From a virus: a stretch of DNA of 64,000 bases. The stretch covers positions 42,180 through 106,179 of IMG/VR virus record IMGVR_UViG_3300027714_000001. One strand, 5' to 3'. The notes under the pieces were generated by a model that was not told the DNA's origin, did no database searches, and saw only the letters and a program-made list of their open reading frames with translations. Both the position numbers and the translations under genes were made by a program. Shown here piece after piece: positions 1-64,000 of the stretch (position 1 is its first letter; every line of letters begins with the position of its first letter).

Positions 1-2
1 AA

Positions 3-221
3 GTAAGTGGCACAATCGTACATGATACTCCTAAACTTGTGGTTTTTATGATGAAACACCTTAACCCACCTGCTTACTCTCACAGACTAGTTAGGTACGA
101 GGAACTAAGAGATCATTATATTTTTAAAGTAGAATCCGAACTATTTGAGCTAAGAGAAGATGTTCCTATGTACCTAGTATATTTTAACGTAAACGGGGTT
201 GTTTCCGTAGAAATTGTTTGA
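3..221 (+). CDS. Hypothetical protein, start outside or near window edge
   Basis: The frame is open from the left edge and ends with TGA at 219-221. Internal GTG (39) and ATG (48, 51) codons lack a convincing ribosome-binding site, so the true start is probably upstream of the window. The visible part is hydrophilic and ends in a beta-rich tail. I do not recognise a family. Its stop codon lies inside the -35 box of the next promoter. Confidence 0.55.
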   Translation, partial: VSGTIVHDTPKLVVFMMKHLNPPAYSHRLVRYEELRDHYIFKVESELFELREDVPMYLVYFNVNGVVSVEIV

Positions 222-246
222 CAGATTGCCCAAATAAGCGTATAAT
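218..246 (+). promoter_or_regulatory. Cassette promoter
   Basis: -35 TTGACA (218-223), 17-bp spacer, -10 TATAAT (241-246), then a leader resembling the repeated TTTCTGGAATTGAGAAA leader. The upstream stop codon overlaps the -35. Confidence 0.8.
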
Positions 247-277
247 AGCTTTATTGAATTGATAAAAGGCTAATAAA

Positions 278-637
278 TTGAGTACGACACTAGAACAAGA
301 CTGGCGGGCATACAATAAAAAAATGCGTCGTCAATGTATGCACCAAGCGCAGTTTAATACTCTTAGAGAGTACGAAAAGTACCGAAATGGTACGCTTAAG
401 TATACTAAAGAATTTACGGAGCTAGAGAAAAAAGATATAATATATCGTAGAAATGCTGCTCCCTCCCCTAAAACATTAAAGCAACATCCACTACCTAACA
501 AAAACCCAACTGCAAAGATTAAATCCCCTGAGTACACAGGCACACTAATCAAAGGCATTAGCACAATGCACAAAAGTAACGCAGTTCCGGTTATTAATAC
601 CCAAGAAATGATTGACCACGCAAATATGCGGAGATAG
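278..637 (+). CDS. Hypothetical protein (119 aa)
   Basis: Starts at a TTG (278) with AAAGG upstream, just after the cassette promoter. An internal ATG at 323 is the alternative start. The protein is very basic and hydrophilic, rich in Lys, Asn and Pro in its second half, which would suit nucleic-acid binding, but no known domain is visible. It is followed directly by another promoter, so it is a single-gene transcription unit. Confidence 0.6.
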   Translation: MSTTLEQDWRAYNKKMRRQCMHQAQFNTLREYEKYRNGTLKYTKEFTELEKKDIIYRRNAAPSPKTLKQHPLPNKNPTAKIKSPEYTGTLIKGISTMHKSNAVPVINTQEMIDHANMRR

Positions 638-649
638 TAAATTTATTTC

Positions 650-678
650 TTGACAAAATACTTAAATTCTAGTATAGT
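650..678 (+). promoter_or_regulatory. Sigma70-type promoter ahead of tRNA
   Basis: -35 TTGACA (650-655), 17-bp spacer, -10 TATAGT (673-678). It lies 23 bp before a tRNA-Met gene and probably drives it and the following genes. Confidence 0.75.
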
Positions 679-701
679 ATATTTAGTGGTTCAAAAACAC
701 T

Positions 702-779
702 GGAGTCGTAGCTAAAGTGGCACAGCACCCGCTTCATATGCGGAAGAATATCCGATTTCGATTATCGGCGACTCTACCA
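702..779 (+). tRNA. tRNA-Met (CAT)
   Basis: Acceptor GGAGTCG pairs with CGACTCT at 769-775. The anticodon loop TTCATAT gives CAT, the T-arm has loop TTCGATT, the discriminator is A and CCA is encoded. A CAT anticodon can also be tRNA-Ile2 if lysidinylated; sequence alone cannot decide this. Confidence 0.9.
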
Positions 780-794
780 AACAAGGTAAGCCTC

Positions 795-1157
795 ATGAAC
801 ATTTATTTAGATGATGAAAGAGTTCCCAAAACAGAAAAAGACTGGGTAATTATCAGAGACGCAAACTCTCTAATAAATTTAATTATACATTTAGGAACCT
901 TACCAGATCATATATCTTTTGACCATGATTTAGGGGAAAATGTAAAAACTGGGTACGATGTTGTTAAATCTATAGAGTATCATTTACTGTCTGATTTAAT
1001 AAACTGGAATCCTAGATTTACTTTTACAGTACACTCAGCTAACCCCGTAGGAGCAAAAAACATACAAAGTCATTTGGACAACTTAATTAACCACATGAAC
1101 CATACACAGGGAAAAAGTAATGGCGAAATTACTGTTAGTAAAGGACTACCTATTTGA
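795..1157 (+). CDS. Cyclic-phosphate-processing receiver-domain-like protein
   Basis: 120 aa. It resembles the small receiver-fold family called cyclic-phosphate processing receiver domain (cREC). Visible motifs are LDDERVP at the N-terminus, SFDHDLG near residue 36, then GYDVV and TVHSANPVGAKNI. Acidic residues replace a phosphotransfer site, and family members are proposed to act on cyclic-phosphate nucleotide or RNA ends. The start is ATG 795 with AAGG upstream; earlier in-frame codons lie inside the tRNA. Its 3' end overlaps the next gene by 38 bp, indicating an operon. The family call is fairly firm; the substrate is unknown. Confidence 0.75.
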   Translation: MNIYLDDERVPKTEKDWVIIRDANSLINLIIHLGTLPDHISFDHDLGENVKTGYDVVKSIEYHLLSDLINWNPRFTFTVHSANPVGAKNIQSHLDNLINHMNHTQGKSNGEITVSKGLPI

Positions 1158-1425
1158 AATAGACAGTCATAAGATAACCATACCTTCAGGGTACACTTGG
1201 GACGGAGCAAATATACCACTAATTTTTCAGCCTATTGTAGGTAAAAGATTCGCAGTCATAAATATGCTGCCTTCCCTAGTACACGATTACCTAATAGAAA
1301 TTAATTGGGACGTAAAAGAAAGAGATTTAAAATTCTACTCAGTTTTATTAGAAACTGGTAGAAACAAAAAAATAGCCTATATGATGTATCTAGCTGTTTG
1401 CTTATATAGTTTTATTTACTTTTAA
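1120..1425 (+). CDS. DUF1353 family protein
   Basis: 101 aa. It matches the phage family DUF1353: PSGYTWDGANIP near residues 23-34 and a VHDYL motif near residue 54, with a hydrophobic C-terminal segment that could associate with membrane. Biochemical function is unknown; members are often near lysis or tail genes. The start lies within the preceding gene. It ends two bases before a tRNA-Ser gene. Confidence 0.75.
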   Translation: MAKLLLVKDYLFEIDSHKITIPSGYTWDGANIPLIFQPIVGKRFAVINMLPSLVHDYLIEINWDVKERDLKFYSVLLETGRNKKIAYMMYLAVCLYSFIYF

Positions 1426-1426
1426 A

Positions 1427-1515
1427 GGAAGATGTAGTCACCGTTGGGTGTGTCCCTGGTCTTGAAAACCAGTGAGTCCAAAAGGGCAGGGGTTCGACTC
1501 CTCCTTCTTCCGCCA
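1427..1515 (+). tRNA. tRNA-Ser (TGA)
   Basis: 89 nt. The anticodon loop CTTGAAA gives TGA, the variable arm is long as expected for a class II tRNA, the T-arm is AGGGG-TTCGACT-CCTCC, the discriminator is G and CCA is encoded. The 7-66 acceptor pair is a T-T mismatch. Confidence 0.85.
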
Positions 1516-1557
1516 AATTATTATACTCTTAGAGTAAAAAATAGCACCGGGGGAACT

Positions 1558-1824
1558 TTGTGTTATATACATTTCAAAGAAGAAATATCTACAATTAGAG
1601 GTTACAGCTACACAGCCTCTTATAAAAACAGGGATAAGCCCATATTTTCTTGCACTATACATTATATCTCAGATACCGAGGTATATTTGGGGGGTGCTAT
1701 TGGCGTATGGGGAACAAAAGTATTTAGAAAGTTGGCCACGGGTCTATCCCTTAGAGGCATAAAGCTAATAAGGTATGAACGAAACAAAGAATTAAAAGAA
1801 ATAAATATAACTCGTTACGAGTAA
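1558..1824 (+). CDS. Hypothetical protein (about 88 aa)
   Basis: The frame is open from inside the tRNA-Ser, so the real start must be later. The best candidate is the TTG at 1558 with GGGGG just upstream. The product has two hydrophobic beta-like stretches and a basic C-terminus. There is no recognised family, and the start is uncertain. Confidence 0.5.
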   Translation: MCYIHFKEEISTIRGYSYTASYKNRDKPIFSCTIHYISDTEVYLGGAIGVWGTKVFRKLATGLSLRGIKLIRYERNKELKEINITRYE

Positions 1825-1837
1825 AAAGGAAAATAAA

Positions 1838-2134
1838 ATGATTAGTGAAATTAATTTAAGTACACCTAAAACTACAGGAATAGTTGTGCCTACCTCAGCA
1901 GATTTCGTATTGCTACATACCTCAAAAACTAGAAGGTACTTAGAAGTAATAAATAACTCTGAGCAGGTAGTAGAGTTTGCCATAGGACAAAATTCACCTG
2001 CAAACGAAGACTATATAAAAGTAGGAGAGAATGGGCATTGGGCAGCAACACACACGGAATTCTTTTCTTCTATAACTAGTATTAAACTGTGGTTAAAAGC
2101 ACCAGAAACTGCTAGTATCGTAATTATAAGCTAA
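1838..2134 (+). CDS. Hypothetical protein upstream of fibre-like gene
   Basis: 98 aa, start ATG with AAGGAAA upstream. It is beta-rich and Thr/Ser-rich. The pattern TRRYLEVINNSEQ followed by VEFAIGQN is seen in phage head or tail decoration-type proteins, but I cannot name a family. Its stop overlaps the start of the fibre-like gene, so the pair is translationally coupled. Confidence 0.6.
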   Translation: MISEINLSTPKTTGIVVPTSADFVLLHTSKTRRYLEVINNSEQVVEFAIGQNSPANEDYIKVGENGHWAATHTEFFSSITSIKLWLKAPETASIVIIS

Positions 2135-3180
2135 TGGCTTATAGTTACTCTGGGCTACTTAAAAAAAGCTTTTCTTTCAATGAAATAAGTCTCCTATTTC
2201 CCCTGAGTTCAGAAGTTGTAACTGATATTATTAAAAGGTTCTTTACGCCACTTCTAGGCTCAGGTGTGCAACATTATACCCATAACACCATTACTATGAG
2301 TGCAGATTTTGAAATAGAAATAGATTATAAATTATATAATCTAACAACCGACAATGCATTAATCGGAGATACGGACGCACTCAGCGGGGATATTTGGAAA
2401 ATTAACAAAGATAACAACAGTATGCTTATAAGAATCGGAGGCACTACTTACACGACTACAGGCTCATACACGGAAGATTTAAAACTAAATACAGCTAAAA
2501 TGACAAGAGTTGGCACCACAGTTAAGGTTTTCAGGAATGATGTAGAAATATACTCCGACACGATAGCCCTTGCTGATTTTACTATTGATATGGTTGGTAC
2601 TAGACAGAATGGGGCTTATGATTCATTTAGCGGGATACTTGCTAATTATAAAGTAACTAATATTGCATCTTTGGTTATGGACGCGCCACTTGACAAGCAG
2701 TACACAGCATCAGCGCCTACAGTTATAAATAAAGCCGATGCAAATAACAATCTGACAGCCGTTAACCTTGATAATGCTGGGTCTGAGTTTACTGCTAGTG
2801 ATACGTATGGGTGGTTAGGTGAGAATAATGTCGGAGCACCAACTCGTATTTCCGATGACTGGACTAATAATGGAGATGGGAGTTACACGATAGATACACC
2901 TGACGGAAATTATGGCGACTGTGAACTTCAATTTGGAGTTAGCGAGGTGGGTTTCACGTATTTTGTTGAAATAACTATGAATGAGCCAACTGGAAATTCT
3001 AACCTTAGAATGAGGAGCTCCTACCCAAATATTGATTTTACTACAGCGGGTGATTATTCAAAGTTGGTAACAGCTCTCTCTTCTGCATGTCCAAAATTTA
3101 ATAGGCGTGGAGGCGCTCATGCTTTTGCTCAAACTCTTTCTAATCTATCTAACAGACAGGTATTGGAGGTTGCATCGTAA
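2134..3180 (+). CDS. Putative tail fibre or receptor-binding protein with lectin-like domain
   Basis: 348 aa. Residues about 55-200 look like a concanavalin/LamG-type beta sandwich: FEIEIDYKLYN, then a FRNDVEIY turn and YDSFSGILANYKVTN. Residues about 225-340 form a second all-beta domain typical of carbohydrate-binding modules. This is the usual build of phage adhesins, so a host-surface-binding role is inferred. It sits far from the main tail module, with a small upstream partner and a downstream 148-aa gene whose ATG overlaps its stop. Confidence 0.55.
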   Translation: MAYSYSGLLKKSFSFNEISLLFPLSSEVVTDIIKRFFTPLLGSGVQHYTHNTITMSADFEIEIDYKLYNLTTDNALIGDTDALSGDIWKINKDNNSMLIRIGGTTYTTTGSYTEDLKLNTAKMTRVGTTVKVFRNDVEIYSDTIALADFTIDMVGTRQNGAYDSFSGILANYKVTNIASLVMDAPLDKQYTASAPTVINKADANNNLTAVNLDNAGSEFTASDTYGWLGENNVGAPTRISDDWTNNGDGSYTIDTPDGNYGDCELQFGVSEVGFTYFVEITMNEPTGNSNLRMRSSYPNIDFTTAGDYSKLVTALSSACPKFNRRGGAHAFAQTLSNLSNRQVLEVAS

Positions 3181-3626
3181 TGAAAAAATGGAGCATGATA
3201 AGCGAACAGACAGAATTAACAAATCCCGCACTAAAATGGTTTAAACAGTGGGCGTCTATGATTGGCGTATCCCATGACACAGTAAACCGTATACATTGCC
3301 ATTGCCCACCCGAGGATTTATTAGTTGGAGTCGAAGAAGTGTTAATTTTTAACTCTGAACTTGCTGAAACTGATAGACCAGCAGCACTACTCCAATCAAT
3401 AATACAAGCCGCTAAGTTTATGCTTTCAAACTCTGCCAATATTTTAACGGGTGATGCTTGGCTATTCGATGAAATGTATAAAACAAATTACCATAGAATT
3501 TGGTGTGAGAGGCACAATACAACGGAGTCTTTTGAGGCTGACTATCTAGCCGTATTTGGACAAGCAGCAGGGACAACAACACAAGAACAAGCAAGCAGAT
3601 TAATTAAACAGTACTTCGGAGGTTAG
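3180..3626 (+). CDS. Hypothetical protein, possible fibre partner
   Basis: 148 aa, mostly alpha-helical with several Trp and Cys residues (for example the HCHCPPE stretch near residue 40). The start overlaps the stop of the fibre-like gene, so it is probably co-translated. An accessory or assembly role for that fibre is inferred only from position. No domain is recognised. Confidence 0.6.
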   Translation: MKKWSMISEQTELTNPALKWFKQWASMIGVSHDTVNRIHCHCPPEDLLVGVEEVLIFNSELAETDRPAALLQSIIQAAKFMLSNSANILTGDAWLFDEMYKTNYHRIWCERHNTTESFEADYLAVFGQAAGTTTQEQASRLIKQYFGG

Positions 3627-3704
3627 ATGAGTTTAAATGATACAGAAGTTCAATTCCTTGTGAATGACTTAGGGGTTCCCCAAGGAAATACTGTATTATA
3701 TTAG
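3627..3704 (+). CDS. Very small ORF after fibre group (25 aa)
   Basis: ATG immediately follows the previous stop (TAG-ATG), with GGAGG upstream. The opening MSLNDTEVQFLV resembles the start of small proteins that follow fibre genes in other phages. It may be a truncated remnant. Low confidence as a functional gene. Confidence 0.4.
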   Translation: MSLNDTEVQFLVNDLGVPQGNTVLY

Positions 3705-3721
3705 TTAATTTAAAAAACTTG

Positions 3722-3750
3722 TTGCGTAGTAGCTTATTGTTTGCTATAAT
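3722..3750 (+). promoter_or_regulatory. Cassette promoter
   Basis: -35 TTGCGT (3722-3727), 17-bp spacer, -10 TATAAT (3745-3750), followed by leader hairpin TTTCT/AGAAA (3754-3770). Confidence 0.8.
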
Positions 3751-3783
3751 ATGTTTCTGGAATTGAGAAAAGGCAATTATATT

Positions 3784-4191
3784 ATGACTTCACAAGAACT
3801 ACAAGATTATCTAACTGAGGATGCAGCCGTGGGCGAACGATTTTATAGACAACAAGCAGAACGTGGTCGCAAAGGCTTACCTACAGGCTCAAGCACTTGT
3901 AGCGACCCTTATGCTACTTTTCCGAAAGGCGAAGGCAAAAAAACTGTTGCAAAAGCACCACGTAAATTAAAAGCAGATTATGTGTCAGAAATTGGCGTAG
4001 CTGGTATTGACAAGCTTACTTTAGTAGACTTGCAAGTGCTTGCTGCTCTAGTCACTGACATTAAACTTGTTATGCCTACTGGCAGACTCAAGTCGCCTTA
4101 CATCGACCAGTGCAGTTTGCTATGTCCCGAAGTTAAGTTCGACAAGCTTACTATTGCTACTCTCAAGTTACTTATAGGTAAGTATTCATGA
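3784..4191 (+). CDS. Hypothetical protein, paralogue of the 21343-21684 product
   Basis: 135 aa. The start is ATG 3784; the in-frame ATG at 3751 lies between the -10 box and the expected transcription start and cannot be used. The C-terminal half repeats the pattern of the protein at 21343-21684: two short Leu-rich helices (LTLVDLQVL and LTIATLKLLI) flanking a KSPYID motif and a PEVKFDKL turn. The N-terminal half is Gly/Lys-rich and possibly flexible. Function unknown. Confidence 0.65.
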   Translation: MTSQELQDYLTEDAAVGERFYRQQAERGRKGLPTGSSTCSDPYATFPKGEGKKTVAKAPRKLKADYVSEIGVAGIDKLTLVDLQVLAALVTDIKLVMPTGRLKSPYIDQCSLLCPEVKFDKLTIATLKLLIGKYS

Positions 4192-4370
4192 GAGTAATAG
4201 TTATAGCAAGTGTATCTCCAACTAGCCTAGAGTATGACATAAACTATGCTTTGAGTGATGTTAAAAATTCGGAAGTAGTTTCAGATATAAAGTACGTAAA
4301 TACTAGTGGTTCTTACAGTCAGTACGTAACAGCTATAATACACGTAGAACCAAAAGCAGAAACAATTTAA
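4188..4370 (+). CDS. Cse60-like small protein
   Basis: 60 aa, overlapping the previous stop by 4 bp. The layout MRVIVIAS, a helix with LEYDINYAL, then DIKYVN and a closing beta strand resembles the small Cse60/phage family (PF10957). Function unknown. The assignment is moderate. Confidence 0.55.
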   Translation: MRVIVIASVSPTSLEYDINYALSDVKNSEVVSDIKYVNTSGSYSQYVTAIIHVEPKAETI

Positions 4371-4374
4371 TTAA

Positions 4375-4452
4375 GTCCCCATAGCTCAGTCTGTGTAGAG
4401 CGTTCGACTCATAATCGAAGGGTCACTGGTTCGAATCCAGTTGGGGACACCA
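4375..4452 (+). tRNA. tRNA-Met (CAT)
   Basis: Perfect acceptor GTCCCCA/TGGGGAC. Anticodon loop CTCATAA gives CAT. T-arm CTGG-TTCGAAT-CCAG. Discriminator A, CCA encoded. Could be elongator Met or Ile2. Confidence 0.9.
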
Positions 4453-4469
4453 AATTCTTAAAAAACTTA

Positions 4470-4498
4470 TTGACAAGAATATTAAATCTTGCTATAAT
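4470..4498 (+). promoter_or_regulatory. Cassette promoter
   Basis: -35 TTGACA (4470-4475), 17-bp spacer, -10 TATAAT (4493-4498); leader TATCTGGAATCGAGAAAGG. It transcribes a stretch without a gene. Confidence 0.85.
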
Positions 4499-4790
4499 AG
4501 TTATCTGGAATCGAGAAAGGAAACGAAAAATAACCGAGTCACTATAAGTGATCCCGATTTATTGCCGTAGGATAGGTAGTACGTAACCGAAGCAATACGA
4601 CCCTGGAGTGTCAAGCTACAAACACTGGGCGTTATACCTGAAAAAACAAACCAAGAGCATGGCCGTATCAGTTCGAAACAACTGGGTCTTCGTGAAAGCC
4701 GAAGCAATTTAATAAAAGACTTTGAAGATAGATTGCTTCTATCCTAAAATACTTGTACAGACAGGCATATCTACTCAAAGTCTTTTCTTA
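4499..4790 (+). ncRNA. Candidate structured non-coding RNA A
   Basis: About 290 nt after a strong promoter with no plausible gene. Hairpins seen include TCACT/AGTGA (4549-4561), TATTGC/GCAATA, AGTGT/ACACT, CAGTT/AACTG and CTTCG/CGAAG. A 12-bp closing stem pairs 4714-4725 with 4775-4786, enclosing GATAGA/TCTATC. It runs into tRNA-Arg and could be a leader processed away with the tRNAs. The function is unknown. Confidence 0.45.
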
Positions 4791-4794
4791 AATT

Positions 4795-4870
4795 GGGGAC
4801 ATAGTGAAACTGGAGATCACACGATTCTTCTAAATTCGTATTCGGGGTTCGAGTCCTCGTGTCCCTACCA
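4795..4870 (+). tRNA. tRNA-Arg (TCT)
   Basis: Acceptor GGGGACA/TGTCCCT. Anticodon loop CTTCTAA gives TCT, with one T-T mismatch in the anticodon stem. T-loop TTCGAGT, CCA encoded. Confidence 0.85.
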
Positions 4871-4871
4871 A

Positions 4872-4962
4872 GCATGTGTAGACCAGTAAGGATCTGGGGC
4901 GGCCTGTAAAGTCGTCGTTGCCGAGAGGAGCCGTGTAGGATCGTTACCTACCACATGTACCA
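4872..4962 (+). tRNA. tRNA-Tyr (GTA)
   Basis: 91 nt with a long variable arm. Acceptor GCATGTG/CACATGT. Anticodon loop CTGTAAA gives GTA. The T-loop is ATCGTTA, with A54 and T58 swapped relative to the usual T54/A58. CCA encoded; one base from the preceding tRNA. Confidence 0.85.
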
Positions 4963-4988
4963 CATTACTACTAGTATCGGAGAATGCT

Positions 4989-5030
4989 ATGAGAGACAAA
5001 AATAGTTGGATTGAAGGCACAGATGTTTAA
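4989..5030 (+). CDS. Possible 13-aa peptide
   Basis: ATG preceded by CGGAGAA; ends at TAA 5028-5030 and overlaps the next small ORF. It may only serve as a coupled leader. Weak. Confidence 0.25.
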   Translation: MRDKNSWIEGTDV

Positions 5031-5115
5031 TAGTGAAACTCAGGGATTTATTAAAGTAGGAGTGTGGGATGGTGAATACCATAGAATCTCACAAGACGAC
5101 TGGCCAGGTGTTTAA
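5023..5115 (+). CDS. Small protein (30 aa) between tRNAs
   Basis: ATG 5023 overlaps the stop of the preceding mini-ORF, with GAAGG further upstream. The acidic, Trp-containing product resembles no family I know. Codon use is natural and the frame fills the gap between tRNA-Tyr and tRNA-Asn, which supports coding, but only weakly. Confidence 0.35.
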   Translation: MFNSETQGFIKVGVWDGEYHRISQDDWPGV

Positions 5116-5142
5116 TTCAAAGGAACTAGTATAACAAATTTA

Positions 5143-5219
5143 GGGTGAGAAGCTTAAGTGGCATAAGCGACTGGCTGTTAACCAGAAGATAGAAGGTTCG
5201 AGTCCTTCCTCTCCCGCCA
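5143..5219 (+). tRNA. tRNA-Asn (GTT)
   Basis: Acceptor GGGTGAG/CTCTCCC with one T-T mismatch. Anticodon stem CTGG/CCAG, loop CTGTTAA gives GTT. T-arm GAAGG-TTCGAGT-CCTTC. Discriminator G, CCA encoded. Confidence 0.85.
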
Positions 5220-5225
5220 CATTAT

Positions 5226-5300
5226 AAGGACGAGCATAAGGTATGCGTCGGGTCTCCAAAATCTTGAAAAGACAGAGTTCGATTCTCTGCGTCTTTGCCA
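5226..5300 (+). tRNA. tRNA-Trp (CCA)
   Basis: Acceptor AAGGACG/CGTCTTT (one G-T pair). Loop CTCCAAA gives anticodon CCA. T-arm CAGAG-TTCGATT-CTCTG. Discriminator G, CCA encoded. The anticodon stem is weak. Confidence 0.8.
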
Positions 5301-5338
5301 AATCCTCTACCTTAGGATAGCACATTAGATTGTGTACT

Positions 5339-5360
5339 AGCCCACTTCGGTGGGCTTTTT
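5339..5360 (+). terminator. Rho-independent terminator after tRNA run
   Basis: AGCCCAC, TTCG loop, GTGGGCT, then TTTTT. It ends the tRNA-Arg to tRNA-Trp unit. Confidence 0.9.
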
Positions 5361-5388
5361 ATCCTTCTAAAATAACTTATAAATGTTC

Positions 5389-5417
5389 TTGCTTAAACGC
5401 TAATTGTTTGCTATAAT
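5389..5417 (+). promoter_or_regulatory. Cassette promoter
   Basis: -35 TTGCTT, 17-bp spacer, -10 TATAAT (5412-5417), leader TTTCTGGAATCAAGAAAGG. Drives the lipoprotein gene. Confidence 0.8.
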
Positions 5418-5497
5418 ATGTTTCTGGAATCAAGAAAGGCTTTAGAAAATTTTGAACTTTATAAATGTTAACTCTCTCATCTTAGGAAAATAAATTA

Positions 5498-5818
5498 ATG
5501 AAGAAAATATTATTAGCAGTAACATTAGCCACGATGTTAGTATCGTGTGCAGACAACAAAGTATTACCCCATTATGGAGAAGTAAAAACTTATGGACTAG
5601 TTGATGCAAGTGCAGTAAAACTTCCTTGTGTTAATTATGAAGTAGCTATTGGAAACGTAATCTGGTCAGCTATTTTTGCCCCGACAGTAGCAGTCCCTAT
5701 ATACATGGTAGGCTTTAGTATTATGGAACCGACAAGTGTTGACGAGCTTTGTATGATAAAGACATTTGATGAAACCGAAGTCGGCAACTTGTTTAGAGAA
5801 TACGAAAAAACTTTGTAA
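5498..5818 (+). CDS. Lipoprotein (106 aa)
   Basis: It has a type II signal peptide: MKKILLAVTLATM followed by lipobox LVSC with the lipidated Cys at residue 17. A second hydrophobic segment spans about residues 50-75, so it may be membrane-embedded as well as lipid-anchored. It could be a surface-exclusion or envelope-modifying protein, inferred from location only. It is alone between two cassette promoters. The start follows GGAAAA. Confidence 0.75.
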   Translation: MKKILLAVTLATMLVSCADNKVLPHYGEVKTYGLVDASAVKLPCVNYEVAIGNVIWSAIFAPTVAVPIYMVGFSIMEPTSVDELCMIKTFDETEVGNLFREYEKTL

Positions 5819-5824
5819 AACTTC

Positions 5825-5853
5825 TTGACTAATAGCCAATAACTCGGTATAAT
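5825..5853 (+). promoter_or_regulatory. Cassette promoter
   Basis: -35 TTGACT, 17-bp spacer, -10 TATAAT (5848-5853), leader TCTAGAAATTGAGAATAAAGG. No gene follows. Confidence 0.8.
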
Positions 5854-6180
5854 AGTTCTAGAAATTGAGAATAAAGGCTAAAGCAATTTAGTCTAGCCAT
5901 ACGCTTGAGGCTTAAGATAGCGGGGTCACTTTCAAGACCTATACTATGAAACAGATTCTATAGTCTGTAAAACTCTGGGGTCTAGTAGTTATGTGTCTCC
6001 TTAACAATACTACCGATTCAGTCACACTTCGTATTCAGGGTGATAGTTGGCTACTTAATGCTAGACGCGGGTACTTAGTCTATAAAATATAGTATCAGGG
6101 GATTAACTGGCCACTTTACTTAGCAGTTCGGGAGATCGTCACAGGAATAATGAGCCTGTAAATAAGTGGTGCAAGAGCGT
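5854..6180 (+). ncRNA. Candidate structured non-coding RNA B
   Basis: Geneless 330-nt stretch after a cassette promoter. Local stems include GGCTA/TAGCC just after the leader, ACAGA/TCTGT, and CCACTT (6111-6116) with AAGTGG (6164-6169) enclosing ACAGG/CCTGT. No tRNA fold was found. Function unknown. Confidence 0.4.
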
Positions 6181-6240
6181 AGAAGTTATAATAACGTGTC
6201 CACTCTAATCAACAACTTAGAAAATAACTTAAAAAACAAC

Positions 6241-6269
6241 TTGCATAACGACTTAAAAATCGGTATAAT
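6241..6269 (+). promoter_or_regulatory. Cassette promoter
   Basis: -35 TTGCAT (6241-6246), 17-bp spacer, -10 TATAAT (6264-6269). Confidence 0.75.
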
Positions 6270-6480
6270 AGTTTTAGAAATTGAGAAAAGAGAGAAAAAC
6301 TTCTCCTTGAAAAAGCGGTACTTCACATCTTTTCTCAAATTTCTAATGTAAGAATCACTGGTAGACAATTCTGCCGTTGACTATGCTTCTTCAGGGGGTG
6401 TCTTCTCTAGTAACAACTTAGGTTGGAGAGTGATTCTTACATTAGAAATTAAAATAACGCAGCAGACCTCTTGTAGGATT
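6270..6480 (+). ncRNA. Candidate structured non-coding RNA C with competing stems
   Basis: The leader 6275-6290 (TAGAAATTGAGAAAAG) is complementary to 6329-6345 apart from one bulged A. A second, perfect 22-bp stem pairs 6338-6359 with 6429-6450. The two stems share 6338-6345, so they exclude each other at the junction. No gene is present. This layout suits a folded regulatory or stable RNA. Confidence 0.55.
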
Positions 6481-6509
6481 GATGAAGCGGAAATAAATTT
6501 TTAAAAGAC

Positions 6510-6538
6510 TTGCATAACGGCTTCAAATCCGGTATAAT
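6510..6538 (+). promoter_or_regulatory. Cassette promoter
   Basis: -35 TTGCAT, 17-bp spacer, -10 TATAAT (6533-6538). Near copy of the promoter at 6241. Confidence 0.75.
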
Positions 6539-7237
6539 AGTTTTAGAAATTGAGAAAAGAAAAAGAAACGAGTAGCGTGCGAAAGTGATGTTTTTTCTTT
6601 TCTGAAAGTTAGGGTAACGCTCGTGCACTGAGTGAAGGTTCAACTCCTTCTAGTAAATTTCTATTATGCAGGGTACAGTAACCTGACGATGAAAAATACT
6701 GAAACCTTTTAATATCCTAGTAATAAAGTAAAAAGATTCTAGGTAATCCTTCTGGCGATTCAAGTCTTAGATAGGCGGTGAGAAGTGTATTATACAGATG
6801 CGTCCGCGACCAACCAACTAACACAAAGAATGATACGTAGCCATTACGTTAGACTGCAAACCGTTAAGGGCAGGCCAAGCTCCTAAGAAAACAATCTTGG
6901 AAGGCTTATACATATATTGCTTAGCACTTTGCTCCCTAAGTCTAGTGTGGAATCTATACAGAGGCAAATGCCTCTTTCAGGTCGAAATACCTAGACACAC
7001 GAAATTGCTAGTCAGCGCAATTAAAGATTAACTGATATACAAAGGTGTGACTCCTTTGTCCTTATTAAAGCGTATCTTGAAAGAGGAATAAGAACCTTAC
7101 GCTGTGATAGCATCCTGCGGTAGTACGCTTTAATAAGGAAAGTTGTTCAACGGCAGCTCAAAGCGGCATAAAAGATTAATGCAAGGTAAATATTGTTTTC
7201 CTTGCGCTTTCCTTAACTACTCAACAAAGGAACAAAA
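6539..7237 (+). ncRNA. Candidate large structured non-coding RNA D
   Basis: About 700 nt without a gene. The leader again pairs downstream: GAAAAGAAAAA near 6555 with TTTTTTCTTTTC near 6591. Near the 3' end a GCAAGG/CCTTGC hairpin precedes the next gene. A TTCAACT T-loop-like arm near 6625 and a CTGCAAA loop near 6870 recall tRNA parts, but no complete tRNA fits. Confidence 0.45.
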
Positions 7238-7591
7238 ATGGAATACACAATAAAGTGTGATACGCTAGACGTAAAAATGGTAGTTAAAGTTTTAAATAAG
7301 GAAAAGTTTGAAGCAGCCATGACAAAGACAAATAAGTTTTGGAGTGGAAGCGAAGGAAGAGCTCTGTGTTACGGGGGACATGTACTGGCAGGACTTAAAA
7401 TGTTTGCTCAAGAATGTCTTCAGCAAATCGCCTTTAATAACTTTCTTAATGGAGATTACTTAGAATATAAGTTTGATTGGAGCAAAGAAAACCAAGGTAT
7501 TGAAGGCTTTTATAATTTCGCTACAGCAGGACTGAAAGTACTGGAAATTAATTCTTGGTTTGTCTGTACTGATGAAATAGAAATAAAGTAA
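7238..7591 (+). CDS. DUF2528-like protein
   Basis: 117 aa, start ATG after AAAGGAAC. The NKFWSGSEGRAL motif near residue 31 followed by an alpha-helical segment and a GIEGFYNF stretch matches the small phage family DUF2528. Function of the family is unknown. It is the only convincing protein gene within about 3 kb of structured geneless DNA. Confidence 0.6.
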   Translation: MEYTIKCDTLDVKMVVKVLNKEKFEAAMTKTNKFWSGSEGRALCYGGHVLAGLKMFAQECLQQIAFNNFLNGDYLEYKFDWSKENQGIEGFYNFATAGLKVLEINSWFVCTDEIEIK

Positions 7592-7599
7592 AAAACTTC

Positions 7600-7628
7600 T
7601 TGACTAAATACTAGAATCCCCGTATAAT
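7600..7628 (+). promoter_or_regulatory. Cassette promoter
   Basis: -35 TTGACT, 17-bp spacer, -10 TATAAT (7623-7628). Confidence 0.8.
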
Positions 7629-8905
7629 AGATTCTAGAAAGTTAAGAAAAGAGATTAATACGAAGCAAGATTTACTCACTTGTTTTTATAAAGGGCGGTT
7701 TTATAGTATTGTAAACGTCTAAAGGAAGAAAGGGTACAGAGTTCTTCACTATAGTTTTAATTTCTTTTCTTAATTTTCTATGCACACTAGCTTCGGCCAC
7801 ATAGTGTAAGAAAGTTAAAACCCTTTCTGTCCAATAATCAACGTAAGTCCTGACCCAGGCATTGTAGGGAGAGAGGTGCAATTCCTACCATATCCACGAG
7901 TAACGGTCAGTTTACTGAACTAACTCTAGGGATAAGGTAGATTAAAGCAGGGCGGTTTAGCGTCCTTAAAATAACCCACTGAAAGGTGGAAAAGGTAACT
8001 TGTCAGGTTGCCGCTGTGTAGGCTCCGGTTTACAATAGTTTATCTAGACAAGCACAAGTTTCATTCCGTAAGAATGTCTTTGAGTCTAAAATCAGAGATA
8101 GCATTAAAAGGAACGAGCGTAGGTACTCCCGACAGGCGAGTATAGCGGCTAATAACCAAAAAGCCAAAATTAGACATGGGGACATATTTAAACCTGCAAT
8201 CCACTCTAGTACGAAATATGCAAAAACTAATGTGTAGTTGTTTCAGTCCGAGTAGTCATATAAGGGCAGGCAGCAGTAACAAAGAATTGTTTGTAAATAG
8301 ACAATCCTTAAAATACGGTGGAGTAGCGGGAACGCGAAAGACAATGTGGTGTGGAATATTTTGTAAGTCAAAAGCTTACGAACTCCTGACGGAACACATC
8401 GCAGACAACTAAATAACGCTATTGGTTAGCATTTGACTCTTAATCAAACTATCGGGTTCAATTCCCCATTAATCAAAAGTTTCCGTCGGTACGTTATCGA
8501 AAGATTGCTAATCCCTGACAATAATGAATCAGGGCATATAAAGGTCGAAAGCCTGCATATGTTTACAACGTAGATAAATTTAGTCTCTTAGCGGAGAGTA
8601 ACAGCCCTAAAGGTTGGAAGGAATCGAAATGTAGAGTAGATACGTATGACAGTCTTATATGCTTACAAGACTTTAAAGACAAGCGCAATCGGTGGGATAC
8701 TAGGGAGACCTAGTGGATACGCAGCTAACTCATATGGCTCGCAAAAGACCTGCTACTAGAAGCCTTAATCTCAGGCTGATATAAATTAACTCTTTAGAGA
8801 GTATTTATGGGGACACTTTAGCTTTACCTAAACGCGAATAAGGTATAAATTATAGTAAAGAAGTTGAAGACTAATGCATTAGTTGGATGGACTAAAATAT
8901 TATAA
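7629..8905 (+). ncRNA. Candidate giant structured non-coding RNA E
   Basis: About 1.28 kb without a convincing gene after a strong promoter. The leader 7635-7658 pairs with 7757-7780 along 24 positions including two G-T wobbles. Inside lies TATAAA/TTTTATA, and ACACTA/TAGTGT follows. Many further short hairpins are present up to 8900. A Lys-like CTCTTAA anticodon loop and a TTCAATT T-loop near 8440-8460 suggest a degenerate tRNA. Size, location beside phage tRNAs and density of stems resemble the GOLLD/ROOL class of giant phage RNAs; this is a resemblance, not an identification. Confidence 0.45.
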
Positions 8906-9139
8906 TTGCTAGAGTCCCACCATAAGTATTTTAAGAGCAAAAAAAAATTGTCAGCTACCCCTAGTTGGTCTGAGAGTACTGCAATAGGAGAGTTTTACTT
9001 TAATTGTCCTATAGGTTATCATGTAGATCATATAGTGCATTTACAAGGGCTGATAGTTTGTGGCTTGCATGTGTTAGATAACTTACAGTATCTAACAGAA
9101 GAAGAAAATTTAACAAAAAGTAACGCCTTTATCGTATAG
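8906..9139 (+). CDS. HNH endonuclease, short form
   Basis: About 77 aa with an uncertain start (TTG 8906 or TTG 8948; no ATG). Core motif VDHIVHLQG near residue 41, then GLHVLDNLQYL and an EEN...KSN end: the standard phage HNH nuclease fold. It lacks the N-terminal zinc half seen in longer relatives, so it may be truncated. The C-terminus matches the HNH at 16622-16885. Its last 15 bp overlap tRNA-Thr, as expected for a free-standing homing nuclease beside a conserved target. Confidence 0.65.
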   Translation: MLESHHKYFKSKKKLSATPSWSESTAIGEFYFNCPIGYHVDHIVHLQGLIVCGLHVLDNLQYLTEEENLTKSNAFIV

Positions 9140-9202
9140 TCCGGTCAATTACGCTGGTTTTGTAATCCAGTTACGTAGGTTCGAATCCTGCTAGAGGCAC
9201 CA
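9125..9202 (+). tRNA. tRNA-Thr (TGT)
   Basis: Acceptor GCCTTTA/TAGAGGC. Anticodon loop TTTGTAA gives TGT. T-loop TTCGAAT. CCA encoded. The 5' end overlaps the HNH gene. Confidence 0.85.
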
Positions 9203-9522
9203 AATTACATTTGACGTAATGAAACACTAAGTTCTTGCTAAAATACTAGTGTTCCACCGTAACAAGTAGTCTCCTCAACAGGATGAAAGCGACAACGGAA
9301 CTAAGCAAACAAATACATATAAGGTTCGATCCCTTTTCTCTGGTGAGTATATGTATGAACAATAGAATTACTGTTCATCTTACATGTAGAATGGTTCATA
9401 GCCAGCTATTTTGTACAATGAATAACATACCGTAGAGCAAGTCGCACTTGCTAAATATCTAAAGATATGATTTAACAGGTTTCTTTAGACATTACCTCAA
9501 ATTTAATTTAACAGGAAAGACA
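9203..9522 (+). other. Geneless stretch with hairpins
   Basis: 320 bp before the lipoprotein gene with no ORF of note. TACATATA (9314-9321) pairs with TATATGTA (9348-9355) around a TTCGATC loop, and ATGAAC pairs with GTTCAT (9355-9378). It may be a structured leader of the following mRNA. Confidence 0.4.
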
Positions 9523-9840
9523 ATGAAGAAAATAGCAATAACAGCCCTTACATTAGGAATGTTAGCTTGTAGTTCTTCGAAGTCTACATTAATTAACGAA
9601 GATCATACAAGACTAAACATGGAAATAAAAGTTCATGTTTTTAAAAACAAGAAGCTATTAAATAGCGCACTAAAAAAAGAGTTTCCTCGCGAAATAAGAA
9701 CTGTAGAAGGTTTTGCAGTATGGTATAACACAGTAGAAGATTACTGCGAAATATATGTTACTAAACCAGACTCTAAGTTTGACATTAACACTTGGGGACA
9801 TGAGCTAGCACATTGTGTGTATGGCAGTTGGCACGACTAA
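9523..9840 (+). CDS. Lipoprotein with zinc-metallopeptidase motif
   Basis: 105 aa. Signal peptide with lipobox MLAC (Cys 16). Near the C-terminus HELAHCVYGSWHD supplies an HExxH zinc site and a further His seven residues on, one residue longer than the metzincin spacing. A small secreted, lipid-anchored protease is the simplest reading, though it is short for a peptidase. The role during infection is unknown. Start follows ACAGGAAAG. Confidence 0.65.
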   Translation: MKKIAITALTLGMLACSSSKSTLINEDHTRLNMEIKVHVFKNKKLLNSALKKEFPREIRTVEGFAVWYNTVEDYCEIYVTKPDSKFDINTWGHELAHCVYGSWHD

Positions 9841-9855
9841 ACAGAGAAAAAACAA

Positions 9856-9972
9856 ATGGTATTTACAATTTTATTAGTATTAGCAGTCTTTGCTGGAGCA
9901 TCGTTCCACAAAGAAATCACAGTAGCAAAACACGTAGTCATAGGGCTAGTAAAAGGTGTCGTACAAAAGTAA
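9856..9972 (+). CDS. Small membrane protein (38 aa)
   Basis: ATG 9856, closely spaced after the lipoprotein gene. One hydrophobic helix covers about residues 2-18, then a basic tail. The stop TAA shares a base with the next start. No family recognised. Confidence 0.5.
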   Translation: MVFTILLVLAVFAGASFHKEITVAKHVVIGLVKGVVQK

Positions 9973-10067
9973 TGATTGAAGGAGTTGCATTAATAGCAGT
10001 AGTATTCTTAGGACTTTATATAGGTGATGTAGAAAATTATTTACGTGCCTTAGTAAAGAGGAAATAA
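9972..10067 (+). CDS. Small membrane protein (31 aa)
   Basis: ATG overlaps the previous stop (TAATG). One hydrophobic helix (VALIAVVFLGLYIG) and a basic C-terminus. It pairs with the preceding membrane peptide; the two could act together in the membrane. Function unknown. Confidence 0.5.
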   Translation: MIEGVALIAVVFLGLYIGDVENYLRALVKRK

Positions 10068-10072
10068 ACAGC

Positions 10073-10151
10073 GCGGCGGTATGCTAATCTCGGTAACGCA
10101 ATGAGACTTAAAATCTTATGATTGAGGGTTCGACCCCCTCTCGCCGTACCA
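10073..10151 (+). tRNA. tRNA-Leu (TAA), short variable arm
   Basis: Acceptor GCGGCGG/TCGCCGT with two G-T pairs. Anticodon stem TGAGA/TCTTA, loop CTTAAAA gives TAA. T-arm GAGGG-TTCGACC-CCCTC. Only about five bases separate the anticodon stem and T-stem, so the long arm of normal bacterial tRNA-Leu is missing. Discriminator A, CCA encoded. Confidence 0.75.
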
Positions 10152-10166
10152 AATTAAGGAGCAGTA

Positions 10167-10412
10167 ATGCTTAGACGTAAAGAAGTAATTGTAGTTCCAG
10201 AAGGTGAATTAAAAGAAAAGCTCTTAGCTCTTATAGCCGAGGATCAAAAAGCTCCGACAGTTTTGACAGCCAGAAAGTTGTGGCGATATTTAAGAAAAGA
10301 AATATGTTCTAAAGAATCAATACACTATCGCTACCATAACAGAACAGAGTTACTAGAGATATGTGAAGGTTCTTCTAAAGACTTCTGGATGAAGTATACT
10401 TGGAATGTGTGA
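10167..10412 (+). CDS. Hypothetical protein (81 aa)
   Basis: ATG with AAGGAGCA upstream, 15 bp after a tRNA. Charged, mostly helical protein with many Lys and Arg; no domain recognised. Its end overlaps the following HTH-like ORF by 8 bp, so the two are coupled. Confidence 0.6.
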   Translation: MLRRKEVIVVPEGELKEKLLALIAEDQKAPTVLTARKLWRYLRKEICSKESIHYRYHNRTELLEICEGSSKDFWMKYTWNV

Positions 10413-10560
10413 GAAATGTCTTTATGTATCTTGGATAAGAGGATATAAACTAAAACAGATTAGAGAACATTTCCCTAATCAAACTAGTATGTTATCAGAT
10501 AGAGATATTCAAGACTCATTTAAAGTAATGATAACTAAAAAACTATGCGTGGGTGGCTAA
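10405..10560 (+). CDS. Small HTH-like protein (51 aa)
   Basis: The region WIRGYKLKQIREHF followed by LSDRDIQDSFKV looks like a helix-turn-helix of the kind used in small regulators. ATG 10405 overlaps the preceding gene, and the last codons run into the acceptor stem of tRNA-Leu(TAG). A Cys-x-x-Cys pair sits at the N-terminus. Function unknown. Confidence 0.5.
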   Translation: MCEKCLYVSWIRGYKLKQIREHFPNQTSMLSDRDIQDSFKVMITKKLCVGG

Positions 10561-10629
10561 TACAAATTGGCACAGTTACTGGGTTTAGAACCCAGGCCTT
10601 TGAGGGTTCGAGTCCCTCTCCGCGTACCA
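10547..10629 (+). tRNA. tRNA-Leu (TAG), short variable arm
   Basis: Acceptor GCGTGGG/TCCGCGT (wobbles at both ends). Anticodon stem CTGGG/CCCAG, loop TTTAGAA gives TAG. T-arm GAGGG-TTCGAGT-CCCTC. The variable region is about six bases, again without a long arm. The 5' end lies inside the coding end of the upstream gene. Confidence 0.75.
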
Positions 10630-10634
10630 AATAT

Positions 10635-10709
10635 AGTCGATTAGCTCAAAGGCAGAGCAGTGGTGTTACATACCAAAGGTTGGGATCTCGGAACTCCCAT
10701 CGACTACCA
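10635..10709 (+). tRNA. tRNA-Val (TAC)
   Basis: Perfect acceptor AGTCGAT/ATCGACT, D-stem GCTC/GAGC. Anticodon loop GTTACAT gives TAC. The T-loop CTCGGAA departs from the usual TTCGANN. CCA encoded. Confidence 0.75.
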
Positions 10710-10711
10710 AG

Positions 10712-10750
10712 TATTTATTCACATCAAGTTGACAAATGTGAATAAATATT
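10712..10750 (+). terminator. Hairpin terminator after tRNA-Val
   Basis: TATTTATTCACAT (10712-10724) pairs with ATGTGAATAAATA (10736-10748), 13 bp, followed by a short T-run. Confidence 0.65.
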
Positions 10751-10770
10751 TTAACTAAAGGAGAGTACAC

Positions 10771-10926
10771 ATGAAATTAGAAACATTTAATATTTTAATG
10801 TTCTTAGTAGAAAAAGTAGAATCGGTAGTGTCAGACATTTCTGTAGCTACAGGTGGCATGTCATTCCAAGAATGGAAAGACGCAGGAGAGCCTAGCTTTA
10901 ATAGCTCTAAAACCGAGGAAGATTAA
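10771..10926 (+). CDS. Hypothetical small protein (51 aa)
   Basis: Strong ribosome site AAAGGAGAG before ATG 10771. N-terminal amphipathic helix (LETFNILMFLVEKVES), acidic C-terminus. Stop overlaps the next start (TAATG). No family recognised. Confidence 0.6.
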   Translation: MKLETFNILMFLVEKVESVVSDISVATGGMSFQEWKDAGEPSFNSSKTEED

Positions 10927-11138
10927 TGGCCACTGAAGCAAAAGTTACCACAGACTATTACTTATGGCCCGATGGAGACTCGTTCCCCTGTGAAGAAGGT
11001 GAGCTGTCTTGGAAGTCTGACGATTATGTCATAGTAGAGATACCTTCTTCTTACGAAGGATGCCATGAAGACTACCTAGAAGGTATGCACATGGAAATCA
11101 ACTTAGGTCAAATGTGCGAGCGCAAGACTATTGTATAA
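10926..11138 (+). CDS. Hypothetical acidic protein (70 aa)
   Basis: Coupled to the preceding gene by stop-start overlap. Rich in Asp, Glu, Tyr and Trp; no recognised domain. Its stop overlaps the TTG start of the next gene. Confidence 0.6.
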   Translation: MATEAKVTTDYYLWPDGDSFPCEEGELSWKSDDYVIVEIPSSYEGCHEDYLEGMHMEINLGQMCERKTIV

Positions 11139-11418
11139 GAAATTAAAGAAAGCGAATAACAAACATTGGAAATATTTGTTTGGGCTGCTTAGCGGTAAAC
11201 ATGATGTAGTTATAAAAAGCACATGGGAATCAAAAGCTACAGGCAAAGAAGAATACGACTTTGGAAAAGGTTGGAATAGATACTACAGCTTTAATATATT
11301 GCTGCCTGATTTAAATGACCTAATATTTGACGACACTATTTTAGGTGAAGAAATAACAGGGTTTGACGTAGACCCTGTACAAAAGTTTGATGAAGTAGAT
11401 CGTTTATCAAACAAGTAA
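11131..11418 (+). CDS. Hypothetical protein (95 aa)
   Basis: Begins at TTG 11131 inside the end of the upstream gene, so translation is probably coupled. Basic N-terminus, then beta strands and an acidic C-terminus. No family recognised. A tRNA-Phe starts 7 bp after its stop. Confidence 0.55.
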   Translation: MYKKLKKANNKHWKYLFGLLSGKHDVVIKSTWESKATGKEEYDFGKGWNRYYSFNILLPDLNDLIFDDTILGEEITGFDVDPVQKFDEVDRLSNK

Positions 11419-11424
11419 AAGCAT

Positions 11425-11499
11425 AGGAAAGTAGCTGAGATGGATTAGCGCGGGTGTGAAGTACCCGAGACGGCAGATCGTTACTGCCCTTTCCTACCA
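11425..11499 (+). tRNA. tRNA-Phe (GAA)
   Basis: Perfect acceptor AGGAAAG/CTTTCCT. Anticodon stem CGGGT/ACCCG, loop GTGAAGT gives GAA. T-loop ATCGTTA (A54/T58). CCA encoded. Confidence 0.85.
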
Positions 11500-11517
11500 A
11501 ATTTATTAAAAAACATG

Positions 11518-11546
11518 TTGCACAATAACCGATAATTCGGTATAAT
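11518..11546 (+). promoter_or_regulatory. Cassette promoter
   Basis: -35 TTGCAC, 17-bp spacer, -10 TATAAT (11541-11546), leader TTTCTGGAATTGAGAAA. Confidence 0.85.
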
Positions 11547-11579
11547 ATGTTTCTGGAATTGAGAAATAGCGAGAAAAAT

Positions 11580-12080
11580 ATGGATTACTTTATTGGTGAT
11601 ACCCACTTTGGACACCAAAATATCTTAGAGTTTGGCAGGCCAGGGTATAAAGACATTGAAGATCACAACGAGACTTTAGTGTCAAACTGGAACTCAGTAG
11701 TAACTCATAAGAACGACAGAGTTTACTTAATGGGTGACGTAGCTTTCTCTAGTCAGTACCAGTATTTAGCTAGACTTAACGGTAAGCTAACTATTGTGTT
11801 AGGAAACCACGACTACCACAGCAAAATAAAGATTATTCAGGACATTAGACCTGACGTTAGATTGTGTGGAGCTGTAGCATACGACAAGAGTTTTATCTTA
11901 ACACACATTCCTGTACATCCTAGTCAGCTAGAGCACAGGTACAGCCACAACATTCATGGTCACTTGCACAGTTTCAAGATTGACGACCCTCGTTACATTA
12001 ACGTTAGTTGTGAACAGATCAATTCTACTCCGATTTCAATTGAAGAAATTAGAAAAAACATATTGACAGACAGCCAATAA
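11580..12080 (+). CDS. Calcineurin-like metallophosphoesterase
   Basis: 166 aa. Complete set of metallophosphoesterase motifs in order: GDTH (residue 6), GDVA (52), GNHD (75), THIPVH (109) and NIHGHLH (124), giving a two-metal phosphoesterase site. Substrate not predictable; small phage members act on nucleotide or RNA phosphoesters. Start is ATG 11580; an earlier in-frame ATG precedes the expected transcription start. The gene end forms the -35 and spacer of the next promoter, with TAA at 12078-12080. Confidence 0.85.
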   Translation: MDYFIGDTHFGHQNILEFGRPGYKDIEDHNETLVSNWNSVVTHKNDRVYLMGDVAFSSQYQYLARLNGKLTIVLGNHDYHSKIKIIQDIRPDVRLCGAVAYDKSFILTHIPVHPSQLEHRYSHNIHGHLHSFKIDDPRYINVSCEQINSTPISIEEIRKNILTDSQ

Positions 12081-12091
12081 TTCGGTATAAT
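12063..12091 (+). promoter_or_regulatory. Cassette promoter inside gene end
   Basis: -35 TTGACA (12063-12068) within the phosphoesterase gene, stop codon in the spacer, -10 TATAAT (12086-12091). Confidence 0.85.
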
Positions 12092-12120
12092 ATGTTTCTG
12101 GAATCGAGAAAGGAAACAAA

Positions 12121-12246
12121 ATGTATAGATTATTGTATAAAGGCGTAATTCATGATGTTCATTGTGATTGGTTTATTTTGCACTCAAAAATGTGTAAAAA
12201 TATTAAACACCACAGCTGGAATGTTGATTTCTGTGAGATAGTATAA
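12121..12246 (+). CDS. Small His/Cys-rich protein (41 aa)
   Basis: ATG right after leader ending GAAAGGAAAC. Five His and three Cys residues in 41 suggest metal binding. Stop overlaps the next start. No family recognised. Confidence 0.5.
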   Translation: MYRLLYKGVIHDVHCDWFILHSKMCKNIKHHSWNVDFCEIV

Positions 12247-12341
12247 TGAAAAAGTTTATGACTAAGTTATTTACTTTCCTGTACTACACCATTCAGTTTG
12301 TAATACTTTATGGTATATTACGTCCCCTAGTAGGAGTATGA
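12246..12341 (+). CDS. Small membrane protein (31 aa)
   Basis: Start overlaps previous stop (TAATG). Basic N-terminus followed by one hydrophobic helix (LFTFLYYTIQFVILYGIL). First of three consecutive membrane peptides. Confidence 0.5.
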   Translation: MKKFMTKLFTFLYYTIQFVILYGILRPLVGV

Positions 12342-12343
12342 AA

Positions 12344-12457
12344 ATGGATAAAACTGATATATTATTTATTATATTAATAGTATTTTTTATAGGATTAACT
12401 GCGGTTAGTGTAAACACTGTTATAAACACTCCGCAAGAAAAGGTACAGTGTGAATGA
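12344..12457 (+). CDS. Small membrane protein (37 aa)
   Basis: One hydrophobic helix (ILFIILIVFFIGLTAV) with an exposed polar C-terminus. Ends overlapping the next ATG. Function unknown. Confidence 0.5.
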   Translation: MDKTDILFIILIVFFIGLTAVSVNTVINTPQEKVQCE

Positions 12458-12549
12458 AAAATAATGTAATACTTCCCATACTAAAAGTAGTGTCAGCAAT
12501 ACTAGTAATGGTTTTAATATGTGTAGTTGCCCTAAGTATAAATACTTAA
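12454..12549 (+). CDS. Small membrane protein (31 aa)
   Basis: ATGA overlap with the previous gene. One hydrophobic helix (VVSAILVMVLICVVALSI). Ends 7 bp before tRNA-Gly. Function unknown. Confidence 0.5.
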   Translation: MKNNVILPILKVVSAILVMVLICVVALSINT

Positions 12550-12556
12550 AAACAAT

Positions 12557-12631
12557 GCGGGCTTGGTGTTAATGGTAGCACGTTGTCCTTCCAAGTCAAA
12601 TGTGCAGGTTCGAATCCTGTAGCCCGTTCCA
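12557..12631 (+). tRNA. tRNA-Gly (TCC)
   Basis: Acceptor GCGGGCT/AGCCCGT. Anticodon loop CTTCCAA gives TCC. T-arm GCAGG-TTCGAAT-CCTGT. Discriminator T, CCA encoded. Confidence 0.9.
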
Positions 12632-12639
12632 AATTATAG

Positions 12640-12716
12640 CAGAATAGCTTATGTCAGGACAAAGCGTATCCTTCGGGGTAAGAATTCGGTTCGAATCCGA
12701 TGTATGCGATCAAACA
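12640..12716 (+). pseudogene. tRNA-like relic
   Basis: A D-arm (AGCTT...AAGC with GG in the loop) and a T-arm (TCGG-TTCGAAT-CCGA) are present, but the acceptor strands pair poorly, the anticodon region is a TTCG tetraloop hairpin and the end is ATCA rather than CCA. Read as a decayed tRNA. Confidence 0.4.
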
Positions 12717-12718
12717 AA

Positions 12719-12794
12719 TACGTGATAGTTTAAATATGAAAAATACAGGCCATTGCGGCTAGAGATGCTAGTGCAAGTCTGGCTCACGTAACCA
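12719..12794 (+). tRNA. tRNA-like molecule of uncertain identity
   Basis: Exactly 76 nt with a perfect acceptor TACGTGA/TCACGTA, discriminator A, CCA and a good T-arm (GCTAG-TGCAAGT-CTGGC). The D-arm lacks GG and the anticodon arm does not pair in the normal register, so no anticodon can be assigned. It could be a degenerate tRNA or a tRNA mimic. Confidence 0.45.
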
Positions 12795-12970
12795 AATTAT
12801 TATAGTAAACTGGTTAATCCACTAATCAAAAATGTAAGCTGCATACCAAAAATTTGCAGGTCAGCGTTGGTTCGCTGAGTAGGATTGATTACCCTATTAC
12901 TTAATTGTGTATATTTGAGTCCCAAGAGGTCTTATGCAACAAATAATTGACTAGTTTACTATAATAATTT
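12794..12970 (+). ncRNA. Candidate structured RNA enclosed by an 18-bp stem
   Basis: 12794-12811 is a perfect reverse complement of 12953-12970. The 5' arm includes the last base of the preceding CCA. There is no gene inside. The transcript probably comes from upstream, since no matching -35 precedes the TATAAT in the 3' arm. Confidence 0.45.
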
Positions 12971-13009
12971 CATAAAGAGATAAAAATGATCAAAGTAATT
13001 GGTAACAAC

Positions 13010-13083
13010 TTTCCCTTAGTTTAATGGTAGAACTATACCCTTTCAAGGTATCAGCGCGAGATCGATACTCGCAGGGAAAACCA
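13010..13083 (+). tRNA. tRNA-Glu (TTC)
   Basis: Perfect acceptor TTTCCCT/AGGGAAA. Anticodon stem ATACC/GGTAT, loop CTTTCAA gives TTC. T-loop ATCGATA (A54). CCA encoded. Confidence 0.85.
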
Positions 13084-13112
13084 AATTCAAGAGTAGAAAA
13101 AGGAAATACATT

Positions 13113-13175
13113 ATGTGGGTAGAAGTAGAAGTAACAACAACAAAAACACATTTAGTAGAAGTAGACAAGCTATGA
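13113..13175 (+). CDS. Leader peptide (20 aa) before methyltransferase-like gene
   Basis: ATG 13113 has AAAAAGGAAA upstream. It encodes a Val/Glu/Thr-rich 20-residue peptide whose TGA overlaps the ATG of the next gene (ATGA). It probably delivers ribosomes to the downstream gene. Confidence 0.45.
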   Translation: MWVEVEVTTTKTHLVEVDKL

Positions 13176-13879
13176 AAACCGCTCTGTTCCTATTCGACTA
13201 CACAGGCATTATGGCAATGCCTTGGGCTGAGGCGGGATATAGCTGTCTTTGCATAGATTCGCAACATCCCAAAGGCAACACCCCATCTAAAGTGCATAAA
13301 AATATAATCTTTGTAGGTCTAGAGATTAATGTTGATATGCCCATATTTCAGATTAGAAAGCTAACAAGTCACATACCTGACTTTATATTTGGATTCCCTC
13401 CTTGTACAGACCTAGCAGTCTCAGGAGCAGCACACTTTAAAAAGAAAGCGGCAGTAAATCCAAACTTTCAGAAAGATGCAATAGCATTATGTAGAACAGT
13501 AGAAACCTTGGGCAATCACTTTGACAGGCCCTGGGCATTAGAAAACCCCGTATCAGTATTAGCTACGCAATGGCGTAAACCTAACTTCTACTTTCACCCT
13601 TACGAGTTTGGTGGATATTTACCAGAAGACGATAAGCACCCTTTTTACCCTGAGTACCTACCTCCTAGAGATTGTTACAGTAAAAAGACAGGTATTTGGC
13701 ACAATGATAAATTCATAGTTCCAACTAAGTTACCTGTAGAGCTTATGACAAAAACTGGAGAATACTCAGCAATGTACTCTAAACTAGGGGGTAAGTCTAT
13801 TAGAACGAAGAACATTCGTTCAGCAACTCCTAGAGGTTTTGCAAATTCTGTATTTGAAGCTAATAAACTTGTTGACTAA
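13172..13879 (+). CDS. DNA cytosine methyltransferase-like protein
   Basis: 235 aa. Features of C5-cytosine methyltransferases in shortened form: N-terminal SAM-type start LFDYTGIMAMPWAEAGY, the FGFPPC catalytic-loop motif at residues 73-78 with SGA following, and ENP at 124-126; C-terminal ATPRGFANSV. Full-size enzymes are longer, so the target-recognition domain is small or absent. Likely modifies phage DNA against restriction; activity unproven. The final VD codons and TAA are part of the next promoter. Confidence 0.7.
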   Translation: MKTALFLFDYTGIMAMPWAEAGYSCLCIDSQHPKGNTPSKVHKNIIFVGLEINVDMPIFQIRKLTSHIPDFIFGFPPCTDLAVSGAAHFKKKAAVNPNFQKDAIALCRTVETLGNHFDRPWALENPVSVLATQWRKPNFYFHPYEFGGYLPEDDKHPFYPEYLPPRDCYSKKTGIWHNDKFIVPTKLPVELMTKTGEYSAMYSKLGGKSIRTKNIRSATPRGFANSVFEANKLVD

Positions 13880-13900
13880 CAGCGCATTGTTTGCTATAAT
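13872..13900 (+). promoter_or_regulatory. Cassette promoter inside gene end
   Basis: -35 TTGACT overlaps the last codons of the preceding gene; -10 TATAAT (13895-13900); leader TTTCTGGAATTGAGAAAAGG. Confidence 0.85.
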
Positions 13901-13931
13901 ATGTTTCTGGAATTGAGAAAAGGAACAAAAA

Positions 13932-14252
13932 ATGTTTGTAAAAGTAATAACCGAAGGTGATTGTGAGGGAAGAACTACTAAAACAGTAGCTATCTTTCAA
14001 TGTGATAATGAAAGACAAGTAGCCTCTTACCTGCTAGCTAATAAAATCAAACCTTATTACCATTTTACGTTTACTCAAGTTCGTAACCCTTTAGAAGATA
14101 TTAGAAATTACGAAGTACCTGCAAATCTAGTTTTAAGCACAGATAACTATGGCAGAGCTAATATCTCTACTGGAGAGACAGAACAAGAACTGTTTATGAA
14201 AACATTAAACGCAGAACAGTTAAGAAAGTATAAAAAACTTATTGCAAAGTAA
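13932..14252 (+). CDS. Hypothetical protein (106 aa)
   Basis: ATG after the cassette leader (AAAAGG). Mixed alpha/beta sequence; no recognised family. A single-gene unit between two cassette promoters; its last codons supply the next -35 box. Confidence 0.6.
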   Translation: MFVKVITEGDCEGRTTKTVAIFQCDNERQVASYLLANKIKPYYHFTFTQVRNPLEDIRNYEVPANLVLSTDNYGRANISTGETEQELFMKTLNAEQLRKYKKLIAK

Positions 14253-14270
14253 CCAAATCTTTGCTATAAT
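14242..14270 (+). promoter_or_regulatory. Cassette promoter inside gene end
   Basis: -35 TTGCAA (14242-14247), stop codon in spacer, -10 TATAAT (14265-14270). Confidence 0.8.
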
Positions 14271-14306
14271 ATGTTTCTGGAATTGAGAAACAAACGATTA
14301 TTTAAA

Positions 14307-14383
14307 CTGGGTGTGGTGACAATTGGACGTCTACTTGCTTTGGAAGCAAGGTCATGTGGGTTCGAACCCCACCTCCCAGACCA
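14307..14383 (+). tRNA. tRNA-Pro (TGG)
   Basis: Acceptor CTGGGTG/CTCCCAG with one mismatch. Anticodon stem CTTGC/GCAAG, loop TTTGGAA gives TGG. T-arm GTGGG-TTCGAAC-CCCAC. CCA encoded. Confidence 0.85.
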
Positions 14384-14397
14384 AATTTAAAAACTTC

Positions 14398-14426
14398 TTG
14401 ACTAATAACCAATAATTCGGTATAAT
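14398..14426 (+). promoter_or_regulatory. Cassette promoter
   Basis: -35 TTGACT, 17-bp spacer, -10 TATAAT (14421-14426), leader TGTAGAAATTAAGAAAAACC. Confidence 0.8.
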
Positions 14427-14588
14427 AGTTGTAGAAATTAAGAAAAACCTACCCACTATACAATACACCAATAAGGGTACGCCCTCGCCTTAATGCAAGG
14501 TATAAGACAGAGTAAGTTATAGGGCGGCAAAGAAGTTGCGACAGATACTTCAAAAATCATCTACCTAGTAGGTGTCTAATCTTTAACT
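14427..14588 (+). ncRNA. Structured leader before tRNA-Asp
   Basis: 160 nt without a gene between a cassette promoter and tRNA-Asp. CCCACTATA near 14453 can pair with TTATAGGG near 14517, and CTTAATGCAAGG-type short stems lie between. Same layout as the leader-plus-RNA units at 4499 and 6270. Confidence 0.4.
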
Positions 14589-14663
14589 GGTGGTATAGTA
14601 TAACGGCAATTATGACGCGTTGTCTGCGCGAAGATCGGGGTTCGATTCCCCGTACCACCGCCA
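14589..14663 (+). tRNA. tRNA-Asp (GTC)
   Basis: Perfect acceptor GGTGGTA/TACCACC. Anticodon loop TTGTCTG gives GTC. T-arm GGGG-TTCGATT-CCCC. Discriminator G, CCA encoded. Confidence 0.9.
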
Positions 14664-14677
14664 CTTTAGGAAATACA

Positions 14678-14959
14678 ATGTTTGAAATGATTAAACAATC
14701 ACCAGACTACTTTCAGATTAATACAAAAACAGGGAAATCAGTCGGTGAGATATACAAAGAATGTGATGGTCTTTATGTGTTCTCATTCACAGATACACCT
14801 AGAGGTTGTTTTGCAGGACATTTCTTTAACTTTGTAGGTACTAGACTTAAAGAGCTAAATGCAGAGTTTTTAGCAGAGACAGAAGAATACTTCGAGGAAC
14901 AAATGAGAAAGCAACTTGCTAAGTCTTTTCATAACCCCTTTTGGCCTGTATATAAGTAA
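14678..14959 (+). CDS. Hypothetical protein (93 aa)
   Basis: ATG 14678 with TTAGGAAA upstream; earlier in-frame codons lie in the tRNA. Beta-rich first half and a long charged helix in the second half (LNAEFLAETEEYFEEQM). No recognised family. Located between tRNA-Asp and tRNA-His. Confidence 0.6.
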   Translation: MFEMIKQSPDYFQINTKTGKSVGEIYKECDGLYVFSFTDTPRGCFAGHFFNFVGTRLKELNAEFLAETEEYFEEQMRKQLAKSFHNPFWPVYK

Positions 14960-14967
14960 TTATTGGT

Positions 14968-15043
14968 GTGAGCGTGGCAGAATGGATGATGTCCTTGATT
15001 GTGATTCAAGATCATGCGGGTTCGAGTCCCGTCGCTCACCCCA
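14968..15043 (+). tRNA. tRNA-His (GTG)
   Basis: Perfect acceptor GTGAGCG/CGCTCAC, discriminator C as in tRNA-His. Anticodon stem CTTGA/TCAAG, loop TTGTGAT gives GTG. The base at -1 is T rather than the encoded G normally found in bacteria. Confidence 0.85.
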
Positions 15044-15054
15044 ATAACTATTTC

Positions 15055-15132
15055 GCGTCGCTAACTCAAATGGTCTAGAGTATCCGGCTTTTAACCGGAA
15101 GGTTCCCAGTTCGAGTCTGGGGCGACGCACCA
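15055..15132 (+). tRNA. tRNA-Lys (TTT)
   Basis: Perfect acceptor GCGTCGC/GCGACGC. Anticodon stem TCCGG/CCGGA, loop CTTTTAA gives TTT. T-arm CCCAG-TTCGAGT-CTGGG. CCA encoded. Confidence 0.9.
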
Positions 15133-15253
15133 ATTTGGCAACTAAATAGCGTAAGGAAATCCATTGCGAGCGCTACAAAAGTTTTAGTTGCAAGTCTTTC
15201 GATAAACTTAGTCCAATATGGATAAGGAAGTTGAAAGGCGGATCTATTTCAAT
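15133..15253 (+). other. Hairpin-rich spacer between tRNAs
   Basis: GCAACTAAA pairs with TTTAGTTGC around an inner TAGCG/CGCTA stem (about 15138-15191), followed by CTTTC/GAAAG (about 15195-15236). No gene. It may be a small structured RNA or a processing spacer. Confidence 0.4.
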
Positions 15254-15330
15254 TGCGAGTTAGAGTTCTGTTGAACTTATCGGTCTCATAAGCCGAATGA
15301 AGGTTGGTTAGATTCCAGCACTCGCTACCA
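15254..15330 (+). tRNA. tRNA with CAT anticodon, atypical
   Basis: Anticodon stem TCGGT/GCCGA, loop CTCATAA gives CAT. T-arm GTTGG-TTAGATT-CCAGC has A in place of the invariant C56. The first acceptor pair is a T-T mismatch and the D-arm is a tight AGTTC/GAACT hairpin without GG. CCA encoded. Possibly Met or Ile2, or a decayed copy. Confidence 0.55.
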
Positions 15331-15336
15331 ATCAAC

Positions 15337-15411
15337 ACTCCTGTAGCTTAACGGCAAAGCGCAGGCTTCTAAACCCTAGAAATGGGAGTTCAACTCTCCC
15401 CAGGAGTACCA
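15337..15411 (+). tRNA. tRNA with CTA (amber suppressor) or TCT (Arg) anticodon
   Basis: Perfect acceptor ACTCCTG/CAGGAGT, D-stem GC/GC, T-arm GGGAG-TTCAACT-CTCCC. With standard arm lengths the anticodon loop is TTCTAAA, giving CTA, with a central AGG/CCT stem. The alternative register CTTCTAA gives TCT but leaves the stem largely unpaired. Confidence 0.6.
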
Positions 15412-15544
15412 AATCAATAAGTATTAGCCGACTGGCTATAAAAATGGAGACGGATATGCGTTCTAACTAGATACCCCCTTGACGACTTTATATTACTAGT
15501 AGTACAACCAAACAGAAAACAACTATTATATAAAGGAATCAAAA

Positions 15545-15868
15545 ATGAACTTAGTAAAATTAAAAATTAAAGTAAAACACCTTGCCCTAGAGCCATCCAT
15601 TATTCGCCATGAAGAACGCAAAGTTAGTGGGATGAACAAATGGGATTTACAGCATCACAGAAAATGGAATGTGCGTAACGAAGCTAGGGCAACACAGTTA
15701 GCGATAGCCTTCTTGAAGGGTAAGCCTTACAAAAGCGTTGAACCTAAACTTAGGGACAAAAATGCAGGACAGCACAACTTGGTATTTCATAGAGTTCTAA
15801 GAATGGCTCAAAAGTATGGTAAGCCAAAAACAACTGCGGTAACTATAACTAACTGGAGGAACGCATAA
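15545..15868 (+). CDS. Conserved phage hypothetical protein (107 aa)
   Basis: Very basic. The opening VKLKIKVKHLALEPSIIRHEE followed by a His/Arg-rich LQHHRKWNVRNEARATQLA helix resembles a protein common in large phages with no assigned function. The charge suggests nucleic-acid or ribosome contact. ATG follows AAAGGAATC; the stop overlaps the next gene. Confidence 0.65.
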   Translation: MNLVKLKIKVKHLALEPSIIRHEERKVSGMNKWDLQHHRKWNVRNEARATQLAIAFLKGKPYKSVEPKLRDKNAGQHNLVFHRVLRMAQKYGKPKTTAVTITNWRNA

Positions 15869-16110
15869 TGGCTAATCACGAACAGAGCTTAAAAGACGCT
15901 AAAGAGCGTGTATGTGACTTGAGATTGTCAATTGAGAAAGCAATAACCGCTTTAGAAGAACTAGAGGGAGCTATATGCGATATTGATAGCTTAGATAACG
16001 TCTCTCTTAGATGGGGGGGACTCGATGTTCAGCCTTATATAAATAACATGATAAATAGCATAGCACTTAGTAGTGCTAAGTTTACTTACGAATTTGAAGA
16101 AAATCTGTAA
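15868..16110 (+). CDS. Hypothetical helical protein (80 aa)
   Basis: Stop-start overlap with the previous gene. Residues 5-40 form a probable coiled coil (AKERVCDLRLSIEKAITALEEL). No family recognised. A cassette promoter begins 8 bp after its stop. Confidence 0.6.
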   Translation: MANHEQSLKDAKERVCDLRLSIEKAITALEELEGAICDIDSLDNVSLRWGGLDVQPYINNMINSIALSSAKFTYEFEENL

Positions 16111-16117
16111 AAACTTA

Positions 16118-16146
16118 TTGACGAATAACCTAAATGTTGCTATAAT
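16118..16146 (+). promoter_or_regulatory. Cassette promoter
   Basis: -35 TTGACG, 17-bp spacer, -10 TATAAT (16141-16146). Confidence 0.8.
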
Positions 16147-16180
16147 AGCTTTTCAAATTGAGAAATAAAGGAAAACTTTT

Positions 16181-16345
16181 ATGGCAAATGTTTATCAAAA
16201 AAATAATTTTAAAGACCGCGCTGACTACTTAGCGTGTTTAGCCGATGATAATGGCGTAGATGTTGTTTTAGTATTAATAGCCGCAGATTTACTTGGGCAA
16301 GAAGAAGACTTTGATGGATTAGTTTCCATGATACAAGATTTATAG
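16181..16345 (+). CDS. Hypothetical small protein (54 aa)
   Basis: ATG 16181 after AAAGGAAAAC, directly downstream of a cassette promoter. Acidic, helical C-terminal half (DVVLVLIAADLLGQEEDF). Its TAG stop overlaps the first bases of tRNA-Gln. No family recognised. Confidence 0.6.
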   Translation: MANVYQKNNFKDRADYLACLADDNGVDVVLVLIAADLLGQEEDFDGLVSMIQDL

Positions 16346-16418
16346 GAGTATGGTCTAATGGTTATGACCTCGGACTTTGACTCCGATAGTGCTGGTTCGA
16401 CTCCAGCTATTCCTTCCA
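16344..16418 (+). tRNA. tRNA-Gln (TTG)
   Basis: Acceptor AGGAGTA/TATTCCT. Anticodon stem TCGGA/TCCGA, loop CTTTGAC gives TTG. T-arm GCTGG-TTCGACT-CCAGC. Discriminator T, CCA encoded. Confidence 0.85.
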
Positions 16419-16424
16419 AACACT

Positions 16425-16499
16425 AGTTTCTTAGTATACTGGCTATTACGCTCGGCTGATAACCGAAAGAAACAGGATCGTAACCTGTAGAAACTACCA
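16425..16499 (+). tRNA. tRNA-Ile (GAT)
   Basis: Perfect acceptor AGTTTCT/AGAAACT. Anticodon stem TCGG/CCGA, loop CTGATAA gives GAT. T-loop ATCGTAA (A54/T58). CCA encoded. Confidence 0.85.
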
Positions 16500-16554
16500 A
16501 TTACGGGGAATCCCTATGGGATGGACGTTCGGGTTGCACCCTTAAAAGAGTAAC

Positions 16555-16665
16555 ATGGAAAAACAAATATGTAAAAAGCTTAACGTTGACCCAAATACTC
16601 TGGCTAGGAAGAGCATTACCTATGAGCAGTTTACTAGACGGTATATGTATTTCTTGTGCATCTAA
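16555..16665 (+). CDS. Possible small ORF overlapping HNH gene (36 aa)
   Basis: ATG 16555 after AAAGAG. Basic, helix-forming sequence that ends inside the HNH gene in another frame. It may be a coupled leader or a remnant of the N-terminal half of the HNH protein. Weak. Confidence 0.3.
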   Translation: MEKQICKKLNVDPNTLARKSITYEQFTRRYMYFLCI

Positions 16666-16885
16666 AAGTGCTAAGTACCGCGCAAGGCTATATAATAGAA
16701 TACCTAGTTGGGCTAACATAGAACAAATAAATGAGTTTTATAGTAATGCTAATGGCTATGAAGTAGATCACATTATTCCATTACACGGAAAATTAGTAAG
16801 GGGACTTCATGTATTAAATAACTTGCAGTATTTAACTAAAGAAGAAAATCAGGAAAAAAGCAATAAATTTATTGTAAACAAATAA
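16622..16885 (+). CDS. HNH endonuclease
   Basis: 87 aa from ATG 16622 (AGGAAG upstream). CISC zinc pair near residue 9, PSWANIEQINEFY, then the HNH core VDHIIPLHG, GLHVLNNLQYL and EEN..KSN. C-terminal three quarters match the HNH at 8906-9139. It sits between tRNA-Ile and tRNA-Ala as a probable free-standing homing endonuclease. Only one of the usual two Cys pairs is present. Confidence 0.75.
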   Translation: MSSLLDGICISCASKSAKYRARLYNRIPSWANIEQINEFYSNANGYEVDHIIPLHGKLVRGLHVLNNLQYLTKEENQEKSNKFIVNK

Positions 16886-16886
16886 T

Positions 16887-16962
16887 GGGGATGTAGTTGT
16901 AATCGGTAAAACGACGCGCTTGCACCGCGTAGTACGGGGATCGTAACCCCGCTTCTCCACCA
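16887..16962 (+). tRNA. tRNA-Ala (TGC)
   Basis: Acceptor GGGGATG/CTTCTCC with one mismatch. Anticodon stem ACGCG/CGCGT, loop CTTGCAC gives TGC. T-loop ATCGTAA (A54/T58). CCA encoded. Confidence 0.85.
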
Positions 16963-16968
16963 AACAAC

Positions 16969-17044
16969 GCAGGCGTAGTCAAAAGGATTGGCACTGGATT
17001 ACGAATCCAGATTAATGTAGGTTCGAGTCCTACCGTCTGTACCA
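16969..17044 (+). tRNA. tRNA-Arg (ACG)
   Basis: Acceptor GCAGGCG/CGTCTGT with two G-T pairs. Anticodon stem CTGGA/TCCAG, loop TTACGAA gives ACG (needs A34 deamination to read all CGN). T-loop TTCGAGT. CCA encoded. Confidence 0.85.
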
Positions 17045-17074
17045 AATTTTAAATAACTACAGGAAATTAAACAA

Positions 17075-17596
17075 TTGGAAACTTTACTAGCATTTGGATT
17101 AGGTCTTTTAACATCTTACTGGGTTTTAGGGGCATTTATACTGTTTGCCATTTGGGTAGAGTCTAATGACTGTCACGGATGGTCAGCAACCTTTACTATA
17201 TTAGGTCTAGTATCCGCATACTTCATATTTAGTCTATCACCTTTACTGCTATTAGCTTACATTCCTGTTGGAATATTGTGGTCCGTCTGGAGATGGAAAG
17301 TCTATTGTAAAGACTGCCTTAAAAGAGCAAAAGCAGGAAATTTATATACAGGCAGTTGGAACGAAGTAGGCTCAAAAGAAAACAAAGAAGCCTCTAGGAG
17401 AGCACTTGAGTCCGCAACAAAACTGAGTGGCAACGTAGACAAAATTGTTGCTTGGATTATATGTTTCCCTGCTAGTATGATAGAAAGACTAGCGTCTGAC
17501 TTAATAGACTTCATAAGAATTGTAGTTACAGACTGGTGTGCCAAATTGTACACAGGCATTTCTGCCAATACATTAAAAGACTTCGACAAGGATTAA
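17075..17596 (+). CDS. Membrane protein (173 aa)
   Basis: TTG start at 17075 with CAGGAAAT upstream. Two or three hydrophobic helices at about residues 3-28 and 38-72, then a basic stretch with a YCKDC motif and an amphipathic C-terminal half. No recognised family. It precedes the lysis genes and may be an envelope protein. Confidence 0.65.
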   Translation: METLLAFGLGLLTSYWVLGAFILFAIWVESNDCHGWSATFTILGLVSAYFIFSLSPLLLLAYIPVGILWSVWRWKVYCKDCLKRAKAGNLYTGSWNEVGSKENKEASRRALESATKLSGNVDKIVAWIICFPASMIERLASDLIDFIRIVVTDWCAKLYTGISANTLKDFDKD

Positions 17597-17598
17597 TT

Positions 17599-17766
17599 AT
17601 GTTTCAACTACCTATATCATTTACTGCATACAACAAAGAGCACAAAAGAAACTTTCTAATTAAGTTTACTAATGTGCAAGGGGACTTCATTGATGAAACT
17701 GGTGTAGTACATAAATTAAAGTTTCTGACAGAAGAAGCTGCCGAGAAACCTCGGTTAAAAATATAA
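17599..17766 (+). CDS. Hypothetical protein (55 aa)
   Basis: ATG 17599, two bases after the preceding stop. Beta-strand-rich, basic C-terminus. Followed by a terminator, so it ends the unit. Confidence 0.55.
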   Translation: MFQLPISFTAYNKEHKRNFLIKFTNVQGDFIDETGVVHKLKFLTEEAAEKPRLKI

Positions 17767-17772
17767 TACAGA

Positions 17773-17806
17773 GGGGGCGGGCTTATTTTTAAGTTCGCCC
17801 TTTTTT
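17773..17806 (+). terminator. Rho-independent terminator
   Basis: GGGCG (17775-17779) pairs with CGCCC (17796-17800), inner CTT/AAG, then TTTTTT. Confidence 0.85.
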
Positions 17807-17829
17807 GTGTGAAAATAAGGAATTAAGTT

Positions 17830-18147
17830 ATGCACTGGATTGATAGTTTTAGAATATTTCCTCGGATAGTATTAGTTCTGTACATTGCAGCACTTTGGGT
17901 TTGCCTAAACTGGTACTTAGACTTTGATATAATATACCAAAAAGAGTGTGACCCTAGTACTCTAACTTTGTTACTAGATAGGAACATTCCATTAAAAGAT
18001 TCACGAGACATAGCCTGTACTACCACAGCAGCAGTGGGCAGACCTCACGGATATACCGCACTAATGTCAGTACTTGTAACCGCTGGAGCAGGTATATTTG
18101 GACTATACGTTAACTCGGGCAGAACGTCCCGTAAGGAGAAAGAATGA
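17830..18147 (+). CDS. Candidate holin (two-TM membrane protein)
   Basis: 105 aa. Hydrophobic helices at about residues 11-31 and 77-96 with a polar loop containing Cys between them, and a basic C-terminal tail. Size, two membrane helices, and position directly before Rz/Rz1-like genes fit a class II holin. It overlaps the Rz-like gene by 4 bp. Function inferred from context. Confidence 0.55.
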   Translation: MHWIDSFRIFPRIVLVLYIAALWVCLNWYLDFDIIYQKECDPSTLTLLLDRNIPLKDSRDIACTTTAAVGRPHGYTALMSVLVTAGAGIFGLYVNSGRTSRKEKE

Positions 18148-18521
18148 TACAGAAATATTTAATTATAGGGGCAGTTGTTGCTGCCCTAGCAGGTGGTGGA
18201 GCATACGGATTTAAGTTATACCTAGATGAAAAAGTCTCTCATGGATTAACTAAACAATCTTTGTCTCAAGTTACAGGACAACTCGTACAGTACGAAGAAG
18301 ATTTAGCTAATCTTAGAGGGAAGCAGGTTACTCTAGAAACAAAAAACAAAGACATTTCACTAGAACAAAGTGAGTATGTAAGAGAGCTAAACGGACACAG
18401 AAACAGAGAAGATGTGATTCTAAAGAAGAAGTCACGTATAACAATAAGAATTAACAAAGCGTACCAAAAAAGACAGAGAAAATTAGCTTGTGTTACAGGG
18501 GACTTTGCATTATGCGAATAG
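18144..18521 (+). CDS. Rz: Inner-membrane spanin (Rz-like)
   Basis: 125 aa. One N-terminal membrane anchor (residues 4-24) followed by a long coiled-coil periplasmic domain with basic C-terminal part, the standard i-spanin build. The o-spanin-like lipoprotein gene begins inside its 3' end, the classical Rz/Rz1 arrangement. Together they would fuse inner and outer membranes at lysis. Confidence 0.75.
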   Translation: MIQKYLIIGAVVAALAGGGAYGFKLYLDEKVSHGLTKQSLSQVTGQLVQYEEDLANLRGKQVTLETKNKDISLEQSEYVRELNGHRNREDVILKKKSRITIRINKAYQKRQRKLACVTGDFALCE

Positions 18522-18829
18522 TAATACTAGCGGTATTTATGTTAGGATGTACCAGCACACCACTTCCTCCTGTGGTAGTGTCAAAGGCACCTACTTATCA
18601 TCCAGGCTTTCCCGCACCGTACTCTATGTGTGACGTTACATGGAAAGTTTTGGAAGATGCAGGAAAACCTATAGTATCGTTATCTTATAACGATAACTTA
18701 ACAGCAGCTATATGTGATAGAGACAAGGATCGATATATACAACAGTTGCTACAACTAACATGTTACTATCGTTTAGATATTTCTGAACGAATTTGTACTA
18801 AGGAAACTAATGTCAACAAAAATAAATAA
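18512..18829 (+). CDS. Rz1: Outer-membrane spanin lipoprotein (Rz1-like)
   Basis: 105 aa from ATG 18512. Signal peptide MRIVILAVF with lipobox MLGC (Cys 13), then a Pro-rich stretch TPLPPVVV typical of Rz1. It is longer than many Rz1 proteins, with a Cys-containing C-terminal domain. It overlaps Rz by 10 bp and the ClpP-like gene by 20 bp. Confidence 0.7.
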   Translation: MRIVILAVFMLGCTSTPLPPVVVSKAPTYHPGFPAPYSMCDVTWKVLEDAGKPIVSLSYNDNLTAAICDRDKDRYIQQLLQLTCYYRLDISERICTKETNVNKNK

Positions 18830-19454
18830 AATTTACGCAAAGCCCGTAATAAGCAGTGTTTCATACATTTACATCTCAGGAGCAATAGGCGATCCCGGAG
18901 AATACATAGAAGAAATACAAACTCTCAAGGAAGCAGAGCAGGGAGACGAAGTAAACTTATTTATTAATACGGAGGGAGGAAGTGTACACACAGCAGTACA
19001 AATAATTACAGCAATAACTAACTGTAAGGCCAATGTGGTAGGACACATTGAAGGAATATGCCACTCAGCGGGTACGTATTTATTCTTATCTTGTGACGAG
19101 TGGGTAGTAAATCCACATTGCATGATGATGATACATAACTATAGCGGCGGATCTTATGGAAAAGGCGAGGAGCTAGTAGATGGGGTTCTAGGAACACATC
19201 TTTGGATAACAGAGATGATGCACAACATATATGAAACTTTCTTAACTCCAAAAGAGATTAAACAAGTAATAAAGGGTAAAGACATATACTTAACGTCTAG
19301 CCAAATACTAGAAAGACTTCCTAGACTACTGGAAGCAAGAGAGTTAGAAGATGAAATAGCCCAAGAAGAAGCTATGAAACTACTAGCTAAGCAATTAAAA
19401 CAAACATTAGCGGAAGACGATAATGAAGGAAAGAATCTTAGAGGAATTTCGTAA
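18810..19454 (+). CDS. ClpP-like serine protease
   Basis: 214 aa. ClpP/crotonase fold: LFINTEGGSV near residue 50, catalytic Ser 86 in HSAG, His 109 in MIHN and a likely Asp 158. Length matches ClpP subunits. In many phages ClpP-like enzymes process the prohead, but here the capsid gene has its own fused protease, so this copy may act on host or phage proteins. It overlaps Rz1 upstream and the RNase H-like gene downstream. Confidence 0.8.
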   Translation: MSTKINKIYAKPVISSVSYIYISGAIGDPGEYIEEIQTLKEAEQGDEVNLFINTEGGSVHTAVQIITAITNCKANVVGHIEGICHSAGTYLFLSCDEWVVNPHCMMMIHNYSGGSYGKGEELVDGVLGTHLWITEMMHNIYETFLTPKEIKQVIKGKDIYLTSSQILERLPRLLEARELEDEIAQEEAMKLLAKQLKQTLAEDDNEGKNLRGIS

Positions 19455-19878
19455 AGCCCCTGCAAACAGCAAGCTTTATCTTGGAGCAGATAGCGTCCGT
19501 TTTATTAAAGACGGACAAGCGTTTGCTAGAATCTCGGTAGTAGCAGTTATTCACTTAGCTGCTAGCAAAGGTTGTAAAGTTATAGGAGACAATTTTGTCA
19601 AACGAGTATATGACAGCAACCTAGGCAAACCACAACATAGAATGATGTTAGAGGTTTACGAAGTTTGTAAACTTTATCTAGAATTGGTAGAGCATCTTAG
19701 TGAGATAGATATTGAAGTGCACTTGGACATTAGCGAAGATAGTCAATACGGGTCGTCATGTGCAGCTAAGCAAGCAGCAGGATACATTTTAGGTATGTGT
19801 AATGTACGCCCCATTATGAAGCCAAACGCTTGGGCAGCTTCTACTTGTGCAGACTTATTTAATAAAAAATTAGCTTGA
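19423..19878 (+). CDS. RNase H-like protein of the DUF458/YkuK family
   Basis: 151 aa. LYLGADSVRF near residue 18 supplies the first acidic active-site residue, followed by VHLDIS in the middle and the KPNAWAASTCADLF signature near the C-terminus, as in YkuK. A nuclease on structured or hybrid RNA is possible; activity is not established for the family. Start ATG 19423 overlaps the ClpP-like gene. Its TGA forms part of the next -35 box. Confidence 0.7.
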   Translation: MKERILEEFRKAPANSKLYLGADSVRFIKDGQAFARISVVAVIHLAASKGCKVIGDNFVKRVYDSNLGKPQHRMMLEVYEVCKLYLELVEHLSEIDIEVHLDISEDSQYGSSCAAKQAAGYILGMCNVRPIMKPNAWAASTCADLFNKKLA

Positions 19879-19903
19879 CGTATTGGTTAGCTTTTGCTAT
19901 AAT
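19875..19903 (+). promoter_or_regulatory. Cassette promoter at gene end
   Basis: -35 TTGACG includes the upstream stop codon; -10 TATAAT (19898-19903); leader TTTCTGGAATTGAGAAA. Confidence 0.8.
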
Positions 19904-19955
19904 ATGTTTCTGGAATTGAGAAACAGATAAGCAAATAAATAAAACATAAATTGGT

Positions 19956-19984
19956 TTGACCAATAGCCAAATATTTGCTATAAT
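19956..19984 (+). promoter_or_regulatory. Second tandem cassette promoter
   Basis: -35 TTGACC, 17-bp spacer, -10 TATAAT (19979-19984), leader TTTTAGAAATTGAGGAAAC. Two cassettes in tandem suggest strong expression of the next gene. Confidence 0.8.
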
Positions 19985-20010
19985 AGTTTTAGAAATTGAG
20001 GAAACAGACA

Positions 20011-20877
20011 ATGAATAAAGAAATATTGTTAGACAGGTTAGAGAATATGTCTAATCGAGAGCTAAAAGAATTTTATCTGAAGTATCTGCCGCTCTTGGCA
20101 GATTCTATTAAAATTCAGTACGACGACCAAGGTATGGAACACGAAGCTTACGGATATAAACGCTTACTTGACGAGTTTAGAACATCTAAAGGTTGGGGTG
20201 GAGAAAGAAGCGGAAGTAATTGGCATAGAAGATGCCAAGCTTGGAGCATGTCAGCCTTGCAGCACACTCAGTCTGGTGTCTGGCTAGCAGCAGGATCTAC
20301 TTGGAAAGCTGGGTCTATACCTATATTTTTAAGCAAAGCAGTAAATTGCGTGACAAAGTCTGCTACAGACACAGAGGGCTACAACTATAAGAAGTTAGTA
20401 GAAAATAGTCTACCAACTGCCGCAGCAATGACAGGACAAGCTACAACTAGTGGCAGAATACAAACAAAAACAACTAATAAATCAAACACTCCAAAGGGAT
20501 CACCAATGAAAAACACACTAAATAAAATGCTAGAGACTAATAAAGAAGCCGCACACATAGCAGCAAAGCTAAGTGCAGGTAAAGTCAGCAACAACTTTGT
20601 GTTAGGTAAGCTAATGTCTGCTATGCCTTGGTATACCAAGCTTTTCTCTAAGAAAAGAGACTTAGTAGAAAACCCAATCGCCAAGTTAGTTACTGCACAA
20701 ACAGCAGCAGCAGCTATTGCTCAGTTTGCTCCTACTAACAAAAAGTTAGAATACCTAGCAGATGCTATGGTTCAGGATGCCATGCTAGATGTTACCTACA
20801 ACTCAGGCTTGCTAGAAGATTTAGTCAAAGAGTTAGAAAATTTGGTTAAGCTACCAGATAGTCTTGGCAAAGAATGA
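20011..20877 (+). CDS. Hypothetical protein (288 aa), possibly two-part
   Basis: ATG 20011 after the tandem promoters. Residues 1-75 are helical and charged, 75-165 are Ser/Thr/Ala-rich with low complexity, and the last 120 residues form an Ala-rich helical domain (HIAAKLSAGKVSNNFVL, then AIAQFAPTNKKLEYL) seen alone in other phages. An internal ATG at 20508 with AAGGG upstream could start that domain separately. Function unknown. Confidence 0.6.
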   Translation: MNKEILLDRLENMSNRELKEFYLKYLPLLADSIKIQYDDQGMEHEAYGYKRLLDEFRTSKGWGGERSGSNWHRRCQAWSMSALQHTQSGVWLAAGSTWKAGSIPIFLSKAVNCVTKSATDTEGYNYKKLVENSLPTAAAMTGQATTSGRIQTKTTNKSNTPKGSPMKNTLNKMLETNKEAAHIAAKLSAGKVSNNFVLGKLMSAMPWYTKLFSKKRDLVENPIAKLVTAQTAAAAIAQFAPTNKKLEYLADAMVQDAMLDVTYNSGLLEDLVKELENLVKLPDSLGKE

Positions 20878-21338
20878 ATCTGCAACAAAAGCTAAGCGAA
20901 AACTTTAGACTTGGTGAGCTTACTAAGTCTAATACCGCAATCCGCTTAGGTATCGACAATACTCCGACATTCGAAGAACTAGAAAACCTAAGATCGTTAG
21001 CCTGTATAGTTTTACAGCCTGTACGAGAACACTTTGGTATCACACTAATAAGTTCAGGTTTTCGTTGTCAAAAACTTAACGCAGCATTAGGCTCTAGTGA
21101 CCGCAGTCAGCACCTTACAGGCAACGCTGTTGACATAGAAGTTCCAGGGCTAGACAATTACGTACTAGCAACTTGGATACGAGATAATTTAGAGTTTGAC
21201 CAGCTCATCCTAGAATTTTATGACGGCATAGACCCTGCATCAGGTTGGGTTCATGTATCCTATAAAGACTTAGGCAACCGAGGGCAATGTCTTACTATAA
21301 ACAAAGGCACTGTAAAACGTGGCTTAGTAAAGGAGTAA
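20874..21338 (+). CDS. Endolysin, peptidase M15 family
   Basis: 154 aa. M15_3-type zinc peptidase: SSGFRC near residue 60, SQHLTGNAVDIE (His 80, Asp 87) and WVHVS (His 127) supply the three metal ligands. Cleaves peptide cross-links of peptidoglycan. No signal peptide, so it needs the holin. Located 2 kb after the holin/spanin genes; overlaps the previous stop (ATGA). Confidence 0.85.
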   Translation: MNLQQKLSENFRLGELTKSNTAIRLGIDNTPTFEELENLRSLACIVLQPVREHFGITLISSGFRCQKLNAALGSSDRSQHLTGNAVDIEVPGLDNYVLATWIRDNLEFDQLILEFYDGIDPASGWVHVSYKDLGNRGQCLTINKGTVKRGLVKE

Positions 21339-21342
21339 CTAT

Positions 21343-21684
21343 TTGGAAGAAAAACCAGTAAACATAGCGTCTTTAGGTATAGGTAACTGGAGTAGTGGGG
21401 TAAAATCGACAAAGTCAAAGATAGAACTTATTAGAGACATTTGCAGTATTACAGGCAGTAAAAGCTTAGATATTGCTGCCCTCACTATAAAAGATATAAA
21501 AAGCATACTAAAATCAATAAAAGCAGGAAACACTATAACTGACAGTATACTACCACAAGCTAGGACTAAAGCTCCTTACTTAGATATACTAAAGCCTATG
21601 TTTCCTTCTGTTACTCTAACCAAATTATCTGTTTCTTCACTAAAAGAACTTATACAGGCAGTTACTTATGAAACCCAGAACTAA
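21343..21684 (+). CDS. Hypothetical protein, paralogue of the 3784-4191 product
   Basis: 113 aa from TTG 21343 with AAGGAG upstream. Shares the pattern LTIKDIKSILKSI, KAPYLD, PSVTLTKL and LKELI with the protein at 3784-4191: two helical Leu repeats around a K(S/A)PY(I/L)D centre. This could be a small protein-protein or SAP-like DNA-binding motif, but no family is certain. Confidence 0.6.
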   Translation: MEEKPVNIASLGIGNWSSGVKSTKSKIELIRDICSITGSKSLDIAALTIKDIKSILKSIKAGNTITDSILPQARTKAPYLDILKPMFPSVTLTKLSVSSLKELIQAVTYETQN

Positions 21685-21859
21685 AAATGTACTCATATTA
21701 TTTATTATCATAGTAGGTATTATGTGTATTGTTGCTCCCCTAGTATTAGGAAGTGCAGCACTTATAGTCTATCTTACAACACTCTCTTTAACTGACGTAC
21801 TGCTAAGTCTAATCTCAGTAATACTAATGACCATAGCAATAGGAATATATAACAAATGA
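21668..21859 (+). CDS. Membrane protein (63 aa)
   Basis: Two hydrophobic helices fill most of the protein (about 8-30 and 33-58) after a basic N-terminus. Overlaps both neighbours. Function unknown. Confidence 0.6.
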   Translation: MKPRTKNVLILFIIIVGIMCIVAPLVLGSAALIVYLTTLSLTDVLLSLISVILMTIAIGIYNK

Positions 21860-22089
21860 CAAAAACAGACTACCAAGAAACTATCGGGACATTGTTATGC
21901 CTAGACCGCAACATGACTAAAGACTTAGGCAACCTAAGCATCGAAACCCTATCAAAAATGTATGTTAATTACATACAAAATGCCAAAGACTACAATAACA
22001 AGCTAGAGCGAGTTATGGAGGCAGCTTACAAAAAAGGTGCAGAAAAGCATAGTAAGTCAGATGTAGCTAAGGCAGCTCACCGTGCTTGA
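21856..22089 (+). CDS. Hypothetical helical protein (77 aa)
   Basis: ATGA overlap with previous gene. Helical, basic C-terminus (KKGAEKHSKSDVAKAAHRA). No family recognised. Confidence 0.6.
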   Translation: MTKTDYQETIGTLLCLDRNMTKDLGNLSIETLSKMYVNYIQNAKDYNNKLERVMEAAYKKGAEKHSKSDVAKAAHRA

Positions 22090-22142
22090 TGAATGTATTC
22101 TTCTTTCCACACTAACCCCCACACTTAACCTAGGAGTCATAT

Positions 22143-22496
22143 ATGCCTATTACAAGCTCAGAATTAATGAATTTTTGCAGCACTATAGATAAAAGAGTAG
22201 TTCAAGAGGAATTTATAGCGTTAGATGGGCAATTCGATCCTGCCTATTGTAAACAAATCCTAGAAGATAGAACAATGACCAAGGGCAAGATTAACACATT
22301 AGTTCAGTCTGCCTTTGGGCAAATCATATTCTTTCAAGTAGACGTAGAAAACGAAGTCACACCAGAACTATTTAAGAAGCATTATAGGTTTGGTAAGTAT
22401 CGCAATGTCCGACAATGGATTACCTTTTTCTATTTACGTTACCAGTTACTTCTTACACGAGAAACTCTGTTTAAGTACGTTACGTCCCAGGGGTAA
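22143..22496 (+). CDS. Hypothetical protein (117 aa)
   Basis: ATG after CTAGGAGTC. Mixed fold with aromatic and basic C-terminal half (FGKYRNVRQWITFFYLRY). No family recognised; part of the overlapping operon leading to the NAD genes. Confidence 0.6.
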   Translation: MPITSSELMNFCSTIDKRVVQEEFIALDGQFDPAYCKQILEDRTMTKGKINTLVQSAFGQIIFFQVDVENEVTPELFKKHYRFGKYRNVRQWITFFYLRYQLLLTRETLFKYVTSQG

Positions 22497-22499
22497 ATA

Positions 22500-22748
22500 A
22501 TGTTATTTGTATGTCAAGTATTAATGATACTCTATATCTTGTTTACTACAGCAAAAATTATAGAGTACATTGTTGATCCCACAGATTTCTACGCAAAGCC
22601 TTATGATTCTCTAAGGTATTTTGTAAAAGTTTGTGTGCTAGGGTATATAGGTTGGGCTGTCGGGCTAGTTGTTCCCGTACTCCTTTTAGCCTTTATAAAC
22701 CTATTCATTAAAGAGCAACTACAAAACAGGTGTAAAAACGATGATTAA
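22500..22748 (+). CDS. Membrane protein (82 aa)
   Basis: Two hydrophobic helices at about residues 1-22 and 43-68. Its end overlaps the Prs-like gene by 8 bp. Function unknown. Confidence 0.6.
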   Translation: MLFVCQVLMILYILFTTAKIIEYIVDPTDFYAKPYDSLRYFVKVCVLGYIGWAVGLVVPVLLLAFINLFIKEQLQNRCKNDD

Positions 22749-23535
22749 CTTTAGAATTAATGGCTACCTATATACTCCTCAGTTCAGCACATTTCCTGGG
22801 GGCGAAGAACACGTTAATATTCGTACTAAGAACAGACTACCTGTGTGCCCTGATTGGAATGTTATCATAAAAGCGAAGCTTAGGTCTAGCTCTGACATTA
22901 TGAGATTGCTTTTGGTAGTAGATGCCTTACGCAATCAACAAGGCCACACAGTAGAACATATAGACCTGCACATGCCTTACGTACCCTACGCACGTCAAGA
23001 CAGAATCTGTAAAGAAGGGGAATCGTTCTCTCTAAAAGTATTTGCTGATTTAATCAACGACTTACAGTTTGATAATGTTTACGTAGAAGATGCTCACAGT
23101 AATGTAGCTTTAGATTTGTTAGAGAACTGCGTTAACCTTACACAAGTAGGATTACTTAGCACCACAGACTTGGGAGACACTATACAGAATGCGGACTACA
23201 TAGTTGCACCAGATGCGGGGGCAATGAAGAAAGCAGAGGCACTAGGAAAGTTCTACCAGAAGCCTGTACTGCAATGTGCTAAGTTTAGAGTAAGCAGAGA
23301 TGTTATTAGGGTAGACTTGCTTAACGCACCAGCAGATATAAAAGATTCTGTGTTAGTAGTTGTTGACGACATATGTGACGGAGGAGGAACTTTTAACGCA
23401 CTAGCATTGTCTCCGGAAATAGCAGAGGCCAAGGAGCTACACTTAATTGTAACACACGGCATCTTTTCTAAAGGCAAAGACGAGTTACTTTGGAAGTACG
23501 AAACAGTGGAGGCAGTAAATGACTGGACTAAATAA
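22741..23535 (+). CDS. prs: Ribose-phosphate pyrophosphokinase-like enzyme
   Basis: 264 aa. Prs fold: PYVPYARQDR near residue 80, DAHS near 118, APDAGAMKKA near 158 and the PRPP-binding loop VVDDICDGGGTF near 208. Classical role: ATP plus ribose 5-phosphate to PRPP. It is shorter than cellular Prs (about 315 aa). Next to a Nampt-like gene it would supply PRPP for NAD+ salvage. Alternatively, it may be the related ADP-ribose pyrophosphate synthetase of the phage NARP1 pathway. Confidence 0.85.
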   Translation: MINFRINGYLYTPQFSTFPGGEEHVNIRTKNRLPVCPDWNVIIKAKLRSSSDIMRLLLVVDALRNQQGHTVEHIDLHMPYVPYARQDRICKEGESFSLKVFADLINDLQFDNVYVEDAHSNVALDLLENCVNLTQVGLLSTTDLGDTIQNADYIVAPDAGAMKKAEALGKFYQKPVLQCAKFRVSRDVIRVDLLNAPADIKDSVLVVVDDICDGGGTFNALALSPEIAEAKELHLIVTHGIFSKGKDELLWKYETVEAVNDWTK

Positions 23536-23947
23536 TTATACAAACAGGGACGGTGTTCTAAATCGTCTAAAGAGAGAATACCTAGAACATGGAAAGATTA
23601 TCATAGCATTTGACTTTGATAATACTATATACGACTATCACAACCATGACCTAGACTTGGAAGCTACAATTTGTGCATTACGTAAAGCATACAAACTAGG
23701 TATGGAGCTGTTTTGCTTTACCGCTAACTCTAACCATCAGTTAATTACAGATGTGGTAGAGCACTTGTTAGGGATTCCTTACCAAGACCAAAAGATTAAT
23801 TGTTGTAGCTTAGATCATTTGTTTAAAGGCAGAAAGCCTTTCTACTCAATATTATTAGACGACAGAGCAGGTCTTGACTCAACCTTAAGAACTTTACACC
23901 AATTTATGTTTTTTGTTGAAGAAACATCTAGACAAAACGCCCAATAA
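23519..23947 (+). CDS. HAD-superfamily phosphatase
   Basis: 142 aa. HAD motif I FDFDNTIYD near residue 30, motif II FTAN near 68, motif IV LLDDRAGL near 119. Small member without a large cap domain. Sits between the Prs-like and Nampt-like genes, overlapping the former by 17 bp, so a role in nucleotide or NAD metabolism is likely but its substrate is unknown. Confidence 0.75.
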   Translation: MTGLNNYTNRDGVLNRLKREYLEHGKIIIAFDFDNTIYDYHNHDLDLEATICALRKAYKLGMELFCFTANSNHQLITDVVEHLLGIPYQDQKINCCSLDHLFKGRKPFYSILLDDRAGLDSTLRTLHQFMFFVEETSRQNAQ

Positions 23948-23957
23948 TCGGTATAAT
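23929..23957 (+). promoter_or_regulatory. Cassette promoter inside gene end
   Basis: -35 TAGACA (23929-23934) in the HAD gene end, stop in spacer, -10 TATAAT (23952-23957), leader TTTAGAAATTAACAAAAGG. Confidence 0.75.
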
Positions 23958-23987
23958 AGCTTTAGAAATTAACAAAAGGAACAACCC

Positions 23988-25763
23988 ATGAATAGCACAA
24001 TTAACGCAGTAGACTTCTATAAAACAGGCCACGGTCCACAGTACCCCTCTGGTACTGAGTATGTATATTCTAACCTAACCCCCCGATCAGTAAAATACGC
24101 GTCTACCGACCGCATTACAGTGTTTGGCATTCAGTCATTCATTGCAAAACGCCTTATCAAAGAATTTAACGACACATTCTTTAATCAACCATTAAATACA
24201 GTAATACAAAAGTATCAGCGCAGAATGGATAATGCCCTAGGTAAAGGCACAGTTACAACTAAACATTTAAAAGACCTACATAATTTAGGTTTCCTACCTA
24301 TGCACATTAAAGCATTACCTGAAGGTGTGTCTGTAAAGCCACTAATTCCTGTAATGACAATGATCAACACCTTACCAGAGTTTTTCTGGCTAACTAACTA
24401 CCTTGAGACAGTTTGTAGCTGCGATGTTTGGCAACCAATGACCAATATGTCTGTAGCTAGAGAGTATTTCTCCTTACTTACAGGTTTTGCAGAAGATACT
24501 GGTGTAGACCCTGAATTTGTCAAAGTACAGGCACATGATTTCTCAATGCGTGGAATGGCAGGAGTAGAAGCAGCAGCGGCCTCTGGAGCGGCTCATTTAG
24601 CAGCGGGTTTTACAGGAACTGACTGTGTTCCTGCGATTGACTACTTAGAGGATTGGTATTTCGCTGATTCGGACAAAGAAATGGTAGGATGCTCCGTTCC
24701 TGCTACAGAACACAGCGTTATGTGTATGGGAACAAAAGAAGACGAGCAAGCTACGTTTGAACGTATCTTAGACCTATATCCTCAAGGTATTAAGTCCATC
24801 GTGTCAGATACTTGGAACTTGTGGCAGGTCATTACAGAATATGCACCAAATCTTAGAGATAAGATTAACGCCGCAAAAGATATTATGAGTTACGAAGCTT
24901 ACGATTACCAAGAACCTTGTGCAGGTGAGCTACAGTTAGCGTACCAGAAGGGTTTTAAAGTTGTGAAAGTAGCAGACAAGGAATACCGCGCAATAAATAC
25001 TGATTTGCAGGGTACCGTATTTTTAGGTACAGAAATAGAAGCACCTGTGCTGATAGTCCCTGGCAAGACGGTTTTCCGTCCAGACTCGGGCTGCCCTGTT
25101 AAGATTCTTACGGGCTACAAGGCACTAACTAAATATGTTTTTGACAGCGTAGAAGAAGCAATAAGCCACGCTTGCGATTACCCTCAAGATACTTATGATT
25201 TTGAAGTATTTGAAGTAGTAGGAAAAGTTTTTGTTAGACTAAGTGACTATAAACTGGTAAGCGAGCACGAAGTTAAAGGTGTTGTAGAGTTACTGTGGGA
25301 ACAATTTCCTGGACTAGTAAACGCCAAGGGCTATAAAGAGCTAACTAAAGTAGGAGCAATCTATGGAGATTCTATCACACTAGAGCGTGCAGAGCAGATT
25401 ATGCAACGTCTTAAAGATAAAGGTTTTGCTAGCAGCAACGTTGTATTAGGTATTGGTTCGTTTACATACCAATATAACACTCGTGACACCTACGGTATGG
25501 CTGTTAAAGCTACGTGGGGTATGGTAGACGGCGTTCCTAGAGAAATTTTTAAAGACCCTATTACAGACGACGGAACAAAGAAGTCTGCAACTGGGTTGCT
25601 GCGTGTAGAGCTAGAACGTGCAGGCAACAAATTAGTTCCTGAGTATGTTTTATACGACAGACAAACTAAGTATGAAGAAGGCTGCGGAGAGCTAAGAACA
25701 GTATTCTTAGACGGCATTCACATGAATCAACAAACATTAGAAGAAATTAGAGGAACAAGATAA
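23988..25763 (+). CDS. nadV: Nicotinamide phosphoribosyltransferase-like enzyme
   Basis: 591 aa. Nampt/NadV features: N-terminal DFYKTGHGPQYP and YSNLTPRS, FSMRGMAG in the middle, the catalytic-His motif VPATEHSV near residue 243 and FRPDSGCPVKI near 363. Joins nicotinamide to PRPP giving NMN. It is longer than the usual 470-500 aa, with extra sequence in the C-terminal half. It has its own promoter after the Prs-like/HAD pair. If the upstream enzyme makes ADPR-PP, this one would be a Namat of the NARP1 route. Confidence 0.88.
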   Translation: MNSTINAVDFYKTGHGPQYPSGTEYVYSNLTPRSVKYASTDRITVFGIQSFIAKRLIKEFNDTFFNQPLNTVIQKYQRRMDNALGKGTVTTKHLKDLHNLGFLPMHIKALPEGVSVKPLIPVMTMINTLPEFFWLTNYLETVCSCDVWQPMTNMSVAREYFSLLTGFAEDTGVDPEFVKVQAHDFSMRGMAGVEAAAASGAAHLAAGFTGTDCVPAIDYLEDWYFADSDKEMVGCSVPATEHSVMCMGTKEDEQATFERILDLYPQGIKSIVSDTWNLWQVITEYAPNLRDKINAAKDIMSYEAYDYQEPCAGELQLAYQKGFKVVKVADKEYRAINTDLQGTVFLGTEIEAPVLIVPGKTVFRPDSGCPVKILTGYKALTKYVFDSVEEAISHACDYPQDTYDFEVFEVVGKVFVRLSDYKLVSEHEVKGVVELLWEQFPGLVNAKGYKELTKVGAIYGDSITLERAEQIMQRLKDKGFASSNVVLGIGSFTYQYNTRDTYGMAVKATWGMVDGVPREIFKDPITDDGTKKSATGLLRVELERAGNKLVPEYVLYDRQTKYEEGCGELRTVFLDGIHMNQQTLEEIRGTR

Positions 25764-26056
25764 TGAGCTATATTAAAGAAAACGGCAGATTTGTAGAAGT
25801 AACAGTATTGACAGCTTTTCACAATCTGTCAGACCCCGAACTAGTAATTGTAGCAGACACCGAAGGCACATTGAAGATTGTAAATATCAACATTATCTAT
25901 GACAAACTGCCCGCAGCAGAAGATCAAGAAGAAGTAGAGTTACTACACAAAACTGTAGAACGTCTAACAGCAGAACTGGATCGAATGAAAGCACAGGCTA
26001 AACAAGCTGCACCTGACCTAGTTAAATTCCTAGAGAATATGCTAAAACAAAAGTAA
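25763..26056 (+). CDS. Hypothetical protein with coiled coil (97 aa)
   Basis: Overlaps the Nampt stop by one base. Beta-rich first half and a C-terminal coiled coil (ELLHKTVERLTAELDRMKAQ). Probably co-expressed with the NAD gene. Function unknown. Confidence 0.6.
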   Translation: MSYIKENGRFVEVTVLTAFHNLSDPELVIVADTEGTLKIVNINIIYDKLPAAEDQEEVELLHKTVERLTAELDRMKAQAKQAAPDLVKFLENMLKQK

Positions 26057-26064
26057 AATTTATC

Positions 26065-26093
26065 TGGACACATTGCTCATTGTTTGCTATAAT
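26065..26093 (+). promoter_or_regulatory. Cassette promoter
   Basis: -35 TGGACA, 17-bp spacer, -10 TATAAT (26088-26093), leader TTTCAGAAATTAAGAAAAG. Confidence 0.75.
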
Positions 26094-26127
26094 AGTTTCA
26101 GAAATTAAGAAAAGAAAGGAAAAAATT

Positions 26128-26340
26128 ATGGCAACCTGTCCTTGGATAATGTGTACCAGCTTACTTCCAGAGTTCTGGTTAGAAGTGGAAATATGCACCG
26201 TAGATAAACAAATTTATCGTGCTTGTTTGATCCCTAAAAGTTACAAATGGAAAAATGCTTTTGGCAATACCTTCTATAAAGATGAAGTAACTGACTGGAA
26301 AGTTTTAACCGAAACCCCCTTACCTGAGAGATTTTTATAA
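26128..26340 (+). CDS. DUF551-like small protein
   Basis: 70 aa from ATG 26128 (AAGGAAAA upstream). Beta-rich with a VTDWKVLTETPLPERF ending that resembles the VTHWMPLPEPP end of DUF551 proteins. Function unknown. Stop overlaps the next gene. Confidence 0.5.
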   Translation: MATCPWIMCTSLLPEFWLEVEICTVDKQIYRACLIPKSYKWKNAFGNTFYKDEVTDWKVLTETPLPERFL

Positions 26341-26534
26341 TGGAAGAATTAGAAGATGAACTAGACCAAGTATGTACGTGGCATATAATGCACCTTATAA
26401 TTACTGTTTTTACAGGTGGGTTCTGGGCAGTAGCATGGATAGCATGTGGTCTAAGAAACAATCAAGTACGCACTAAGCTGACAGAAAGGATTAATCGAAT
26501 ACAACGGAGACGTAATGCGGCACAAAAGAATTAA
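26340..26534 (+). CDS. Membrane protein, possible Imm-like superinfection factor
   Basis: 64 aa. HLIITVFTGGFWAVAWIACGLRN (described here by its 16-38 span) resembles the GG-W-W membrane hairpin of superinfection-immunity (Imm-like, PF14373) proteins; the rest is basic. Those proteins block DNA entry of related phages. The match is by pattern only. Confidence 0.5.
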   Translation: MEELEDELDQVCTWHIMHLIITVFTGGFWAVAWIACGLRNNQVRTKLTERINRIQRRRNAAQKN

Positions 26535-26643
26535 ACTGTTTTTAGTAGGACTAGGTATACTAGCAACAGTATCAGTATGCTACAACCAAAGTATTAAGAG
26601 TACAGACTTTGGGTACAATCAATCTATTGGGAGTAAAGTGTGA
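26515..26643 (+). CDS. Small exported or membrane protein (42 aa)
   Basis: ATG 26515 inside the preceding gene. Basic N-terminus and one hydrophobic helix (LFLVGLGILATVSV), then a polar tail containing two YNQSI repeats. Stop overlaps the next GTG start. Confidence 0.5.
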   Translation: MRHKRIKLFLVGLGILATVSVCYNQSIKSTDFGYNQSIGSKV

Positions 26644-26981
26644 AAGATTTTAAAGCTCAAGTTAATAAAGCAATTGACAAGCTAGAGAAGCAAGGTCACT
26701 TCTCCAAAGACTCAAACGGTGCGTGCTACTACCAGAACGCCAACAACTGTTGCATTATAGGGCATATGATACCTAATTTTAGACTAAGACAAAAAGCAGA
26801 CAATGCTGGAGATAGTGGTATATGTGAGCTTATAGATAGCAATGTTATACCAGAGTTTACAGACCAATTTATTCAAAGCGAAAGAGGAGTATTACGAGCC
26901 TTACAAGCCTTACATGATTTATGGGCAGGCACTTTTAAGGACTCAATACGAGCTATGCGAGGATTGTCTAGTGTCCTCTGA
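26640..26981 (+). CDS. Hypothetical protein (113 aa)
   Basis: GTG start overlapping the previous stop (GTGA). Contains CYYQNANNCCIIGHMI near residue 29, a Cys-rich core seen in some phage proteins of unknown role. Its end overlaps the next gene. Confidence 0.6.
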   Translation: MKDFKAQVNKAIDKLEKQGHFSKDSNGACYYQNANNCCIIGHMIPNFRLRQKADNAGDSGICELIDSNVIPEFTDQFIQSERGVLRALQALHDLWAGTFKDSIRAMRGLSSVL

Positions 26982-27195
26982 TGCAGTATTAGGATTTAAC
27001 TTATTTATGTTAGAGGTTATTGCAGGTATGATTATTTGTATCCTAGGCGTATCCCAGTTCAACGTCAGCTACGAAAACAAAGCACAGAGCCTAACAACCT
27101 TTGCAGCTATATGTGCTAGTGTAAATAGCACCCCCAAACCTTTTGACATAAACACTGTGCTATGCACAAATGGAGCAGAAATAAAATATGATTGA
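26971..27195 (+). CDS. Membrane or exported protein (about 74 aa)
   Basis: Proposed GTG start at 26971 with GAGGA upstream; the open frame extends further back but would overlap the previous gene by 140 bp. One hydrophobic helix (residues about 10-28) and a polar, Cys-containing C-terminus. Overlaps dut by 8 bp. Start uncertain. Confidence 0.5.
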   Translation: MSSDAVLGFNLFMLEVIAGMIICILGVSQFNVSYENKAQSLTTFAAICASVNSTPKPFDINTVLCTNGAEIKYD

Positions 27196-27619
27196 AATAG
27201 TAAAAATACACCCTGATGCTAAACTACCTTTTAGAGGCTCAGCATCCGCAGCAGGTCTAGACCTGTACTCTATTACTTCCGCAGTTATACCTCCAGGTAC
27301 TAGAGCATTACTACATACTGGAATTACTATGGCAATGCCCGAAGGCTTTGTAGGTCTTATCTGGCCACGTAGTAAGTTAGCAAATACTTACGGAGCTACA
27401 GTGTTAGCAGGAGTTGTAGACTCAGACTACCGTGGGGAAGTTATGATTTCTTTACTTAATACAGGTAAAGATGAAATGGAAGTAAACGTAGGTGATAAAG
27501 TAGCCCAGATGATAATGCAACAACACTTCTCTGACATGAAGATAGTAGAAGTAGGAAATTTATCAGAGACAGTACGTGGAGTTGACGGCATTAACTCTTT
27601 TGATATGAGGCTACGATGA
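27188..27619 (+). CDS. dut: dUTPase
   Basis: 143 aa, the normal trimeric dUTPase length. Motifs in order: AGLDLY (22-27), PRSKLA (60-65), GVVDSDYRGE (75-84), GDKVAQMI (102-109) and RGVDGINSFD (130-139; the usual RGxxGFGSTG is altered to GINSFD). Hydrolyses dUTP to dUMP, keeping uracil out of phage DNA and supplying dTMP precursor. Confidence 0.93.
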   Translation: MIEIVKIHPDAKLPFRGSASAAGLDLYSITSAVIPPGTRALLHTGITMAMPEGFVGLIWPRSKLANTYGATVLAGVVDSDYRGEVMISLLNTGKDEMEVNVGDKVAQMIMQQHFSDMKIVEVGNLSETVRGVDGINSFDMRLR

Positions 27620-27861
27620 TGAATACCAGAGATTTTTTAGAGTGCTCTGATTGCCTAAAAAACTTAGAAGAGTTCATTGAGCTAGACGGCACGTATCATT
27701 TAGACGCTATTCAAGCTCTAGAGAACTACACCTTGTTCCTAGAAATGAAGCGCTTAAAATCTTATCAACATACAGTTAAACTTCCTGAAAGTTTAAGAGA
27801 TACCCAACACACATTTATAACTACACCTAACCCCTTTAACACTTCAAAAATAACCTGCTAA
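27616..27861 (+). CDS. Hypothetical protein (81 aa)
   Basis: ATGATG start overlapping dut. Acidic helical N-terminal half with a Cys-x-x-Cys pair (ECSDC). The stop codon lies in the loop of the terminator that follows. No family recognised. Confidence 0.6.
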   Translation: MMNTRDFLECSDCLKNLEEFIELDGTYHLDAIQALENYTLFLEMKRLKSYQHTVKLPESLRDTQHTFITTPNPFNTSKITC

Positions 27862-27873
27862 CGCGGGTTTTTT
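27852..27873 (+). terminator. Rho-independent terminator overlapping gene end
   Basis: AACCTGC (27852-27858) pairs with GCGGGTT (27863-27869), followed by a T-run. Loop holds the TAA of the upstream gene. Confidence 0.85.
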
Positions 27874-27888
27874 GTTTTATAAAACTTG

Positions 27889-27917
27889 TAGACAAGAAGC
27901 CAAATAATCGGTATAAT
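27889..27917 (+). promoter_or_regulatory. Cassette promoter
   Basis: -35 TAGACA, 17-bp spacer, -10 TATAAT (27912-27917), leader TTTAGAAATTGAGAAAAGG. Confidence 0.75.
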
Positions 27918-27947
27918 AGCTTTAGAAATTGAGAAAAGGAACGAATT

Positions 27948-28307
27948 ATGAATTTAAAGCGCAGAAAAGATTTAGAGCAACGTAACACCATACAAATCAT
28001 AGTAAAAGCAGACTGCAACGACGGAGATTATGTTACATCAACAACTACAATGCCCACTGCCGAGTTTACAGCTCCTGCATTTACTGGGGGTTGGACTGTA
28101 GAAGAGTATGTAGATATTCTTAGACGTTCTGCTATTGCCGGACGGGAATGGGTTAAATTTTGTCAGGATGCCACAGAAGATAAAGCTATTGGAGATTACT
28201 TGAGCGGTTTAGTTCCGTACAGCATTCACGATGGTATGGAAGTTGCTATATCTTCTATTACAGTTTTGTTTAACAACACCGAAGGGTGTATTTACGAGGT
28301 ATTATAA
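27948..28307 (+). CDS. Hypothetical protein (119 aa)
   Basis: ATG after the cassette leader. N-terminal basic helix, beta-rich centre and a WTVEEYVDILRRSAIAG helix. No family recognised. Stop overlaps the next start. Confidence 0.6.
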   Translation: MNLKRRKDLEQRNTIQIIVKADCNDGDYVTSTTTMPTAEFTAPAFTGGWTVEEYVDILRRSAIAGREWVKFCQDATEDKAIGDYLSGLVPYSIHDGMEVAISSITVLFNNTEGCIYEVL

Positions 28308-28474
28308 TGAAAGAACTACAAGGAACTCCAAACTATATAGAAGTTCCTTTCACCGTAGGTGATCCCTCCTTCTACGCAAGTAGACACGGTTTTACCACAT
28401 ATAAGTATAACGAGAGATACTTCCGCAGCAATATAGAAATTACAGAGGATGAAGCTAATGATAACACCCAGTAA
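28307..28474 (+). CDS. Hypothetical protein (55 aa)
   Basis: Starts at ATG 28307 overlapping the upstream stop (TAATG). Polar with several aromatic residues. Overlaps the phosphatase-like gene by 26 bp. Function unknown. Confidence 0.55.
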   Translation: MKELQGTPNYIEVPFTVGDPSFYASRHGFTTYKYNERYFRSNIEITEDEANDNTQ

Positions 28475-28844
28475 CAGAAACCAGATGGGCAACGCAATGA
28501 ACCCCTACCAAGGTAAGACAAAAAGAATCCTGTGTGTATGTAGCGCAGGATTACTCCGCAGCCCCACAATCGCTAAGTATCTCACAGGTAAAGGCTTTAA
28601 CACGCGCGCCTGTGGTACATCACAAGACTTCGCGCTGATTCCTATTAGCCAAGCATTAGTTATGTGGGCTGACGAGATTCACGTAGTAAAAGAACAAGAG
28701 CATGTTATATTAGATATTCTAATAGCTGGTAATCTTCGCCCTAAAGTTGTTGTACTAGACATTCCTGACAATTATGGTACATTTGACCCAGAGCTTACAT
28801 TAATAATTAAAGATTTCTACGAACGTTTTGCGGAGTACAGCTAA
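28449..28844 (+). CDS. Low-molecular-weight tyrosine phosphatase-like protein
   Basis: 131 aa. P-loop CSAGLLRS (Cys 31 to Arg 37, the C-x5-R phosphatase loop) after the strand RILCVC, and DIPDNY near residue 104 with a possible general-acid Asp 107. Related phage proteins are annotated as tyrosine phosphatases. It may dephosphorylate host proteins or arsenate-like substrates; activity untested. Confidence 0.7.
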   Translation: MKLMITPSNRNQMGNAMNPYQGKTKRILCVCSAGLLRSPTIAKYLTGKGFNTRACGTSQDFALIPISQALVMWADEIHVVKEQEHVILDILIAGNLRPKVVVLDIPDNYGTFDPELTLIIKDFYERFAEYS

Positions 28845-29083
28845 TGATAATTGAAAGAATAACTGCTCGTATAGCTTGGATTGTAGAACCTGAACCTGGA
28901 GAGGAAGAAAAAACAAGAATTGTGGACTGGAGTGTTGTTACCAAAGTAAGAGTCTACGGTTACGAGATTTTAATAAACGAGCACTGGTTTAGTTGTGTTT
29001 GCAACCAAACTGCCGTAAAAGTCTATGAAGAAATAAAAACCCTGTGGAAAGACTACCTAATCTCGGAAGACCATAAAATATGA
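28844..29083 (+). CDS. Hypothetical protein (79 aa), tandem-pair member 1
   Basis: Overlaps upstream stop. Beta strands followed by a helix ending TLWKDYLISE. The next gene has the same ending pattern (ILWESYLEQE) and length, so the two look like a tandem duplication. Function unknown. Confidence 0.6.
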   Translation: MIIERITARIAWIVEPEPGEEEKTRIVDWSVVTKVRVYGYEILINEHWFSCVCNQTAVKVYEEIKTLWKDYLISEDHKI

Positions 29084-29322
29084 TACTAAAGAAAGTTAGT
29101 GACAAATATGCTACTCTTAGTACATTTAACTCAAGTACCGTAACTACAGCAGTAAACGTAATCAAATGGGGCAAGGTAGGAAGTATTTGTGTGTCTTTAA
29201 AATTTGTGTCTATAGGGACTTTAGAGGTAGAAACAAATTCTATTACAGACGCTAATGCCCTACACAAAGAAGCAGTAATACTTTGGGAATCCTACCTAGA
29301 ACAAGAGGGTAGTACAATATGA
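29080..29322 (+). CDS. Hypothetical protein (80 aa), tandem-pair member 2
   Basis: ATGA overlap with member 1 and similar secondary structure: beta-rich body with a final helix ending LWESYLEQE. Probable paralogue of its neighbour. Function unknown. Confidence 0.6.
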   Translation: MILKKVSDKYATLSTFNSSTVTTAVNVIKWGKVGSICVSLKFVSIGTLEVETNSITDANALHKEAVILWESYLEQEGSTI

Positions 29323-29480
29323 GGACCATAAGAGAATTGAAAGCTAAAGTTGAATCTTTGGAGGCTCAACTAAGAATAAAAGAAGAAATGATTGAAACGC
29401 TAAAAACTGCAAGATGTTACGAGGTTGCAGATTTTAAACGAATTATTGCTAACCTAGAGGAAAGACTAAATAATGTTTGA
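29319..29480 (+). CDS. Coiled-coil small protein (53 aa)
   Basis: ATG 29319 overlaps the preceding stop. Nearly the whole protein is a heptad-patterned coiled coil (LKAKVESLEAQLRIKEEMI). Probably dimerises. Overlaps the next gene. Confidence 0.6.
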   Translation: MRTIRELKAKVESLEAQLRIKEEMIETLKTARCYEVADFKRIIANLEERLNNV

Positions 29481-29748
29481 TGCCAATATGAGACACTTGC
29501 CCAAGGGTACTAAGTTCTTTGCTAAAGTATACGCTACAGGCAACCTAATGTTTGTTACGCCCAACAAAATGTATATGTGTGAGATGCTAGAAGATGACCA
29601 CGAGAATCCTGCTGTAGATTTTGGCTTCGCCGTTTTACGTAGCCAGGACTGTGATGAGTCTTTCTTAGTATTTGAGGGCAGACAATCTCTAGCGGGATTT
29701 ATCAGCAAAGAATCTTTAGCTCAAGCTAAAAAGATGCTTGACAAATAG
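29473..29748 (+). CDS. Hypothetical protein (91 aa)
   Basis: ATG overlaps the previous gene. Beta-rich with acidic centre. Final LDK codons and TAG stop are part of the following promoter. No family recognised. Confidence 0.6.
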   Translation: MFDANMRHLPKGTKFFAKVYATGNLMFVTPNKMYMCEMLEDDHENPAVDFGFAVLRSQDCDESFLVFEGRQSLAGFISKESLAQAKKMLDK

Positions 29749-29766
29749 CCTAATGTTTGGTATAAT
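29738..29766 (+). promoter_or_regulatory. Cassette promoter inside gene end
   Basis: -35 TTGACA (29738-29743), stop in spacer, -10 TATAAT (29761-29766), leader TTTCTGGAATTGAGAAAAGG. Last cassette in this series. Confidence 0.85.
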
Positions 29767-29797
29767 ATGTTTCTGGAATTGAGAAAAGGTACACAAA

Positions 29798-30178
29798 ATG
29801 TTTTACAAAGCAATATGCGGGGATTACGTAGCCCACATTATCAGAGTACAAGCTGTATGTTCAGAACCTAAGCCTATTATTATATCATACAAGTTTCGCC
29901 CCCGACCTCCGCATTATCACTGGGATAGGGAAACGCAGGAACAACAGATAGAGCACTTAGAAACACTATTCATAAATCGAACGCTAAAAGCTATACCTAC
30001 GTTACCTAAAACCATTAGTATAGCTACCGCGCAACAAGAATATGCGCAGTACGCAGTATGGAAGCTTGACAAAGAACTAGCAGAGTGGCGAAAGAAAGTA
30101 ACAAAACAATGGAAAGTCTGGCTACCAGACGGCACTACAGCAATACTAAACGAAAACCCCCTACAGGAAAACATATAA
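29798..30178 (+). CDS. Hypothetical protein (126 aa)
   Basis: ATG after the cassette leader. N-terminal beta region, Pro-rich linker (KFRPRPPHYHW) and a long C-terminal helix. No family recognised. Stop overlaps the next start. Confidence 0.6.
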   Translation: MFYKAICGDYVAHIIRVQAVCSEPKPIIISYKFRPRPPHYHWDRETQEQQIEHLETLFINRTLKAIPTLPKTISIATAQQEYAQYAVWKLDKELAEWRKKVTKQWKVWLPDGTTAILNENPLQENI

Positions 30179-31068
30179 TGGGAATTACTACACTAGAACA
30201 AAATTATGCAAACTTTACCAATACTTCTAAGACTCTTGGTTCACAACTTGCAGAAAGCGTTAATATGTTACAGCTAGATAGTGTCAACTCTGCGGTAGCC
30301 GAGGCAGTCTTACAAATGGAAAGTATGGTAAGTAAAAGTCCAAGCAAAATGGCGTCTATCCCTTTCATTGGCAAATACCTTAGCAAAGCTAAGACAGACT
30401 TAGCTGAAAAAGAAATCAAATCGAGTAAGATGGTTGATGTTGTTGACAGACTATTTACATCATTAAGCACCAAGAAAGACAACATGATGAATGTTATGGA
30501 AACATTGTTCAACATCAAAGAGCTTCTAGTCAAAGAAGTTGCATTTATGATAGAGCAGGAGAGCTTGGCTAGAGAAATATCAATGGAAGGCAAAGGTATC
30601 GAAGTCACCAAGGCTAAAAACTTGTTAGTTCAAGTTTCACAGTCTATCGTTAAATCACGTGACCGTATTTCTGTTATCGACACCACATGCAAAGCCGCAG
30701 AAGCTACGACTATGGCAGTATCACAGTTGCTACCTTCACTACAGGGAGAGCTTATTACAGAAATGGCTATCCAAGGCGGACTACAAGAGCTTAAAGACTT
30801 TAAGACAATCTTTGACAATACGCTAGAGATTGTAAACAACCTTAGCCAAGAAAACAACAGTAGCATGATTAAAGTTCTAGAAGATGTTGTTGACCTGTCT
30901 GTTACACGTCCTACAGACATTGCCCGTCTAGAAGAAACCGCTATGTCCCGAAATGCTGTGCAAGAGAGGCTTAAGAAAAAGCTTATGGCTGCACAAGTTC
31001 AGCAAGACAAAGACATTAAGACGCTTACGGAGATTCGCTCCGAGCAACAATTATTGAGGTTACTATAA
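30178..31068 (+). CDS. Long helical protein, weakly TelA-like
   Basis: 296 aa from ATG 30178; upstream in-frame codons overlap the previous gene. Entirely helical, with ASIPFIGKYLSKA near residue 56 and a C-terminal LLPSLQGELITEMA...LKDFKTIFDNTLEIVNNL pattern reminiscent of TelA/KlaA (toxic anion resistance) proteins. TelA-like proteins occur in stress operons of unknown mechanism. The match is by helix pattern and not certain. Confidence 0.5.
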   Translation: MGITTLEQNYANFTNTSKTLGSQLAESVNMLQLDSVNSAVAEAVLQMESMVSKSPSKMASIPFIGKYLSKAKTDLAEKEIKSSKMVDVVDRLFTSLSTKKDNMMNVMETLFNIKELLVKEVAFMIEQESLAREISMEGKGIEVTKAKNLLVQVSQSIVKSRDRISVIDTTCKAAEATTMAVSQLLPSLQGELITEMAIQGGLQELKDFKTIFDNTLEIVNNLSQENNSSMIKVLEDVVDLSVTRPTDIARLEETAMSRNAVQERLKKKLMAAQVQQDKDIKTLTEIRSEQQLLRLL

Positions 31069-31472
31069 TGAATCACATTGTTACAGATAACGGCAACATT
31101 ATTCCTATGTCTAGTGTCATTTATATGTCAGAGAAAGATCGTGTAGTTACCTTGCACCTTATCGGCAATAAGACTACACAGATATGTAATAAGACTATGT
31201 CACAGTTACTTATGCTTAATGTTCCAGCAGACCTTACTCCTGTAATAGAGACTATACTACAGAAAATGGATAGCATGGAAGATATGATTACAGCACGGGC
31301 TGCTAATATCCATGATGTGACTCAGATTGCATTACACAGTCTCAAAGAGAGCAACAACAAACTCACTAAAGCAGCTAACAGTGTAAACAGAAGCAAAGGT
31401 GAGTTATTTACAGCCTCAGGCAAACTAAGAGAGATTGTACAAGAACTAGAGAGATCGGTAGGTGTAGAATGA
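31068..31472 (+). CDS. Hypothetical protein (134 aa)
   Basis: One-base overlap with the TelA-like gene. Beta-rich N-terminal 45 residues, then a long helical region with coiled-coil potential. Likely works with the upstream helical protein; function unknown. Confidence 0.6.
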   Translation: MNHIVTDNGNIIPMSSVIYMSEKDRVVTLHLIGNKTTQICNKTMSQLLMLNVPADLTPVIETILQKMDSMEDMITARAANIHDVTQIALHSLKESNNKLTKAANSVNRSKGELFTASGKLREIVQELERSVGVE

Positions 31473-31846
31473 TGTTATTTATACGCAGAAGTAGGGTTAA
31501 GAAATTACTAGCAGCCTACGAGAAATGTTACAGGCAAGACATACCAATGAAATCTATTGGCTATCAGGAACTATGGGAACTGCGCAATCTTAACCTAGAA
31601 GAAATTGCTACTGCGTATGACTTGCTTGACGGCTTCAAGCACTTCCCAGACATGCCCTGTCCCGCTATGTCCCGAGAGTGGGCAGAGAGTATAGCCCAAA
31701 TAATCTGCACCAACAAAATAACTAGACTTAGACGACAATTAAAGCATAAGCAATTTGTTGATAGGGACATATTTAGAGAGCACGCCAAATTTAACGAGAA
31801 CCTACAACTAGTAAACCAGACAGGAAATTTATGGAAGACTTCATAA
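31469..31846 (+). CDS. Hypothetical basic protein (125 aa)
   Basis: ATGATG start overlapping the previous gene. Helical and basic (RRQLKHKQFVDRDIFREHAK near the C-terminus). No family recognised. Confidence 0.6.
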   Translation: MMLFIRRSRVKKLLAAYEKCYRQDIPMKSIGYQELWELRNLNLEEIATAYDLLDGFKHFPDMPCPAMSREWAESIAQIICTNKITRLRRQLKHKQFVDRDIFREHAKFNENLQLVNQTGNLWKTS

Positions 31847-32175
31847 GAATAGATAGCGAAACGCTAGTAGCAAAACAACACATTGTTGCTATAACTAAAG
31901 GGCAAACTAATTCCATAGACCTGCCTAGACTGGTAGTAGTAAGCCAAAGATGCTCTAGTGAATCTACCCTAAGGAGGGAGTACAAACTGCATCCAATTAC
32001 TCATTCCTCTAAGGTAGTTAGCGCATGTAACGAGATAGAAAGAAACAAGTACAGTACCTCCAAAGAAGCTTGGGACAGACTCAATGTAAAGACACCTTTT
32101 TGGACAGTTCTAGTAGTTACAGGAAACACATACAAAACTAACAAAAATCCTGCGGAGAACTATGCGGTTATATGA
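31831..32175 (+). CDS. Hypothetical protein (114 aa)
   Basis: ATG 31831 with AGGAAA upstream, inside the previous gene. Beta-rich, basic centre. No family recognised. A 43-bp gap follows, then a gene with its own GGAG site. Confidence 0.6.
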   Translation: MEDFIRIDSETLVAKQHIVAITKGQTNSIDLPRLVVVSQRCSSESTLRREYKLHPITHSSKVVSACNEIERNKYSTSKEAWDRLNVKTPFWTVLVVTGNTYKTNKNPAENYAVI

Positions 32176-32218
32176 TATTGATTCCACGTTACAAATCAAC
32201 CTAAACTAGGAGATCTAG

Positions 32219-32425
32219 ATGACAGCATATAGTGATGTTGTATCAATTAACAGAGACAATGTACTGTTTGTCAAACAAAGCTTTGACGTACACTTTGATG
32301 GTGTAACTGTAAGAAACCACCCAACAAATCCTCTTGAGCCTAAAAGCTTAGAGGATTTAATCGCACATCTGGACGACGCAGAATTGTGCCAACTACAACG
32401 AATTATAGAGCTGAGACAAATATGA
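32219..32425 (+). CDS. Hypothetical protein (68 aa)
   Basis: ATG with CTAGGAGATC upstream. The C-terminal helix LIAHLDDAELCQLQRIIELRQ is acidic and may dimerise. Overlaps the next start. Function unknown. Confidence 0.6.
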   Translation: MTAYSDVVSINRDNVLFVKQSFDVHFDGVTVRNHPTNPLEPKSLEDLIAHLDDAELCQLQRIIELRQI

Positions 32426-32568
32426 GCAATTTCCAAAAGTATTACCTAGAAATGCAAGCGAACCAACAGAAAGTTGACAATGCAGAAGTTATAAGACTAG
32501 CACTAGCATTGCCAGACAAAGAAAAGAAGGAACTACTTGCTGCACTATTAAAGGAGACACAGATATGA
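32422..32568 (+). CDS. Hypothetical small helical protein (48 aa)
   Basis: Starts at ATG 32422 overlapping the previous stop (ATGA). All-helical; ends LPDKEKKELLAALLKE. Overlaps the next gene by 4 bp. Confidence 0.55.
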   Translation: MSNFQKYYLEMQANQQKVDNAEVIRLALALPDKEKKELLAALLKETQI

Positions 32569-32789
32569 CAGAAGAACAGAAGCAACAAATATGGAACGCT
32601 ATAGACGAGCAGACCGAATCACATAGGGAAAGGCCAAAAGAGGCAGCAGAAGCAATATCAGCTATGCTACAGGAAGCATTTGAGTTCGAGCAAATTGCTA
32701 GGCATTTAGCAAATAATGTACCAAACAAGTATGTACTAGAAGTAATCCGACTGTTAAGAAACAGAGTAGCAGAAGGACTAGGGATATGA
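32565..32789 (+). CDS. Hypothetical helical protein (74 aa)
   Basis: ATGA overlap with the upstream gene. Charged, helical, Ala/Glu-rich. Part of a chain of coupled genes ending in the 236-aa gene. Function unknown. Confidence 0.55.
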   Translation: MTEEQKQQIWNAIDEQTESHRERPKEAAEAISAMLQEAFEFEQIARHLANNVPNKYVLEVIRLLRNRVAEGLGI

Positions 32790-33496
32790 GCCAAGAAAGA
32801 GTAGAAGAAATTAAACGTATACAGGCAGAGCTGGAGCTAGAACTAGCCTCTTACACTCCTGTGTCAACCGAGATATTAACCCCCATCATTAATAGAAAAT
32901 ATGTTCTGAATAATAAGTGGAACTACGACTTACTGGAGAAAGATTTCCACAAGCTAAACGGTAGGTACATTCCACTAGATGCGATAAAGAAAATCACTAA
33001 ACGTTTACGTATCAATAGACTGCCGCAGCTAGACGTACCAATTAAAGAACTACAACTGCTAAATCCACTAGGACTAGAAGATGTATTTAAAACGATTAAA
33101 GGTTGCTGGTATTACAACACTGAAATTCCTGCTAGACAGTTAGCAATGCATTTGTTCTTAGGAAAAAAGAATGTTCTAGAAGAAGGACAATCATGTACTA
33201 GGTGGTTTCCAAAGAATACATTGAGAGAAGTTATAAATATTGATAGAGACCCGCTACCATTTTCTGATACAAACCTCAATATTAATGGGATGCCTGACCT
33301 AGATACTAGCTTTCCGTGCGAACCTACACAGGAATGTTTAGATATTTTAAAGACAGGACTAGGCAAGAGACACTTAGTAACAGCTTCAAACTATTACAAC
33401 TACGACCTCATACAATTAGAGCTTTTTATCCAAACGGGGATTAACTACAGGCCATCTGTCAAGGAGTTACAACCCAAACACTTGATCGGCATTTAA
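32786..33496 (+). CDS. Hypothetical protein (236 aa)
   Basis: ATGA overlap with the previous gene; last gene of the left-hand plus-strand block. Begins with a short coiled coil, then a mixed domain with scattered Trp, Cys and His. No family recognised despite its size. Confidence 0.65.
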   Translation: MSQERVEEIKRIQAELELELASYTPVSTEILTPIINRKYVLNNKWNYDLLEKDFHKLNGRYIPLDAIKKITKRLRINRLPQLDVPIKELQLLNPLGLEDVFKTIKGCWYYNTEIPARQLAMHLFLGKKNVLEEGQSCTRWFPKNTLREVINIDRDPLPFSDTNLNINGMPDLDTSFPCEPTQECLDILKTGLGKRHLVTASNYYNYDLIQLELFIQTGINYRPSVKELQPKHLIGI

Positions 33497-33504
33497 AAGA
33501 TTAT

Positions 33505-33533
33505 TTGACAGTAGGATTTTCCTATGCTATAAT
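33505..33533 (+). promoter_or_regulatory. Promoter of small RNA
   Basis: -35 TTGACA (33505-33510), 17-bp spacer, -10 TATAAT (33528-33533). It lacks the cassette leader. Confidence 0.85.
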
Positions 33534-33539
33534 TACAAG

Positions 33540-33656
33540 GTAATCTTAAGAGAGACTAGAGAGAATCTTTAGAATCTCTACTACCTCCGCAAGATTTGAC
33601 AGAGCTTAAGGTCTAGGATATACACCTCCCGATACCATACGGGAAGGGGGTGTTTA
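33540..33656 (+). ncRNA. Candidate free-standing small RNA (about 115 nt)
   Basis: Bounded by a strong promoter and a terminator hairpin with ACACC/GGTGT and CCCG/CGGG arms followed by TTTAT. There is no start codon-led ORF inside. An imperfect AGAGAATC/GAATCTCT hairpin lies near its centre. Confidence 0.6.
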
Positions 33657-33917
33657 TACGCAGACTAACTTTAGCTTCTTCAAATCTAAAACAAACAACA
33701 AATCATTAACAGCCACAGCTATATCTACCAACAAATATAACAACTAATATCTACACAAGAGGGGACTTTTAACGCTATAGAACCCACTCGAACGGTATGA
33801 ACAACCAATGTCGTATAGAGCTTCGAGAACCCCTTCACCATAATACTAGCCTACACTAGTCCACACCAGACTACACCAATATCGTCCTAGACCAGAGTAG
33901 AACAACACAAGACTACA
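33657..33917. other. Geneless C- and A-rich stretch
   Basis: No gene on either strand. The + strand is poor in G and contains repeated short words such as ACTACACCA, CACACCAGAC and AGACTACACCAG between 33840 and 33915. It could be an unstructured or single-stranded region near replication signals; function unknown. Confidence 0.4.
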
Positions 33918-33958
33918 CCAGCCCGCTAATGTCCCCAAGAGAGACTGCGGGCTTTTTT
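33918..33958 (+). terminator. Terminator containing a GGACATTAGCG motif
   Basis: AGCCCGC pairs with GCGGGCT then TTTTTT. The loop begins with CGCTAATGTCC, one copy of the operator-like motif. Confidence 0.75.
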
Positions 33959-33990
33959 GTGTCTAAAATTTAATACCTCTAGTCAAAACT

Positions 33991-34104
33991 GTCATAATTG
34001 TTCGCTAATGTCCAAAAGCAGTCAGAATTGCAGTCATAATTGTTCGCTAATGTCCAAAAGCAGTCAGAATTGCAGTCATAATTGTTCGCTAATGTCCAAA
34101 AGCA
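33991..34104 (+). repeat. 42-bp direct repeat, 2.7 copies
   Basis: Identical units start at 33991, 34033 and 34075 (third is partial). Each carries TTCGCTAATGTCC, the reverse complement of the motif arrayed at 43957-44205. Confidence 0.9.
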
Positions 34105-34168
34105 GGGGCCGACCCCATCGGAATAGACAACCCCGTCAGCTCAGAACGGGCTAGGGCGCAGGAGAGCT

Positions 34169-34182
34169 TCTAACGGGACATT
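34169..34182 (+). promoter_or_regulatory. Isolated GGACATTAGCG motif
   Basis: GGGACATTAGCGGTC in the opposite orientation to the nearby 42-bp repeats. Confidence 0.5.
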
Positions 34183-34247
34183 AGCGGTCTGCCCCGAGTC
34201 TAACACCAGATTAGCCGTGGTTACACCGAAATAAACTTTAAATAGCG

Positions 34248-34276
34248 TTGACAAACCGCTTGCGCTCATGTATAAT
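34248..34276 (+). promoter_or_regulatory. Promoter, no clear gene downstream
   Basis: -35 TTGACA (34248-34253), 17-bp spacer, -10 TATAAT (34271-34276). Transcript would cover 34283-34400, which has no convincing ORF. Confidence 0.75.
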
Positions 34277-34403
34277 AGTATGATAAAGTGGGAAAGCTTA
34301 TGCCAAAATTCGCCGCAGCGGGGGGTAACATTATCACTACCCGCACCTAGTCTGCACCTACCACACAGTCCCGCCCCGTCCCGCAGAAAAACTAAAAAAT
34401 CAC

Positions 34404-34433
34404 TTGACAAGCAACGTCTCGGTAAGGTATACT
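34404..34433 (+). promoter_or_regulatory. Promoter reading into 33-bp repeats
   Basis: -35 TTGACA (34404-34409), 18-bp spacer, -10 TATACT (34428-34433). The transcript would start at the repeat array and end at the hairpin near 34640. Confidence 0.7.
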
Positions 34434-34457
34434 AGGCGCGAGTCTAATATAAGTACT

Positions 34458-34622
34458 AACGTAACATAAGTACTACCTCGCGGGCGCAACAACGTAACAT
34501 AAGTACTACCTCGCGGGCGCAACAACGTAACATAAGTACTACCTCGCGGGCGCAACAACGTAACATAAGTACTACCTCGCGGGCGCAACAACGTAACATA
34601 AGTACTACCTCGCAGGCGCAAA
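34458..34622. repeat. 33-bp tandem repeat, five copies
   Basis: Units start at 34458, 34491, 34524, 34557 and 34590. Each contains AACGTAACATAAGTACTACC with the palindrome AGTACT, then CTCGCGGGCGC; the last copy differs by one base. No spacers, so not CRISPR. Iteron- or operator-like. Confidence 0.9.
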
Positions 34623-34623
34623 C

Positions 34624-34684
34624 AGGGGTGAACCCCTTTTGACCAATCTAAACTGATCAAAATTTGACTGGACCGACCAGTCAA
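34624..34684. terminator. Terminator hairpin and adjacent palindrome
   Basis: AGGGGT/ACCCCT followed by TTTT (34624-34640) would end transcription of the repeat array. TTTGACTGG/CCAGTCAAA (34662-34684) is a second perfect hairpin. Confidence 0.6.
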
Positions 34685-34746
34685 ATAAAGCTTGACACGA
34701 GAACGCTGCGCGCAGCTTCCATGCCACTTTGTCAAGCTTTTTATTT
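34683..34746. terminator. Bidirectional terminator with GC-rich palindrome
   Basis: AAATAAAGCTTGAC (34683-34696) pairs with GTCAAGCTTTTTATTT (34731-34746) around the palindrome GCTGCGCGCAGC. Lies between convergent transcripts. Confidence 0.7.
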
Positions 34747-34754
34747 AATTTTAA

Positions 34755-34785
34755 GCAAAAAAAAGCCATGCCAATGTGGCACAGC
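34755..34785 (-). terminator. Minus-strand terminator of GcrA-like gene
   Basis: TGCCA/TGGCA hairpin followed, on the minus strand, by eight T residues. Confidence 0.75.
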
Positions 34786-34797
34786 TTTTGCTAGAGC

Positions 34798-35160
34798 TTA
34801 CAGCTCAGTAGCGACTGACAAAGCAGCGAGAGCTTCGTTCAAGCGGTCTAGGTCAGCTTTGCTGGCCTTCTCTAAAGAATCCAACTCGCCTTCCTTAAGG
34901 CTAAGAAAAATTTCAGCAGCCCGCACTAGCGAGATTTTGCGAGTGCCAGTTTTTGAGGTTACAGAAACTTTGACGTTAGGCTCATACAAACCTTCGCTTA
35001 CTAGTTTACCGCGAACCATAGGAATGGTCTTGCCCAAACCTTTTGCGATGCTAGACAAGGCATCGTTTTCGCCTTTGTATTCGCTTTTAAGAGTAGCGAT
35101 TTGCGCAGGAGTCCAAGATACAGATTTTACAGCAGATTTTACAGTTTTTGCATTAGACAT
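34798..35160 (-). CDS. GcrA-like HTH DNA-binding protein (paralogue 1)
   Basis: 120 aa. Residues about 14-60 match a SANT/GcrA-type HTH: WTPAQIATLKSEY, then IAKGLGKTIPMVRGKLVSEGLY. A C-terminal helical domain (EKASKADLDRLNEALAAL) may dimerise. Close paralogue of the protein at 39670-39993, especially at GKTIP.VRGKLV.EG. Three promoters precede it, two of them in a duplicated 71-bp block, implying high expression. A regulator is likely; its target is unknown. Confidence 0.7.
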   Translation of the reverse strand: MSNAKTVKSAVKSVSWTPAQIATLKSEYKGENDALSSIAKGLGKTIPMVRGKLVSEGLYEPNVKVSVTSKTGTRKISLVRAAEIFLSLKEGELDSLEKASKADLDRLNEALAALSVATEL

Positions 35161-35199
35161 TTACGTCTCCTTTAGTAATGCGGATTTGGGATTATTCCC

Positions 35200-35357
35200 G
35201 ATTTCTTAAGACTATTATAACAATTTTTAGTCTTTGAGTCGAGCTTTTATTTAATTATTTTTTAAACTAAATTTCCAGCTTGTCCTGATTTCTTAAGACT
35301 ATTATAACAATTTTTAGTCTTTGAGTCAAGCCTTTATTTAATTATTTTTTAAACTAA
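35200..35357 (-). repeat. Duplicated 71-bp promoter block
   Basis: 35200-35270 and 35287-35357 are near-identical. Each carries a minus-strand promoter: -10 TATAAT at 35214-35219 and 35301-35306, -35 TCGACT at 35237-35242 and TTGACT at 35324-35329, 17-bp spacers. Confidence 0.85.
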
Positions 35358-35387
35358 TTTCACAAACCTTCCCAACTCAAGACAAGT

Positions 35388-35416
35388 ATTATCTCACAAT
35401 GTTAGCTTGCTGTCCA
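35388..35416 (-). promoter_or_regulatory. Minus-block promoter
   Basis: Extended -10 TGAGATAAT (hexamer 35388-35393), 17-bp spacer, -35 TGGACA (35411-35416). Confidence 0.7.
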
Positions 35417-35470
35417 GCTTTATTTCAAAATAAGGTGAAAATAAAGTTGGCACGGGTCTTGCTAGGAAAA

Positions 35471-35575
35471 TAGGGGGTTGACTTTTAAAAACTCCTTTAA
35501 AATCAATGACTTACGCCGCTTCGCCGCGCGCGGCTGCGACCCCCTTTTGTCAAGTTTTATTTTTCAAATTTTAAA
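35471..35575. other. GC-rich palindromic island 1
   Basis: CGCCGCGCGCGGC palindrome within GGGGGTTGAC...GACCCCC and followed by TTTTGTCAAG and a T-run. Same core as islands near 36536, 38194, 39393, 40543 and 43317. Likely terminator for the operon at 35590-36442. Confidence 0.6.
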
Positions 35576-35589
35576 TAATTTGCTCATAC

Positions 35590-35835
35590 TTAATCCCTAA
35601 CACTAGCCATAAAATCAGAGCAATCATCCGCGTTAAAATTTCCATCTTCGTCTATGTCTTCCGATTCAATCCAGCCTGAATCAGTTTGTAAAAGACCATG
35701 TGATTCTGCAAAATCCTGCTCGTATTTTTCCATCGCAATGTCTTCCGCTTGGTTCTCGTCTTCCGCTTCGACTTCGTAATGTTCACTGTACCCACACCAG
35801 TCTACAGCGTAAATTTCTACTATGAATTTTTTCAT
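35590..35835 (-). CDS. Hypothetical acidic protein (81 aa)
   Basis: Strongly acidic, with one beta strand followed by a helix carrying EAEDENQAEDIAMEKY, a layout common in small phage proteins that bind host factors. Overlaps the upstream gene by 4 bp. Function unknown. Confidence 0.6.
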   Translation of the reverse strand: MKKFIVEIYAVDWCGYSEHYEVEAEDENQAEDIAMEKYEQDFAESHGLLQTDSGWIESEDIDEDGNFNADDCSDFMASVRD

Positions 35836-36137
35836 CGGTTTAGCTCCTTAAACATTAATTGTCTTATTGTTTCGCACGTAGCGTCACTTGCTAAAATAGA
35901 AATATTTTTAAAAGTCTTACCATCCCTTCGAAGTTCTGCGCCTAGCTCCTTAGCTATATACTGAGAATCAGCAAACTTTAAAACAGGCATTGCCATACAA
36001 TGCAACGAACGTTGACGAAAAAGGCCGCCCCCTTTTGTTAGCGTGATCTCTCCGTCTTCCCAAATTTCTTGTACCATCCCAACATTTTCCATAGTTGGGG
36101 CGGCTTTAAATGCTTCGATTATTTTTAAAATGCTCAT
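35832..36137 (-). CDS. Hypothetical protein (101 aa)
   Basis: Middle gene of a three-gene minus operon with 4-bp overlaps on both sides. Beta-rich middle with a GGG turn; helical ends. No family recognised. Confidence 0.6.
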   Translation of the reverse strand: MSILKIIEAFKAAPTMENVGMVQEIWEDGEITLTKGGGLFRQRSLHCMAMPVLKFADSQYIAKELGAELRRDGKTFKNISILASDATCETIRQLMFKELNR

Positions 36138-36442
36138 TTTTGTAGTTCCTTAAGTAGGTCTTCTAGTTCTGAAATTTGGTCTTGTCTGTCTCCAAGCTCT
36201 GATACTATATTATCATATTCTTCATGACAATGCTCTATTTCTTTGATAAGTTTTGCTATTTTTAAGGCTCTTGCAGGGTCAAAATTTAAGTCTACTGTTT
36301 TTACTCGTAAAACAGTAACAGATTTATACGTATCTGGAATCTGTTCTAGGGTTTCAAAGTATTCTACTACTTCAATACACCCACCAGAGTAGTTGTCTCC
36401 AACTACTTTAGAACTTACTACCTTATAAAGTTTACTCATCAT
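36134..36442 (-). CDS. Hypothetical protein with coiled coil (102 aa)
   Basis: Starts at ATGATG after GGAAGAAAA, 27 bp from the minus-block promoter at 36470. Beta-rich N-terminal half, coiled-coil C-terminus (GDRQDQISELEDLLKELQ). First gene of the operon. Function unknown. Confidence 0.6.
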   Translation of the reverse strand: MMSKLYKVVSSKVVGDNYSGGCIEVVEYFETLEQIPDTYKSVTVLRVKTVDLNFDPARALKIAKLIKEIEHCHEEYDNIVSELGDRQDQISELEDLLKELQK

Positions 36443-36469
36443 TTTTCTTCCTAGTTATTCAATACAAGT

Positions 36470-36498
36470 ATTATCTCATAAATAAGCTACGTTGTCTA
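36470..36498 (-). promoter_or_regulatory. Minus-block promoter
   Basis: Extended -10 TGAGATAAT (36470-36475 hexamer), 17-bp spacer, -35 TAGACA (36493-36498). Followed by the shared 5' region ACTTGTATTGAATAACTAGG. Confidence 0.75.
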
Positions 36499-36535
36499 AT
36501 ACCGTTTTAGTATATGCTTATGCATTTTTAGTCTT

Positions 36536-36600
36536 GACAGGCGTTCCGCCGCGCGCGGCTGCGACCCCCTTTTGTCAAGTTTTATTTTTCAAATATTTTT
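36536..36600. other. GC-rich palindromic island 2
   Basis: TTGACAGGCG, CCGCGCGCGG core and TTGTCAAG ending with a T-run on the minus-leading side. Near copy of island 1. Confidence 0.6.
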
Positions 36601-36732
36601 TCATCCCCTTTTAAGTCCTTTTTTTTGTTTTTTAAAAATAATTACTGCTTGCTTTCTATAAAATTCCTTAGTCTCTGTGCAATTATTTTCATTATACCCT
36701 TCATCTACTAAGTTTTTAAAATTTCTTAACAT
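36601..36732 (-). CDS. Hypothetical small basic protein (43 aa)
   Basis: ATG overlaps the stop of the 52-aa gene. Lys-rich C-terminus. Ends at the edge of a GC-rich island. No family recognised. Confidence 0.5.
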   Translation of the reverse strand: MLRNFKNLVDEGYNENNCTETKEFYRKQAVIIFKKQKKGLKRG

Positions 36733-36884
36733 GCTTTTAATATTCTCCAATAGCTAAAATTAAATTCTTTTTTGTCGGTATATTTGTTTGACTTTTTGCA
36801 AAATTTCTTTGCTTCTTTTTCTGTCTCACAATAGCCGACAATATCCACAATTCCAAACTTATCTGTAATTTCTACAATATACAT
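36726..36884 (-). CDS. Hypothetical small protein (52 aa)
   Basis: ATG 36884 just after the membrane-protein gene. Beta strand then a Lys-rich helix (CETEKEAKKFCKKSNKY); similar layout to the small protein at 39183-39299. No family recognised. Confidence 0.5.
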   Translation of the reverse strand: MYIVEITDKFGIVDIVGYCETEKEAKKFCKKSNKYTDKKEFNFSYWRILKAC

Positions 36885-36890
36885 ATTATA

Positions 36891-37157
36891 TCACCATATA
36901 AAAAATAAAACAACTAAATTCGATGTAATGCCTATTATGCTAGAAACGATATGAAGTTTGCATTTTCTAGTAATTGCGTCAACTAAGTAACAACATAAAG
37001 CAGTTATTAACAAAACTATACTAGCTATAGGCATAGAAACACCTGTTTTTATTGAAACTATTACATTAGGAATATTCATCATTTGCATTAGGCCGAAGCC
37101 TACCCAAGGAATATAAGCAAGCATTGCTTGCTTATATTTATTAAATCTATTTTCCAT
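36891..37157 (-). CDS. Membrane protein (88 aa)
   Basis: Three hydrophobic helices (about residues 14-32, 38-58, 68-88). One-base overlap with the exonuclease gene upstream. Function unknown. Confidence 0.6.
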   Translation of the reverse strand: MENRFNKYKQAMLAYIPWVGFGLMQMMNIPNVIVSIKTGVSMPIASIVLLITALCCYLVDAITRKCKLHIVSSIIGITSNLVVLFFIW

Positions 37158-37912
37158 TATAAAAACTTTACCTCGTTCAAAGTTACATTTTTACCTAGAC
37201 GAATTTTGTCTTTGATTTTTTTTAATTTTTCTTCGTTTAAAATAATTTCTTCTTTGTCTTGGATAAGTCTCCAAGGGTGAGAAATAATACCGTAGTTAAT
37301 TTTCTTACCTAGACCAAGCAATCGGACTAAAAGCTCTTTTTCAATTAGTGCATCATCTAAAGCGGTATGCGACTCTTGAAATTCCCAATCCCCAATGCCG
37401 TATTTATAAGCAACTTCGGCATTAGTTTTATAGTTACCCGCAGGTGAAACATGACCCATTAACTTACACCACTTTTTAAAAGTACGTTGCTGTAGTAATG
37501 TCTCGCAAGATACACGCCACAAATCAAGTTGCTCTCTTTTGCCTATAGCCATAAAGCCACCATATTTACGACCTGTATTACTAATGACCCTAGAATCAAA
37601 AGCTAAATTATAAGCGCAAATAGTAGTGACACCATGATTTTTCATTAGCTTGTTTACGTCATGGCAAATTACAGCCCAGCTTTTTACGTCCATACGGTTG
37701 CATCGGATATTTGGCTTGTAAAAGCTATCGACTTTTTTAAAGTAAAAGGCTTTTTTCATCATCTGGACATTTTCAAAAACTTCCTTTATAATGGAATCAT
37801 ATCTTGCAAGCTCTTTGCCTTCTTTGTCACAAATTACCATACCAAAATCAAAAACTTCACCCGTCAAAGTTGCGGTTTCTGTGTCGATTACTGCGTATAT
37901 TCTTTTAGTCAT
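37157..37912 (-). CDS. DEDDh 3'-5' exonuclease
   Basis: 251 aa. Exo I VIDTET (Asp 10, Glu 12), Exo II AYNLAFDSR (Asp 106), Exo III ESHTALDDA (His 182, Asp 187), the DEDDh set of DnaQ/RNase T-type enzymes. Likely degrades DNA or RNA 3' ends during replication, repair or host nucleic-acid turnover. Two promoters (37942, 38030) precede it. Confidence 0.85.
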   Translation of the reverse strand: MTKRIYAVIDTETATLTGEVFDFGMVICDKEGKELARYDSIIKEVFENVQMMKKAFYFKKVDSFYKPNIRCNRMDVKSWAVICHDVNKLMKNHGVTTICAYNLAFDSRVISNTGRKYGGFMAIGKREQLDLWRVSCETLLQQRTFKKWCKLMGHVSPAGNYKTNAEVAYKYGIGDWEFQESHTALDDALIEKELLVRLLGLGKKINYGIISHPWRLIQDKEEIILNEEKLKKIKDKIRLGKNVTLNEVKFL

Positions 37913-37941
37913 TTTTTAATTCTCTATCTAAGTAAGTGCTA

Positions 37942-37970
37942 ATTATAGCTTTTTTGGTGGTTTGTGTCAA
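37942..37970 (-). promoter_or_regulatory. Minus-strand promoter of exonuclease gene
   Basis: -10 TATAAT (37942-37947), 17-bp spacer, -35 TTGACA (37965-37970). Confidence 0.8.
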
Positions 37971-38029
37971 GTGTTTATTTAAGCTATTTTATAAATAAAT
38001 TCTCTTTGCTCTCCCCATCCAACACAAGT

Positions 38030-38058
38030 ATTATCTCATACCCTTTCAACATTGTCAA
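38030..38058 (-). promoter_or_regulatory. Minus-block promoter
   Basis: Extended -10 TGAGATAAT (38030-38035), 17-bp spacer, -35 TTGACA (38053-38058). Confidence 0.75.
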
Positions 38059-38121
38059 CCCTTTATTTTATTTTGTTTTAAATTTAATTTAAAACTAACT
38101 CTGTACCGATTCAACACAAGT

Positions 38122-38150
38122 ATTATCTCATAAATACGTTGGGTTGTCAA
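38122..38150 (-). promoter_or_regulatory. Minus-block promoter
   Basis: Extended -10 TGAGATAAT (38122-38127), 17-bp spacer, -35 TTGACA (38145-38150). The -35 is in the arm of a long inverted repeat. Confidence 0.75.
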
Positions 38151-38200
38151 AGACCGTTTTGGTATAGCTTTGCTTGTTTTTATACCAAAACGGTCTTGAC
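38146..38200. repeat. Long inverted repeat upstream of promoter
   Basis: AGACCGTTTTGGTATA pairs with TATACCAAAACGGTCT around a short loop, extended outward by GTCAA/TTGAC. Located between the promoter at 38122 and GC-rich island 3. Confidence 0.8.
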
Positions 38201-38240
38201 AGGCGTTCCGCCGCGCGCGGCTCCTGCGGCCCTGTCAAGT
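38194..38240. other. GC-rich palindromic island 3
   Basis: CTTGACAG...CTGTCAAG stem around CCGCCGCGCGCGGC. Serves as a likely terminator for the minus genes to its right; the stop codon of the 54-aa gene lies in its arm. Confidence 0.65.
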
Positions 38241-38399
38241 TTTTATTAAAAATAAAATTCTTTCTAGTGTGTCTATTTCGCCCGCTATGTAAGCTAATCT
38301 GTACGCTTTTTGTCGGGTGTTTTCTCTCTCATTAGTTACTAGTTTATGCGTGTTTCTTGCGATTTTTAGCTCTTTTTCTATTATTTGTTTTGGCAACAT
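38235..38399 (-). CDS. Hypothetical small protein (54 aa)
   Basis: ATG 38399 inside the end of the 85-aa gene, with GGAGAAAAA upstream. Basic helical protein. Its TGA lies within the terminator arm. No family recognised. Confidence 0.5.
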   Translation of the reverse strand: MLPKQIIEKELKIARNTHKLVTNERENTRQKAYRLAYIAGEIDTLERILFLIKT

Positions 38400-38601
38400 C
38401 TTTTTTCTCCTTTTTGTGAAATTTTAAATAGCATTCGTATACGCTTAAATATTCTTCGGCTTCCTGATTTACATAGTTTTTACCTTCAAGATAGACGCAA
38501 ACGGATGCCTCTTGCTTGTATGTTTCCCAATAATTGGCAACGGCTTCAAGGCTAGTAAATACACCATGAACTTCTAGATACTCTAGTGCAACATAAATCA
38601 T
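38344..38601 (-). CDS. Hypothetical protein (85 aa)
   Basis: Two bases after the HAD gene, so co-transcribed. Acidic/aromatic body with a strongly basic tail (NNRKRAKNRKKHA) suited to nucleic-acid binding. Overlaps the next small gene. Function unknown. Confidence 0.6.
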   Translation of the reverse strand: MIYVALEYLEVHGVFTSLEAVANYWETYKQEASVCVYLEGKNYVNQEAEEYLSVYECYLKFHKKEKKDVAKTNNRKRAKNRKKHA

Positions 38602-38603
38602 TA

Positions 38604-39116
38604 TTAATGACCCTCAAAAGGTACGTTTATAGATTGCATACCGATTTTAATAACGGCTTTGCAGTTTGCTAAATTATCATCAATCAAAACCATTTTTTCC
38701 AATTGGCGAAAATCAAAACGGCTAATTAAGTGTGTAGTTTTTAAGTGGTAATCTCTGCGAGAATCATTTTCACCACATCGCGCCATAATTGATTTAGGCT
38801 TTACGTTATTATTAGCTAACCAAGCTTTTGTGTTATCACACATTACGCGAGCTGTACATATATGAAAATCAACTCCCGCTTCCTGTAGTAAGTGAATTGC
38901 CTTAATTAATGGTAAAGCTTTATCTTTTGATACATGTTCGGCGGTTGACATTTCGCGGTACTTGTCAAGGTTTAATGAACCGTCTTTGTTGCAAATCTGT
39001 CTATGACTTGCATCGGCAAAAACTCCGTCCATATCAAAAACAGGAACTTTTTTCGCCATGATTAGGGTAGCGGCTAATTGAGTTGCTGACTTTTTGTTAT
39101 TTTGTAGTGTAAACAT
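38604..39116 (-). CDS. HAD phosphatase resembling the 3'-phosphatase domain of PNKP
   Basis: 170 aa (ATG 39059 is an alternative start, giving MAKKVPVFDMD). HAD motif I FDMDGVFADASHR (Asp 28, Asp 30), motif II ICTAR, motif III MARCGENDSRRDYHLK and motif IV LIDDNLANC. The TAR...TKAWL and MAR...D.RRD...K pattern is that of T4 polynucleotide kinase-phosphatase, without the kinase half. It may remove 3' or cyclic phosphates from RNA or DNA, or be a nucleotidase. Confidence 0.7.
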   Translation of the reverse strand: MFTLQNNKKSATQLAATLIMAKKVPVFDMDGVFADASHRQICNKDGSLNLDKYREMSTAEHVSKDKALPLIKAIHLLQEAGVDFHICTARVMCDNTKAWLANNNVKPKSIMARCGENDSRRDYHLKTTHLISRFDFRQLEKMVLIDDNLANCKAVIKIGMQSINVPFEGH

Positions 39117-39149
39117 ATTTTTTATTCTCTTTATTAATTCAGTGTAAGT

Positions 39150-39178
39150 ATTATATCGCGTTTGGCGGGTGGAGTCAA
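39150..39178 (-). promoter_or_regulatory. Minus-strand promoter of HAD operon
   Basis: -10 TATAAT (39150-39155), 17-bp spacer, -35 TTGACT (39173-39178). Confidence 0.75.
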
Positions 39179-39182
39179 CCTT

Positions 39183-39299
39183 TTATTCAATAAAATTATC
39201 AATAAAATCATCGGCATCTTCTATGCTTTTAAAGTTAGCTATGACTTCGTCTTTTTCGTTTATAACTTCGTAGATTCCGTTGTTCAAAAATTTATACAT
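39183..39299 (-). CDS. Hypothetical small acidic protein (38 aa)
   Basis: ATG 39299 after GGAAAAC; own promoter at 39330. Beta hairpin followed by an acidic helix. No family recognised. Confidence 0.5.
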   Translation of the reverse strand: MYKFLNNGIYEVINEKDEVIANFKSIEDADDFIDNFIE

Positions 39300-39329
39300 T
39301 TAAAGTTTTCCTAGTTATTCAATACAAGT

Positions 39330-39358
39330 ATTATCTCATAAAAGTATCGTGTTGTCCA
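39330..39358 (-). promoter_or_regulatory. Minus-block promoter
   Basis: Extended -10 TGAGATAAT (39330-39335), 17-bp spacer, -35 TGGACA (39353-39358). TTTTAGTAT/ATACTAAAA hairpin lies just upstream. Confidence 0.7.
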
Positions 39359-39392
39359 CCGCTATTTTAGTATATGGCATACTAAAAAGTTA

Positions 39393-39445
39393 TTTGACAA
39401 AAACCGGAAAGCCGCGCGCAGCGTTGCCGCCCCTGTCAACCTTTA
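39393..39445. other. GC-rich island 4
   Basis: TTTGACA and TGTCAA flank AGCCGCGCGCAGCG, followed by a T-rich run on the minus-leading side. Confidence 0.55.
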
Positions 39446-39447
39446 TT

Positions 39448-39616
39448 TTAAATATATTCCCAGATATATTTAGACTCAAAATATTCTTCGGTTTCCACAC
39501 AATTTTTAGTATTGCAATAGTGGTCTGCATCTTGCCATTTTTCAAAAGTCAAGAACTCATTTTCTCGCTCAATTACTTCGTTGCGGCTTAAGGTTAATAA
39601 ACTTACCCGTACCATA
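39448..39616 (-). pseudogene. Small gene split by a one-base frameshift
   Basis: ATG 39616 with TTTGGAGAAT upstream reads only 15 codons. Skipping one T in the TTTT run at about 39599-39603 opens a 55-codon frame rich in acidic and aromatic residues ending at 39448. Either a recent indel, a sequencing error or a programmed +1 shift. Confidence 0.4.
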
Positions 39617-39635
39617 TTAAATTCTCCAAAAAAAA

Positions 39636-39663
39636 AAAAAAGCCCGAGGCGAACGCCCCGAGC
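39636..39663 (-). terminator. Minus-strand terminator of second GcrA-like gene
   Basis: GCTCGGGGCG/CGCCTCGGGC hairpin then a run of about 14 T on the minus strand. Confidence 0.9.
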
Positions 39664-39669
39664 ATATTA

Positions 39670-39993
39670 TTAAGCTTCTACCAGAGCCTGCACAGCATCT
39701 AGGATGGTTTCAAGATCAGATTTTGATGCCTTCTCAAAGCTGGTAACTTCTTCAACACCTAGCAAGTCAGAGATTGCTTGCACTAGGGTGATTTTACGAA
39801 CCGCCCTGCTAACGCTAGGGGATGCGCTTTTTGCTTTAGCAACATAAACACCTTCGGCAACAAGCTTGCCACGTACTTGCGGGATAGTCTTGCCCATGTC
39901 TTTAGCGATAGTTGCAATTGCAACGCCTTCCTGATACTTAGCAGTCATAGCGGCAACAGATTCGGTAGTATAAGCGGTAGATTTAGTAGTCAT
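39670..39993 (-). CDS. GcrA-like HTH DNA-binding protein (paralogue 2)
   Basis: 107 aa. HTH region YTTESVAAMTAKYQEGVAI followed by IAKDMGKTIPQVRGKLVAEGVY; C-terminal EKASKSDLETILDAVQAL helix. Same build as the protein at 34798-35160. Own promoter at 40029 and own strong terminator, so expressed as a single gene. Probable transcription or nucleoid regulator; target unknown. Confidence 0.7.
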   Translation of the reverse strand: MTTKSTAYTTESVAAMTAKYQEGVAIATIAKDMGKTIPQVRGKLVAEGVYVAKAKSASPSVSRAVRKITLVQAISDLLGVEEVTSFEKASKSDLETILDAVQALVEA

Positions 39994-40028
39994 ATTATTT
40001 TTACTCTCTTTAGTTATTTAGAACGTTT

Positions 40029-40057
40029 ATTATAATTCAATTCGGTTGTTAAGTCAA
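40029..40057 (-). promoter_or_regulatory. Minus-strand promoter of GcrA-like gene 2
   Basis: -10 TATAAT (40029-40034), 17-bp spacer, -35 TTGACT (40052-40057). Confidence 0.8.
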
Positions 40058-40119
40058 TCTTTATTTTAATTCTTTTTTGTAATCTTTTTAATTCGTTTCC
40101 CTGATTTCTTAAAGCTATT

Positions 40120-40449
40120 TTACCATGTTTTATTGGTAGCTGTCAAGTGCATTTCGTAACTTTCTTTAATTTCTTTTCTAGCGGCTTGCTTAGAAAAGAA
40201 AGCTCGTAAACAAACTATTGCAGAAAAGCTAGGAATAACCACAATACAAGATAATAATTGAAAAACAGTCATTTCTAATCCTTGTTTTAAGATATACATT
40301 ATATCACCATAAAGTCCTGTAGTCGAGTCTTTTAATAGATTAAAAATGCTTTTATGATAAATCGCCCTTGGCGAGTTTCCCTCTGGCGTAAAATTTGGGT
40401 TTAACAAAGCTTCGGCATATGCCTTATCTGTAAATTCTTTAAAAGTCAT
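40120..40449 (-). CDS. Membrane-associated protein (109 aa)
   Basis: ATG 40449, 30 bp after a minus-block promoter. Soluble N-terminal half and one hydrophobic helix at about residues 60-85 followed by a basic tail. No family recognised. Confidence 0.6.
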   Translation of the reverse strand: MTFKEFTDKAYAEALLNPNFTPEGNSPRAIYHKSIFNLLKDSTTGLYGDIMYILKQGLEMTVFQLLSCIVVIPSFSAIVCLRAFFSKQAARKEIKESYEMHLTATNKTW

Positions 40450-40478
40450 GGGGTTCTTCCTAGTTATTCAATACAAGT

Positions 40479-40507
40479 ATTATCTCATAAAAGTATTGTG
40501 TGGTCTA
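40479..40507 (-). promoter_or_regulatory. Minus-block promoter
   Basis: Extended -10 TGAGATAAT (40479-40484), 17-bp spacer, -35 TAGACC (40502-40507). Confidence 0.7.
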
Positions 40508-40542
40508 ATAACATTTTCGCATAAGCTTAGATCAAAATGATC

Positions 40543-40567
40543 TTGACAGCGGCGGCGAGCCGCGCGC
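40543..40567. other. GC-rich island 5
   Basis: TTGACAGCGGCGGCGAGCCGCGCGC, only the left half of the islands seen elsewhere; the right half is replaced by the 13-bp repeat array. Confidence 0.5.
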
Positions 40568-40632
40568 ACCTAATATTTGCACCTAATATTTGCACCTAAT
40601 ATTTGCACCTAATATTTGCACCTAATATTTGC
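40568..40632. repeat. 13-bp tandem repeat, five copies
   Basis: ACCTAATATTTGC repeated exactly five times. Contains the palindrome AATATT. Lies immediately 3' of the minus gene at 40635-40898. Confidence 0.95.
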
Positions 40633-40634
40633 AC

Positions 40635-40898
40635 CTATAAGTTTTGTACATAAGTAGTCCCAAACTCAAGAGGGATCTGCCCCGTCTTTTTGTTGATGAA
40701 ATTTTGAACGATTGGCTGAAAATCGAAATTCTTAGCAATGCTCTTATATACCCCCACATCGGTCAAATCTGCAAGCACGTTAGCCGCTACAAGCTCATTA
40801 AGTATTTTTAGACCCTTAGTTACACTATCAACCTTAAACGTCTTAGAAGGCATCCTAGAGCTTGATTCTGAAAAAACCCGAATTGCTATTGTTGACAT
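40635..40898 (-). CDS. Hypothetical protein (87 aa)
   Basis: ATG 40898 with AAAGGGTATAAC upstream. Basic N-terminal beta strand, helical middle. Ends at the edge of the 13-bp repeats. No family recognised. Confidence 0.6.
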   Translation of the reverse strand: MSTIAIRVFSESSSRMPSKTFKVDSVTKGLKILNELVAANVLADLTDVGVYKSIAKNFDFQPIVQNFINKKTGQIPLEFGTTYVQNL

Positions 40899-40948
40899 AT
40901 GTTATACCCTTTAGTTATATTAAATTCATGCCCATTGGCACAATAAAT

Positions 40949-40975
40949 CCTAAACGAGAATGGTTCTCGTTTAGG
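40949..40975 (-). terminator. Hairpin after minus gene 40990-41460
   Basis: Perfect 12-bp stem CCTAAACGAGAA/TTCTCGTTTAGG with a 3-base loop. Weak T-run on the minus side. Confidence 0.65.
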
Positions 40976-40989
40976 AGTGACCCACCTTT

Positions 40990-41460
40990 TTAGATACTTG
41001 TCAATAATTCATTTATCAATTTATTGATTCTATCAATGTCAAGGTCAATATTATTTAATTCAAATTTTTCTTGCTTTTTATTATATATCACTTGTAACGC
41101 TTTGTGTACCGTTTTTTCGTATTTGCCATTTATTTCTTCAAGTTTCTTCGTAAGTTCTTTACGAGCTTTTGAGCAGCTTTCTAGCGCGTATTTATCTGCC
41201 AGATTATTAAATTCAACATCATCCGTTATAACAAAAACAGTCACTAATGAGTCACTATCAACCAAAACGTTATAACGTCTTAGTGCTTGATATGGGTGAA
41301 AAGATTTACCCACTTTGCAAGCCCATTTTATGTTATTTTTGCCCAAAAAACTACCCACCGGCACTGAATATATGGTGTTAGCTAATTTGCCTATTTTGTG
41401 ATCAGATTGGTGATTTTTTAGGCTTTTTTGGATTGCTCGTATTTTCATCGTTTTTCTCAT
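40990..41460 (-). CDS. Hypothetical basic protein next to the origin (156 aa)
   Basis: Basic N-terminal 60 residues and a long coiled-coil middle (LTKKLEEINGKYEKTVHKAL), acidic C-terminus. It is the gene nearest to the DnaA-box cluster and reads away from it. An initiator-accessory role is possible by position only. Weak promoter TTGCAA (41506), 18 bp, TTATAT. Confidence 0.6.
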   Translation of the reverse strand: MRKTMKIRAIQKSLKNHQSDHKIGKLANTIYSVPVGSFLGKNNIKWACKVGKSFHPYQALRRYNVLVDSDSLVTVFVITDDVEFNNLADKYALESCSKARKELTKKLEEINGKYEKTVHKALQVIYNKKQEKFELNNIDLDIDRINKLINELLTSI

Positions 41461-41515
41461 TTAATTGATTAGGTATTACCTATATAATGCAACCTACGTG
41501 CCAAGTTGCAAAATA

Positions 41516-41544
41516 GGTAAGTCGTTGATTTATAAGGGTTTTTA
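41516..41544 (+). repeat. 29-bp direct repeat near origin, copy 1
   Basis: GGTAAGTCGTTGATTTATAA followed by GGGTTTTTA; identical to copy 2 at 41629-41657, 113 bp apart. Confidence 0.9.
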
Positions 41545-41628
41545 TATTCTAGCTAATTGAATAGTTGGCATGATGACATTTTATGCACCTGAATAGTGCA
41601 ATGATTCCTGATTATAGTGCACCACTTT

Positions 41629-41657
41629 GGTAAGTCGTTGATTTATAAGGGTTTTTA
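41629..41657 (+). repeat. 29-bp direct repeat near origin, copy 2
   Basis: Second identical copy of the repeat at 41516. Confidence 0.9.
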
Positions 41658-41930
41658 ACCTTTTTGAGATGCACCAAAAACTGACATACCAAAAACACAA
41701 AAAACGTGTTAAGTCTAATAACAAATTAATCAAAAAATAAACAAAAAAGTATTGGACATTTGAAAATCATAGCAAAAAACTTATCCACAGGTTATCCACA
41801 CACTTATACATCTGGGGATAAAAAGCGGCTTTTTAAAATGTCAACCTTTTATTTTAGCTCTCTCAGTGAGTTATACAGAACTTACCCACAGGGTTATCCA
41901 CAGGCTGTTGGGTTGTGGGTAACCTGTTAG

Positions 41931-42105
41931 CAACAAAAAACCTCCAATATAAACGCCCTGTACGGTCGCTGGTGGCATTATCTCTTAGCAGTCTTATTGA
42001 TACAAAGGGTAGGGCTAAACGCGCACACTAATCTAAATGATTACCATTCGCATTTGGCGGCGCGGGCGCGATGCGGGCTGTAGAGCATCGCTACAGCCCG
42101 CGCCC
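41931..42105. other. Spacer with strong GC-rich hairpin
   Basis: CGGGCTGTA/TACAGCCCG with flanking GGGC/GCCC (about 42062-42105) forms a stable hairpin between the origin and the small gene at 42106. No gene is seen in the rest. Confidence 0.5.
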
Positions 42106-42279
42106 TTAAAGGGCGGTAGACTGCCCCAACAGCTTATACGTTATTTTCTCAACCCTATCTTCATGTATACCATATTGATCTAAATAGCTCTTTTGAGCGT
42201 CTACAAGTGTGTTGCCTTCAGCCGTTGCAACGTGCATTCTGCCACCAATTAAATTTGTTGTGAATTGATAAACTTTCAT
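42106..42279 (-). CDS. Hypothetical protein (57 aa)
   Basis: ATG 42279 with AAAGGTAGC upstream. Beta strand, then a helix, ending at a TAA inside the palindrome GCCCTTTAAGGGC. No family recognised. Confidence 0.55.
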   Translation of the reverse strand: MKVYQFTTNLIGGRMHVATAEGNTLVDAQKSYLDQYGIHEDRVEKITYKLLGQSTAL

Positions 42280-42303
42280 ATTTTGCTACCTTTTAAAATT
42301 TTC

Positions 42304-42328
42304 TGGTTAAACCGAATTGTTTAACCAG
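42304..42328 (-). terminator. Hairpin between minus genes
   Basis: CTGGTTAAAC/GTTTAACCAG stem followed by AAAATTTT on the minus strand; probably attenuates transcription from 42356-42553. Confidence 0.6.
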
Positions 42329-42355
42329 ACCTATATCCTACAGCGCTCGGGTACC

Positions 42356-42553
42356 TTAGTCAAGTAAATGTTTAAAGTTATTTCCAGATATGTCTGCTTT
42401 AGTTCTTAGGTAAACATTTTTATTTGTGGTACTTTTACCTGCCTGTATATCTTTGCGGATATTTGACCAGTCAAATGCTACCACGTCAACGAAATATTCC
42501 GCCAATTCGATTTTTCCAGATTCTAGTATTAGGTAGTAATTAGTTGCTTTCAT
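42356..42553 (-). CDS. Hypothetical protein (65 aa)
   Basis: ATG 42553, after the shared 5' region CATCGAATAAATAAAG of the promoter at 42584. Basic, mixed structure. No family recognised. Confidence 0.55.
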   Translation of the reverse strand: MKATNYYLILESGKIELAEYFVDVVAFDWSNIRKDIQAGKSTTNKNVYLRTKADISGNNFKHLLD

Positions 42554-42583
42554 TTTCTTTACTCTTTATTTATTCGATGAGGT

Positions 42584-42612
42584 ATTATCTCAGGTTCTAA
42601 TCTATTGTGCAA
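42584..42612 (-). promoter_or_regulatory. Minus-block promoter
   Basis: Extended -10 TGAGATAAT (42584-42589), 17-bp spacer, -35 TTGCAC (42607-42612), inside the end of the upstream membrane-protein gene. Confidence 0.7.
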
Positions 42613-42736
42613 GTACAAATGTCAAAAAAGCGGATAAAAAACATAGTGTACTAAAAAAGTTTTGTTCGCCTTGTTTGTCCGAAGTAACACACATTATGCC
42701 AAAAACTATAGTAAATAATAAAGCAGTTATAAACAT
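42602..42736 (-). CDS. Small membrane protein (44 aa)
   Basis: ATG 42736. Two hydrophobic stretches (residues 1-17 and 29-44) around a polar loop. Last codons CTTGCACAATAG contain the -35 of the next promoter. Function unknown. Confidence 0.5.
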   Translation of the reverse strand: MFITALLFTIVFGIMCVTSDKQGEQNFFSTLCFLSAFLTFVLAQ

Positions 42737-42740
42737 AATT

Positions 42741-42938
42741 TTAACCTTTACAAAATGCGGCAGATGCCTTAAATGTCATGTCATAATTTACAACCATATC
42801 CATCTCGCAAACCGCTCTCTGGTGAACTTCGATTCCGGATTTTCCCAATCCTAGTGAAGTACCAAAAACGGCAGCTATATACATAACAGATAAAAGTACT
42901 ATGACCTGAGCGATTGACTTCATTATTAGTGTTTTCAT
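42741..42938 (-). CDS. Exported or membrane-anchored protein (65 aa)
   Basis: Basic start and hydrophobic helix (residues 8-30), then a polar domain with two Cys that could form a disulphide outside the membrane. Four bases before the 44-aa gene. No family recognised. Confidence 0.55.
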   Translation of the reverse strand: MKTLIMKSIAQVIVLLSVMYIAAVFGTSLGLGKSGIEVHQRAVCEMDMVVNYDMTFKASAAFCKG

Positions 42939-42968
42939 TTTCTTTACTCTTTATTTATTCGATGAGGT

Positions 42969-42997
42969 ATTATTGCATTCTAATGCTAGATTGTAAA
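42969..42997 (-). promoter_or_regulatory. Minus-block promoter
   Basis: -10 AATAAT (42969-42974), 17-bp spacer, -35 TTTACA (42992-42997). Confidence 0.6.
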
Positions 42998-43219
42998 GGG
43001 TATTTTTGAATTTTCTTCCCAATTATTATTAAGTTTTTTATTTTGGTTAAATCTATCAGAATCAAAATTAGCCGCAATGGTAATGTACTGGTGTTGGTGA
43101 AACGCGGTAGCAAAAAGACCCTTATCAAAACAGTCACGCAAAAACTCAAGACTTTCAAGTCTTGACAAATTACGGGTAGTGGTATTTTCGGTTTTTACTG
43201 CAAATTCGTTGTCATTCAT
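42986..43219 (-). CDS. Hypothetical protein (77 aa)
   Basis: First gene of the minus block. Polar, Asn-rich C-terminus. Its 3' end carries the promoter for the next gene. No family recognised. Confidence 0.6.
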   Translation of the reverse strand: MNDNEFAVKTENTTTRNLSRLESLEFLRDCFDKGLFATAFHQHQYITIAANFDSDRFNQNKKLNNNWEENSKIPFTI

Positions 43220-43249
43220 TTTCTTTACTCTTTATTTATTCGATGAGGT

Positions 43250-43279
43250 ATTATTGCACGAAAAGGGTACCTTTGTGAA
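43250..43279 (-). promoter_or_regulatory. Minus-block promoter (first)
   Basis: -10 AATAAT (43250-43255), 18-bp spacer, -35 TTCACA (43274-43279). Confidence 0.5.
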
Positions 43280-43316
43280 ATACCGAATTGGAATAAGCAC
43301 CTGCTTTTTAGTTATA

Positions 43317-43380
43317 AGCCGCGCGCAATGGGGGCTGCAGGGGTGCTCTGTAGGGCGGGCGCAATGGGGCCTGCAGAGCA
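43317..43380. repeat. GC-rich island 6 with short direct repeat
   Basis: AGCCGCGCGC core, then GCAATGGGGGCTGCAG (43325-43340) and GCAATGGGGCCTGCAG (43361-43376) as near-identical copies. Confidence 0.7.
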
Positions 43381-43402
43381 TGAAATTAAATGAAATAAAA
43401 GG

Positions 43403-43430
43403 TTGCTATTATCTGTCAATACTGTATTAT
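43403..43430 (+). promoter_or_regulatory. Plus-strand promoter
   Basis: -35 TTGCTA (43403-43408), 16-bp spacer, -10 TATTAT (43425-43430). Confidence 0.5.
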
Positions 43431-43464
43431 TACCTTACTGAAACAAAACGAACCGAGAAGAAAA

Positions 43465-43815
43465 ATGACCACATTCACTATCACAAGATTAACAGAGACA
43501 CAAGCACGAATCATGCCACAAGGCAATCATTTATATTTATGTGAGACCCTGACAAAACTTGGCATGAATTTTGATGGCACCAAGTTCGGAAAGTGTAAAG
43601 CGAAAAACGGCCTATGGGAGCGTCTACGCTCCCATAGTACCAACTGCCCATTTGGTCTAATCATAGTCCTGACGTTCACTACAGAGGCTGCTATGTGTGC
43701 CGCTGAGAGCGCCTGTAAGACTTCTCTACCAACCCTTGCTTGGAATAGCTCAGAACGAGAATATACTTCATTAACCCCTGAGAAGGCTTTACAAGCTCTA
43801 TTACGTAACATCTAA
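43465..43815 (+). CDS. Hypothetical protein (116 aa)
   Basis: ATG 43465 after GAGAAGAAAA. Single plus-strand gene between the minus block and the late operon, ending in a terminator. It has five Cys residues and a basic centre. No family recognised. Its isolated position and own promoter would suit a regulator. Confidence 0.55.
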   Translation: MTTFTITRLTETQARIMPQGNHLYLCETLTKLGMNFDGTKFGKCKAKNGLWERLRSHSTNCPFGLIIVLTFTTEAAMCAAESACKTSLPTLAWNSSEREYTSLTPEKALQALLRNI

Positions 43816-43822
43816 TAGGGGC

Positions 43823-43863
43823 GGGGGGGGTTAGGAGACTGGTCTGACCAGTCCGACCCCCCA
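43823..43863 (+). terminator. GC-rich hairpin after 116-aa gene
   Basis: GGGGGGT...ACCCCCC enclosing the palindrome ACTGGTCTGACCAGT. No T-run, so possibly a processing or pause site. Confidence 0.5.
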
Positions 43864-43941
43864 GACCCATTTCCAAACGCGATATAGGGTATTTTCAAAA
43901 AAGTGGAGAGGCGCGACAAATATCGGCTGAGGAGACCCTCA

Positions 43942-44205
43942 CTACGGTTCTCTGCGGGACATTAGCGAACGGGGTATACTATTTCTACTACGGTTCTCTG
44001 CGGGACATTAGCGAACGGGGTATACTATTTCTACTACGGTTCTCTGCGGGACATTAGCGAACGGGGTATACTATTTCTACTACGGTTCTTTGCGGGACAT
44101 TAGCGAACGGGGTATACTATTTCTACTACGGTTCTCTGTGGAACATTAGCGAACGGGGTATACTATTTCTACTTTGCAGTAGCCTGAGCCAGGACATTAG
44201 CGAAC
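43942..44205 (+). repeat. 46-bp tandem repeat array with GGACATTAGCGAAC motif
   Basis: Motif copies at 43957, 44003, 44049, 44095, 44141 (one substitution) and 44192. The first five lie in near-identical 46-bp units that also carry CTACGGTTCT and GGGGTATACTAT. Located 40 bp before the late promoter. No spacers of CRISPR type. Confidence 0.9.
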
Positions 44206-44242
44206 TGCAGGTAGTTTAACGAAGTTCGCTTAAAATTTTTAC

Positions 44243-44271
44243 TTGACAGGATATTTCTGGAGATGTATAAT
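44243..44271 (+). promoter_or_regulatory. Late-operon promoter
   Basis: -35 TTGACA (44243-44248), 17-bp spacer, -10 TATAAT (44266-44271), just downstream of the motif array; drives terminase and head genes. Confidence 0.85.
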
Positions 44272-44292
44272 GCAAGTATAGAGGAGAAATAC

Positions 44293-44757
44293 ATGGACAA
44301 CGAAATAACCGTGATAAGCCCCGAGGGGTTGGAGATAGCACACTGTTATCTGCAAAATAATAGTGACTCGGTTAAGACTGCCGAATTACTTAATATAGAC
44401 ATTACAGAAGTCGACAGATACTTGTGCAAGCGGGAAGTACGAGGATACATTGATAGACTATTTAACGAATCGGGCTTCCGAAATCGTGATAAGATGGCCA
44501 ATGTTTGGGACGCAATCCTAGCAGCCAAGTTGGAAGAAATGGACGATACAGGTATGGGCTCGTCAAAAGATATTGTAGAGATAATGGAGAAGATTCATAA
44601 ATTTAACCTAGACCAAATGAATATGCAACTAAAAATACTAGAACTGGAGAAATCCAAGGAGCCCGCAGTGGTGGTCAATACGCAGAACAACTACGGTGGG
44701 GCAAATTATAACAGTTTAATGGAAAAGATATTAGCAGGTAAAAATGGAGATAAGTAG
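44293..44757 (+). CDS. Terminase small subunit
   Basis: 154 aa from ATG 44293 with GAGGAG upstream. N-terminal HTH-like region (SVKTAELLNIDITEVDRYL) for pac/cos recognition and a helical oligomerisation part (IVEIMEKIHKFNLDQMNMQL). Overlaps the large-subunit gene by 14 bp. Family call rests on helix pattern and position. Confidence 0.75.
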   Translation: MDNEITVISPEGLEIAHCYLQNNSDSVKTAELLNIDITEVDRYLCKREVRGYIDRLFNESGFRNRDKMANVWDAILAAKLEEMDDTGMGSSKDIVEIMEKIHKFNLDQMNMQLKILELEKSKEPAVVVNTQNNYGGANYNSLMEKILAGKNGDK

Positions 44758-46036
44758 ACCGTACTTAAATTGTGAAAACATTATAGACTTCCCCGTAGCG
44801 GAGCGTTTTCTAAAGCTACCCGTTGAGAACTTCCTAGAACTAAAAGGCATAGAACCTATAGCGCCCCAGATTGGATTGATAAACGCTATAAACGACCCTA
44901 TACATAGATTTGTAGTCGCCTGTCTATCTCGTAGAACAGGTAAGACATTCATATCTAACACTCTAGCGTTCTTGAAAGCTATGGAACCAAAGTCAAAAGT
45001 ACTGATAGTATCGCCTAACTTCTCATTAACAAACATATCTTGGAATGAGCAGATAACTATGCTTAAAGATCACAACATTGAGATAGAGTCTAAGAACAAG
45101 GCCTTGCGTGAGATACACCTAACAAATGGTTCTATGATAAAGTTTGGGTCATACAATAATCCAGATTCATTAGTAGGACATTCGTACGACTTGATACTAG
45201 TGGACGAAGCAGCCCTAGAGAACAAAGGGGCAGATGTATTCAACGTACAGCTACAGCCTACTCTAGACAAAGCAAACTCTAAATGTATCTTCATAAGTAC
45301 ACCACGAGGTTTGAATTACTTTTATGACTTTTACATGCGAGGGTTTAGCGATGACTACCCTTCTTGGATAAGCATACATTCTACCTACCGTGACAACCCC
45401 AGAAGTGTTTCGAGTGTTATTGAAGAAGCTCGTAAGAGTATGAGTAAGGCTGAATTTAAGCAAGAGTACGAAGCAGACTTTGCAACGTTTGAAGGACAGA
45501 TATACGAAGGGTTTGACGAGGATAAGCATGTACGCGACCTTAGTGACATGGAGTTTCCTGAGCACAGATTTGAAGCTATAATGGGTATTGACCCCGGCTA
45601 CAAGGACGATACAGGGGCTGTAATATTCCAATACGATATGGATGAAGACAAATTTTACTTAATGTGGGATTACCAAGAAAAAGAACGAAATACAGAGCAG
45701 CACGCACTAGAATTTTATAACCGCATGGAAGGCTGGAATGTAGACATAGTGTTCTGCGACAGCGCGGCAGCCCAATTCAGGCAAGACTTAGCTTCCTTAT
45801 ACGACATTCCTAGCAACAAAGCTAACAAGAGTGTACTTGACGGACTAGGGTATGTACAAGCCTTGATAGACAACGACAAGCTAATAGTAGATATTAACTG
45901 TACTCATGTCATCATGATGCTCCTCAACTATCGTTGGGACCCTAACCCAATGCTTGCAAAACCCAAACCGAAGCACGATCAGTTCTCGCACGTTGCGGAT
46001 GCCCTGAGATATGCACTATACAGCTATACTCGTTAG
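44744..46036 (+). CDS. terL: Terminase large subunit
   Basis: 430 aa. ATPase: Walker A SRRTGKT (62-68), Walker B ILVDEA (151-156), coupling motif STPRG (185-189). RNase H-like nuclease: GIDPGYKD (281-), CDSA (338-341) and HVADALRYAL near the C-terminus. Packages DNA into the prohead and cuts it. Standard length. Confidence 0.95.
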   Translation: MEISRPYLNCENIIDFPVAERFLKLPVENFLELKGIEPIAPQIGLINAINDPIHRFVVACLSRRTGKTFISNTLAFLKAMEPKSKVLIVSPNFSLTNISWNEQITMLKDHNIEIESKNKALREIHLTNGSMIKFGSYNNPDSLVGHSYDLILVDEAALENKGADVFNVQLQPTLDKANSKCIFISTPRGLNYFYDFYMRGFSDDYPSWISIHSTYRDNPRSVSSVIEEARKSMSKAEFKQEYEADFATFEGQIYEGFDEDKHVRDLSDMEFPEHRFEAIMGIDPGYKDDTGAVIFQYDMDEDKFYLMWDYQEKERNTEQHALEFYNRMEGWNVDIVFCDSAAAQFRQDLASLYDIPSNKANKSVLDGLGYVQALIDNDKLIVDINCTHVIMMLLNYRWDPNPMLAKPKPKHDQFSHVADALRYALYSYTR

Positions 46037-46057
46037 AGTGCTAATATAATAAACCAC

Positions 46058-46086
46058 TTTACATTTATGAAATCAAATAGTATAAT
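46058..46086 (+). promoter_or_regulatory. Promoter before HNH and portal
   Basis: -35 TTTACA (46058-46063), 17-bp spacer, -10 TATAAT (46081-46086). Confidence 0.7.
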
Positions 46087-46147
46087 GTACATATGTTGAG
46101 TGGAAAGTTGATAGCTTTACACCCATACCAAGAAAGCGAGGATTTTA

Positions 46148-46609
46148 ATGGCCGCTAATACAAACAAAAGAGTAGCGACAAAGCACATTCGAGACGGAAT
46201 AAAGTCTAACTACAAAAAGAAGTGTGAATGTGAGATTTGTGGAACTGACTCTGAACTAGAGATACATCATTACACAACCGTGTCGTTACTACTGAAAAAA
46301 TATTGCATGGAAAACAAGATACTCATAGTTACAGACGAACAAGTTTTAGCTATGAGAGAAGATTTCTATACAGCACACTGGGACGAACTAGTTGAACAAA
46401 CAGTCACCCTTTGCGCTACGCACCACAAATTACTGCATAAGATATACGGGCGAGAGCCTACACTAGCTTCTGCTGAAAAACAGGTTACTTGGGTGTTAAA
46501 ATTGCATGGACGAACTCACGGCAAGGATGCTGTACCAACCCGATCAGATACTAGATTTGGAAGTCTCCTCGGAGAAACCTCAAACGATAGGTTTTCTAGA
46601 TTAAAATAA
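46148..46609 (+). CDS. HNH endonuclease of the packaging module
   Basis: 153 aa. Zinc Cys pairs CECEIC (26-31), EIHH (His 40, 41) and TLCATHHKLLH (Cys 89, His 92/93/97): a complete HNH/ββα-metal site. In siphophages an HNH protein next to terminase stimulates TerL cleavage, so a packaging role is likely. Distinct from the two tRNA-region HNH proteins. Confidence 0.8.
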   Translation: MAANTNKRVATKHIRDGIKSNYKKKCECEICGTDSELEIHHYTTVSLLLKKYCMENKILIVTDEQVLAMREDFYTAHWDELVEQTVTLCATHHKLLHKIYGREPTLASAEKQVTWVLKLHGRTHGKDAVPTRSDTRFGSLLGETSNDRFSRLK

Positions 46610-46619
46610 GGAGCAACGA

Positions 46620-47813
46620 ATGAAATTATGGGATGAAATACTTGAAAAACTAAATCCTGTACAAGATGAAATGGCTCGTGATGAAGGAACAAGTAAAAGC
46701 ACTACGCAAACTAAGTTACATACGATACAAAACGCGTATGAACAGATTGAAGTAGTAAACAGAGCCGTTAACTTACTAGTTGACAATGCTGCTCTGATTG
46801 ACTATGACGTCGGAGCTAGCCTTAATTTTACTGGTGTAACAACTAAAGTAAGAGGACCTAGACTGGCAGACTTACTAAATAGTCGCCCTAATCCTTACAT
46901 GGACATTAGCAGTTTTAGGAGACTTGTATTAATGGATTTTCTGATAGACGGAAACGCATTTATACACTTTGATGGAACCTCATTTTATCACGTACCTGCA
47001 AAAAATATGGAAGTGCTTCCTAGTGACAAAGGCTTTATTGCTCAATATCTCTATAACGGAACTCATCCTTTTAAATCTAATGAAATAATTTTTATAAGAG
47101 ACAACAGTACAGAATCAGTATTCAGAGGAGACTCTAGAATAAAAAGTGCTGTAGCTTCGCTACTGACCAGAGAGTCTATGATTAACTTTCAAAAGAGTTT
47201 CTTTGACAATGGCGCATCTATAGGTCTTATAGTAGAAACAGAACAAATCCTAAGCAAGAAACTAAAGGAAAGGCAAGAAAGGGAATGGGTACAGAAGTAT
47301 AACCCGAAACGGGGGAATGGACGTCCTTTAATTTTAGATGCAGGACTTAAAGCTAAATCCTTAGCAAGTTCCGACTTTAGAGAAATGGCATTCACAGAGT
47401 CTATCACTAACTTGGAAGACAAGGTCTGCTACGCCCTAGGAATACCTCCTTTACTACTTAACTCTGGAAATAACGCTAACATAAAACCCAACCTAGAGTT
47501 AATGTTCTACACTACGGTTATTCCTATGCTGCGTAAGTTTGAGTCAGCATTAGAGATGTTTTTTGCGTATGATATAGAACTAACTACACATAGAGTGCCC
47601 GCACTACTGCCTGACCTAAAAGCACAAGCAGATAGAATTACCGCACTAGTTAATAATGGGATTATAACAGGAAACGAAGGACGTGGTATGATGCGACTTC
47701 CTGATATAGACGACCCTCTTATGAATAAAATACGCATACCCGCTAACGTCGCAGGATCCGCTTCAGGCGTATCTGGGCAAGAAGGTGGTGCGCCAACAGG
47801 AGAAGATACATAA
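46620..47813 (+). CDS. Portal protein (HK97 type)
   Basis: 397 aa, standard for HK97-type portals. Features include the N-terminal VNLLVDNAALIDYDV, GNAFIHFDG, SFFDNGASIGLIV and ALGIPPLLL motifs. Forms the dodecameric vertex through which DNA enters and leaves. ATG after TAAGGAGCAAC; stop overlaps the next gene by one base. Confidence 0.9.
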   Translation: MKLWDEILEKLNPVQDEMARDEGTSKSTTQTKLHTIQNAYEQIEVVNRAVNLLVDNAALIDYDVGASLNFTGVTTKVRGPRLADLLNSRPNPYMDISSFRRLVLMDFLIDGNAFIHFDGTSFYHVPAKNMEVLPSDKGFIAQYLYNGTHPFKSNEIIFIRDNSTESVFRGDSRIKSAVASLLTRESMINFQKSFFDNGASIGLIVETEQILSKKLKERQEREWVQKYNPKRGNGRPLILDAGLKAKSLASSDFREMAFTESITNLEDKVCYALGIPPLLLNSGNNANIKPNLELMFYTTVIPMLRKFESALEMFFAYDIELTTHRVPALLPDLKAQADRITALVNNGIITGNEGRGMMRLPDIDDPLMNKIRIPANVAGSASGVSGQEGGAPTGEDT

Positions 47814-48061
47814 TGCAAAAGATTATAGAGCAAGTTTATGCAGTCTACGGTAATGAGTTACCTAGTAGAGTAGTATATAACGCTATGACTAATAAGCCCC
47901 TATCTGTTAGAAACATCATAAGAAAGTTTAAGAGATGGGAAAGATTTGAAGCAGCGTACAGAGAACATTGTATGGCTATTAGAAAATCAGAGGAAGCTGC
48001 TAAGGTAGTAACTAAACCTATTGTGGCTAAAGTAACTAAGCAGAAAAGTAATGAAATATAA
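47813..48061 (+). CDS. Hypothetical head-module protein (82 aa)
   Basis: Between portal and protease-capsid genes with overlaps on both sides. Basic and helical. No family recognised; a head-assembly or scaffold-related role is inferred from position. Confidence 0.6.
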   Translation: MQKIIEQVYAVYGNELPSRVVYNAMTNKPLSVRNIIRKFKRWERFEAAYREHCMAIRKSEEAAKVVTKPIVAKVTKQKSNEI

Positions 48062-50030
48062 TACTAAGTTATTAGCTAAATTACAAGTAGTTAAAGATCA
48101 TGAAGAAGATGAAGACGAGTTAGTTATCGAAGGATACGCTAATACCGTAACTAAAGATAGAGCAGGAGATGTTATACTACGCTCAGCGTGGGAAACAAAA
48201 ACCGCTATGTCTAACTTCTTAAAAAATCCTATTATACTAGGCTACCACGATCATTCAAACCCTATAGGGGTTATGTTAGGTTATGAAGTTGATGACCTAG
48301 GCCTTAAAATTAGGGCTAAGATTAGTAAGGGAGCAGGACGAGTATACGATCTAATAAAAGATAAGGTATTAACTACCTTTAGTGTTGGATTCAACATATT
48401 AGACGCAGAGTACGATGAAGTAAAAGACATATTCTTTATTAAGGATGTAGAACTACACGAAATATCTGTTGTATCGGTTCCTTGTAACCAAGACTCAACA
48501 TTTTCAGTAGCAAAAAGTATGGACGCTCAAGATTATGAGCAATTCAAAAAAATATTAGCGCCGGAATCAGGCGAAACAAAGGAAGAAAAAATGACACTCG
48601 AAGAAATTAAAGCATTGGCAGCCGAGCTAGCTAAAGCAAACACCCCAGTTAAAGCTGATCCCGTATTCGACGTAGTTGCAGAAGCTACTAAAGCAGCAGC
48701 AGCAGCTGTAGCACAAGCAGAAGCAGTTCGTGTAGCTAAAGAAGACGCAGCAGCAAAATCTGCTACAGACCTAGCTAACAGCAAAGCAGAAGCTAAAGCA
48801 AACGCTATGGAAGCAGCTAAAGATTTAGTTGCAGAATTAGAAACTAAGTTAAGCGCAAAAGATTCAGCATTTGCTGACCTTGTTAAAGCTAACAACGACC
48901 AGATCGTTTCTCTTAAAGAAGAAATTGCTCAAGTAGTTGCATCTCGCTCTAACAACGTAACAGCTATCGCAAAGGGCATTAACGGACCGTCGTATGACGC
49001 CAAAGCAATGGGCGATACTGCAGACAACCTAATGTTCTTAAGCACAATTAAGAAAGTAGATATGTTTGATACCGAATATGGTAAGAGCATCAAAGCTATC
49101 AACCAATCTTCTAGCATTGAAGTATCTGGTGAAGGTTATGAGACTACTTTCTCTACTAACTTATATCGTGACATTCAGGCATTGTTAGTTGTTGCACCCT
49201 TATTCAATGAAATGAATATGACTTCTGCACAAATGACATTCCCAATCAATCCAAATCGTAGCACAGCTACTTGGATTTCTGCAAGTAACATGGCAGACAA
49301 CACAGCTAAAGCCCGTACAGGTGAAGCATTAACTGTTGCGCTTACTGAGATTACACTTAAGACCTTTAAGCTAGCTGCTAAAGTATACTTAACTGAAGAA
49401 ACTCAAGAAGATGCTATCATGGCTCTTGTACCTATTTTACGTCAACACCTAGTAGAAGCTCATGCAGCATCAATCGACGCAGCATTCCTAGTTGGTGACG
49501 GCGCAAACAAGCCAAAAGGTCTTGTTACACAAGCCAAAGCAGCAGGCGGATTACAGTCTCTAGCGACAGCAGCAAACACTACTAACGTATTAGTAACTGC
49601 AGCAGGTATCTTAGAAGCTCGTAGAGGTTTAGGTCTATACGGAATTAACCTTTCAGAACTTTATGTTGTTATTTCACAAGACGCTTACTGGGATCTTATC
49701 CAAGATGCAGATTGGGCTGACGTACAGCAAGTTGGCGTTTCTAACGCAACTAAGCTAGTTGGTGAAGTAGGTAACATTTACGGAATGAGAGTTCTAGTAT
49801 CTAGCGGTTTTGCTGATAAAACATCTGGCGGAACTTACGCAATCCTACTTAACTCAAGCAACTTCGTTGTTCCACGTCAACGTGGCGTAACAGTACGTAG
49901 TGACTTTGAAGTAGAGCTAGACCGTACAGTATTCGTTGCAACACAGCGTCTAAACTTACAACCTTGGATCGAAGAAACTGCAGGCAGTGGTAACGGTAAA
50001 GGTGTAGTAGCAGTTAACTACGCAACATAA
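48051..50030 (+). CDS. Fused prohead protease and HK97-type major capsid protein
   Basis: 659 aa. Residues 1-160 form the U35/HK97 prohead protease: EGYAN, GYHDHSNPIG (His 66/68), TTFSVGF (Ser 111). Residues about 181-300 are a charged, Ala-rich coiled coil like the delta scaffold domain. About 330-659 is the HK97 capsid fold, ending in the P-domain/A-loop region. An internal ATG (48591, residue 181) with AAGGAAG upstream could start scaffold-capsid separately. Confidence 0.9.
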   Translation: MKYNTKLLAKLQVVKDHEEDEDELVIEGYANTVTKDRAGDVILRSAWETKTAMSNFLKNPIILGYHDHSNPIGVMLGYEVDDLGLKIRAKISKGAGRVYDLIKDKVLTTFSVGFNILDAEYDEVKDIFFIKDVELHEISVVSVPCNQDSTFSVAKSMDAQDYEQFKKILAPESGETKEEKMTLEEIKALAAELAKANTPVKADPVFDVVAEATKAAAAAVAQAEAVRVAKEDAAAKSATDLANSKAEAKANAMEAAKDLVAELETKLSAKDSAFADLVKANNDQIVSLKEEIAQVVASRSNNVTAIAKGINGPSYDAKAMGDTADNLMFLSTIKKVDMFDTEYGKSIKAINQSSSIEVSGEGYETTFSTNLYRDIQALLVVAPLFNEMNMTSAQMTFPINPNRSTATWISASNMADNTAKARTGEALTVALTEITLKTFKLAAKVYLTEETQEDAIMALVPILRQHLVEAHAASIDAAFLVGDGANKPKGLVTQAKAAGGLQSLATAANTTNVLVTAAGILEARRGLGLYGINLSELYVVISQDAYWDLIQDADWADVQQVGVSNATKLVGEVGNIYGMRVLVSSGFADKTSGGTYAILLNSSNFVVPRQRGVTVRSDFEVELDRTVFVATQRLNLQPWIEETAGSGNGKGVVAVNYAT

Positions 50031-50041
50031 TATAGCATAAT

Positions 50042-50076
50042 AAAAAGCCCTTCCCTTTTAGGGCGGGGCTTTTTTG
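50042..50076 (+). terminator. Terminator after capsid gene
   Basis: AAAAGCCC...GGGGCTTTTTT with an inner CCCTTTTAGGG hairpin; probably lowers expression of later genes. Confidence 0.8.
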
Positions 50077-50091
50077 TATAAGGAGAAATAA

Positions 50092-50613
50092 ATGGCGTTA
50101 ATTACTTTAGAAGGCTACAAAAGTTATAAAGATATAAAAAGCCCAAATAGTGACGCAGCCTTAGAACCTATAGTTGATTTTGTAAACACCTTTGTAGAGA
50201 CTTATTGTAACATAAAATTTAGTGTAGTTAATGTTGTAAACAAAAAACTAACTTGCTACGATGGACTAGAGATACTACTGCCTACGCCAGGGATAACCTC
50301 TTTAGATAGGATTTCTGTTTTAGGAGAAGACATATCTGCGGCAGATTATGAAGTAGACTTAGACATTGGCCTAGTAGAAGCTGTAGGCAGATTTCCTATG
50401 GGACGTAACAATATAGAGGTAGACTACACTTACGGGTATGAAAATTCGCCTGCGGACTTGGTAATTTCAGCTTATGAGCTTGTATCTTATTTTAAGAAAG
50501 GTAACTTTAGCACCTCAAAAACCTATAGTAACGGAGAGAGCAGTACTAGTGCAGAGCCTACGTTAATACCCCCACAAATACGTTTAATGCTAGATTTATA
50601 TAAGGTCTTATAA
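50092..50613 (+). CDS. Head-tail connector (adaptor) protein
   Basis: 173 aa. Pattern of gp6/Ad1-type adaptors: N-terminal helices, VNTFVETYCN, then beta segment LLPTPGITSL and ending helices. Position directly after capsid fits. Docks on the portal. ATG with AAGGAGAAA upstream. Confidence 0.75.
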   Translation: MALITLEGYKSYKDIKSPNSDAALEPIVDFVNTFVETYCNIKFSVVNVVNKKLTCYDGLEILLPTPGITSLDRISVLGEDISAADYEVDLDIGLVEAVGRFPMGRNNIEVDYTYGYENSPADLVISAYELVSYFKKGNFSTSKTYSNGESSTSAEPTLIPPQIRLMLDLYKVL

Positions 50614-51269
50614 TGGATTTTAAAACAATACTAGAACAAGCACTAGTAAACGTACAGGGAATAAAATTAGCTGCGGATGTACAAACAGACCTAACTCAAA
50701 AAGGTGGAAGTCTGTTTGGATCTTTTAAAGTTCGTATGGAAAAGGAAGGAGAATTAGCCGAAGGAGTAGAAAAAGCAGCATTTGATGCAGCAGTATTACG
50801 GCTAGAAGGACTATTAGACGCAAAACTTCTAGAAGATCCTTTAGGCAATAAGTTCTTTTCGGGCAATAAAAAGATAAAGAAAGCAACAAAGTCTAAAGTA
50901 CCTGTAAAACCTTTTGGGCTAAGAGACAGAGGAGGAAGAATGCTCTCCGAGCAATCTCTAGTAAGAATACTTAATGTTAGACTTTTTGAACAGATAAAAG
51001 AAAGGATGGACGCTCCTGCTCTAGTATTTAGGACTGGAAGATTTGCTAGCAGCGCCAAAGTATCTAGTTTTACTTTGTCGGATAATAGAAATCCTGCAAC
51101 CGCCTCTGTTTTCTTTAACTACATGCTTTATCCTTATCAAGTATTTGAGAAGCATCCAACAAGAGATCCTCGTATTATAATTAAAAATGCACTACTAGCA
51201 ACTTTGGAAAACTCTTTAAATGACGCTTCGTTTCAACAAACCATATTTAATATAGGAGGTCCTGCATGA
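50613..51269 (+). CDS. Putative neck or head-tail joining protein
   Basis: 218 aa. Helical N-terminus, basic linker (KKIKKATKSKVPVKP) and beta-rich C-terminus. Position between adaptor and tail terminator fits a head-closure or neck protein. The family is not certain. Coupled to both neighbours by overlaps. Confidence 0.6.
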   Translation: MDFKTILEQALVNVQGIKLAADVQTDLTQKGGSLFGSFKVRMEKEGELAEGVEKAAFDAAVLRLEGLLDAKLLEDPLGNKFFSGNKKIKKATKSKVPVKPFGLRDRGGRMLSEQSLVRILNVRLFEQIKERMDAPALVFRTGRFASSAKVSSFTLSDNRNPATASVFFNYMLYPYQVFEKHPTRDPRIIIKNALLATLENSLNDASFQQTIFNIGGPA

Positions 51270-51739
51270 GCGCAAGGTCTGGAATAGTAAAAGCAATATC
51301 TGAGAAAATAGCAGAGTTATTTATAGGGGACGGAGACTACATGAGTAACCTACACGGTAATGTTAGTAATAGGGTAAAACATTTTAGTGATGTAGAAGAC
51401 TTTCCCTTTATTAGTGTAACCCCTGGAGCGGAGATTAGAGAGGATTTACCTTCTGACTTTACTTGGGCTACTTTAACCGTCAACATAACACTATATGTTA
51501 AATCAGAAGAAAACTCACAGGAAGAATTAGAATCCTTAATAACGGATGTAGAAAATTTCCTTGACACACATTTACAATTACCGTATAATGTAAATACATC
51601 GGAAGGAGTAATTACTTCTAAAATCACAAATAGCACACTAGTTTCCATAAATACGGATGAAGGGATTCTTGATCCAATGGCACTAGGCCAATTAGTAGTA
51701 AACGTACAGTACGAGAAAGTACGCCGAACCAGAACATAA
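51266..51739 (+). CDS. Tail terminator protein
   Basis: 157 aa. Alpha/beta layout VKAISEKIAELF, FPFISVTPG, LTVNITLYVK and a final QLVVNVQYEK strand, as in gpU/HK97 gp10-type tail terminators that cap the tail tube. Position directly before the tube gene agrees. Confidence 0.7.
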   Translation: MSARSGIVKAISEKIAELFIGDGDYMSNLHGNVSNRVKHFSDVEDFPFISVTPGAEIREDLPSDFTWATLTVNITLYVKSEENSQEELESLITDVENFLDTHLQLPYNVNTSEGVITSKITNSTLVSINTDEGILDPMALGQLVVNVQYEKVRRTRT

Positions 51740-51756
51740 TTTAGGAGAATTATAAA

Positions 51757-52911
51757 ATGTCGATTAATTTATCACGTAATACCAGACTTTGGATTAGTAC
51801 AATAGATAAGGACGGTACACACACCGCTGCCAACACTTTTGAACTACCTGTACAAGAAGGGTATTCACTATCACAATCAGTTTCCACTGTAGACGTATCT
51901 GTTGAAGAAGCAGGCGTAGCACCTATACGTGGAAGTAAAAGATTTAACTCTGCACTGGACCCAGTAGACTGGAGCATTGCAACATACATTACGCCGTACC
52001 TCGACAGTAGCGATCACTTTACAGTAGATATGCTATTATGGCACGCACTAGCAAGCTCTAGAGATAACGAGCCAGACTTTGATAACACTGGAGGAGACTC
52101 TAAAGTTAAAGGAGATGCTGATAGCTTTACTGTAGATTTTAGTAACAACGCTGCTCACGTACTTACAGAGCTTTACTTATACTTTAAAATAGATAATCAG
52201 TTCTACTACATAAACAAATGTCAAGTTAGTCAAGCAGAAATCTCTATTGATATAACAGACATTGCTATGGTTAGTTGGTCTGGTCAAGGATTAAGCTACG
52301 CACCTATTAGTAACCCTAGCTTCTTTACTACGGGAACTGCCGCAGTCTACGACAGTGGTTCAGTAGACTCTGGGTACGTAAAAATACCTACTAACAAAGA
52401 TTACTTAGTAAATAAGCTTACTATTATGACAATGAAAGCTGATGTTGCTCCAGGGGGTTCTTCAAATAATTCGTATAACATACCTATTACTAGTGGAAGC
52501 ATTACTATCAACAACAACATTACCTACTTAACTCCAAATACACTAGCAGAAGTAGATTCCCCAATTGGTTCTTTTGCAGGTTCTTTTGAAGTTACGGGCA
52601 CTATTGAAGCATACCTTAAAGGTGTTACTGGGGGTAACGGAAACACTACCCCCTACGGAACAGCTGACTTACTAGATCATATGCTTGCAGATGTACAGGG
52701 TTCTGTTACTAACGCAGCAGAAATTGTATTTAAAGTTGGCGGAGCAACAGGCGCAAGAGCAGAATTTACTATACCTCTAGCTCACTTGTCTGTACCTGAT
52801 ATTTCTGTAGATGATGTAGTATCTACCTCTATTGAGTTTAAGGGCATGCCTAGTTCTGCTGACTTAGCTAGTGGTACTGAAATTTCTGTAATGATGAAAG
52901 CTAAGGCTTAA
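51757..52911 (+). CDS. Major tail tube protein
   Basis: 384 aa. Resembles long tube proteins of T5-like siphophages: N-terminal NLSRNTRLWIS, FTVDMLLWHAL, and repeated beta domains ending VSTSIEFKGM. Forms the tail tube. Larger than lambda gpV, consistent with an extra fused domain. ATG with TTAGGAGAA upstream. Confidence 0.85.
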   Translation: MSINLSRNTRLWISTIDKDGTHTAANTFELPVQEGYSLSQSVSTVDVSVEEAGVAPIRGSKRFNSALDPVDWSIATYITPYLDSSDHFTVDMLLWHALASSRDNEPDFDNTGGDSKVKGDADSFTVDFSNNAAHVLTELYLYFKIDNQFYYINKCQVSQAEISIDITDIAMVSWSGQGLSYAPISNPSFFTTGTAAVYDSGSVDSGYVKIPTNKDYLVNKLTIMTMKADVAPGGSSNNSYNIPITSGSITINNNITYLTPNTLAEVDSPIGSFAGSFEVTGTIEAYLKGVTGGNGNTTPYGTADLLDHMLADVQGSVTNAAEIVFKVGGATGARAEFTIPLAHLSVPDISVDDVVSTSIEFKGMPSSADLASGTEISVMMKAKA

Positions 52912-52917
52912 TAACTT

Positions 52918-53790
52918 ATGGGTATAGTCTTTAAACAAGGTTCTGTACTCTATATCGCAACGGATACCCACAAGTACAAGCTGCTTGTGGGAGAAGTTAG
53001 TGCTTCTCAGACATTTATAGGGAACACTCAAAGAGTAAAGACCATACAAAACACTGAGTTAGTAGACAGAACTTTTGTTAATGAAAAAGGTGCTGCTTCT
53101 CTTAATTTTACTTCGTATATAGGAAGACAATCTCCAGACACAGAGATAGTAAAATGGTTTGATATGCCAAAAATATCTGATAACAAATACCTTGTGTCTA
53201 CTAGTTTAACTATTCCTAGTAAAAGAAACATATACATAAAACATGGAAGCACTATATATAAGCTACCTGATATGTGTGGTACTAATTTATCTTTTGTACT
53301 ATCACACACAGAAGTACTTGCTGTTAGAGTAACATGTACTGGACCAGACCTAATTGACATTAGTGAAAATGAATCTGAGGTAGCTGACTTTAATGGATTG
53401 ATTGAAAATATTCAAGACCCTCAAGATTTTTCTACAAATAGTGTTAGGGTTACAAACTATAGTAATATTTTAGGATTGTCGCTAGAGCTTACTAGAGAAA
53501 TAAGTTGGCTAAAGCAAAAGTCTATGTTTGACTTAGGATCTATATATAAGGTAACAAACCCTATAATAACCTCTATGTCAATATCAGGCGCAATAACACA
53601 AACAAAATTAAATAATAATAATAATCAATACACCCCAAGCTCAGACGTACAAATAAAATATGGAGACACTTTTAAGGTAAACTTAAATGGGTGTAGCCTA
53701 ACAGAGCGATTTGACTTAGGAAACTTTCACAGAGTTGTAACAGATTACGCACTACTGCCTAATACTGACAACTCATACATACAATTCTAG
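52918..53790 (+). CDS. Minor tail protein
   Basis: 290 aa, all-beta, six bases after the tube gene. The internal pattern (IYIKHGSTIYKLPD) recalls tube-like or Ig-like folds. Possibly a tube-associated or tail-completion protein. The family is uncertain. Ends TAG at 53788-53790. Confidence 0.65.
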   Translation: MGIVFKQGSVLYIATDTHKYKLLVGEVSASQTFIGNTQRVKTIQNTELVDRTFVNEKGAASLNFTSYIGRQSPDTEIVKWFDMPKISDNKYLVSTSLTIPSKRNIYIKHGSTIYKLPDMCGTNLSFVLSHTEVLAVRVTCTGPDLIDISENESEVADFNGLIENIQDPQDFSTNSVRVTNYSNILGLSLELTREISWLKQKSMFDLGSIYKVTNPIITSMSISGAITQTKLNNNNNQYTPSSDVQIKYGDTFKVNLNGCSLTERFDLGNFHRVVTDYALLPNTDNSYIQF

Positions 53791-53803
53791 AGGAAACAGA
53801 ATT

Positions 53804-54208
53804 ATGAACTTAAAAGATATAATCTTAGAAACAAAAACAGTAAAAATACCCTTTGAAGGACTAGAAGGTTTTGAATTAGAAGTAGCAGCAGTATCCAGAG
53901 AGCTATCTAGAAAGATTAGATCAGACTCTGAGGTAACAAAAATTGACCCTAAGCTAAGAATGCCTACATTAGAGCTTGACCAAGATTTGTTTGTTCAGAA
54001 GTTTGCAGAAGCTGCTATTAAAGGGTGGACAGGACTTAAGTATAAATACTTAAATGAACTACTACTAGTAGACATGGGTAAGATAGAAGACCCAGAAGCT
54101 GAAGTAGAGTTTAACATGGAAAACGTAGTAGAGCTTATTAAGCACTCGCAAATATTTGACCAATGGGTGAATGAGCAGGTCTTTAGTCTTCACCGATTTC
54201 GAGACTAA
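53804..54208 (+). CDS. Tail assembly chaperone (G-like)
   Basis: 134 aa. N-terminal LKDIILETKTVKIPFEGLEGF and a helical, acidic C-terminus are typical of tail chaperones that coat the tape measure. Overlaps the next frame by 38 bp, as in lambda G/GT. Frameshift extension is possible. Confidence 0.75.
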   Translation: MNLKDIILETKTVKIPFEGLEGFELEVAAVSRELSRKIRSDSEVTKIDPKLRMPTLELDQDLFVQKFAEAAIKGWTGLKYKYLNELLLVDMGKIEDPEAEVEFNMENVVELIKHSQIFDQWVNEQVFSLHRFRD

Positions 54209-54593
54209 CCGAGCAGAAGCTACAATAGATTTTCTAAAACAGTATTTAGATAACGCTAGAATAGGCATTACTCCTGAAACGTATCTTAGGATGGAAGAAG
54301 AAATGGGCAGGGAGCCCGACTACTCTAATATACCCCCCGACTATGACAGTTTTCCTTCGTATGTTCATGTTGCAATAGATATTTTTAATTCTTTGCCCGA
54401 CATGTACAGTGGAGGAATGTCCAGCATATATGCTGGAAAGAATTACTCGTCCTTAGAAATCATCTTCTCTATGTACCTAGTAGATACAGAAGATAGAATG
54501 AAAGTATTTACAGTTCTACAATTCCTAGATTCTAGAGCTAAAACTTCAGCTATAAAAGAAGCAAACAAAGCAGCGAAAGGGGCGAAAAAGTAA
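54171..54593 (+). CDS. Second tail-chaperone frame (T-like)
   Basis: 140 aa in the +1 frame relative to the G-like gene; an in-frame TGA directly precedes ATG 54171, so any frameshift must occur within 54171-54208. Helical and acidic with a basic tail. Made either by reinitiation at ATG 54171 or by a +1/-2 shift from the upstream gene. Confidence 0.7.
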   Translation: MSRSLVFTDFETNRAEATIDFLKQYLDNARIGITPETYLRMEEEMGREPDYSNIPPDYDSFPSYVHVAIDIFNSLPDMYSGGMSSIYAGKNYSSLEIIFSMYLVDTEDRMKVFTVLQFLDSRAKTSAIKEANKAAKGAKK

Positions 54594-54628
54594 AGAATCC
54601 TCTAGGATAGAGCTTAGGCTCTAGACAG

Positions 54629-54661
54629 TCCCTTTATTAATTTTAATAAAGGGATTTTTTT
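54629..54661 (+). terminator. Terminator before tape measure
   Basis: CCCTTTATTAA/TTAATAAAGGG perfect hairpin followed by a T-run. Confidence 0.9.
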
Positions 54662-54684
54662 ATGTTCGTAAAGGAGAGAATATA

Positions 54685-57600
54685 ATGGCAAGAAGACAAC
54701 AAATTAGAGAAGTTATAATAAGAAGTAGAACAGAAGGAGCAGACGCTTCAAGAGCTGACCTTAATAATGTTAGGGAAGCACTTGAAGGTGTAAACAAAGA
54801 AATAGATATATTTGTAGAGAAAGGTAGAGTGCTAAATACTACTTTAACCAACCTAGCTACTATGTCAGGTAGGGCAGCTACACTAGGTACAAGTTTAACT
54901 ACTGTGGGAACAGCATTAAAATCTATAAATAGTGCTACCGCAGGAACAGCAGTACAGACTGCTAAGTTAGACGGATACATTACTAACTTAGAAATTTTAG
55001 GTTCTGTACTAAGAGATCTATCAAGAGACGCAGAAAGAGCTGAAGGGGCCCTAGACGGTATTAATGCTAGCGCAGGTATGAGAAGTTTAGTAGAAATTCT
55101 AGAACAAATAGCTACTAATACCGCAGCTATTGGCAGAAGGGCAGGAAGAACAGCGGCGTATCTTACTGACGTAGAACTAGCACTTACTCGGGCAGCCGAA
55201 GAAGCAGAAGACTTTAATAGAGAAATGCTTCAAGCTACCCGAACTACTAGTGGACTTGCAGCTTCTACCGAAGGATTAACTAACGCACAAAGAAGGCTAG
55301 GAGAAGGTGGGCGAGGAGCTGCCAGAAGTTTTAGCCAACTAGCTTTTGGGGCAAACCCGCTAGTAAGCGCTTACGCGTCTATAGCAGTTAACATATTTGC
55401 TGTTACAGCAGCATTTAGGTTGTTAAATGAAGCGGCATCTTTTGATCGACTACAGACTCAACTAACTAACTTTTCTTCTGAAGTATCTGGATTAGACGTT
55501 TCTAATTTAGCTACTCAATTAGAGAGAGCCTCTACAGGCGCACTATCTTTAAAAGAAAGTTTACAGTTTGCGACAAAAGGTGTAGCATTTAACTTTACAA
55601 CTAAGCAGTTAGAAGATTTAACTAAAGGAGCTAGAAAAGCATCTATTGCATTAGGCAGAGACTTTAATGATTCTATGGACAGAGTATTAAGAGGTATATC
55701 TAAGCAAGAAATAGAACTATTTGACGAATTAGGTATTGTTACTCGACTAACTCCTGCCTTTAAAGACTACGCTACCGAAGTAGGTAAGACAGTAGATGAG
55801 TTAACGGACTACGAAAGACAGCTAGCGTTGACTATTGAAGTTCAGTCTCAGTTAGACGAAAGATTTAGCGGTATTGATGCAGGAGCTACGGCTTTTGAAA
55901 CATTAGCTGTCAATACTAAGAACGCAACTGATAGCTTACTTGTATTTTTAAGTCAAGCTTTAACTCCTGTTATAGAACAACTTAATAACTTATCTGACAC
56001 TACGGTATCTCTTTCAGAACTGGCTAGTGTATTAGAAACAACTAGCACTCAAGCTGATATATTTATTAAAGCGTTTGAAAAAGGTAATTTAGAAGAAGCT
56101 GTAACATCTACAGGAGCACTTACAGGCAGAGTAGAAGACTTGAACAAGAGACTAAAAGAGTCTAAAGATAGAGCTTCAGAAATAACAATAGGAAGCACTT
56201 TGTTCAGTAAATCTCTAGATTTAGTAGGGCAGACTGCTCTAGTTGTTTTTGCAGACCTTACAGGACTTAGTTTTCTAGATAGGGATGGAGAAATTGAAAA
56301 AACTATTAGCACTATTACTAGTGGTAGTCAGAGAGTAAAAAATGAGCTAGAATTACAGGCAAAAATAGAGAGAGAAATAATAAAGCTTAATAAAGAGAAA
56401 GTTAAGCAAATAGGACACCTAGTAGACAAGTACAGCCTACTCCCTGGAGATGTAACTCCTGAACTTGGTAGCTCTTTTTCTTCTTTCTCGGATGGTCTTG
56501 ATGAGTCTACAAAAATAGTAGACGTATTTATAACAAAAAACACAGAAGCTCTGGGACCTCTTACTGCTTTGAGTAAGACCTTTTCTTCTATGGAGAACAT
56601 GGACTCAGCTTTAGATCCACTAAAAACTGCCGCTATACTATTACAGAGTAAGGCATTTAAGGGGCTAGAAAAGTCTTTAGAACTTGGAGATTCTATAGAT
56701 AATTTAGGTAAACTAATAGATAAAACTGATGAATTAAATCATATACTAGCAACTTTAGGACAAACAGAAGCATTAGAAAATGTTGCGACAGGTCGTAAGG
56801 GCGAAGCAGAGGAAGAAATAAACAACAAGATAACTCGTAGATTAGATATTCAGTCTAGGATGAACGCTTTAGGTAATGTTACTTCTGTAAAAGACAAGCA
56901 GAAAATAAAAGATGAGATAGAAATTCTAAAGGCTAAAAGAGATCAATTAGTTGTAGATAACAAGTTAAAAGACGCTCTACTGGAATCTTCTACTAATACA
57001 ACTATAGCCTTACAAAACCTAGCCCTAACTGTCTCATTTGAAAGTGAGAAAGTAGAACTCAAATTATATGAGCTACAACTACAAATATTACTTACTAGTT
57101 TAGCTAAAAAAGATACAACTGAATTACAAGCTCAACTAACAATAATGGAAAGTAAGTTAGCAGTACAAAAAAACATAGAGGCATCTCAGTTAGCAGCCAA
57201 CCAAAGAGAAAATGATAGAGAAAATCTGATAACAAGTAAAAACACTAATGGGTCTGCTGTGGCTGATGCCGCTTCTGATAGAAAACTATTAGAAAATAGA
57301 AAAGCAGGGTTAGATGATATAGAAGATGCTGTGGCGTTAGATAAAGAAAAATTAGCTATAGCACGAGAAGAAGCAGCATTAAAAAGAAGTGAGGCTTCTG
57401 CGCCCTTCAAGGATACCTCAAGCACTATGGGCTCTATAGGTCAACTAGACGGACTAGACGGGATTACAAAAACTGCTCTAGGTACGGGTCAACTCATAAC
57501 TGACACTTTTGCTTCCGCAGCAGACGCAGGTAAAGAAGGATTTAGTGGATTTGCGGAATACCTGCAAGGTAATATGGAAGCATTTAATGACTTTAGTATA

Positions 57601-58350
57601 GGTTTGGCTAACGCAGCAGGCTCTATATATGGTGCAATATCTGATGCTAAAATAGCTGGTATTGATAGAGAAATAGCTGCGGAAAAGAAGCGTGACGGTA
57701 AAAGTGTAGAAAGCTTAGCTAAGATCAAAAAGCTAGAGGCTAAAAAGATCAAAGAAAAAGCTAAGGCAGATAAAGCTGCTATTGCAATATCTACTGCTAC
57801 AGGTGTTATGCAAACGTTTGCTCAGATGGGATTCCCTGCAGGTGTTCCAATGGCAGCAGCCTTAGCAGCTATGGGACTGTACCAAATATCACAGGTAGAT
57901 AAAGCGGCTAACGGATCTATAGGAAATCTTTCTGGAGGCGGAGGTAGTAGCCTTAAGATAGAAAGCGGAAGCAGAGATAACAAAGTTGACGTTTCTAGTG
58001 CTGCAAGTGCTGGAGAGTACGCATTTGTTAAGGGGCAAGCTGGACAAGGCAACGCAGGGTCTTTTAGTACTCCTGGAAGATTAGGTGGTGGTAGTGCGGC
58101 TTCTGGAGCTAGTATTATGGTAGGTGAGCGTGGCCCAGAGGAAATTACTCCTACAATGCCAGTTAACGTTACACCTTCTGGAGGATCTGGAAAGTCTGGT
58201 TCTAGTCTAGTATTTAGTCCTACTTTCAACATAGAAGCTATAGATTCTGCAGGGTTTGAGGCAGTTACTAAAAGGTACAGTGAACAGTTGTTTAATAGTC
58301 TAGAAGGTGAGCTTAACGCGCGCAGTTTAACATTAAACAGTCTTGATTAA
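54685..58350 (+). CDS. Tape measure protein
   Basis: 1221 aa. Long alpha-helical protein with coiled coils, central hydrophobic helices near residues 225-245 and 1020-1070, and a C-terminal VGERGPEEITP motif common in tape measures. Sets tail length; the residue count suggests a long tail of the order of 180 nm (about 1.5 angstrom per residue). ATG with AAGGAGAG upstream. Confidence 0.95.
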   Translation: MARRQQIREVIIRSRTEGADASRADLNNVREALEGVNKEIDIFVEKGRVLNTTLTNLATMSGRAATLGTSLTTVGTALKSINSATAGTAVQTAKLDGYITNLEILGSVLRDLSRDAERAEGALDGINASAGMRSLVEILEQIATNTAAIGRRAGRTAAYLTDVELALTRAAEEAEDFNREMLQATRTTSGLAASTEGLTNAQRRLGEGGRGAARSFSQLAFGANPLVSAYASIAVNIFAVTAAFRLLNEAASFDRLQTQLTNFSSEVSGLDVSNLATQLERASTGALSLKESLQFATKGVAFNFTTKQLEDLTKGARKASIALGRDFNDSMDRVLRGISKQEIELFDELGIVTRLTPAFKDYATEVGKTVDELTDYERQLALTIEVQSQLDERFSGIDAGATAFETLAVNTKNATDSLLVFLSQALTPVIEQLNNLSDTTVSLSELASVLETTSTQADIFIKAFEKGNLEEAVTSTGALTGRVEDLNKRLKESKDRASEITIGSTLFSKSLDLVGQTALVVFADLTGLSFLDRDGEIEKTISTITSGSQRVKNELELQAKIEREIIKLNKEKVKQIGHLVDKYSLLPGDVTPELGSSFSSFSDGLDESTKIVDVFITKNTEALGPLTALSKTFSSMENMDSALDPLKTAAILLQSKAFKGLEKSLELGDSIDNLGKLIDKTDELNHILATLGQTEALENVATGRKGEAEEEINNKITRRLDIQSRMNALGNVTSVKDKQKIKDEIEILKAKRDQLVVDNKLKDALLESSTNTTIALQNLALTVSFESEKVELKLYELQLQILLTSLAKKDTTELQAQLTIMESKLAVQKNIEASQLAANQRENDRENLITSKNTNGSAVADAASDRKLLENRKAGLDDIEDAVALDKEKLAIAREEAALKRSEASAPFKDTSSTMGSIGQLDGLDGITKTALGTGQLITDTFASAADAGKEGFSGFAEYLQGNMEAFNDFSIGLANAAGSIYGAISDAKIAGIDREIAAEKKRDGKSVESLAKIKKLEAKKIKEKAKADKAAIAISTATGVMQTFAQMGFPAGVPMAAALAAMGLYQISQVDKAANGSIGNLSGGGGSSLKIESGSRDNKVDVSSAASAGEYAFVKGQAGQGNAGSFSTPGRLGGGSAASGASIMVGERGPEEITPTMPVNVTPSGGSGKSGSSLVFSPTFNIEAIDSAGFEAVTKRYSEQLFNSLEGELNARSLTLNSLD

Positions 58351-58357
58351 ACAATAT

Positions 58358-58380
58358 AAAAGGGCTTAGGCCCTTTTTTA
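58358..58380 (+). terminator. Terminator after tape measure
   Basis: AAAGGGC, short loop, GCCCTTTTTT. Confidence 0.9.
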
Positions 58381-58402
58381 TTGCCTAAATAAAAAATTTA
58401 TC

Positions 58403-58431
58403 TTGCAACTTCTTAAATATTATTGTATAAT
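58403..58431 (+). promoter_or_regulatory. Promoter for tail-tip genes
   Basis: -35 TTGCAA (58403-58408), 17-bp spacer, -10 TATAAT (58426-58431). Confidence 0.8.
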
Positions 58432-58456
58432 ATATTCTAAATGGAGGACACTTATT

Positions 58457-59110
58457 ATGGCATACGAAGCATTAACATATTTACCCACTCCCGACACTTT
58501 ACCTAAAGTAGGTCCGGGATTTAGCACACAAGCACTAACGCAAAATACCCCCGGGATGACTCACGAGCTTAACGACGGTAGCTCTATAGGGGTAGAGTTT
58601 AATGGTAGTTTTTGGACTATTAATATATCATACCCAGAATTTACAGAAGAGGAAGCGTTACCCCTAGAAGCTTTCTTTAACACTATAAGAGGAGCATTTA
58701 AAAGTTTTTACGTGTCTCTGCCAAGACGCACTTTTCCTTCTGCGGGGTTGTGGGCTAACAACATACTACAACTATCGGTTTCTGAGACAGATGACTCTAT
58801 ACTCCATATATCTAACTGGGGAGCACAGGCTTCTAGAGGTACTATAAGTATTAATGACTGTCTAAAGATAAATACAGGAAATAAAATATATGTGGTTTCA
58901 GATGTAACTTTAGATGGAGACGTCTTAAAAGTACAACTTAGCAGCCCTATAGTAAATAAAGCAACAGTTCCTGTATCTGCGTTACTAGCAGAAGAGAATA
59001 ATAATATAAAATTTAAAGTTAGATTAACTTCGGGAATGCCAGTGTTTACTTTGACCTCAGAAGGAGTATACAACGGTTTTTCAATTTCCATGAGAGAGAA
59101 TATTAGATGA
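58457..59110 (+). CDS. Distal tail or tail-tip protein
   Basis: 217 aa from ATG 58457 (TGGAGGAC upstream; earlier in-frame codons overlap the promoter). Beta-rich with FWTINISYPEFTEEEALPLEAFF near residue 50, a pattern of distal-tail/DUF2460-like proteins. Overlaps the hub gene by 4 bp. Confidence 0.7.
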   Translation: MAYEALTYLPTPDTLPKVGPGFSTQALTQNTPGMTHELNDGSSIGVEFNGSFWTINISYPEFTEEEALPLEAFFNTIRGAFKSFYVSLPRRTFPSAGLWANNILQLSVSETDDSILHISNWGAQASRGTISINDCLKINTGNKIYVVSDVTLDGDVLKVQLSSPIVNKATVPVSALLAEENNNIKFKVRLTSGMPVFTLTSEGVYNGFSISMRENIR

Positions 59111-62100
59111 GCAGAAACCTTAAACCTTCAGCATTAACATACCTAAAAACAACAGACTTTACCAGAATAGCTCATCTGATTAGGCTAGAGCTTTCTGATA
59201 GTGTGGAAGCTTCTAAAGTATACGAATATTTTACAGATTATCAATCAGACGTACTACTAGAAGGTAATACTTATGCAGCAGGAAAAGTATTAAAGGTAGG
59301 AGAAATTAGACAGACTCAAGGGATTACTAACTATAAATTAAGTATAGATATAGCTGGAGAATTTGAGGTAGAATTAAACAGAGGATTAGTGGAAAATACT
59401 AATACTTCTTATATAGGCAAAAGCATACAGGTACTTAGGGCTTACTTAGACTCTGCAGGTAATATAATACCTTTTGACTTAGATACTGAAGGGCCTATGG
59501 AGTACTTTACCGGTGACGTATCAGATATTAACATATCTGAAAGTGTTACTAAGGGCAGCTCTACAGTTACTTGGCAATGTGCGGGTAAATTTCAAGACTT
59601 TGAACTTGTTAACGGTAGAGTTACGGATGATGCCTCTCATAGAGGTTTAGCTGTAAATGCTGATGGAAATTTGGCTCCTTCTGACGCGGCTAAGAAAGAA
59701 TCACACAAAACAGATAAAGGCTTTCAACATGCTAACCAAACAATAAATGTAGTAACCAATTATACTAGCTCAGAAACTAGATACAAAGTTAAATCTAGCT
59801 GGCTAGGTTTTAGAACAAAAACAGTTAAGTATGAAGTACAAGTAGAAAACTCTCTAGAGCTGGGATTAGATTTATCTGCTAAGTTCTTGCCTAAGCTTTA
59901 CGGAGTTCGTAAAACATCGGGAATTCCTGTTTTCTTAGATACTTTAGTATCAGACCCAAGAAGGCTGTATGTAGTTTATGCCTTTTCTGAAGGTGAGATA
60001 GAGTCATTCTTAAACTTTTATATTAACAACTCTCCAATAATATGTTCTTCTGAGTCAGACCAAAATAATTCGGTGTGTTTAGGGAACCAAGCAAACGGAG
60101 ATACCCTATCGGCTTTTTCCGCATTAGAGAGCTCTAGTGCCTACGAAAATCTAATAGAAAATACATTCAATACTGGTAAGTTTGGCGACAGATCCGCAGA
60201 GTACGAGCCTATAATATTACAAATACCTCCAGTAGAAGCAGGAAGAAGCTCTACCGAAGGAACAAGAGATAGAGAAGAATTTAATATTATAAACCAAGAA
60301 CAGGGGGTTGCATGGGTACAAGTGTTTCATGGAAAGACAGACCAAGCAGCTTGCGAAACATTAAAGAACATAGCAGGTGCAGGAAATTTTAGACTACAAC
60401 AAGCTTGGCTAACAGAAAAGTATGGTACAAGAACAAAAACTACAGCAGAAAAACAAGAGTACTGGGATCAGCATTGCAAGCTACTAGATACGTCGTACAT
60501 TGTTATGGAAATAGCTATCACAGAAGATAACAGTGAAATCCCTGAAATAGAAGCTGTAATATCTGGTACTCTAGTAGATACTTATAGTAATACAGATAAC
60601 GGAACTACTCCTGTTCCGGGAACTACTCCTCCAGCATACAAAAGCTTAACTAAGACGGTATCTCTTAATCCCGCGTGGCAAGTGCTGGATTACGTTACTG
60701 ATAGTACTTGTGGGGGTAACCTAGACGTAGATAAACAAGAGTTAAATGTTAATTCATTTATAAAAGTTTCTCAGTCTTTAGATAAAATAAGTACTAGTTA
60801 TGAAGATAGTTTTGTAAATTATTGGAGATACCTAGGATGGAAAACTCCACCAGGAACTAACACAGTACAAATTAATGGGGCAAACCACGACACACAAAAA
60901 ACTGTAATGCAAACTAATGTTATGTTTAGAACAGAATCTGCCGTAACAAAAAATATTAAAAGTTTACTTAGTCAGTTTGATGGAACAATGAATATTCTGG
61001 GAGGAAAATATCATTTGTCTACGGAAAATAACGACGCTCCTATTGCTGATATCTATATTAGTGATGTTAAAGGTAGTGTTGCAACCAAAGATTTATCTAA
61101 TAAAAACAAATGGAACTCTATACAAGCATCTATACAAGACCCTACACAAAATTGGGGCACAACACAAATAAACTTTTTTAATTCAGACTACTTAGAAGAA
61201 GATAACGGCATATCTAAAAAAGGTAATGTAGTATTTAGTTATTTAACAAACTACTACACAGCTCGTGAATGGGCTCAAAGAGAGCTATCCAACAGCAGGT
61301 ATTCCAGAGAAATAAGATTTAGTACCTACCACAAATTTTTAGGTCTTTACCCTAATTGTAATGTAACTTTTACCTATGACAGGTTTGGTTACGACAAAAA
61401 AGTATTTAGAGTAACCTCAACAACTTTACTGGCAGATGGAGGAATGGCAGTAGTTTTAAATGACTTTGACCAAGCTCAGTTTACTGAGGGTTCGGATGAT
61501 AACTTAAGTGAGTACGAACAACCTACTACAGTTCCTAAACCTACCGGAGTCGAGTATGTAGCTCTTCCTTCCACTAGATTTAATACCGTAAAGATTCCTG
61601 GAGTGTACGGCTTATTAGTATGGGATGTAGTACCTGGAAATACCGTTTTACGTTACAAAGTAGCAGACTGGCTACAGTTAGCAGGAGAATCTACTGTCCC
61701 TGTAAGCACTATAATTACAGAAAATAACGGAACTGCTAGACACTTTATAGCAATAACAGGGTTAAGATCCTATCACACTCACCCACTAAAAGTCAGGTCA
61801 TTAAACCAGAAAGGAAATACTAGCCTTTATACTGCGAAATCTCTAACTATTCTACAATTGCCTGACCCCTCGAAGTTTTCCAACGTACAAAACTTTGTGT
61901 CAGACAACGATAACATAGATAACGAATATATAGGAAGTACTATATCGTTTAGTTGGGATGCGCATACTGACGCTAATGTTTTAGCTTATGATATTGAGTT
62001 TAGAGATACATCAAACGACCTAATAGGCATAAAAAATATAACAAGTGGAGAAACATACTCGTACACTCTGCCAATAAATATGGGCGATTACGCTTCTGTA

Positions 62101-62193
62101 AAGGGAGGAGTCGGAGCATATAGAGCAGTTAAGTGTAGGATTAGAGCTACTAATAATAACCTAATTACATCAGAATGGACAGATATAATATGA
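59107..62193 (+). CDS. Tail-tip hub or central tail protein (J/pb3-like)
   Basis: 1028 aa. N-terminal FEVELNRGL and GPMEYFTGDV regions match hub domains of siphophages. The middle YVVYAFSEGEIESF and the WNSIQASIQDP, YYTAREWAQREL and FRVTST segments match the phage-tail hub family. The C-terminal 250 residues carry fibronectin-type III-like beta domains. Contacts the host and closes the tail tube. Confidence 0.85.
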   Translation: MSRNLKPSALTYLKTTDFTRIAHLIRLELSDSVEASKVYEYFTDYQSDVLLEGNTYAAGKVLKVGEIRQTQGITNYKLSIDIAGEFEVELNRGLVENTNTSYIGKSIQVLRAYLDSAGNIIPFDLDTEGPMEYFTGDVSDINISESVTKGSSTVTWQCAGKFQDFELVNGRVTDDASHRGLAVNADGNLAPSDAAKKESHKTDKGFQHANQTINVVTNYTSSETRYKVKSSWLGFRTKTVKYEVQVENSLELGLDLSAKFLPKLYGVRKTSGIPVFLDTLVSDPRRLYVVYAFSEGEIESFLNFYINNSPIICSSESDQNNSVCLGNQANGDTLSAFSALESSSAYENLIENTFNTGKFGDRSAEYEPIILQIPPVEAGRSSTEGTRDREEFNIINQEQGVAWVQVFHGKTDQAACETLKNIAGAGNFRLQQAWLTEKYGTRTKTTAEKQEYWDQHCKLLDTSYIVMEIAITEDNSEIPEIEAVISGTLVDTYSNTDNGTTPVPGTTPPAYKSLTKTVSLNPAWQVLDYVTDSTCGGNLDVDKQELNVNSFIKVSQSLDKISTSYEDSFVNYWRYLGWKTPPGTNTVQINGANHDTQKTVMQTNVMFRTESAVTKNIKSLLSQFDGTMNILGGKYHLSTENNDAPIADIYISDVKGSVATKDLSNKNKWNSIQASIQDPTQNWGTTQINFFNSDYLEEDNGISKKGNVVFSYLTNYYTAREWAQRELSNSRYSREIRFSTYHKFLGLYPNCNVTFTYDRFGYDKKVFRVTSTTLLADGGMAVVLNDFDQAQFTEGSDDNLSEYEQPTTVPKPTGVEYVALPSTRFNTVKIPGVYGLLVWDVVPGNTVLRYKVADWLQLAGESTVPVSTIITENNGTARHFIAITGLRSYHTHPLKVRSLNQKGNTSLYTAKSLTILQLPDPSKFSNVQNFVSDNDNIDNEYIGSTISFSWDAHTDANVLAYDIEFRDTSNDLIGIKNITSGETYSYTLPINMGDYASVKGGVGAYRAVKCRIRATNNNLITSEWTDII

Positions 62194-64000
62194 CAAATAA
62201 GATTTTAAATAATGCACAGCCTGCAAAATTAGTTATTCTAGAATACGTTGCAGGATTTGATCGAATAGTTTTTAGACACAACACACCATTGGACGCAGAT
62301 GTGTCCAATGTTATTGCCTGGGTTAAAGAACATGGAACAGACAACTATACTGCTACAGAACAAATGGTAGCATATACTGGGGATAACTTCTTTACCTTAA
62401 CAGGACTTACTGAGGGTACCAGATATAGCGTACGTCTATCTTTTGTAGACCAATTTGTATCTAGCTCTCCTACACTTATATCAGCACAGTACTTAGAAGA
62501 AGAAACAGTATTATCCTTAAGTGATGAAGTTTCTATAACAATATCAGAAGTACCTGTTATAAGTTTCATCTCTGGAGGCCAAGATACTAGTATTATAGGG
62601 TCTATGGTTCCTATGGTGTTTGGTATAGAAAACACTAACCTAATAAGCTCTATTAATATAGAATCTTCTCTAGAAAGTGACCCTACCGTTTGGAGTTCTA
62701 TATATAGAGGGGAAGCTGCTACAGGAATACCTTTAACTATACGTGCAGACTCTTACTTCTTTAGAATTACAGGATACATAGGAAACATTGCATCAAGTGT
62801 AACAGTATTTGATACAGAAACCGCTACTATTATTACAGAAAATCCTGTAGCTAACGCAACCCGTTATTACATAAAGTATCCAGAAGGAGCAGTAATATCC
62901 GCCCCAGGAACTACTCTAAACTTTTACACACATAAAGTAGAAAATGGTGTGGATAGTGTAGTTACTTCAGGCACAAACCCTCAACTATATGTAAATGACT
63001 CTGCTAGAGGTATAGAAACTAGCTTTACTAATTCTACTCTTACTACAGCTTCCAAAGTAGAACTAAGAAATTCTAATGGAGACGTTTTAGATAGTCTTAG
63101 TGCTATTAATCTTACAGTATCTTCTAACGGCAACGACGCTATTGCAGGAACTGTAGATGTAACCGGCACATTAGCTTGGACAAAAGCTGCGAACAATGGG
63201 AATTGGAGCCCTGTAGCTACAACTACCGATTTAACCTTTAGCTTTTATCAGTCGGGTTCTCTACTAGCACAGTCTGACCCTATAACTGTTACTTTAAATC
63301 AGACAGATGGGTCTATTAGTACTTCTCAAAGCACTTATACTAAAGGCTCAGGAGTATCGCAAACTACTGTTACCGTTACAGGAAGAAACTCCCCAAACAT
63401 AACATTTTCCTCAGTACACGTAAATTCTGGAATAAAGGTACATGAAAGAATTATTACTAGTATTGGTGGGGCAAAAGGAGCGGACGGAGCGGACGGTAGA
63501 AGTATAGCTAACGTAACTAAGTCTGGAGAGACCGTAACAATCCAATATGATGATGGTTCTTCTGATGATACGTTCACAGTAGATAATGGAATCGATGCGG
63601 ATCCTTTAGAAGTAGATACGGTTACTAAAGCAGGATTGAACACTACTATAACGTTTACGGATGGTACGCAATTTGTTATAGGGGACGGACAGGCTGGAAG
63701 GGGTATAAATACCGTAAACAGAACTGGAGAAACCGTAACGGTTAGCTTTGACGATGGTTCAGTTGCTCAAACTTTTGAAGTAGCGGACGGAGCGGACGGA
63801 GCGGACGGTAGAAGTATAGCTAACGTAACTAAGTCTGGAGAGACCGTAACAATCCAATATGATGATGGTTCTTCTGATGATACGTTCACAGTAGATAATG
63901 GAATCGATGCGGATCCTTTAGAAGTAGATACGGTTACTAAAGCAGGATTGAACACTACTATAACGTTTACGGATGGTACGCAATTTGTTATAGGGGACGG
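62190..64000 (+). CDS. Tail fibre or side-tip protein, C-terminally cut by window
   Basis: At least 603 codons from ATG 62190 (overlapping the hub stop) with no stop before the window edge. N-terminal beta-sandwich domains (FN3-like: YSVRLSFVDQF), a short collagen-like GAKGADGADGR stretch near residue 430, then 104-residue repeats made of ETVTIQYDDGSS-type beta strands. Collagen-like linkers and beta repeats are typical of trimeric fibres that bind receptors. Confidence 0.85.
   Translation, partial: MTNKILNNAQPAKLVILEYVAGFDRIVFRHNTPLDADVSNVIAWVKEHGTDNYTATEQMVAYTGDNFFTLTGLTEGTRYSVRLSFVDQFVSSSPTLISAQYLEEETVLSLSDEVSITISEVPVISFISGGQDTSIIGSMVPMVFGIENTNLISSINIESSLESDPTVWSSIYRGEAATGIPLTIRADSYFFRITGYIGNIASSVTVFDTETATIITENPVANATRYYIKYPEGAVISAPGTTLNFYTHKVENGVDSVVTSGTNPQLYVNDSARGIETSFTNSTLTTASKVELRNSNGDVLDSLSAINLTVSSNGNDAIAGTVDVTGTLAWTKAANNGNWSPVATTTDLTFSFYQSGSLLAQSDPITVTLNQTDGSISTSQSTYTKGSGVSQTTVTVTGRNSPNITFSSVHVNSGIKVHERIITSIGGAKGADGADGRSIANVTKSGETVTIQYDDGSSDDTFTVDNGIDADPLEVDTVTKAGLNTTITFTDGTQFVIGDGQAGRGINTVNRTGETVTVSFDDGSVAQTFEVADGADGADGRSIANVTKSGETVTIQYDDGSSDDTFTVDNGIDADPLEVDTVTKAGLNTTITFTDGTQFVIGD
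63479..64000 (+). repeat. 312-bp near-identical repeat in fibre gene
   Basis: The segment beginning GGACGGTAGAAGTATAGC at 63491 recurs at 63803 and appears identical up to the window edge (about 200 bp). In-frame (104 codons). Confidence 0.9.

Follow-up and report, generated by a model that had tools for sequence, protein, structure and literature searches.

The non-coding segment at positions 41500-41930 of the window (the whole 64-kb stretch of DNA analysed, bases 42180-106179 of a 106,179-base IMG/VR record) carries predicted sites for several host proteins, and we give about an even chance to the reading that it is a docking and control region for host regulators in the pre-early DNA of a T5-like phage. 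Direct reading of the sequence shows that the sites are present, enriched, limited to one part of the genome and conserved in related phages, and it gives the geometry of an adjacent putative promoter. An earlier note on this DNA had described the segment as a DnaA-box origin of replication in a phage. Both the boxes and the phage are borne out, but an origin is not the best reading of the segment, given its probable location in a terminal repeat, the sites of other regulators around it and the presence of an origin-binding protein of the phage's own.

Judging from its gene content, the phage is T5-like (Demerecviridae). The terminase, portal, major tail and tape-measure proteins are of T5 type and in T5 order, with the large terminase subunit best matched by that of Vibrio phage VspSw_1 (56% identical), and the rest of the record encodes T5-type replication genes, namely a family A polymerase, a primase and a D10-type helicase. 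An SbcCD-like pair, assigned solely by reading the sequences, is also present. A 916-aa protein matches a replication origin binding family (phrog_3712, E 1.7e-219), and because of this match the phage has a candidate initiator of its own. At the nucleotide level, a search with the flagged segment and 24 kb around it against named phages gave no match. Other features of the window include twenty tRNA genes (702-17044), among them a tRNA-Pyl call with anticodon CTA at 15337-15411 that is possibly an amber suppressor, and a 591-aa nicotinamide phosphoribosyl transferase homologue of NAD metabolism (phrog_448, 23988-25763).

Six DnaA or DnaA-like boxes span 142 bp (41781-41922). The three perfect copies of TTATCCACA lie on the plus strand at 41781-41789, 41792-41800 and 41894-41902, and two one-mismatch copies of TTACCCACA lie at 41882-41890 (plus strand) and 41914-41922 (minus strand). 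These five, which the earlier note had placed within 145 bp, are all found where it located them; a sixth, the one-mismatch TTATCCCCA at 41813-41821 on the minus strand, had been overlooked. The AT-rich segment that it had described beside the boxes is likewise present, abutting them at about 41690-41780; its AT content over 90 bp is as high as 79%, which is matched in 0.3% of the windows across the 64 kb. So are its two 29-bp direct repeats, which are identical plus-strand copies of GGTAAGTCGTTGATTTATAAGGGTTTTTA at 41516-41544 and 41629-41657, 113 bp apart. All five occurrences of TTAYCCACA in the window fall inside the cluster; shuffled windows averaged 1.0, and in 60 shuffles no two came within 145 bp of each other. 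One-mismatch near-matches to the DnaA box are at chance level across the window as a whole. The 106-kb record contains a fourth perfect TTATCCACA outside the cluster, at record position 6366, so that three of its four perfect boxes fall in the inferred terminal repeat.

Sites for a second regulatory system overlap the flagged segment on the strand opposite to the one on which the earlier note had read it. A -24/-12 element, TGGCACGTAGGTTGCA, that is perfect to the sigma-54 pattern TGGCAYRN4TTGCW lies at 41488-41503 on the minus strand, 28 nt ahead of the start codon of the minus-strand ORF 40990-41460. An NtrC-type dyad, TGCACTATTCAGGTGCA, perfect to TGCACYN5GGTGCA and the sole one in the 106-kb record, is found 80 bp upstream of this element at 41584-41600 on the same strand, with a weaker NtrC-like site (3 mismatches) behind it at 41618-41634, also on the minus strand. 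The first copy of the 29-bp repeat falls between the dyad and the element. In promoters of the glnAp2 type, an NtrC enhancer stands upstream of a sigma-54 element, and NtrC enhancers lie about 100-150 bp upstream of the start site, in agreement with the position of the dyad. The predicted arrangement thus has glnA-like spacing and shares with glnAp2 a perfect TGGCACGN4TTGCA element, a TGCACYN5GGTGCA dyad, canonical spacing and a position ahead of a gene. It differs in having one strong dyad and in lying in a phage pre-early region and not at a nitrogen-assimilation gene.

Counting this one, the record has three sigma-54 elements, and each of them falls within the pre-early region (reversed pattern, 0); the other two are TGGCACGGGTCTTGCT at 35448-35463 and TGGCACAGCTTTTGCT at 34777-34792, both on the plus strand. 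Good sigma-70 promoters precede several pre-early genes, including the gene at 37157 (TTGACA-17-TATAAT), the dmp-like gene and the second A2-like gene (TTGACT-17-TATAAT), and are found at both A2-like genes, whereas the best sigma-70 match ahead of ORF 40990-41460 is at background level. The TTGGCA inside the sigma-54 element might double as a -35 box, which counts against the sigma-54 reading; the element at 41488-41503 was considered as a sigma-70 promoter and rejected, as it has no good -10 at the proper spacing. It should be noted that the specificities of the host's DnaA, NtrC and sigma-54 are assumed to fit the consensuses used.

The segment lies among small minus-strand genes that follow one another from about 34.8 to 43.2 kb. 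Two of these are A2-like (34798-35160, E 1.4e-9 with a profile of nine A2 proteins; 39670-39993, E 3.8e-7) and one is dmp-like (38604-39116, E 2.8e-16 with a deoxynucleoside monophosphatase profile); A1 was not detected in this phage. The first gene past the sigma-54 element, ORF 40990-41460 (156 aa), is a pre-early ORF with no known relatives, and an IMG/VR search with the proteins encoded at 32786-33493, 38604-39113 and 40990-41457 found no relatives of any of them. In T5-like phages the pre-early genes are in the terminal repeat, adjoining the terminase genes, and the plus-strand gene for the terminase small subunit, a landmark that adjoins the repeat in such phages, is located here at 44263-44757. 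The probable edges of the repeat are marked by two tandem arrays 10 kb apart, a 42-bp array containing GTTCGCTAATGTCC at 33991-34105 on the left and its inverted counterpart, a 46-bp array containing GGGACATTAGCGAAC, at 43941-44173 on the right; both share GTTCGCTAATGTCC, in opposite orientation. Two further assemblies of this phage (L005 and L006) end at the left edge of the right-hand array. These breaks, at about 43970, were considered as proof of the repeat edge, and their value is weakened in that a tandem array would break assemblies anyway. Terminal repeats elsewhere measure about 10 kb (T5, Sugarland and phiR2-01) or 7.4 kb (VF16), and the assembly shows one collapsed copy of the putative repeat. 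From synteny, the inverted arrays and the contig breaks, we infer that the DnaA cluster sits in a terminal repeat and that this repeat is injected ahead of the other DNA.

Several further repeats occur in this region. A 13-bp repeat, GCACCTAATATTT, is present in five and a half copies between pre-early genes (40566-40637), each copy holding a TGCACC half-site that resembles that of NtrC. An element containing ACAAGTATTATCTCATA (GAGATAATACTTGT on the minus strand) occurs at 36445-36520, 38097-38172, 39305-39380 and 40454-40529; it precedes several pre-early genes and forms a sigma-70-like promoter at two of its copies. In the partial relative G001 (L008), the closest relative having a pre-early region, exonuclease-like genes (99-842 and 3553-4227) and A2-like genes (1464-1829 and 4454-4810) are duplicated within that region; the exonuclease-like gene is also found in the window, at 37157-37912.

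The same association of host-regulator sites with first-injected DNA is found across the family. In whole-record scans of 13 T5-like records, 61 of 71 perfect copies of TTATCCACA fall in terminal-repeat regions; the repeat is an annotated feature in T5, Sugarland, phiR2-01 and VF16 and was deduced in the other records. All perfect boxes lie in the repeat region in T5, Sugarland, phiR2-01, PM135, VspSw_1, 70E37.1, PG07 and G001; it holds some or most of them in this phage, VF16, Morian, pVp-1 and AhSzq-1. Two gaps contain the boxes: one precedes the A2-A1-dmp operon, and the other coincides with the injection-stop signal or lies close to it; for example, the third DnaA box of T5 is inside its annotated iss (9140-10149), which also holds a LexA box and Fur-like sites. 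DnaA boxes are included among the T5 ISS features listed in a 2026 paper that cites Heusterspreute 1987 (PMC13250531). DnaA boxes in the first-injected DNA are therefore an already known feature of the T5 family, and what is new here is that they are accompanied by other host-regulator sites that hardly occur outside this region, although the older T5 literature may already note the LexA and Fur sites. Like T5, this phage has non-coding, repeat-rich pre-early DNA by the terminase genes, to which perfect DnaA boxes are confined in T5. It differs from T5 in having one tight six-box cluster where T5 has a pair plus a single box, NtrC and sigma-54 sites in place of LexA and Fur boxes, and two A2-like genes with A1 undetected.

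LexA-like (TACTGTATAAATATACAGTA), Fur-like and sigma-54-like sequences were found alongside when the context of every DnaA box was inspected. The 13 repeat regions (116 kb) were then scanned with about 70 regulator and sigma-factor consensuses, the counts being compared with the scaled rest of the genomes and with shuffles (given below in that order); related phages among the 13 are non-independent samples in all of these counts. Enrichment was seen for DnaA (47 versus 0.6 and 1.0), LexA (19 versus 0 and 0.1) and sigma-54 (31 versus 0 and 0.5). Fur sites (56 versus 5 and 6.1) were also enriched but noisier, with reversed-pattern controls giving up to 4 in one record. Enriched too were MetJ sites (34 versus 6.3 and 1.9), in the form of tandem 8-bp met boxes, and, in smaller numbers, CRP (7 versus 1.3 and 0.8) and NtrC (3 versus 0 and 0.4, in two phages). 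Weaker signals came from CpxR, GalR and MqsA; FNR, ArgR, TyrR, TrpR, PhoB, GlpR, PdhR, IscR, NarP, ZntR and most of the remaining consensuses were not clearly enriched in the same scan. The recombination sequence Chi (GCTGGTGG) was enriched as well (19 versus 2.5 and 2.1). In whole-record scans, 35 of 35 sigma-54 matches (reversed-pattern control, 1) and every LexA match, in 22 places at up to 3 mismatches (reversed-pattern control, 0), were in the repeat region.

The set of regulator sites varies by lineage while their location is constant. Enteric T5-like phages combine DnaA with LexA and Fur; Vibrio phages combine DnaA with sigma-54 and mostly LexA too; and the Aeromonas phage has DnaA, sigma-54 and Fur sites together with a long met-box array. 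Sigma-54 elements were found in none of T5, Sugarland, phiR2-01 and PM135, and neither LexA nor Fur boxes were found at up to 3 mismatches in this phage or G001. In the Aeromonas phage AhSzq-1 (L027), about 23 tandem 8-bp met boxes stand beside DnaA and sigma-54 sites at 8800-9015, far exceeding the number in host operators. In several relatives the sigma-54-type motifs are in tandem, inside genes or pointing away from genes, and because of this not all of them can be promoters.

Composite patterns were also searched for in 2.9 million viral contigs. A DnaA and LexA composite was found in 46 stretches on 26 contigs, 25 of which are 103-128 kb long, and A1, A2 or dmp genes are present in 27 of these stretches. 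The NtrC/sigma-54 composite was found in 29 stretches of IMG/VR (scrambled control, 0); in seven of them the NtrC dyad is preceded by 4-9 DnaA boxes within about 650 bp, in a search whose pattern did not require DnaA boxes. Where inspected among these seven, the array separates terS from divergent genes; in L103 the latter include genes, assigned by eye, for a single-strand-binding-like protein and a primase-helicase-like one. On environmental viral contigs of phages outside the T5-like group, seven to nine DnaA boxes with NtrC and sigma-54 sites have this position between terS and the divergent genes, at L084 12733-13354, L103 1010-1307 and L109 3140-3882. Some T7-like phages likewise have arrays of several non-coding copies of TTATCCACA close to or at an end of the genome, namely Shigella phage VB_Ship_A7 (L112 18-149), Klebsiella phage vB_KpnP_ZK1 (L113 19-198) and Escherichia phage P483 (L114 3501-3632). 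These differ from the present phage in that their genomes are unrelated, their arrays are denser and neither an NtrC nor a sigma-54 site was found there.

Taken as a control region, the segment would be non-coding DNA within the part of the genome that is injected first, with sites for proteins that the host already contains. Protein binding, as well as every functional step, we infer from the sites. On DNA entry, resident DnaA, NtrC and sigma-54 RNA polymerase would bind immediately; NtrC and sigma-54 would switch on ORF 40990-41460, and DnaA on the cluster may act as a local regulator or an architectural block upstream. Resident regulators would thereby control pre-early transcription and perhaps the halt between two transfer steps, and relatives may follow the same plan with lineage-specific sets of sites.

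An origin dependent on DnaA, in which the host protein would bind the cluster, melt the AT-rich tract and load a replisome, has some probability because an AT-rich flank adjoins the boxes, but we consider it unlikely. Clustered DnaA boxes beside an AT-rich tract are a feature shared with bacterial oriC-type origins. AT-rich flanks adjoin the boxes in many relatives, where they frequently rank with the repeat's most AT-rich windows, and unrelated small phages have arrays of 4-9 boxes near their genome ends. However, this phage differs from oriC in possessing its own origin-binding protein, along with a primase and polymerase, and in carrying sites of other regulators; in the named relatives, the boxes are in the terminal repeat among near-perfect sites of regulators that have no role in initiation. 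T5 origins, moreover, were placed mainly in the genome interior by electron microscopy.

A role as the injection-stop signal is also improbable in our view. According to this model, host proteins on the boxes would build a nucleoprotein barrier holding the DNA, or halting the RNA polymerase that reels it in, after the first transfer step. It draws on the DnaA, LexA and Fur-like sites within the annotated T5 iss and on the published listing of DnaA boxes among ISS features (PMC13250531), and the met boxes arranged in tandem (23 in the Aeromonas phage), like the tandem sigma-54 elements, look more like arrays to be coated by protein than like operators. Yet the same boxes are also present in the other gap, next to the A2 operon, and transfer is not halted there. 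In this phage about 2 kb separate the cluster from the putative edge of the repeat, and the gap at 33.5-34.8 kb, which looks more iss-like, has no DnaA box.

The earlier note had also proposed titration of host DnaA to stop host replication, and a decoy that titrates host regulators is in our judgement very unlikely. Several regulators are targeted by near-consensus sites and arrays, as a decoy would have it, but a cell contains roughly a thousand DnaA molecules, against which the 3-6 boxes of each entering genome would be negligible before phage replication; by the time the phage replicates, T5 host DNA is already under degradation. DnaA titration early in infection is thus implausible. Chance or composition can practically be dismissed: AT-rich non-coding DNA does inflate near-matches, as the chance-level count of one-mismatch boxes across the window attests, but the cluster is absent from shuffles and conserved in the family, and 2.9 million contigs gave no hit to the scrambled composite, controls that refute chance for DnaA, LexA and sigma-54.

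Returning to the docking and control region, a broader proposal can be made, which we put forward tentatively and hold to be somewhat short of probable. Virulent phages of several unrelated groups may equip their first-entering DNA with dense high-affinity sites for host global regulators (DnaA, LexA, Fur, MetJ, NtrC/sigma-54 and CRP), used as docking points for early transcription or stepwise entry, with a set suited to the host group and with regulators that can replace one another. Injection by T5 halts once about 8% of the genome is in, and both this halt and pre-early control have been open questions for decades. If first-entering DNA does carry many sites for resident host regulators, the T5 stop and pre-early control would become testable with T5 and ordinary E. 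coli mutants such as lexA, fur, metJ, rpoN and dnaA(ts), and phage DnaA boxes should not by default be taken as origins. Some environmental phages would, moreover, tie their early expression to host nitrogen status through NtrC and sigma-54.
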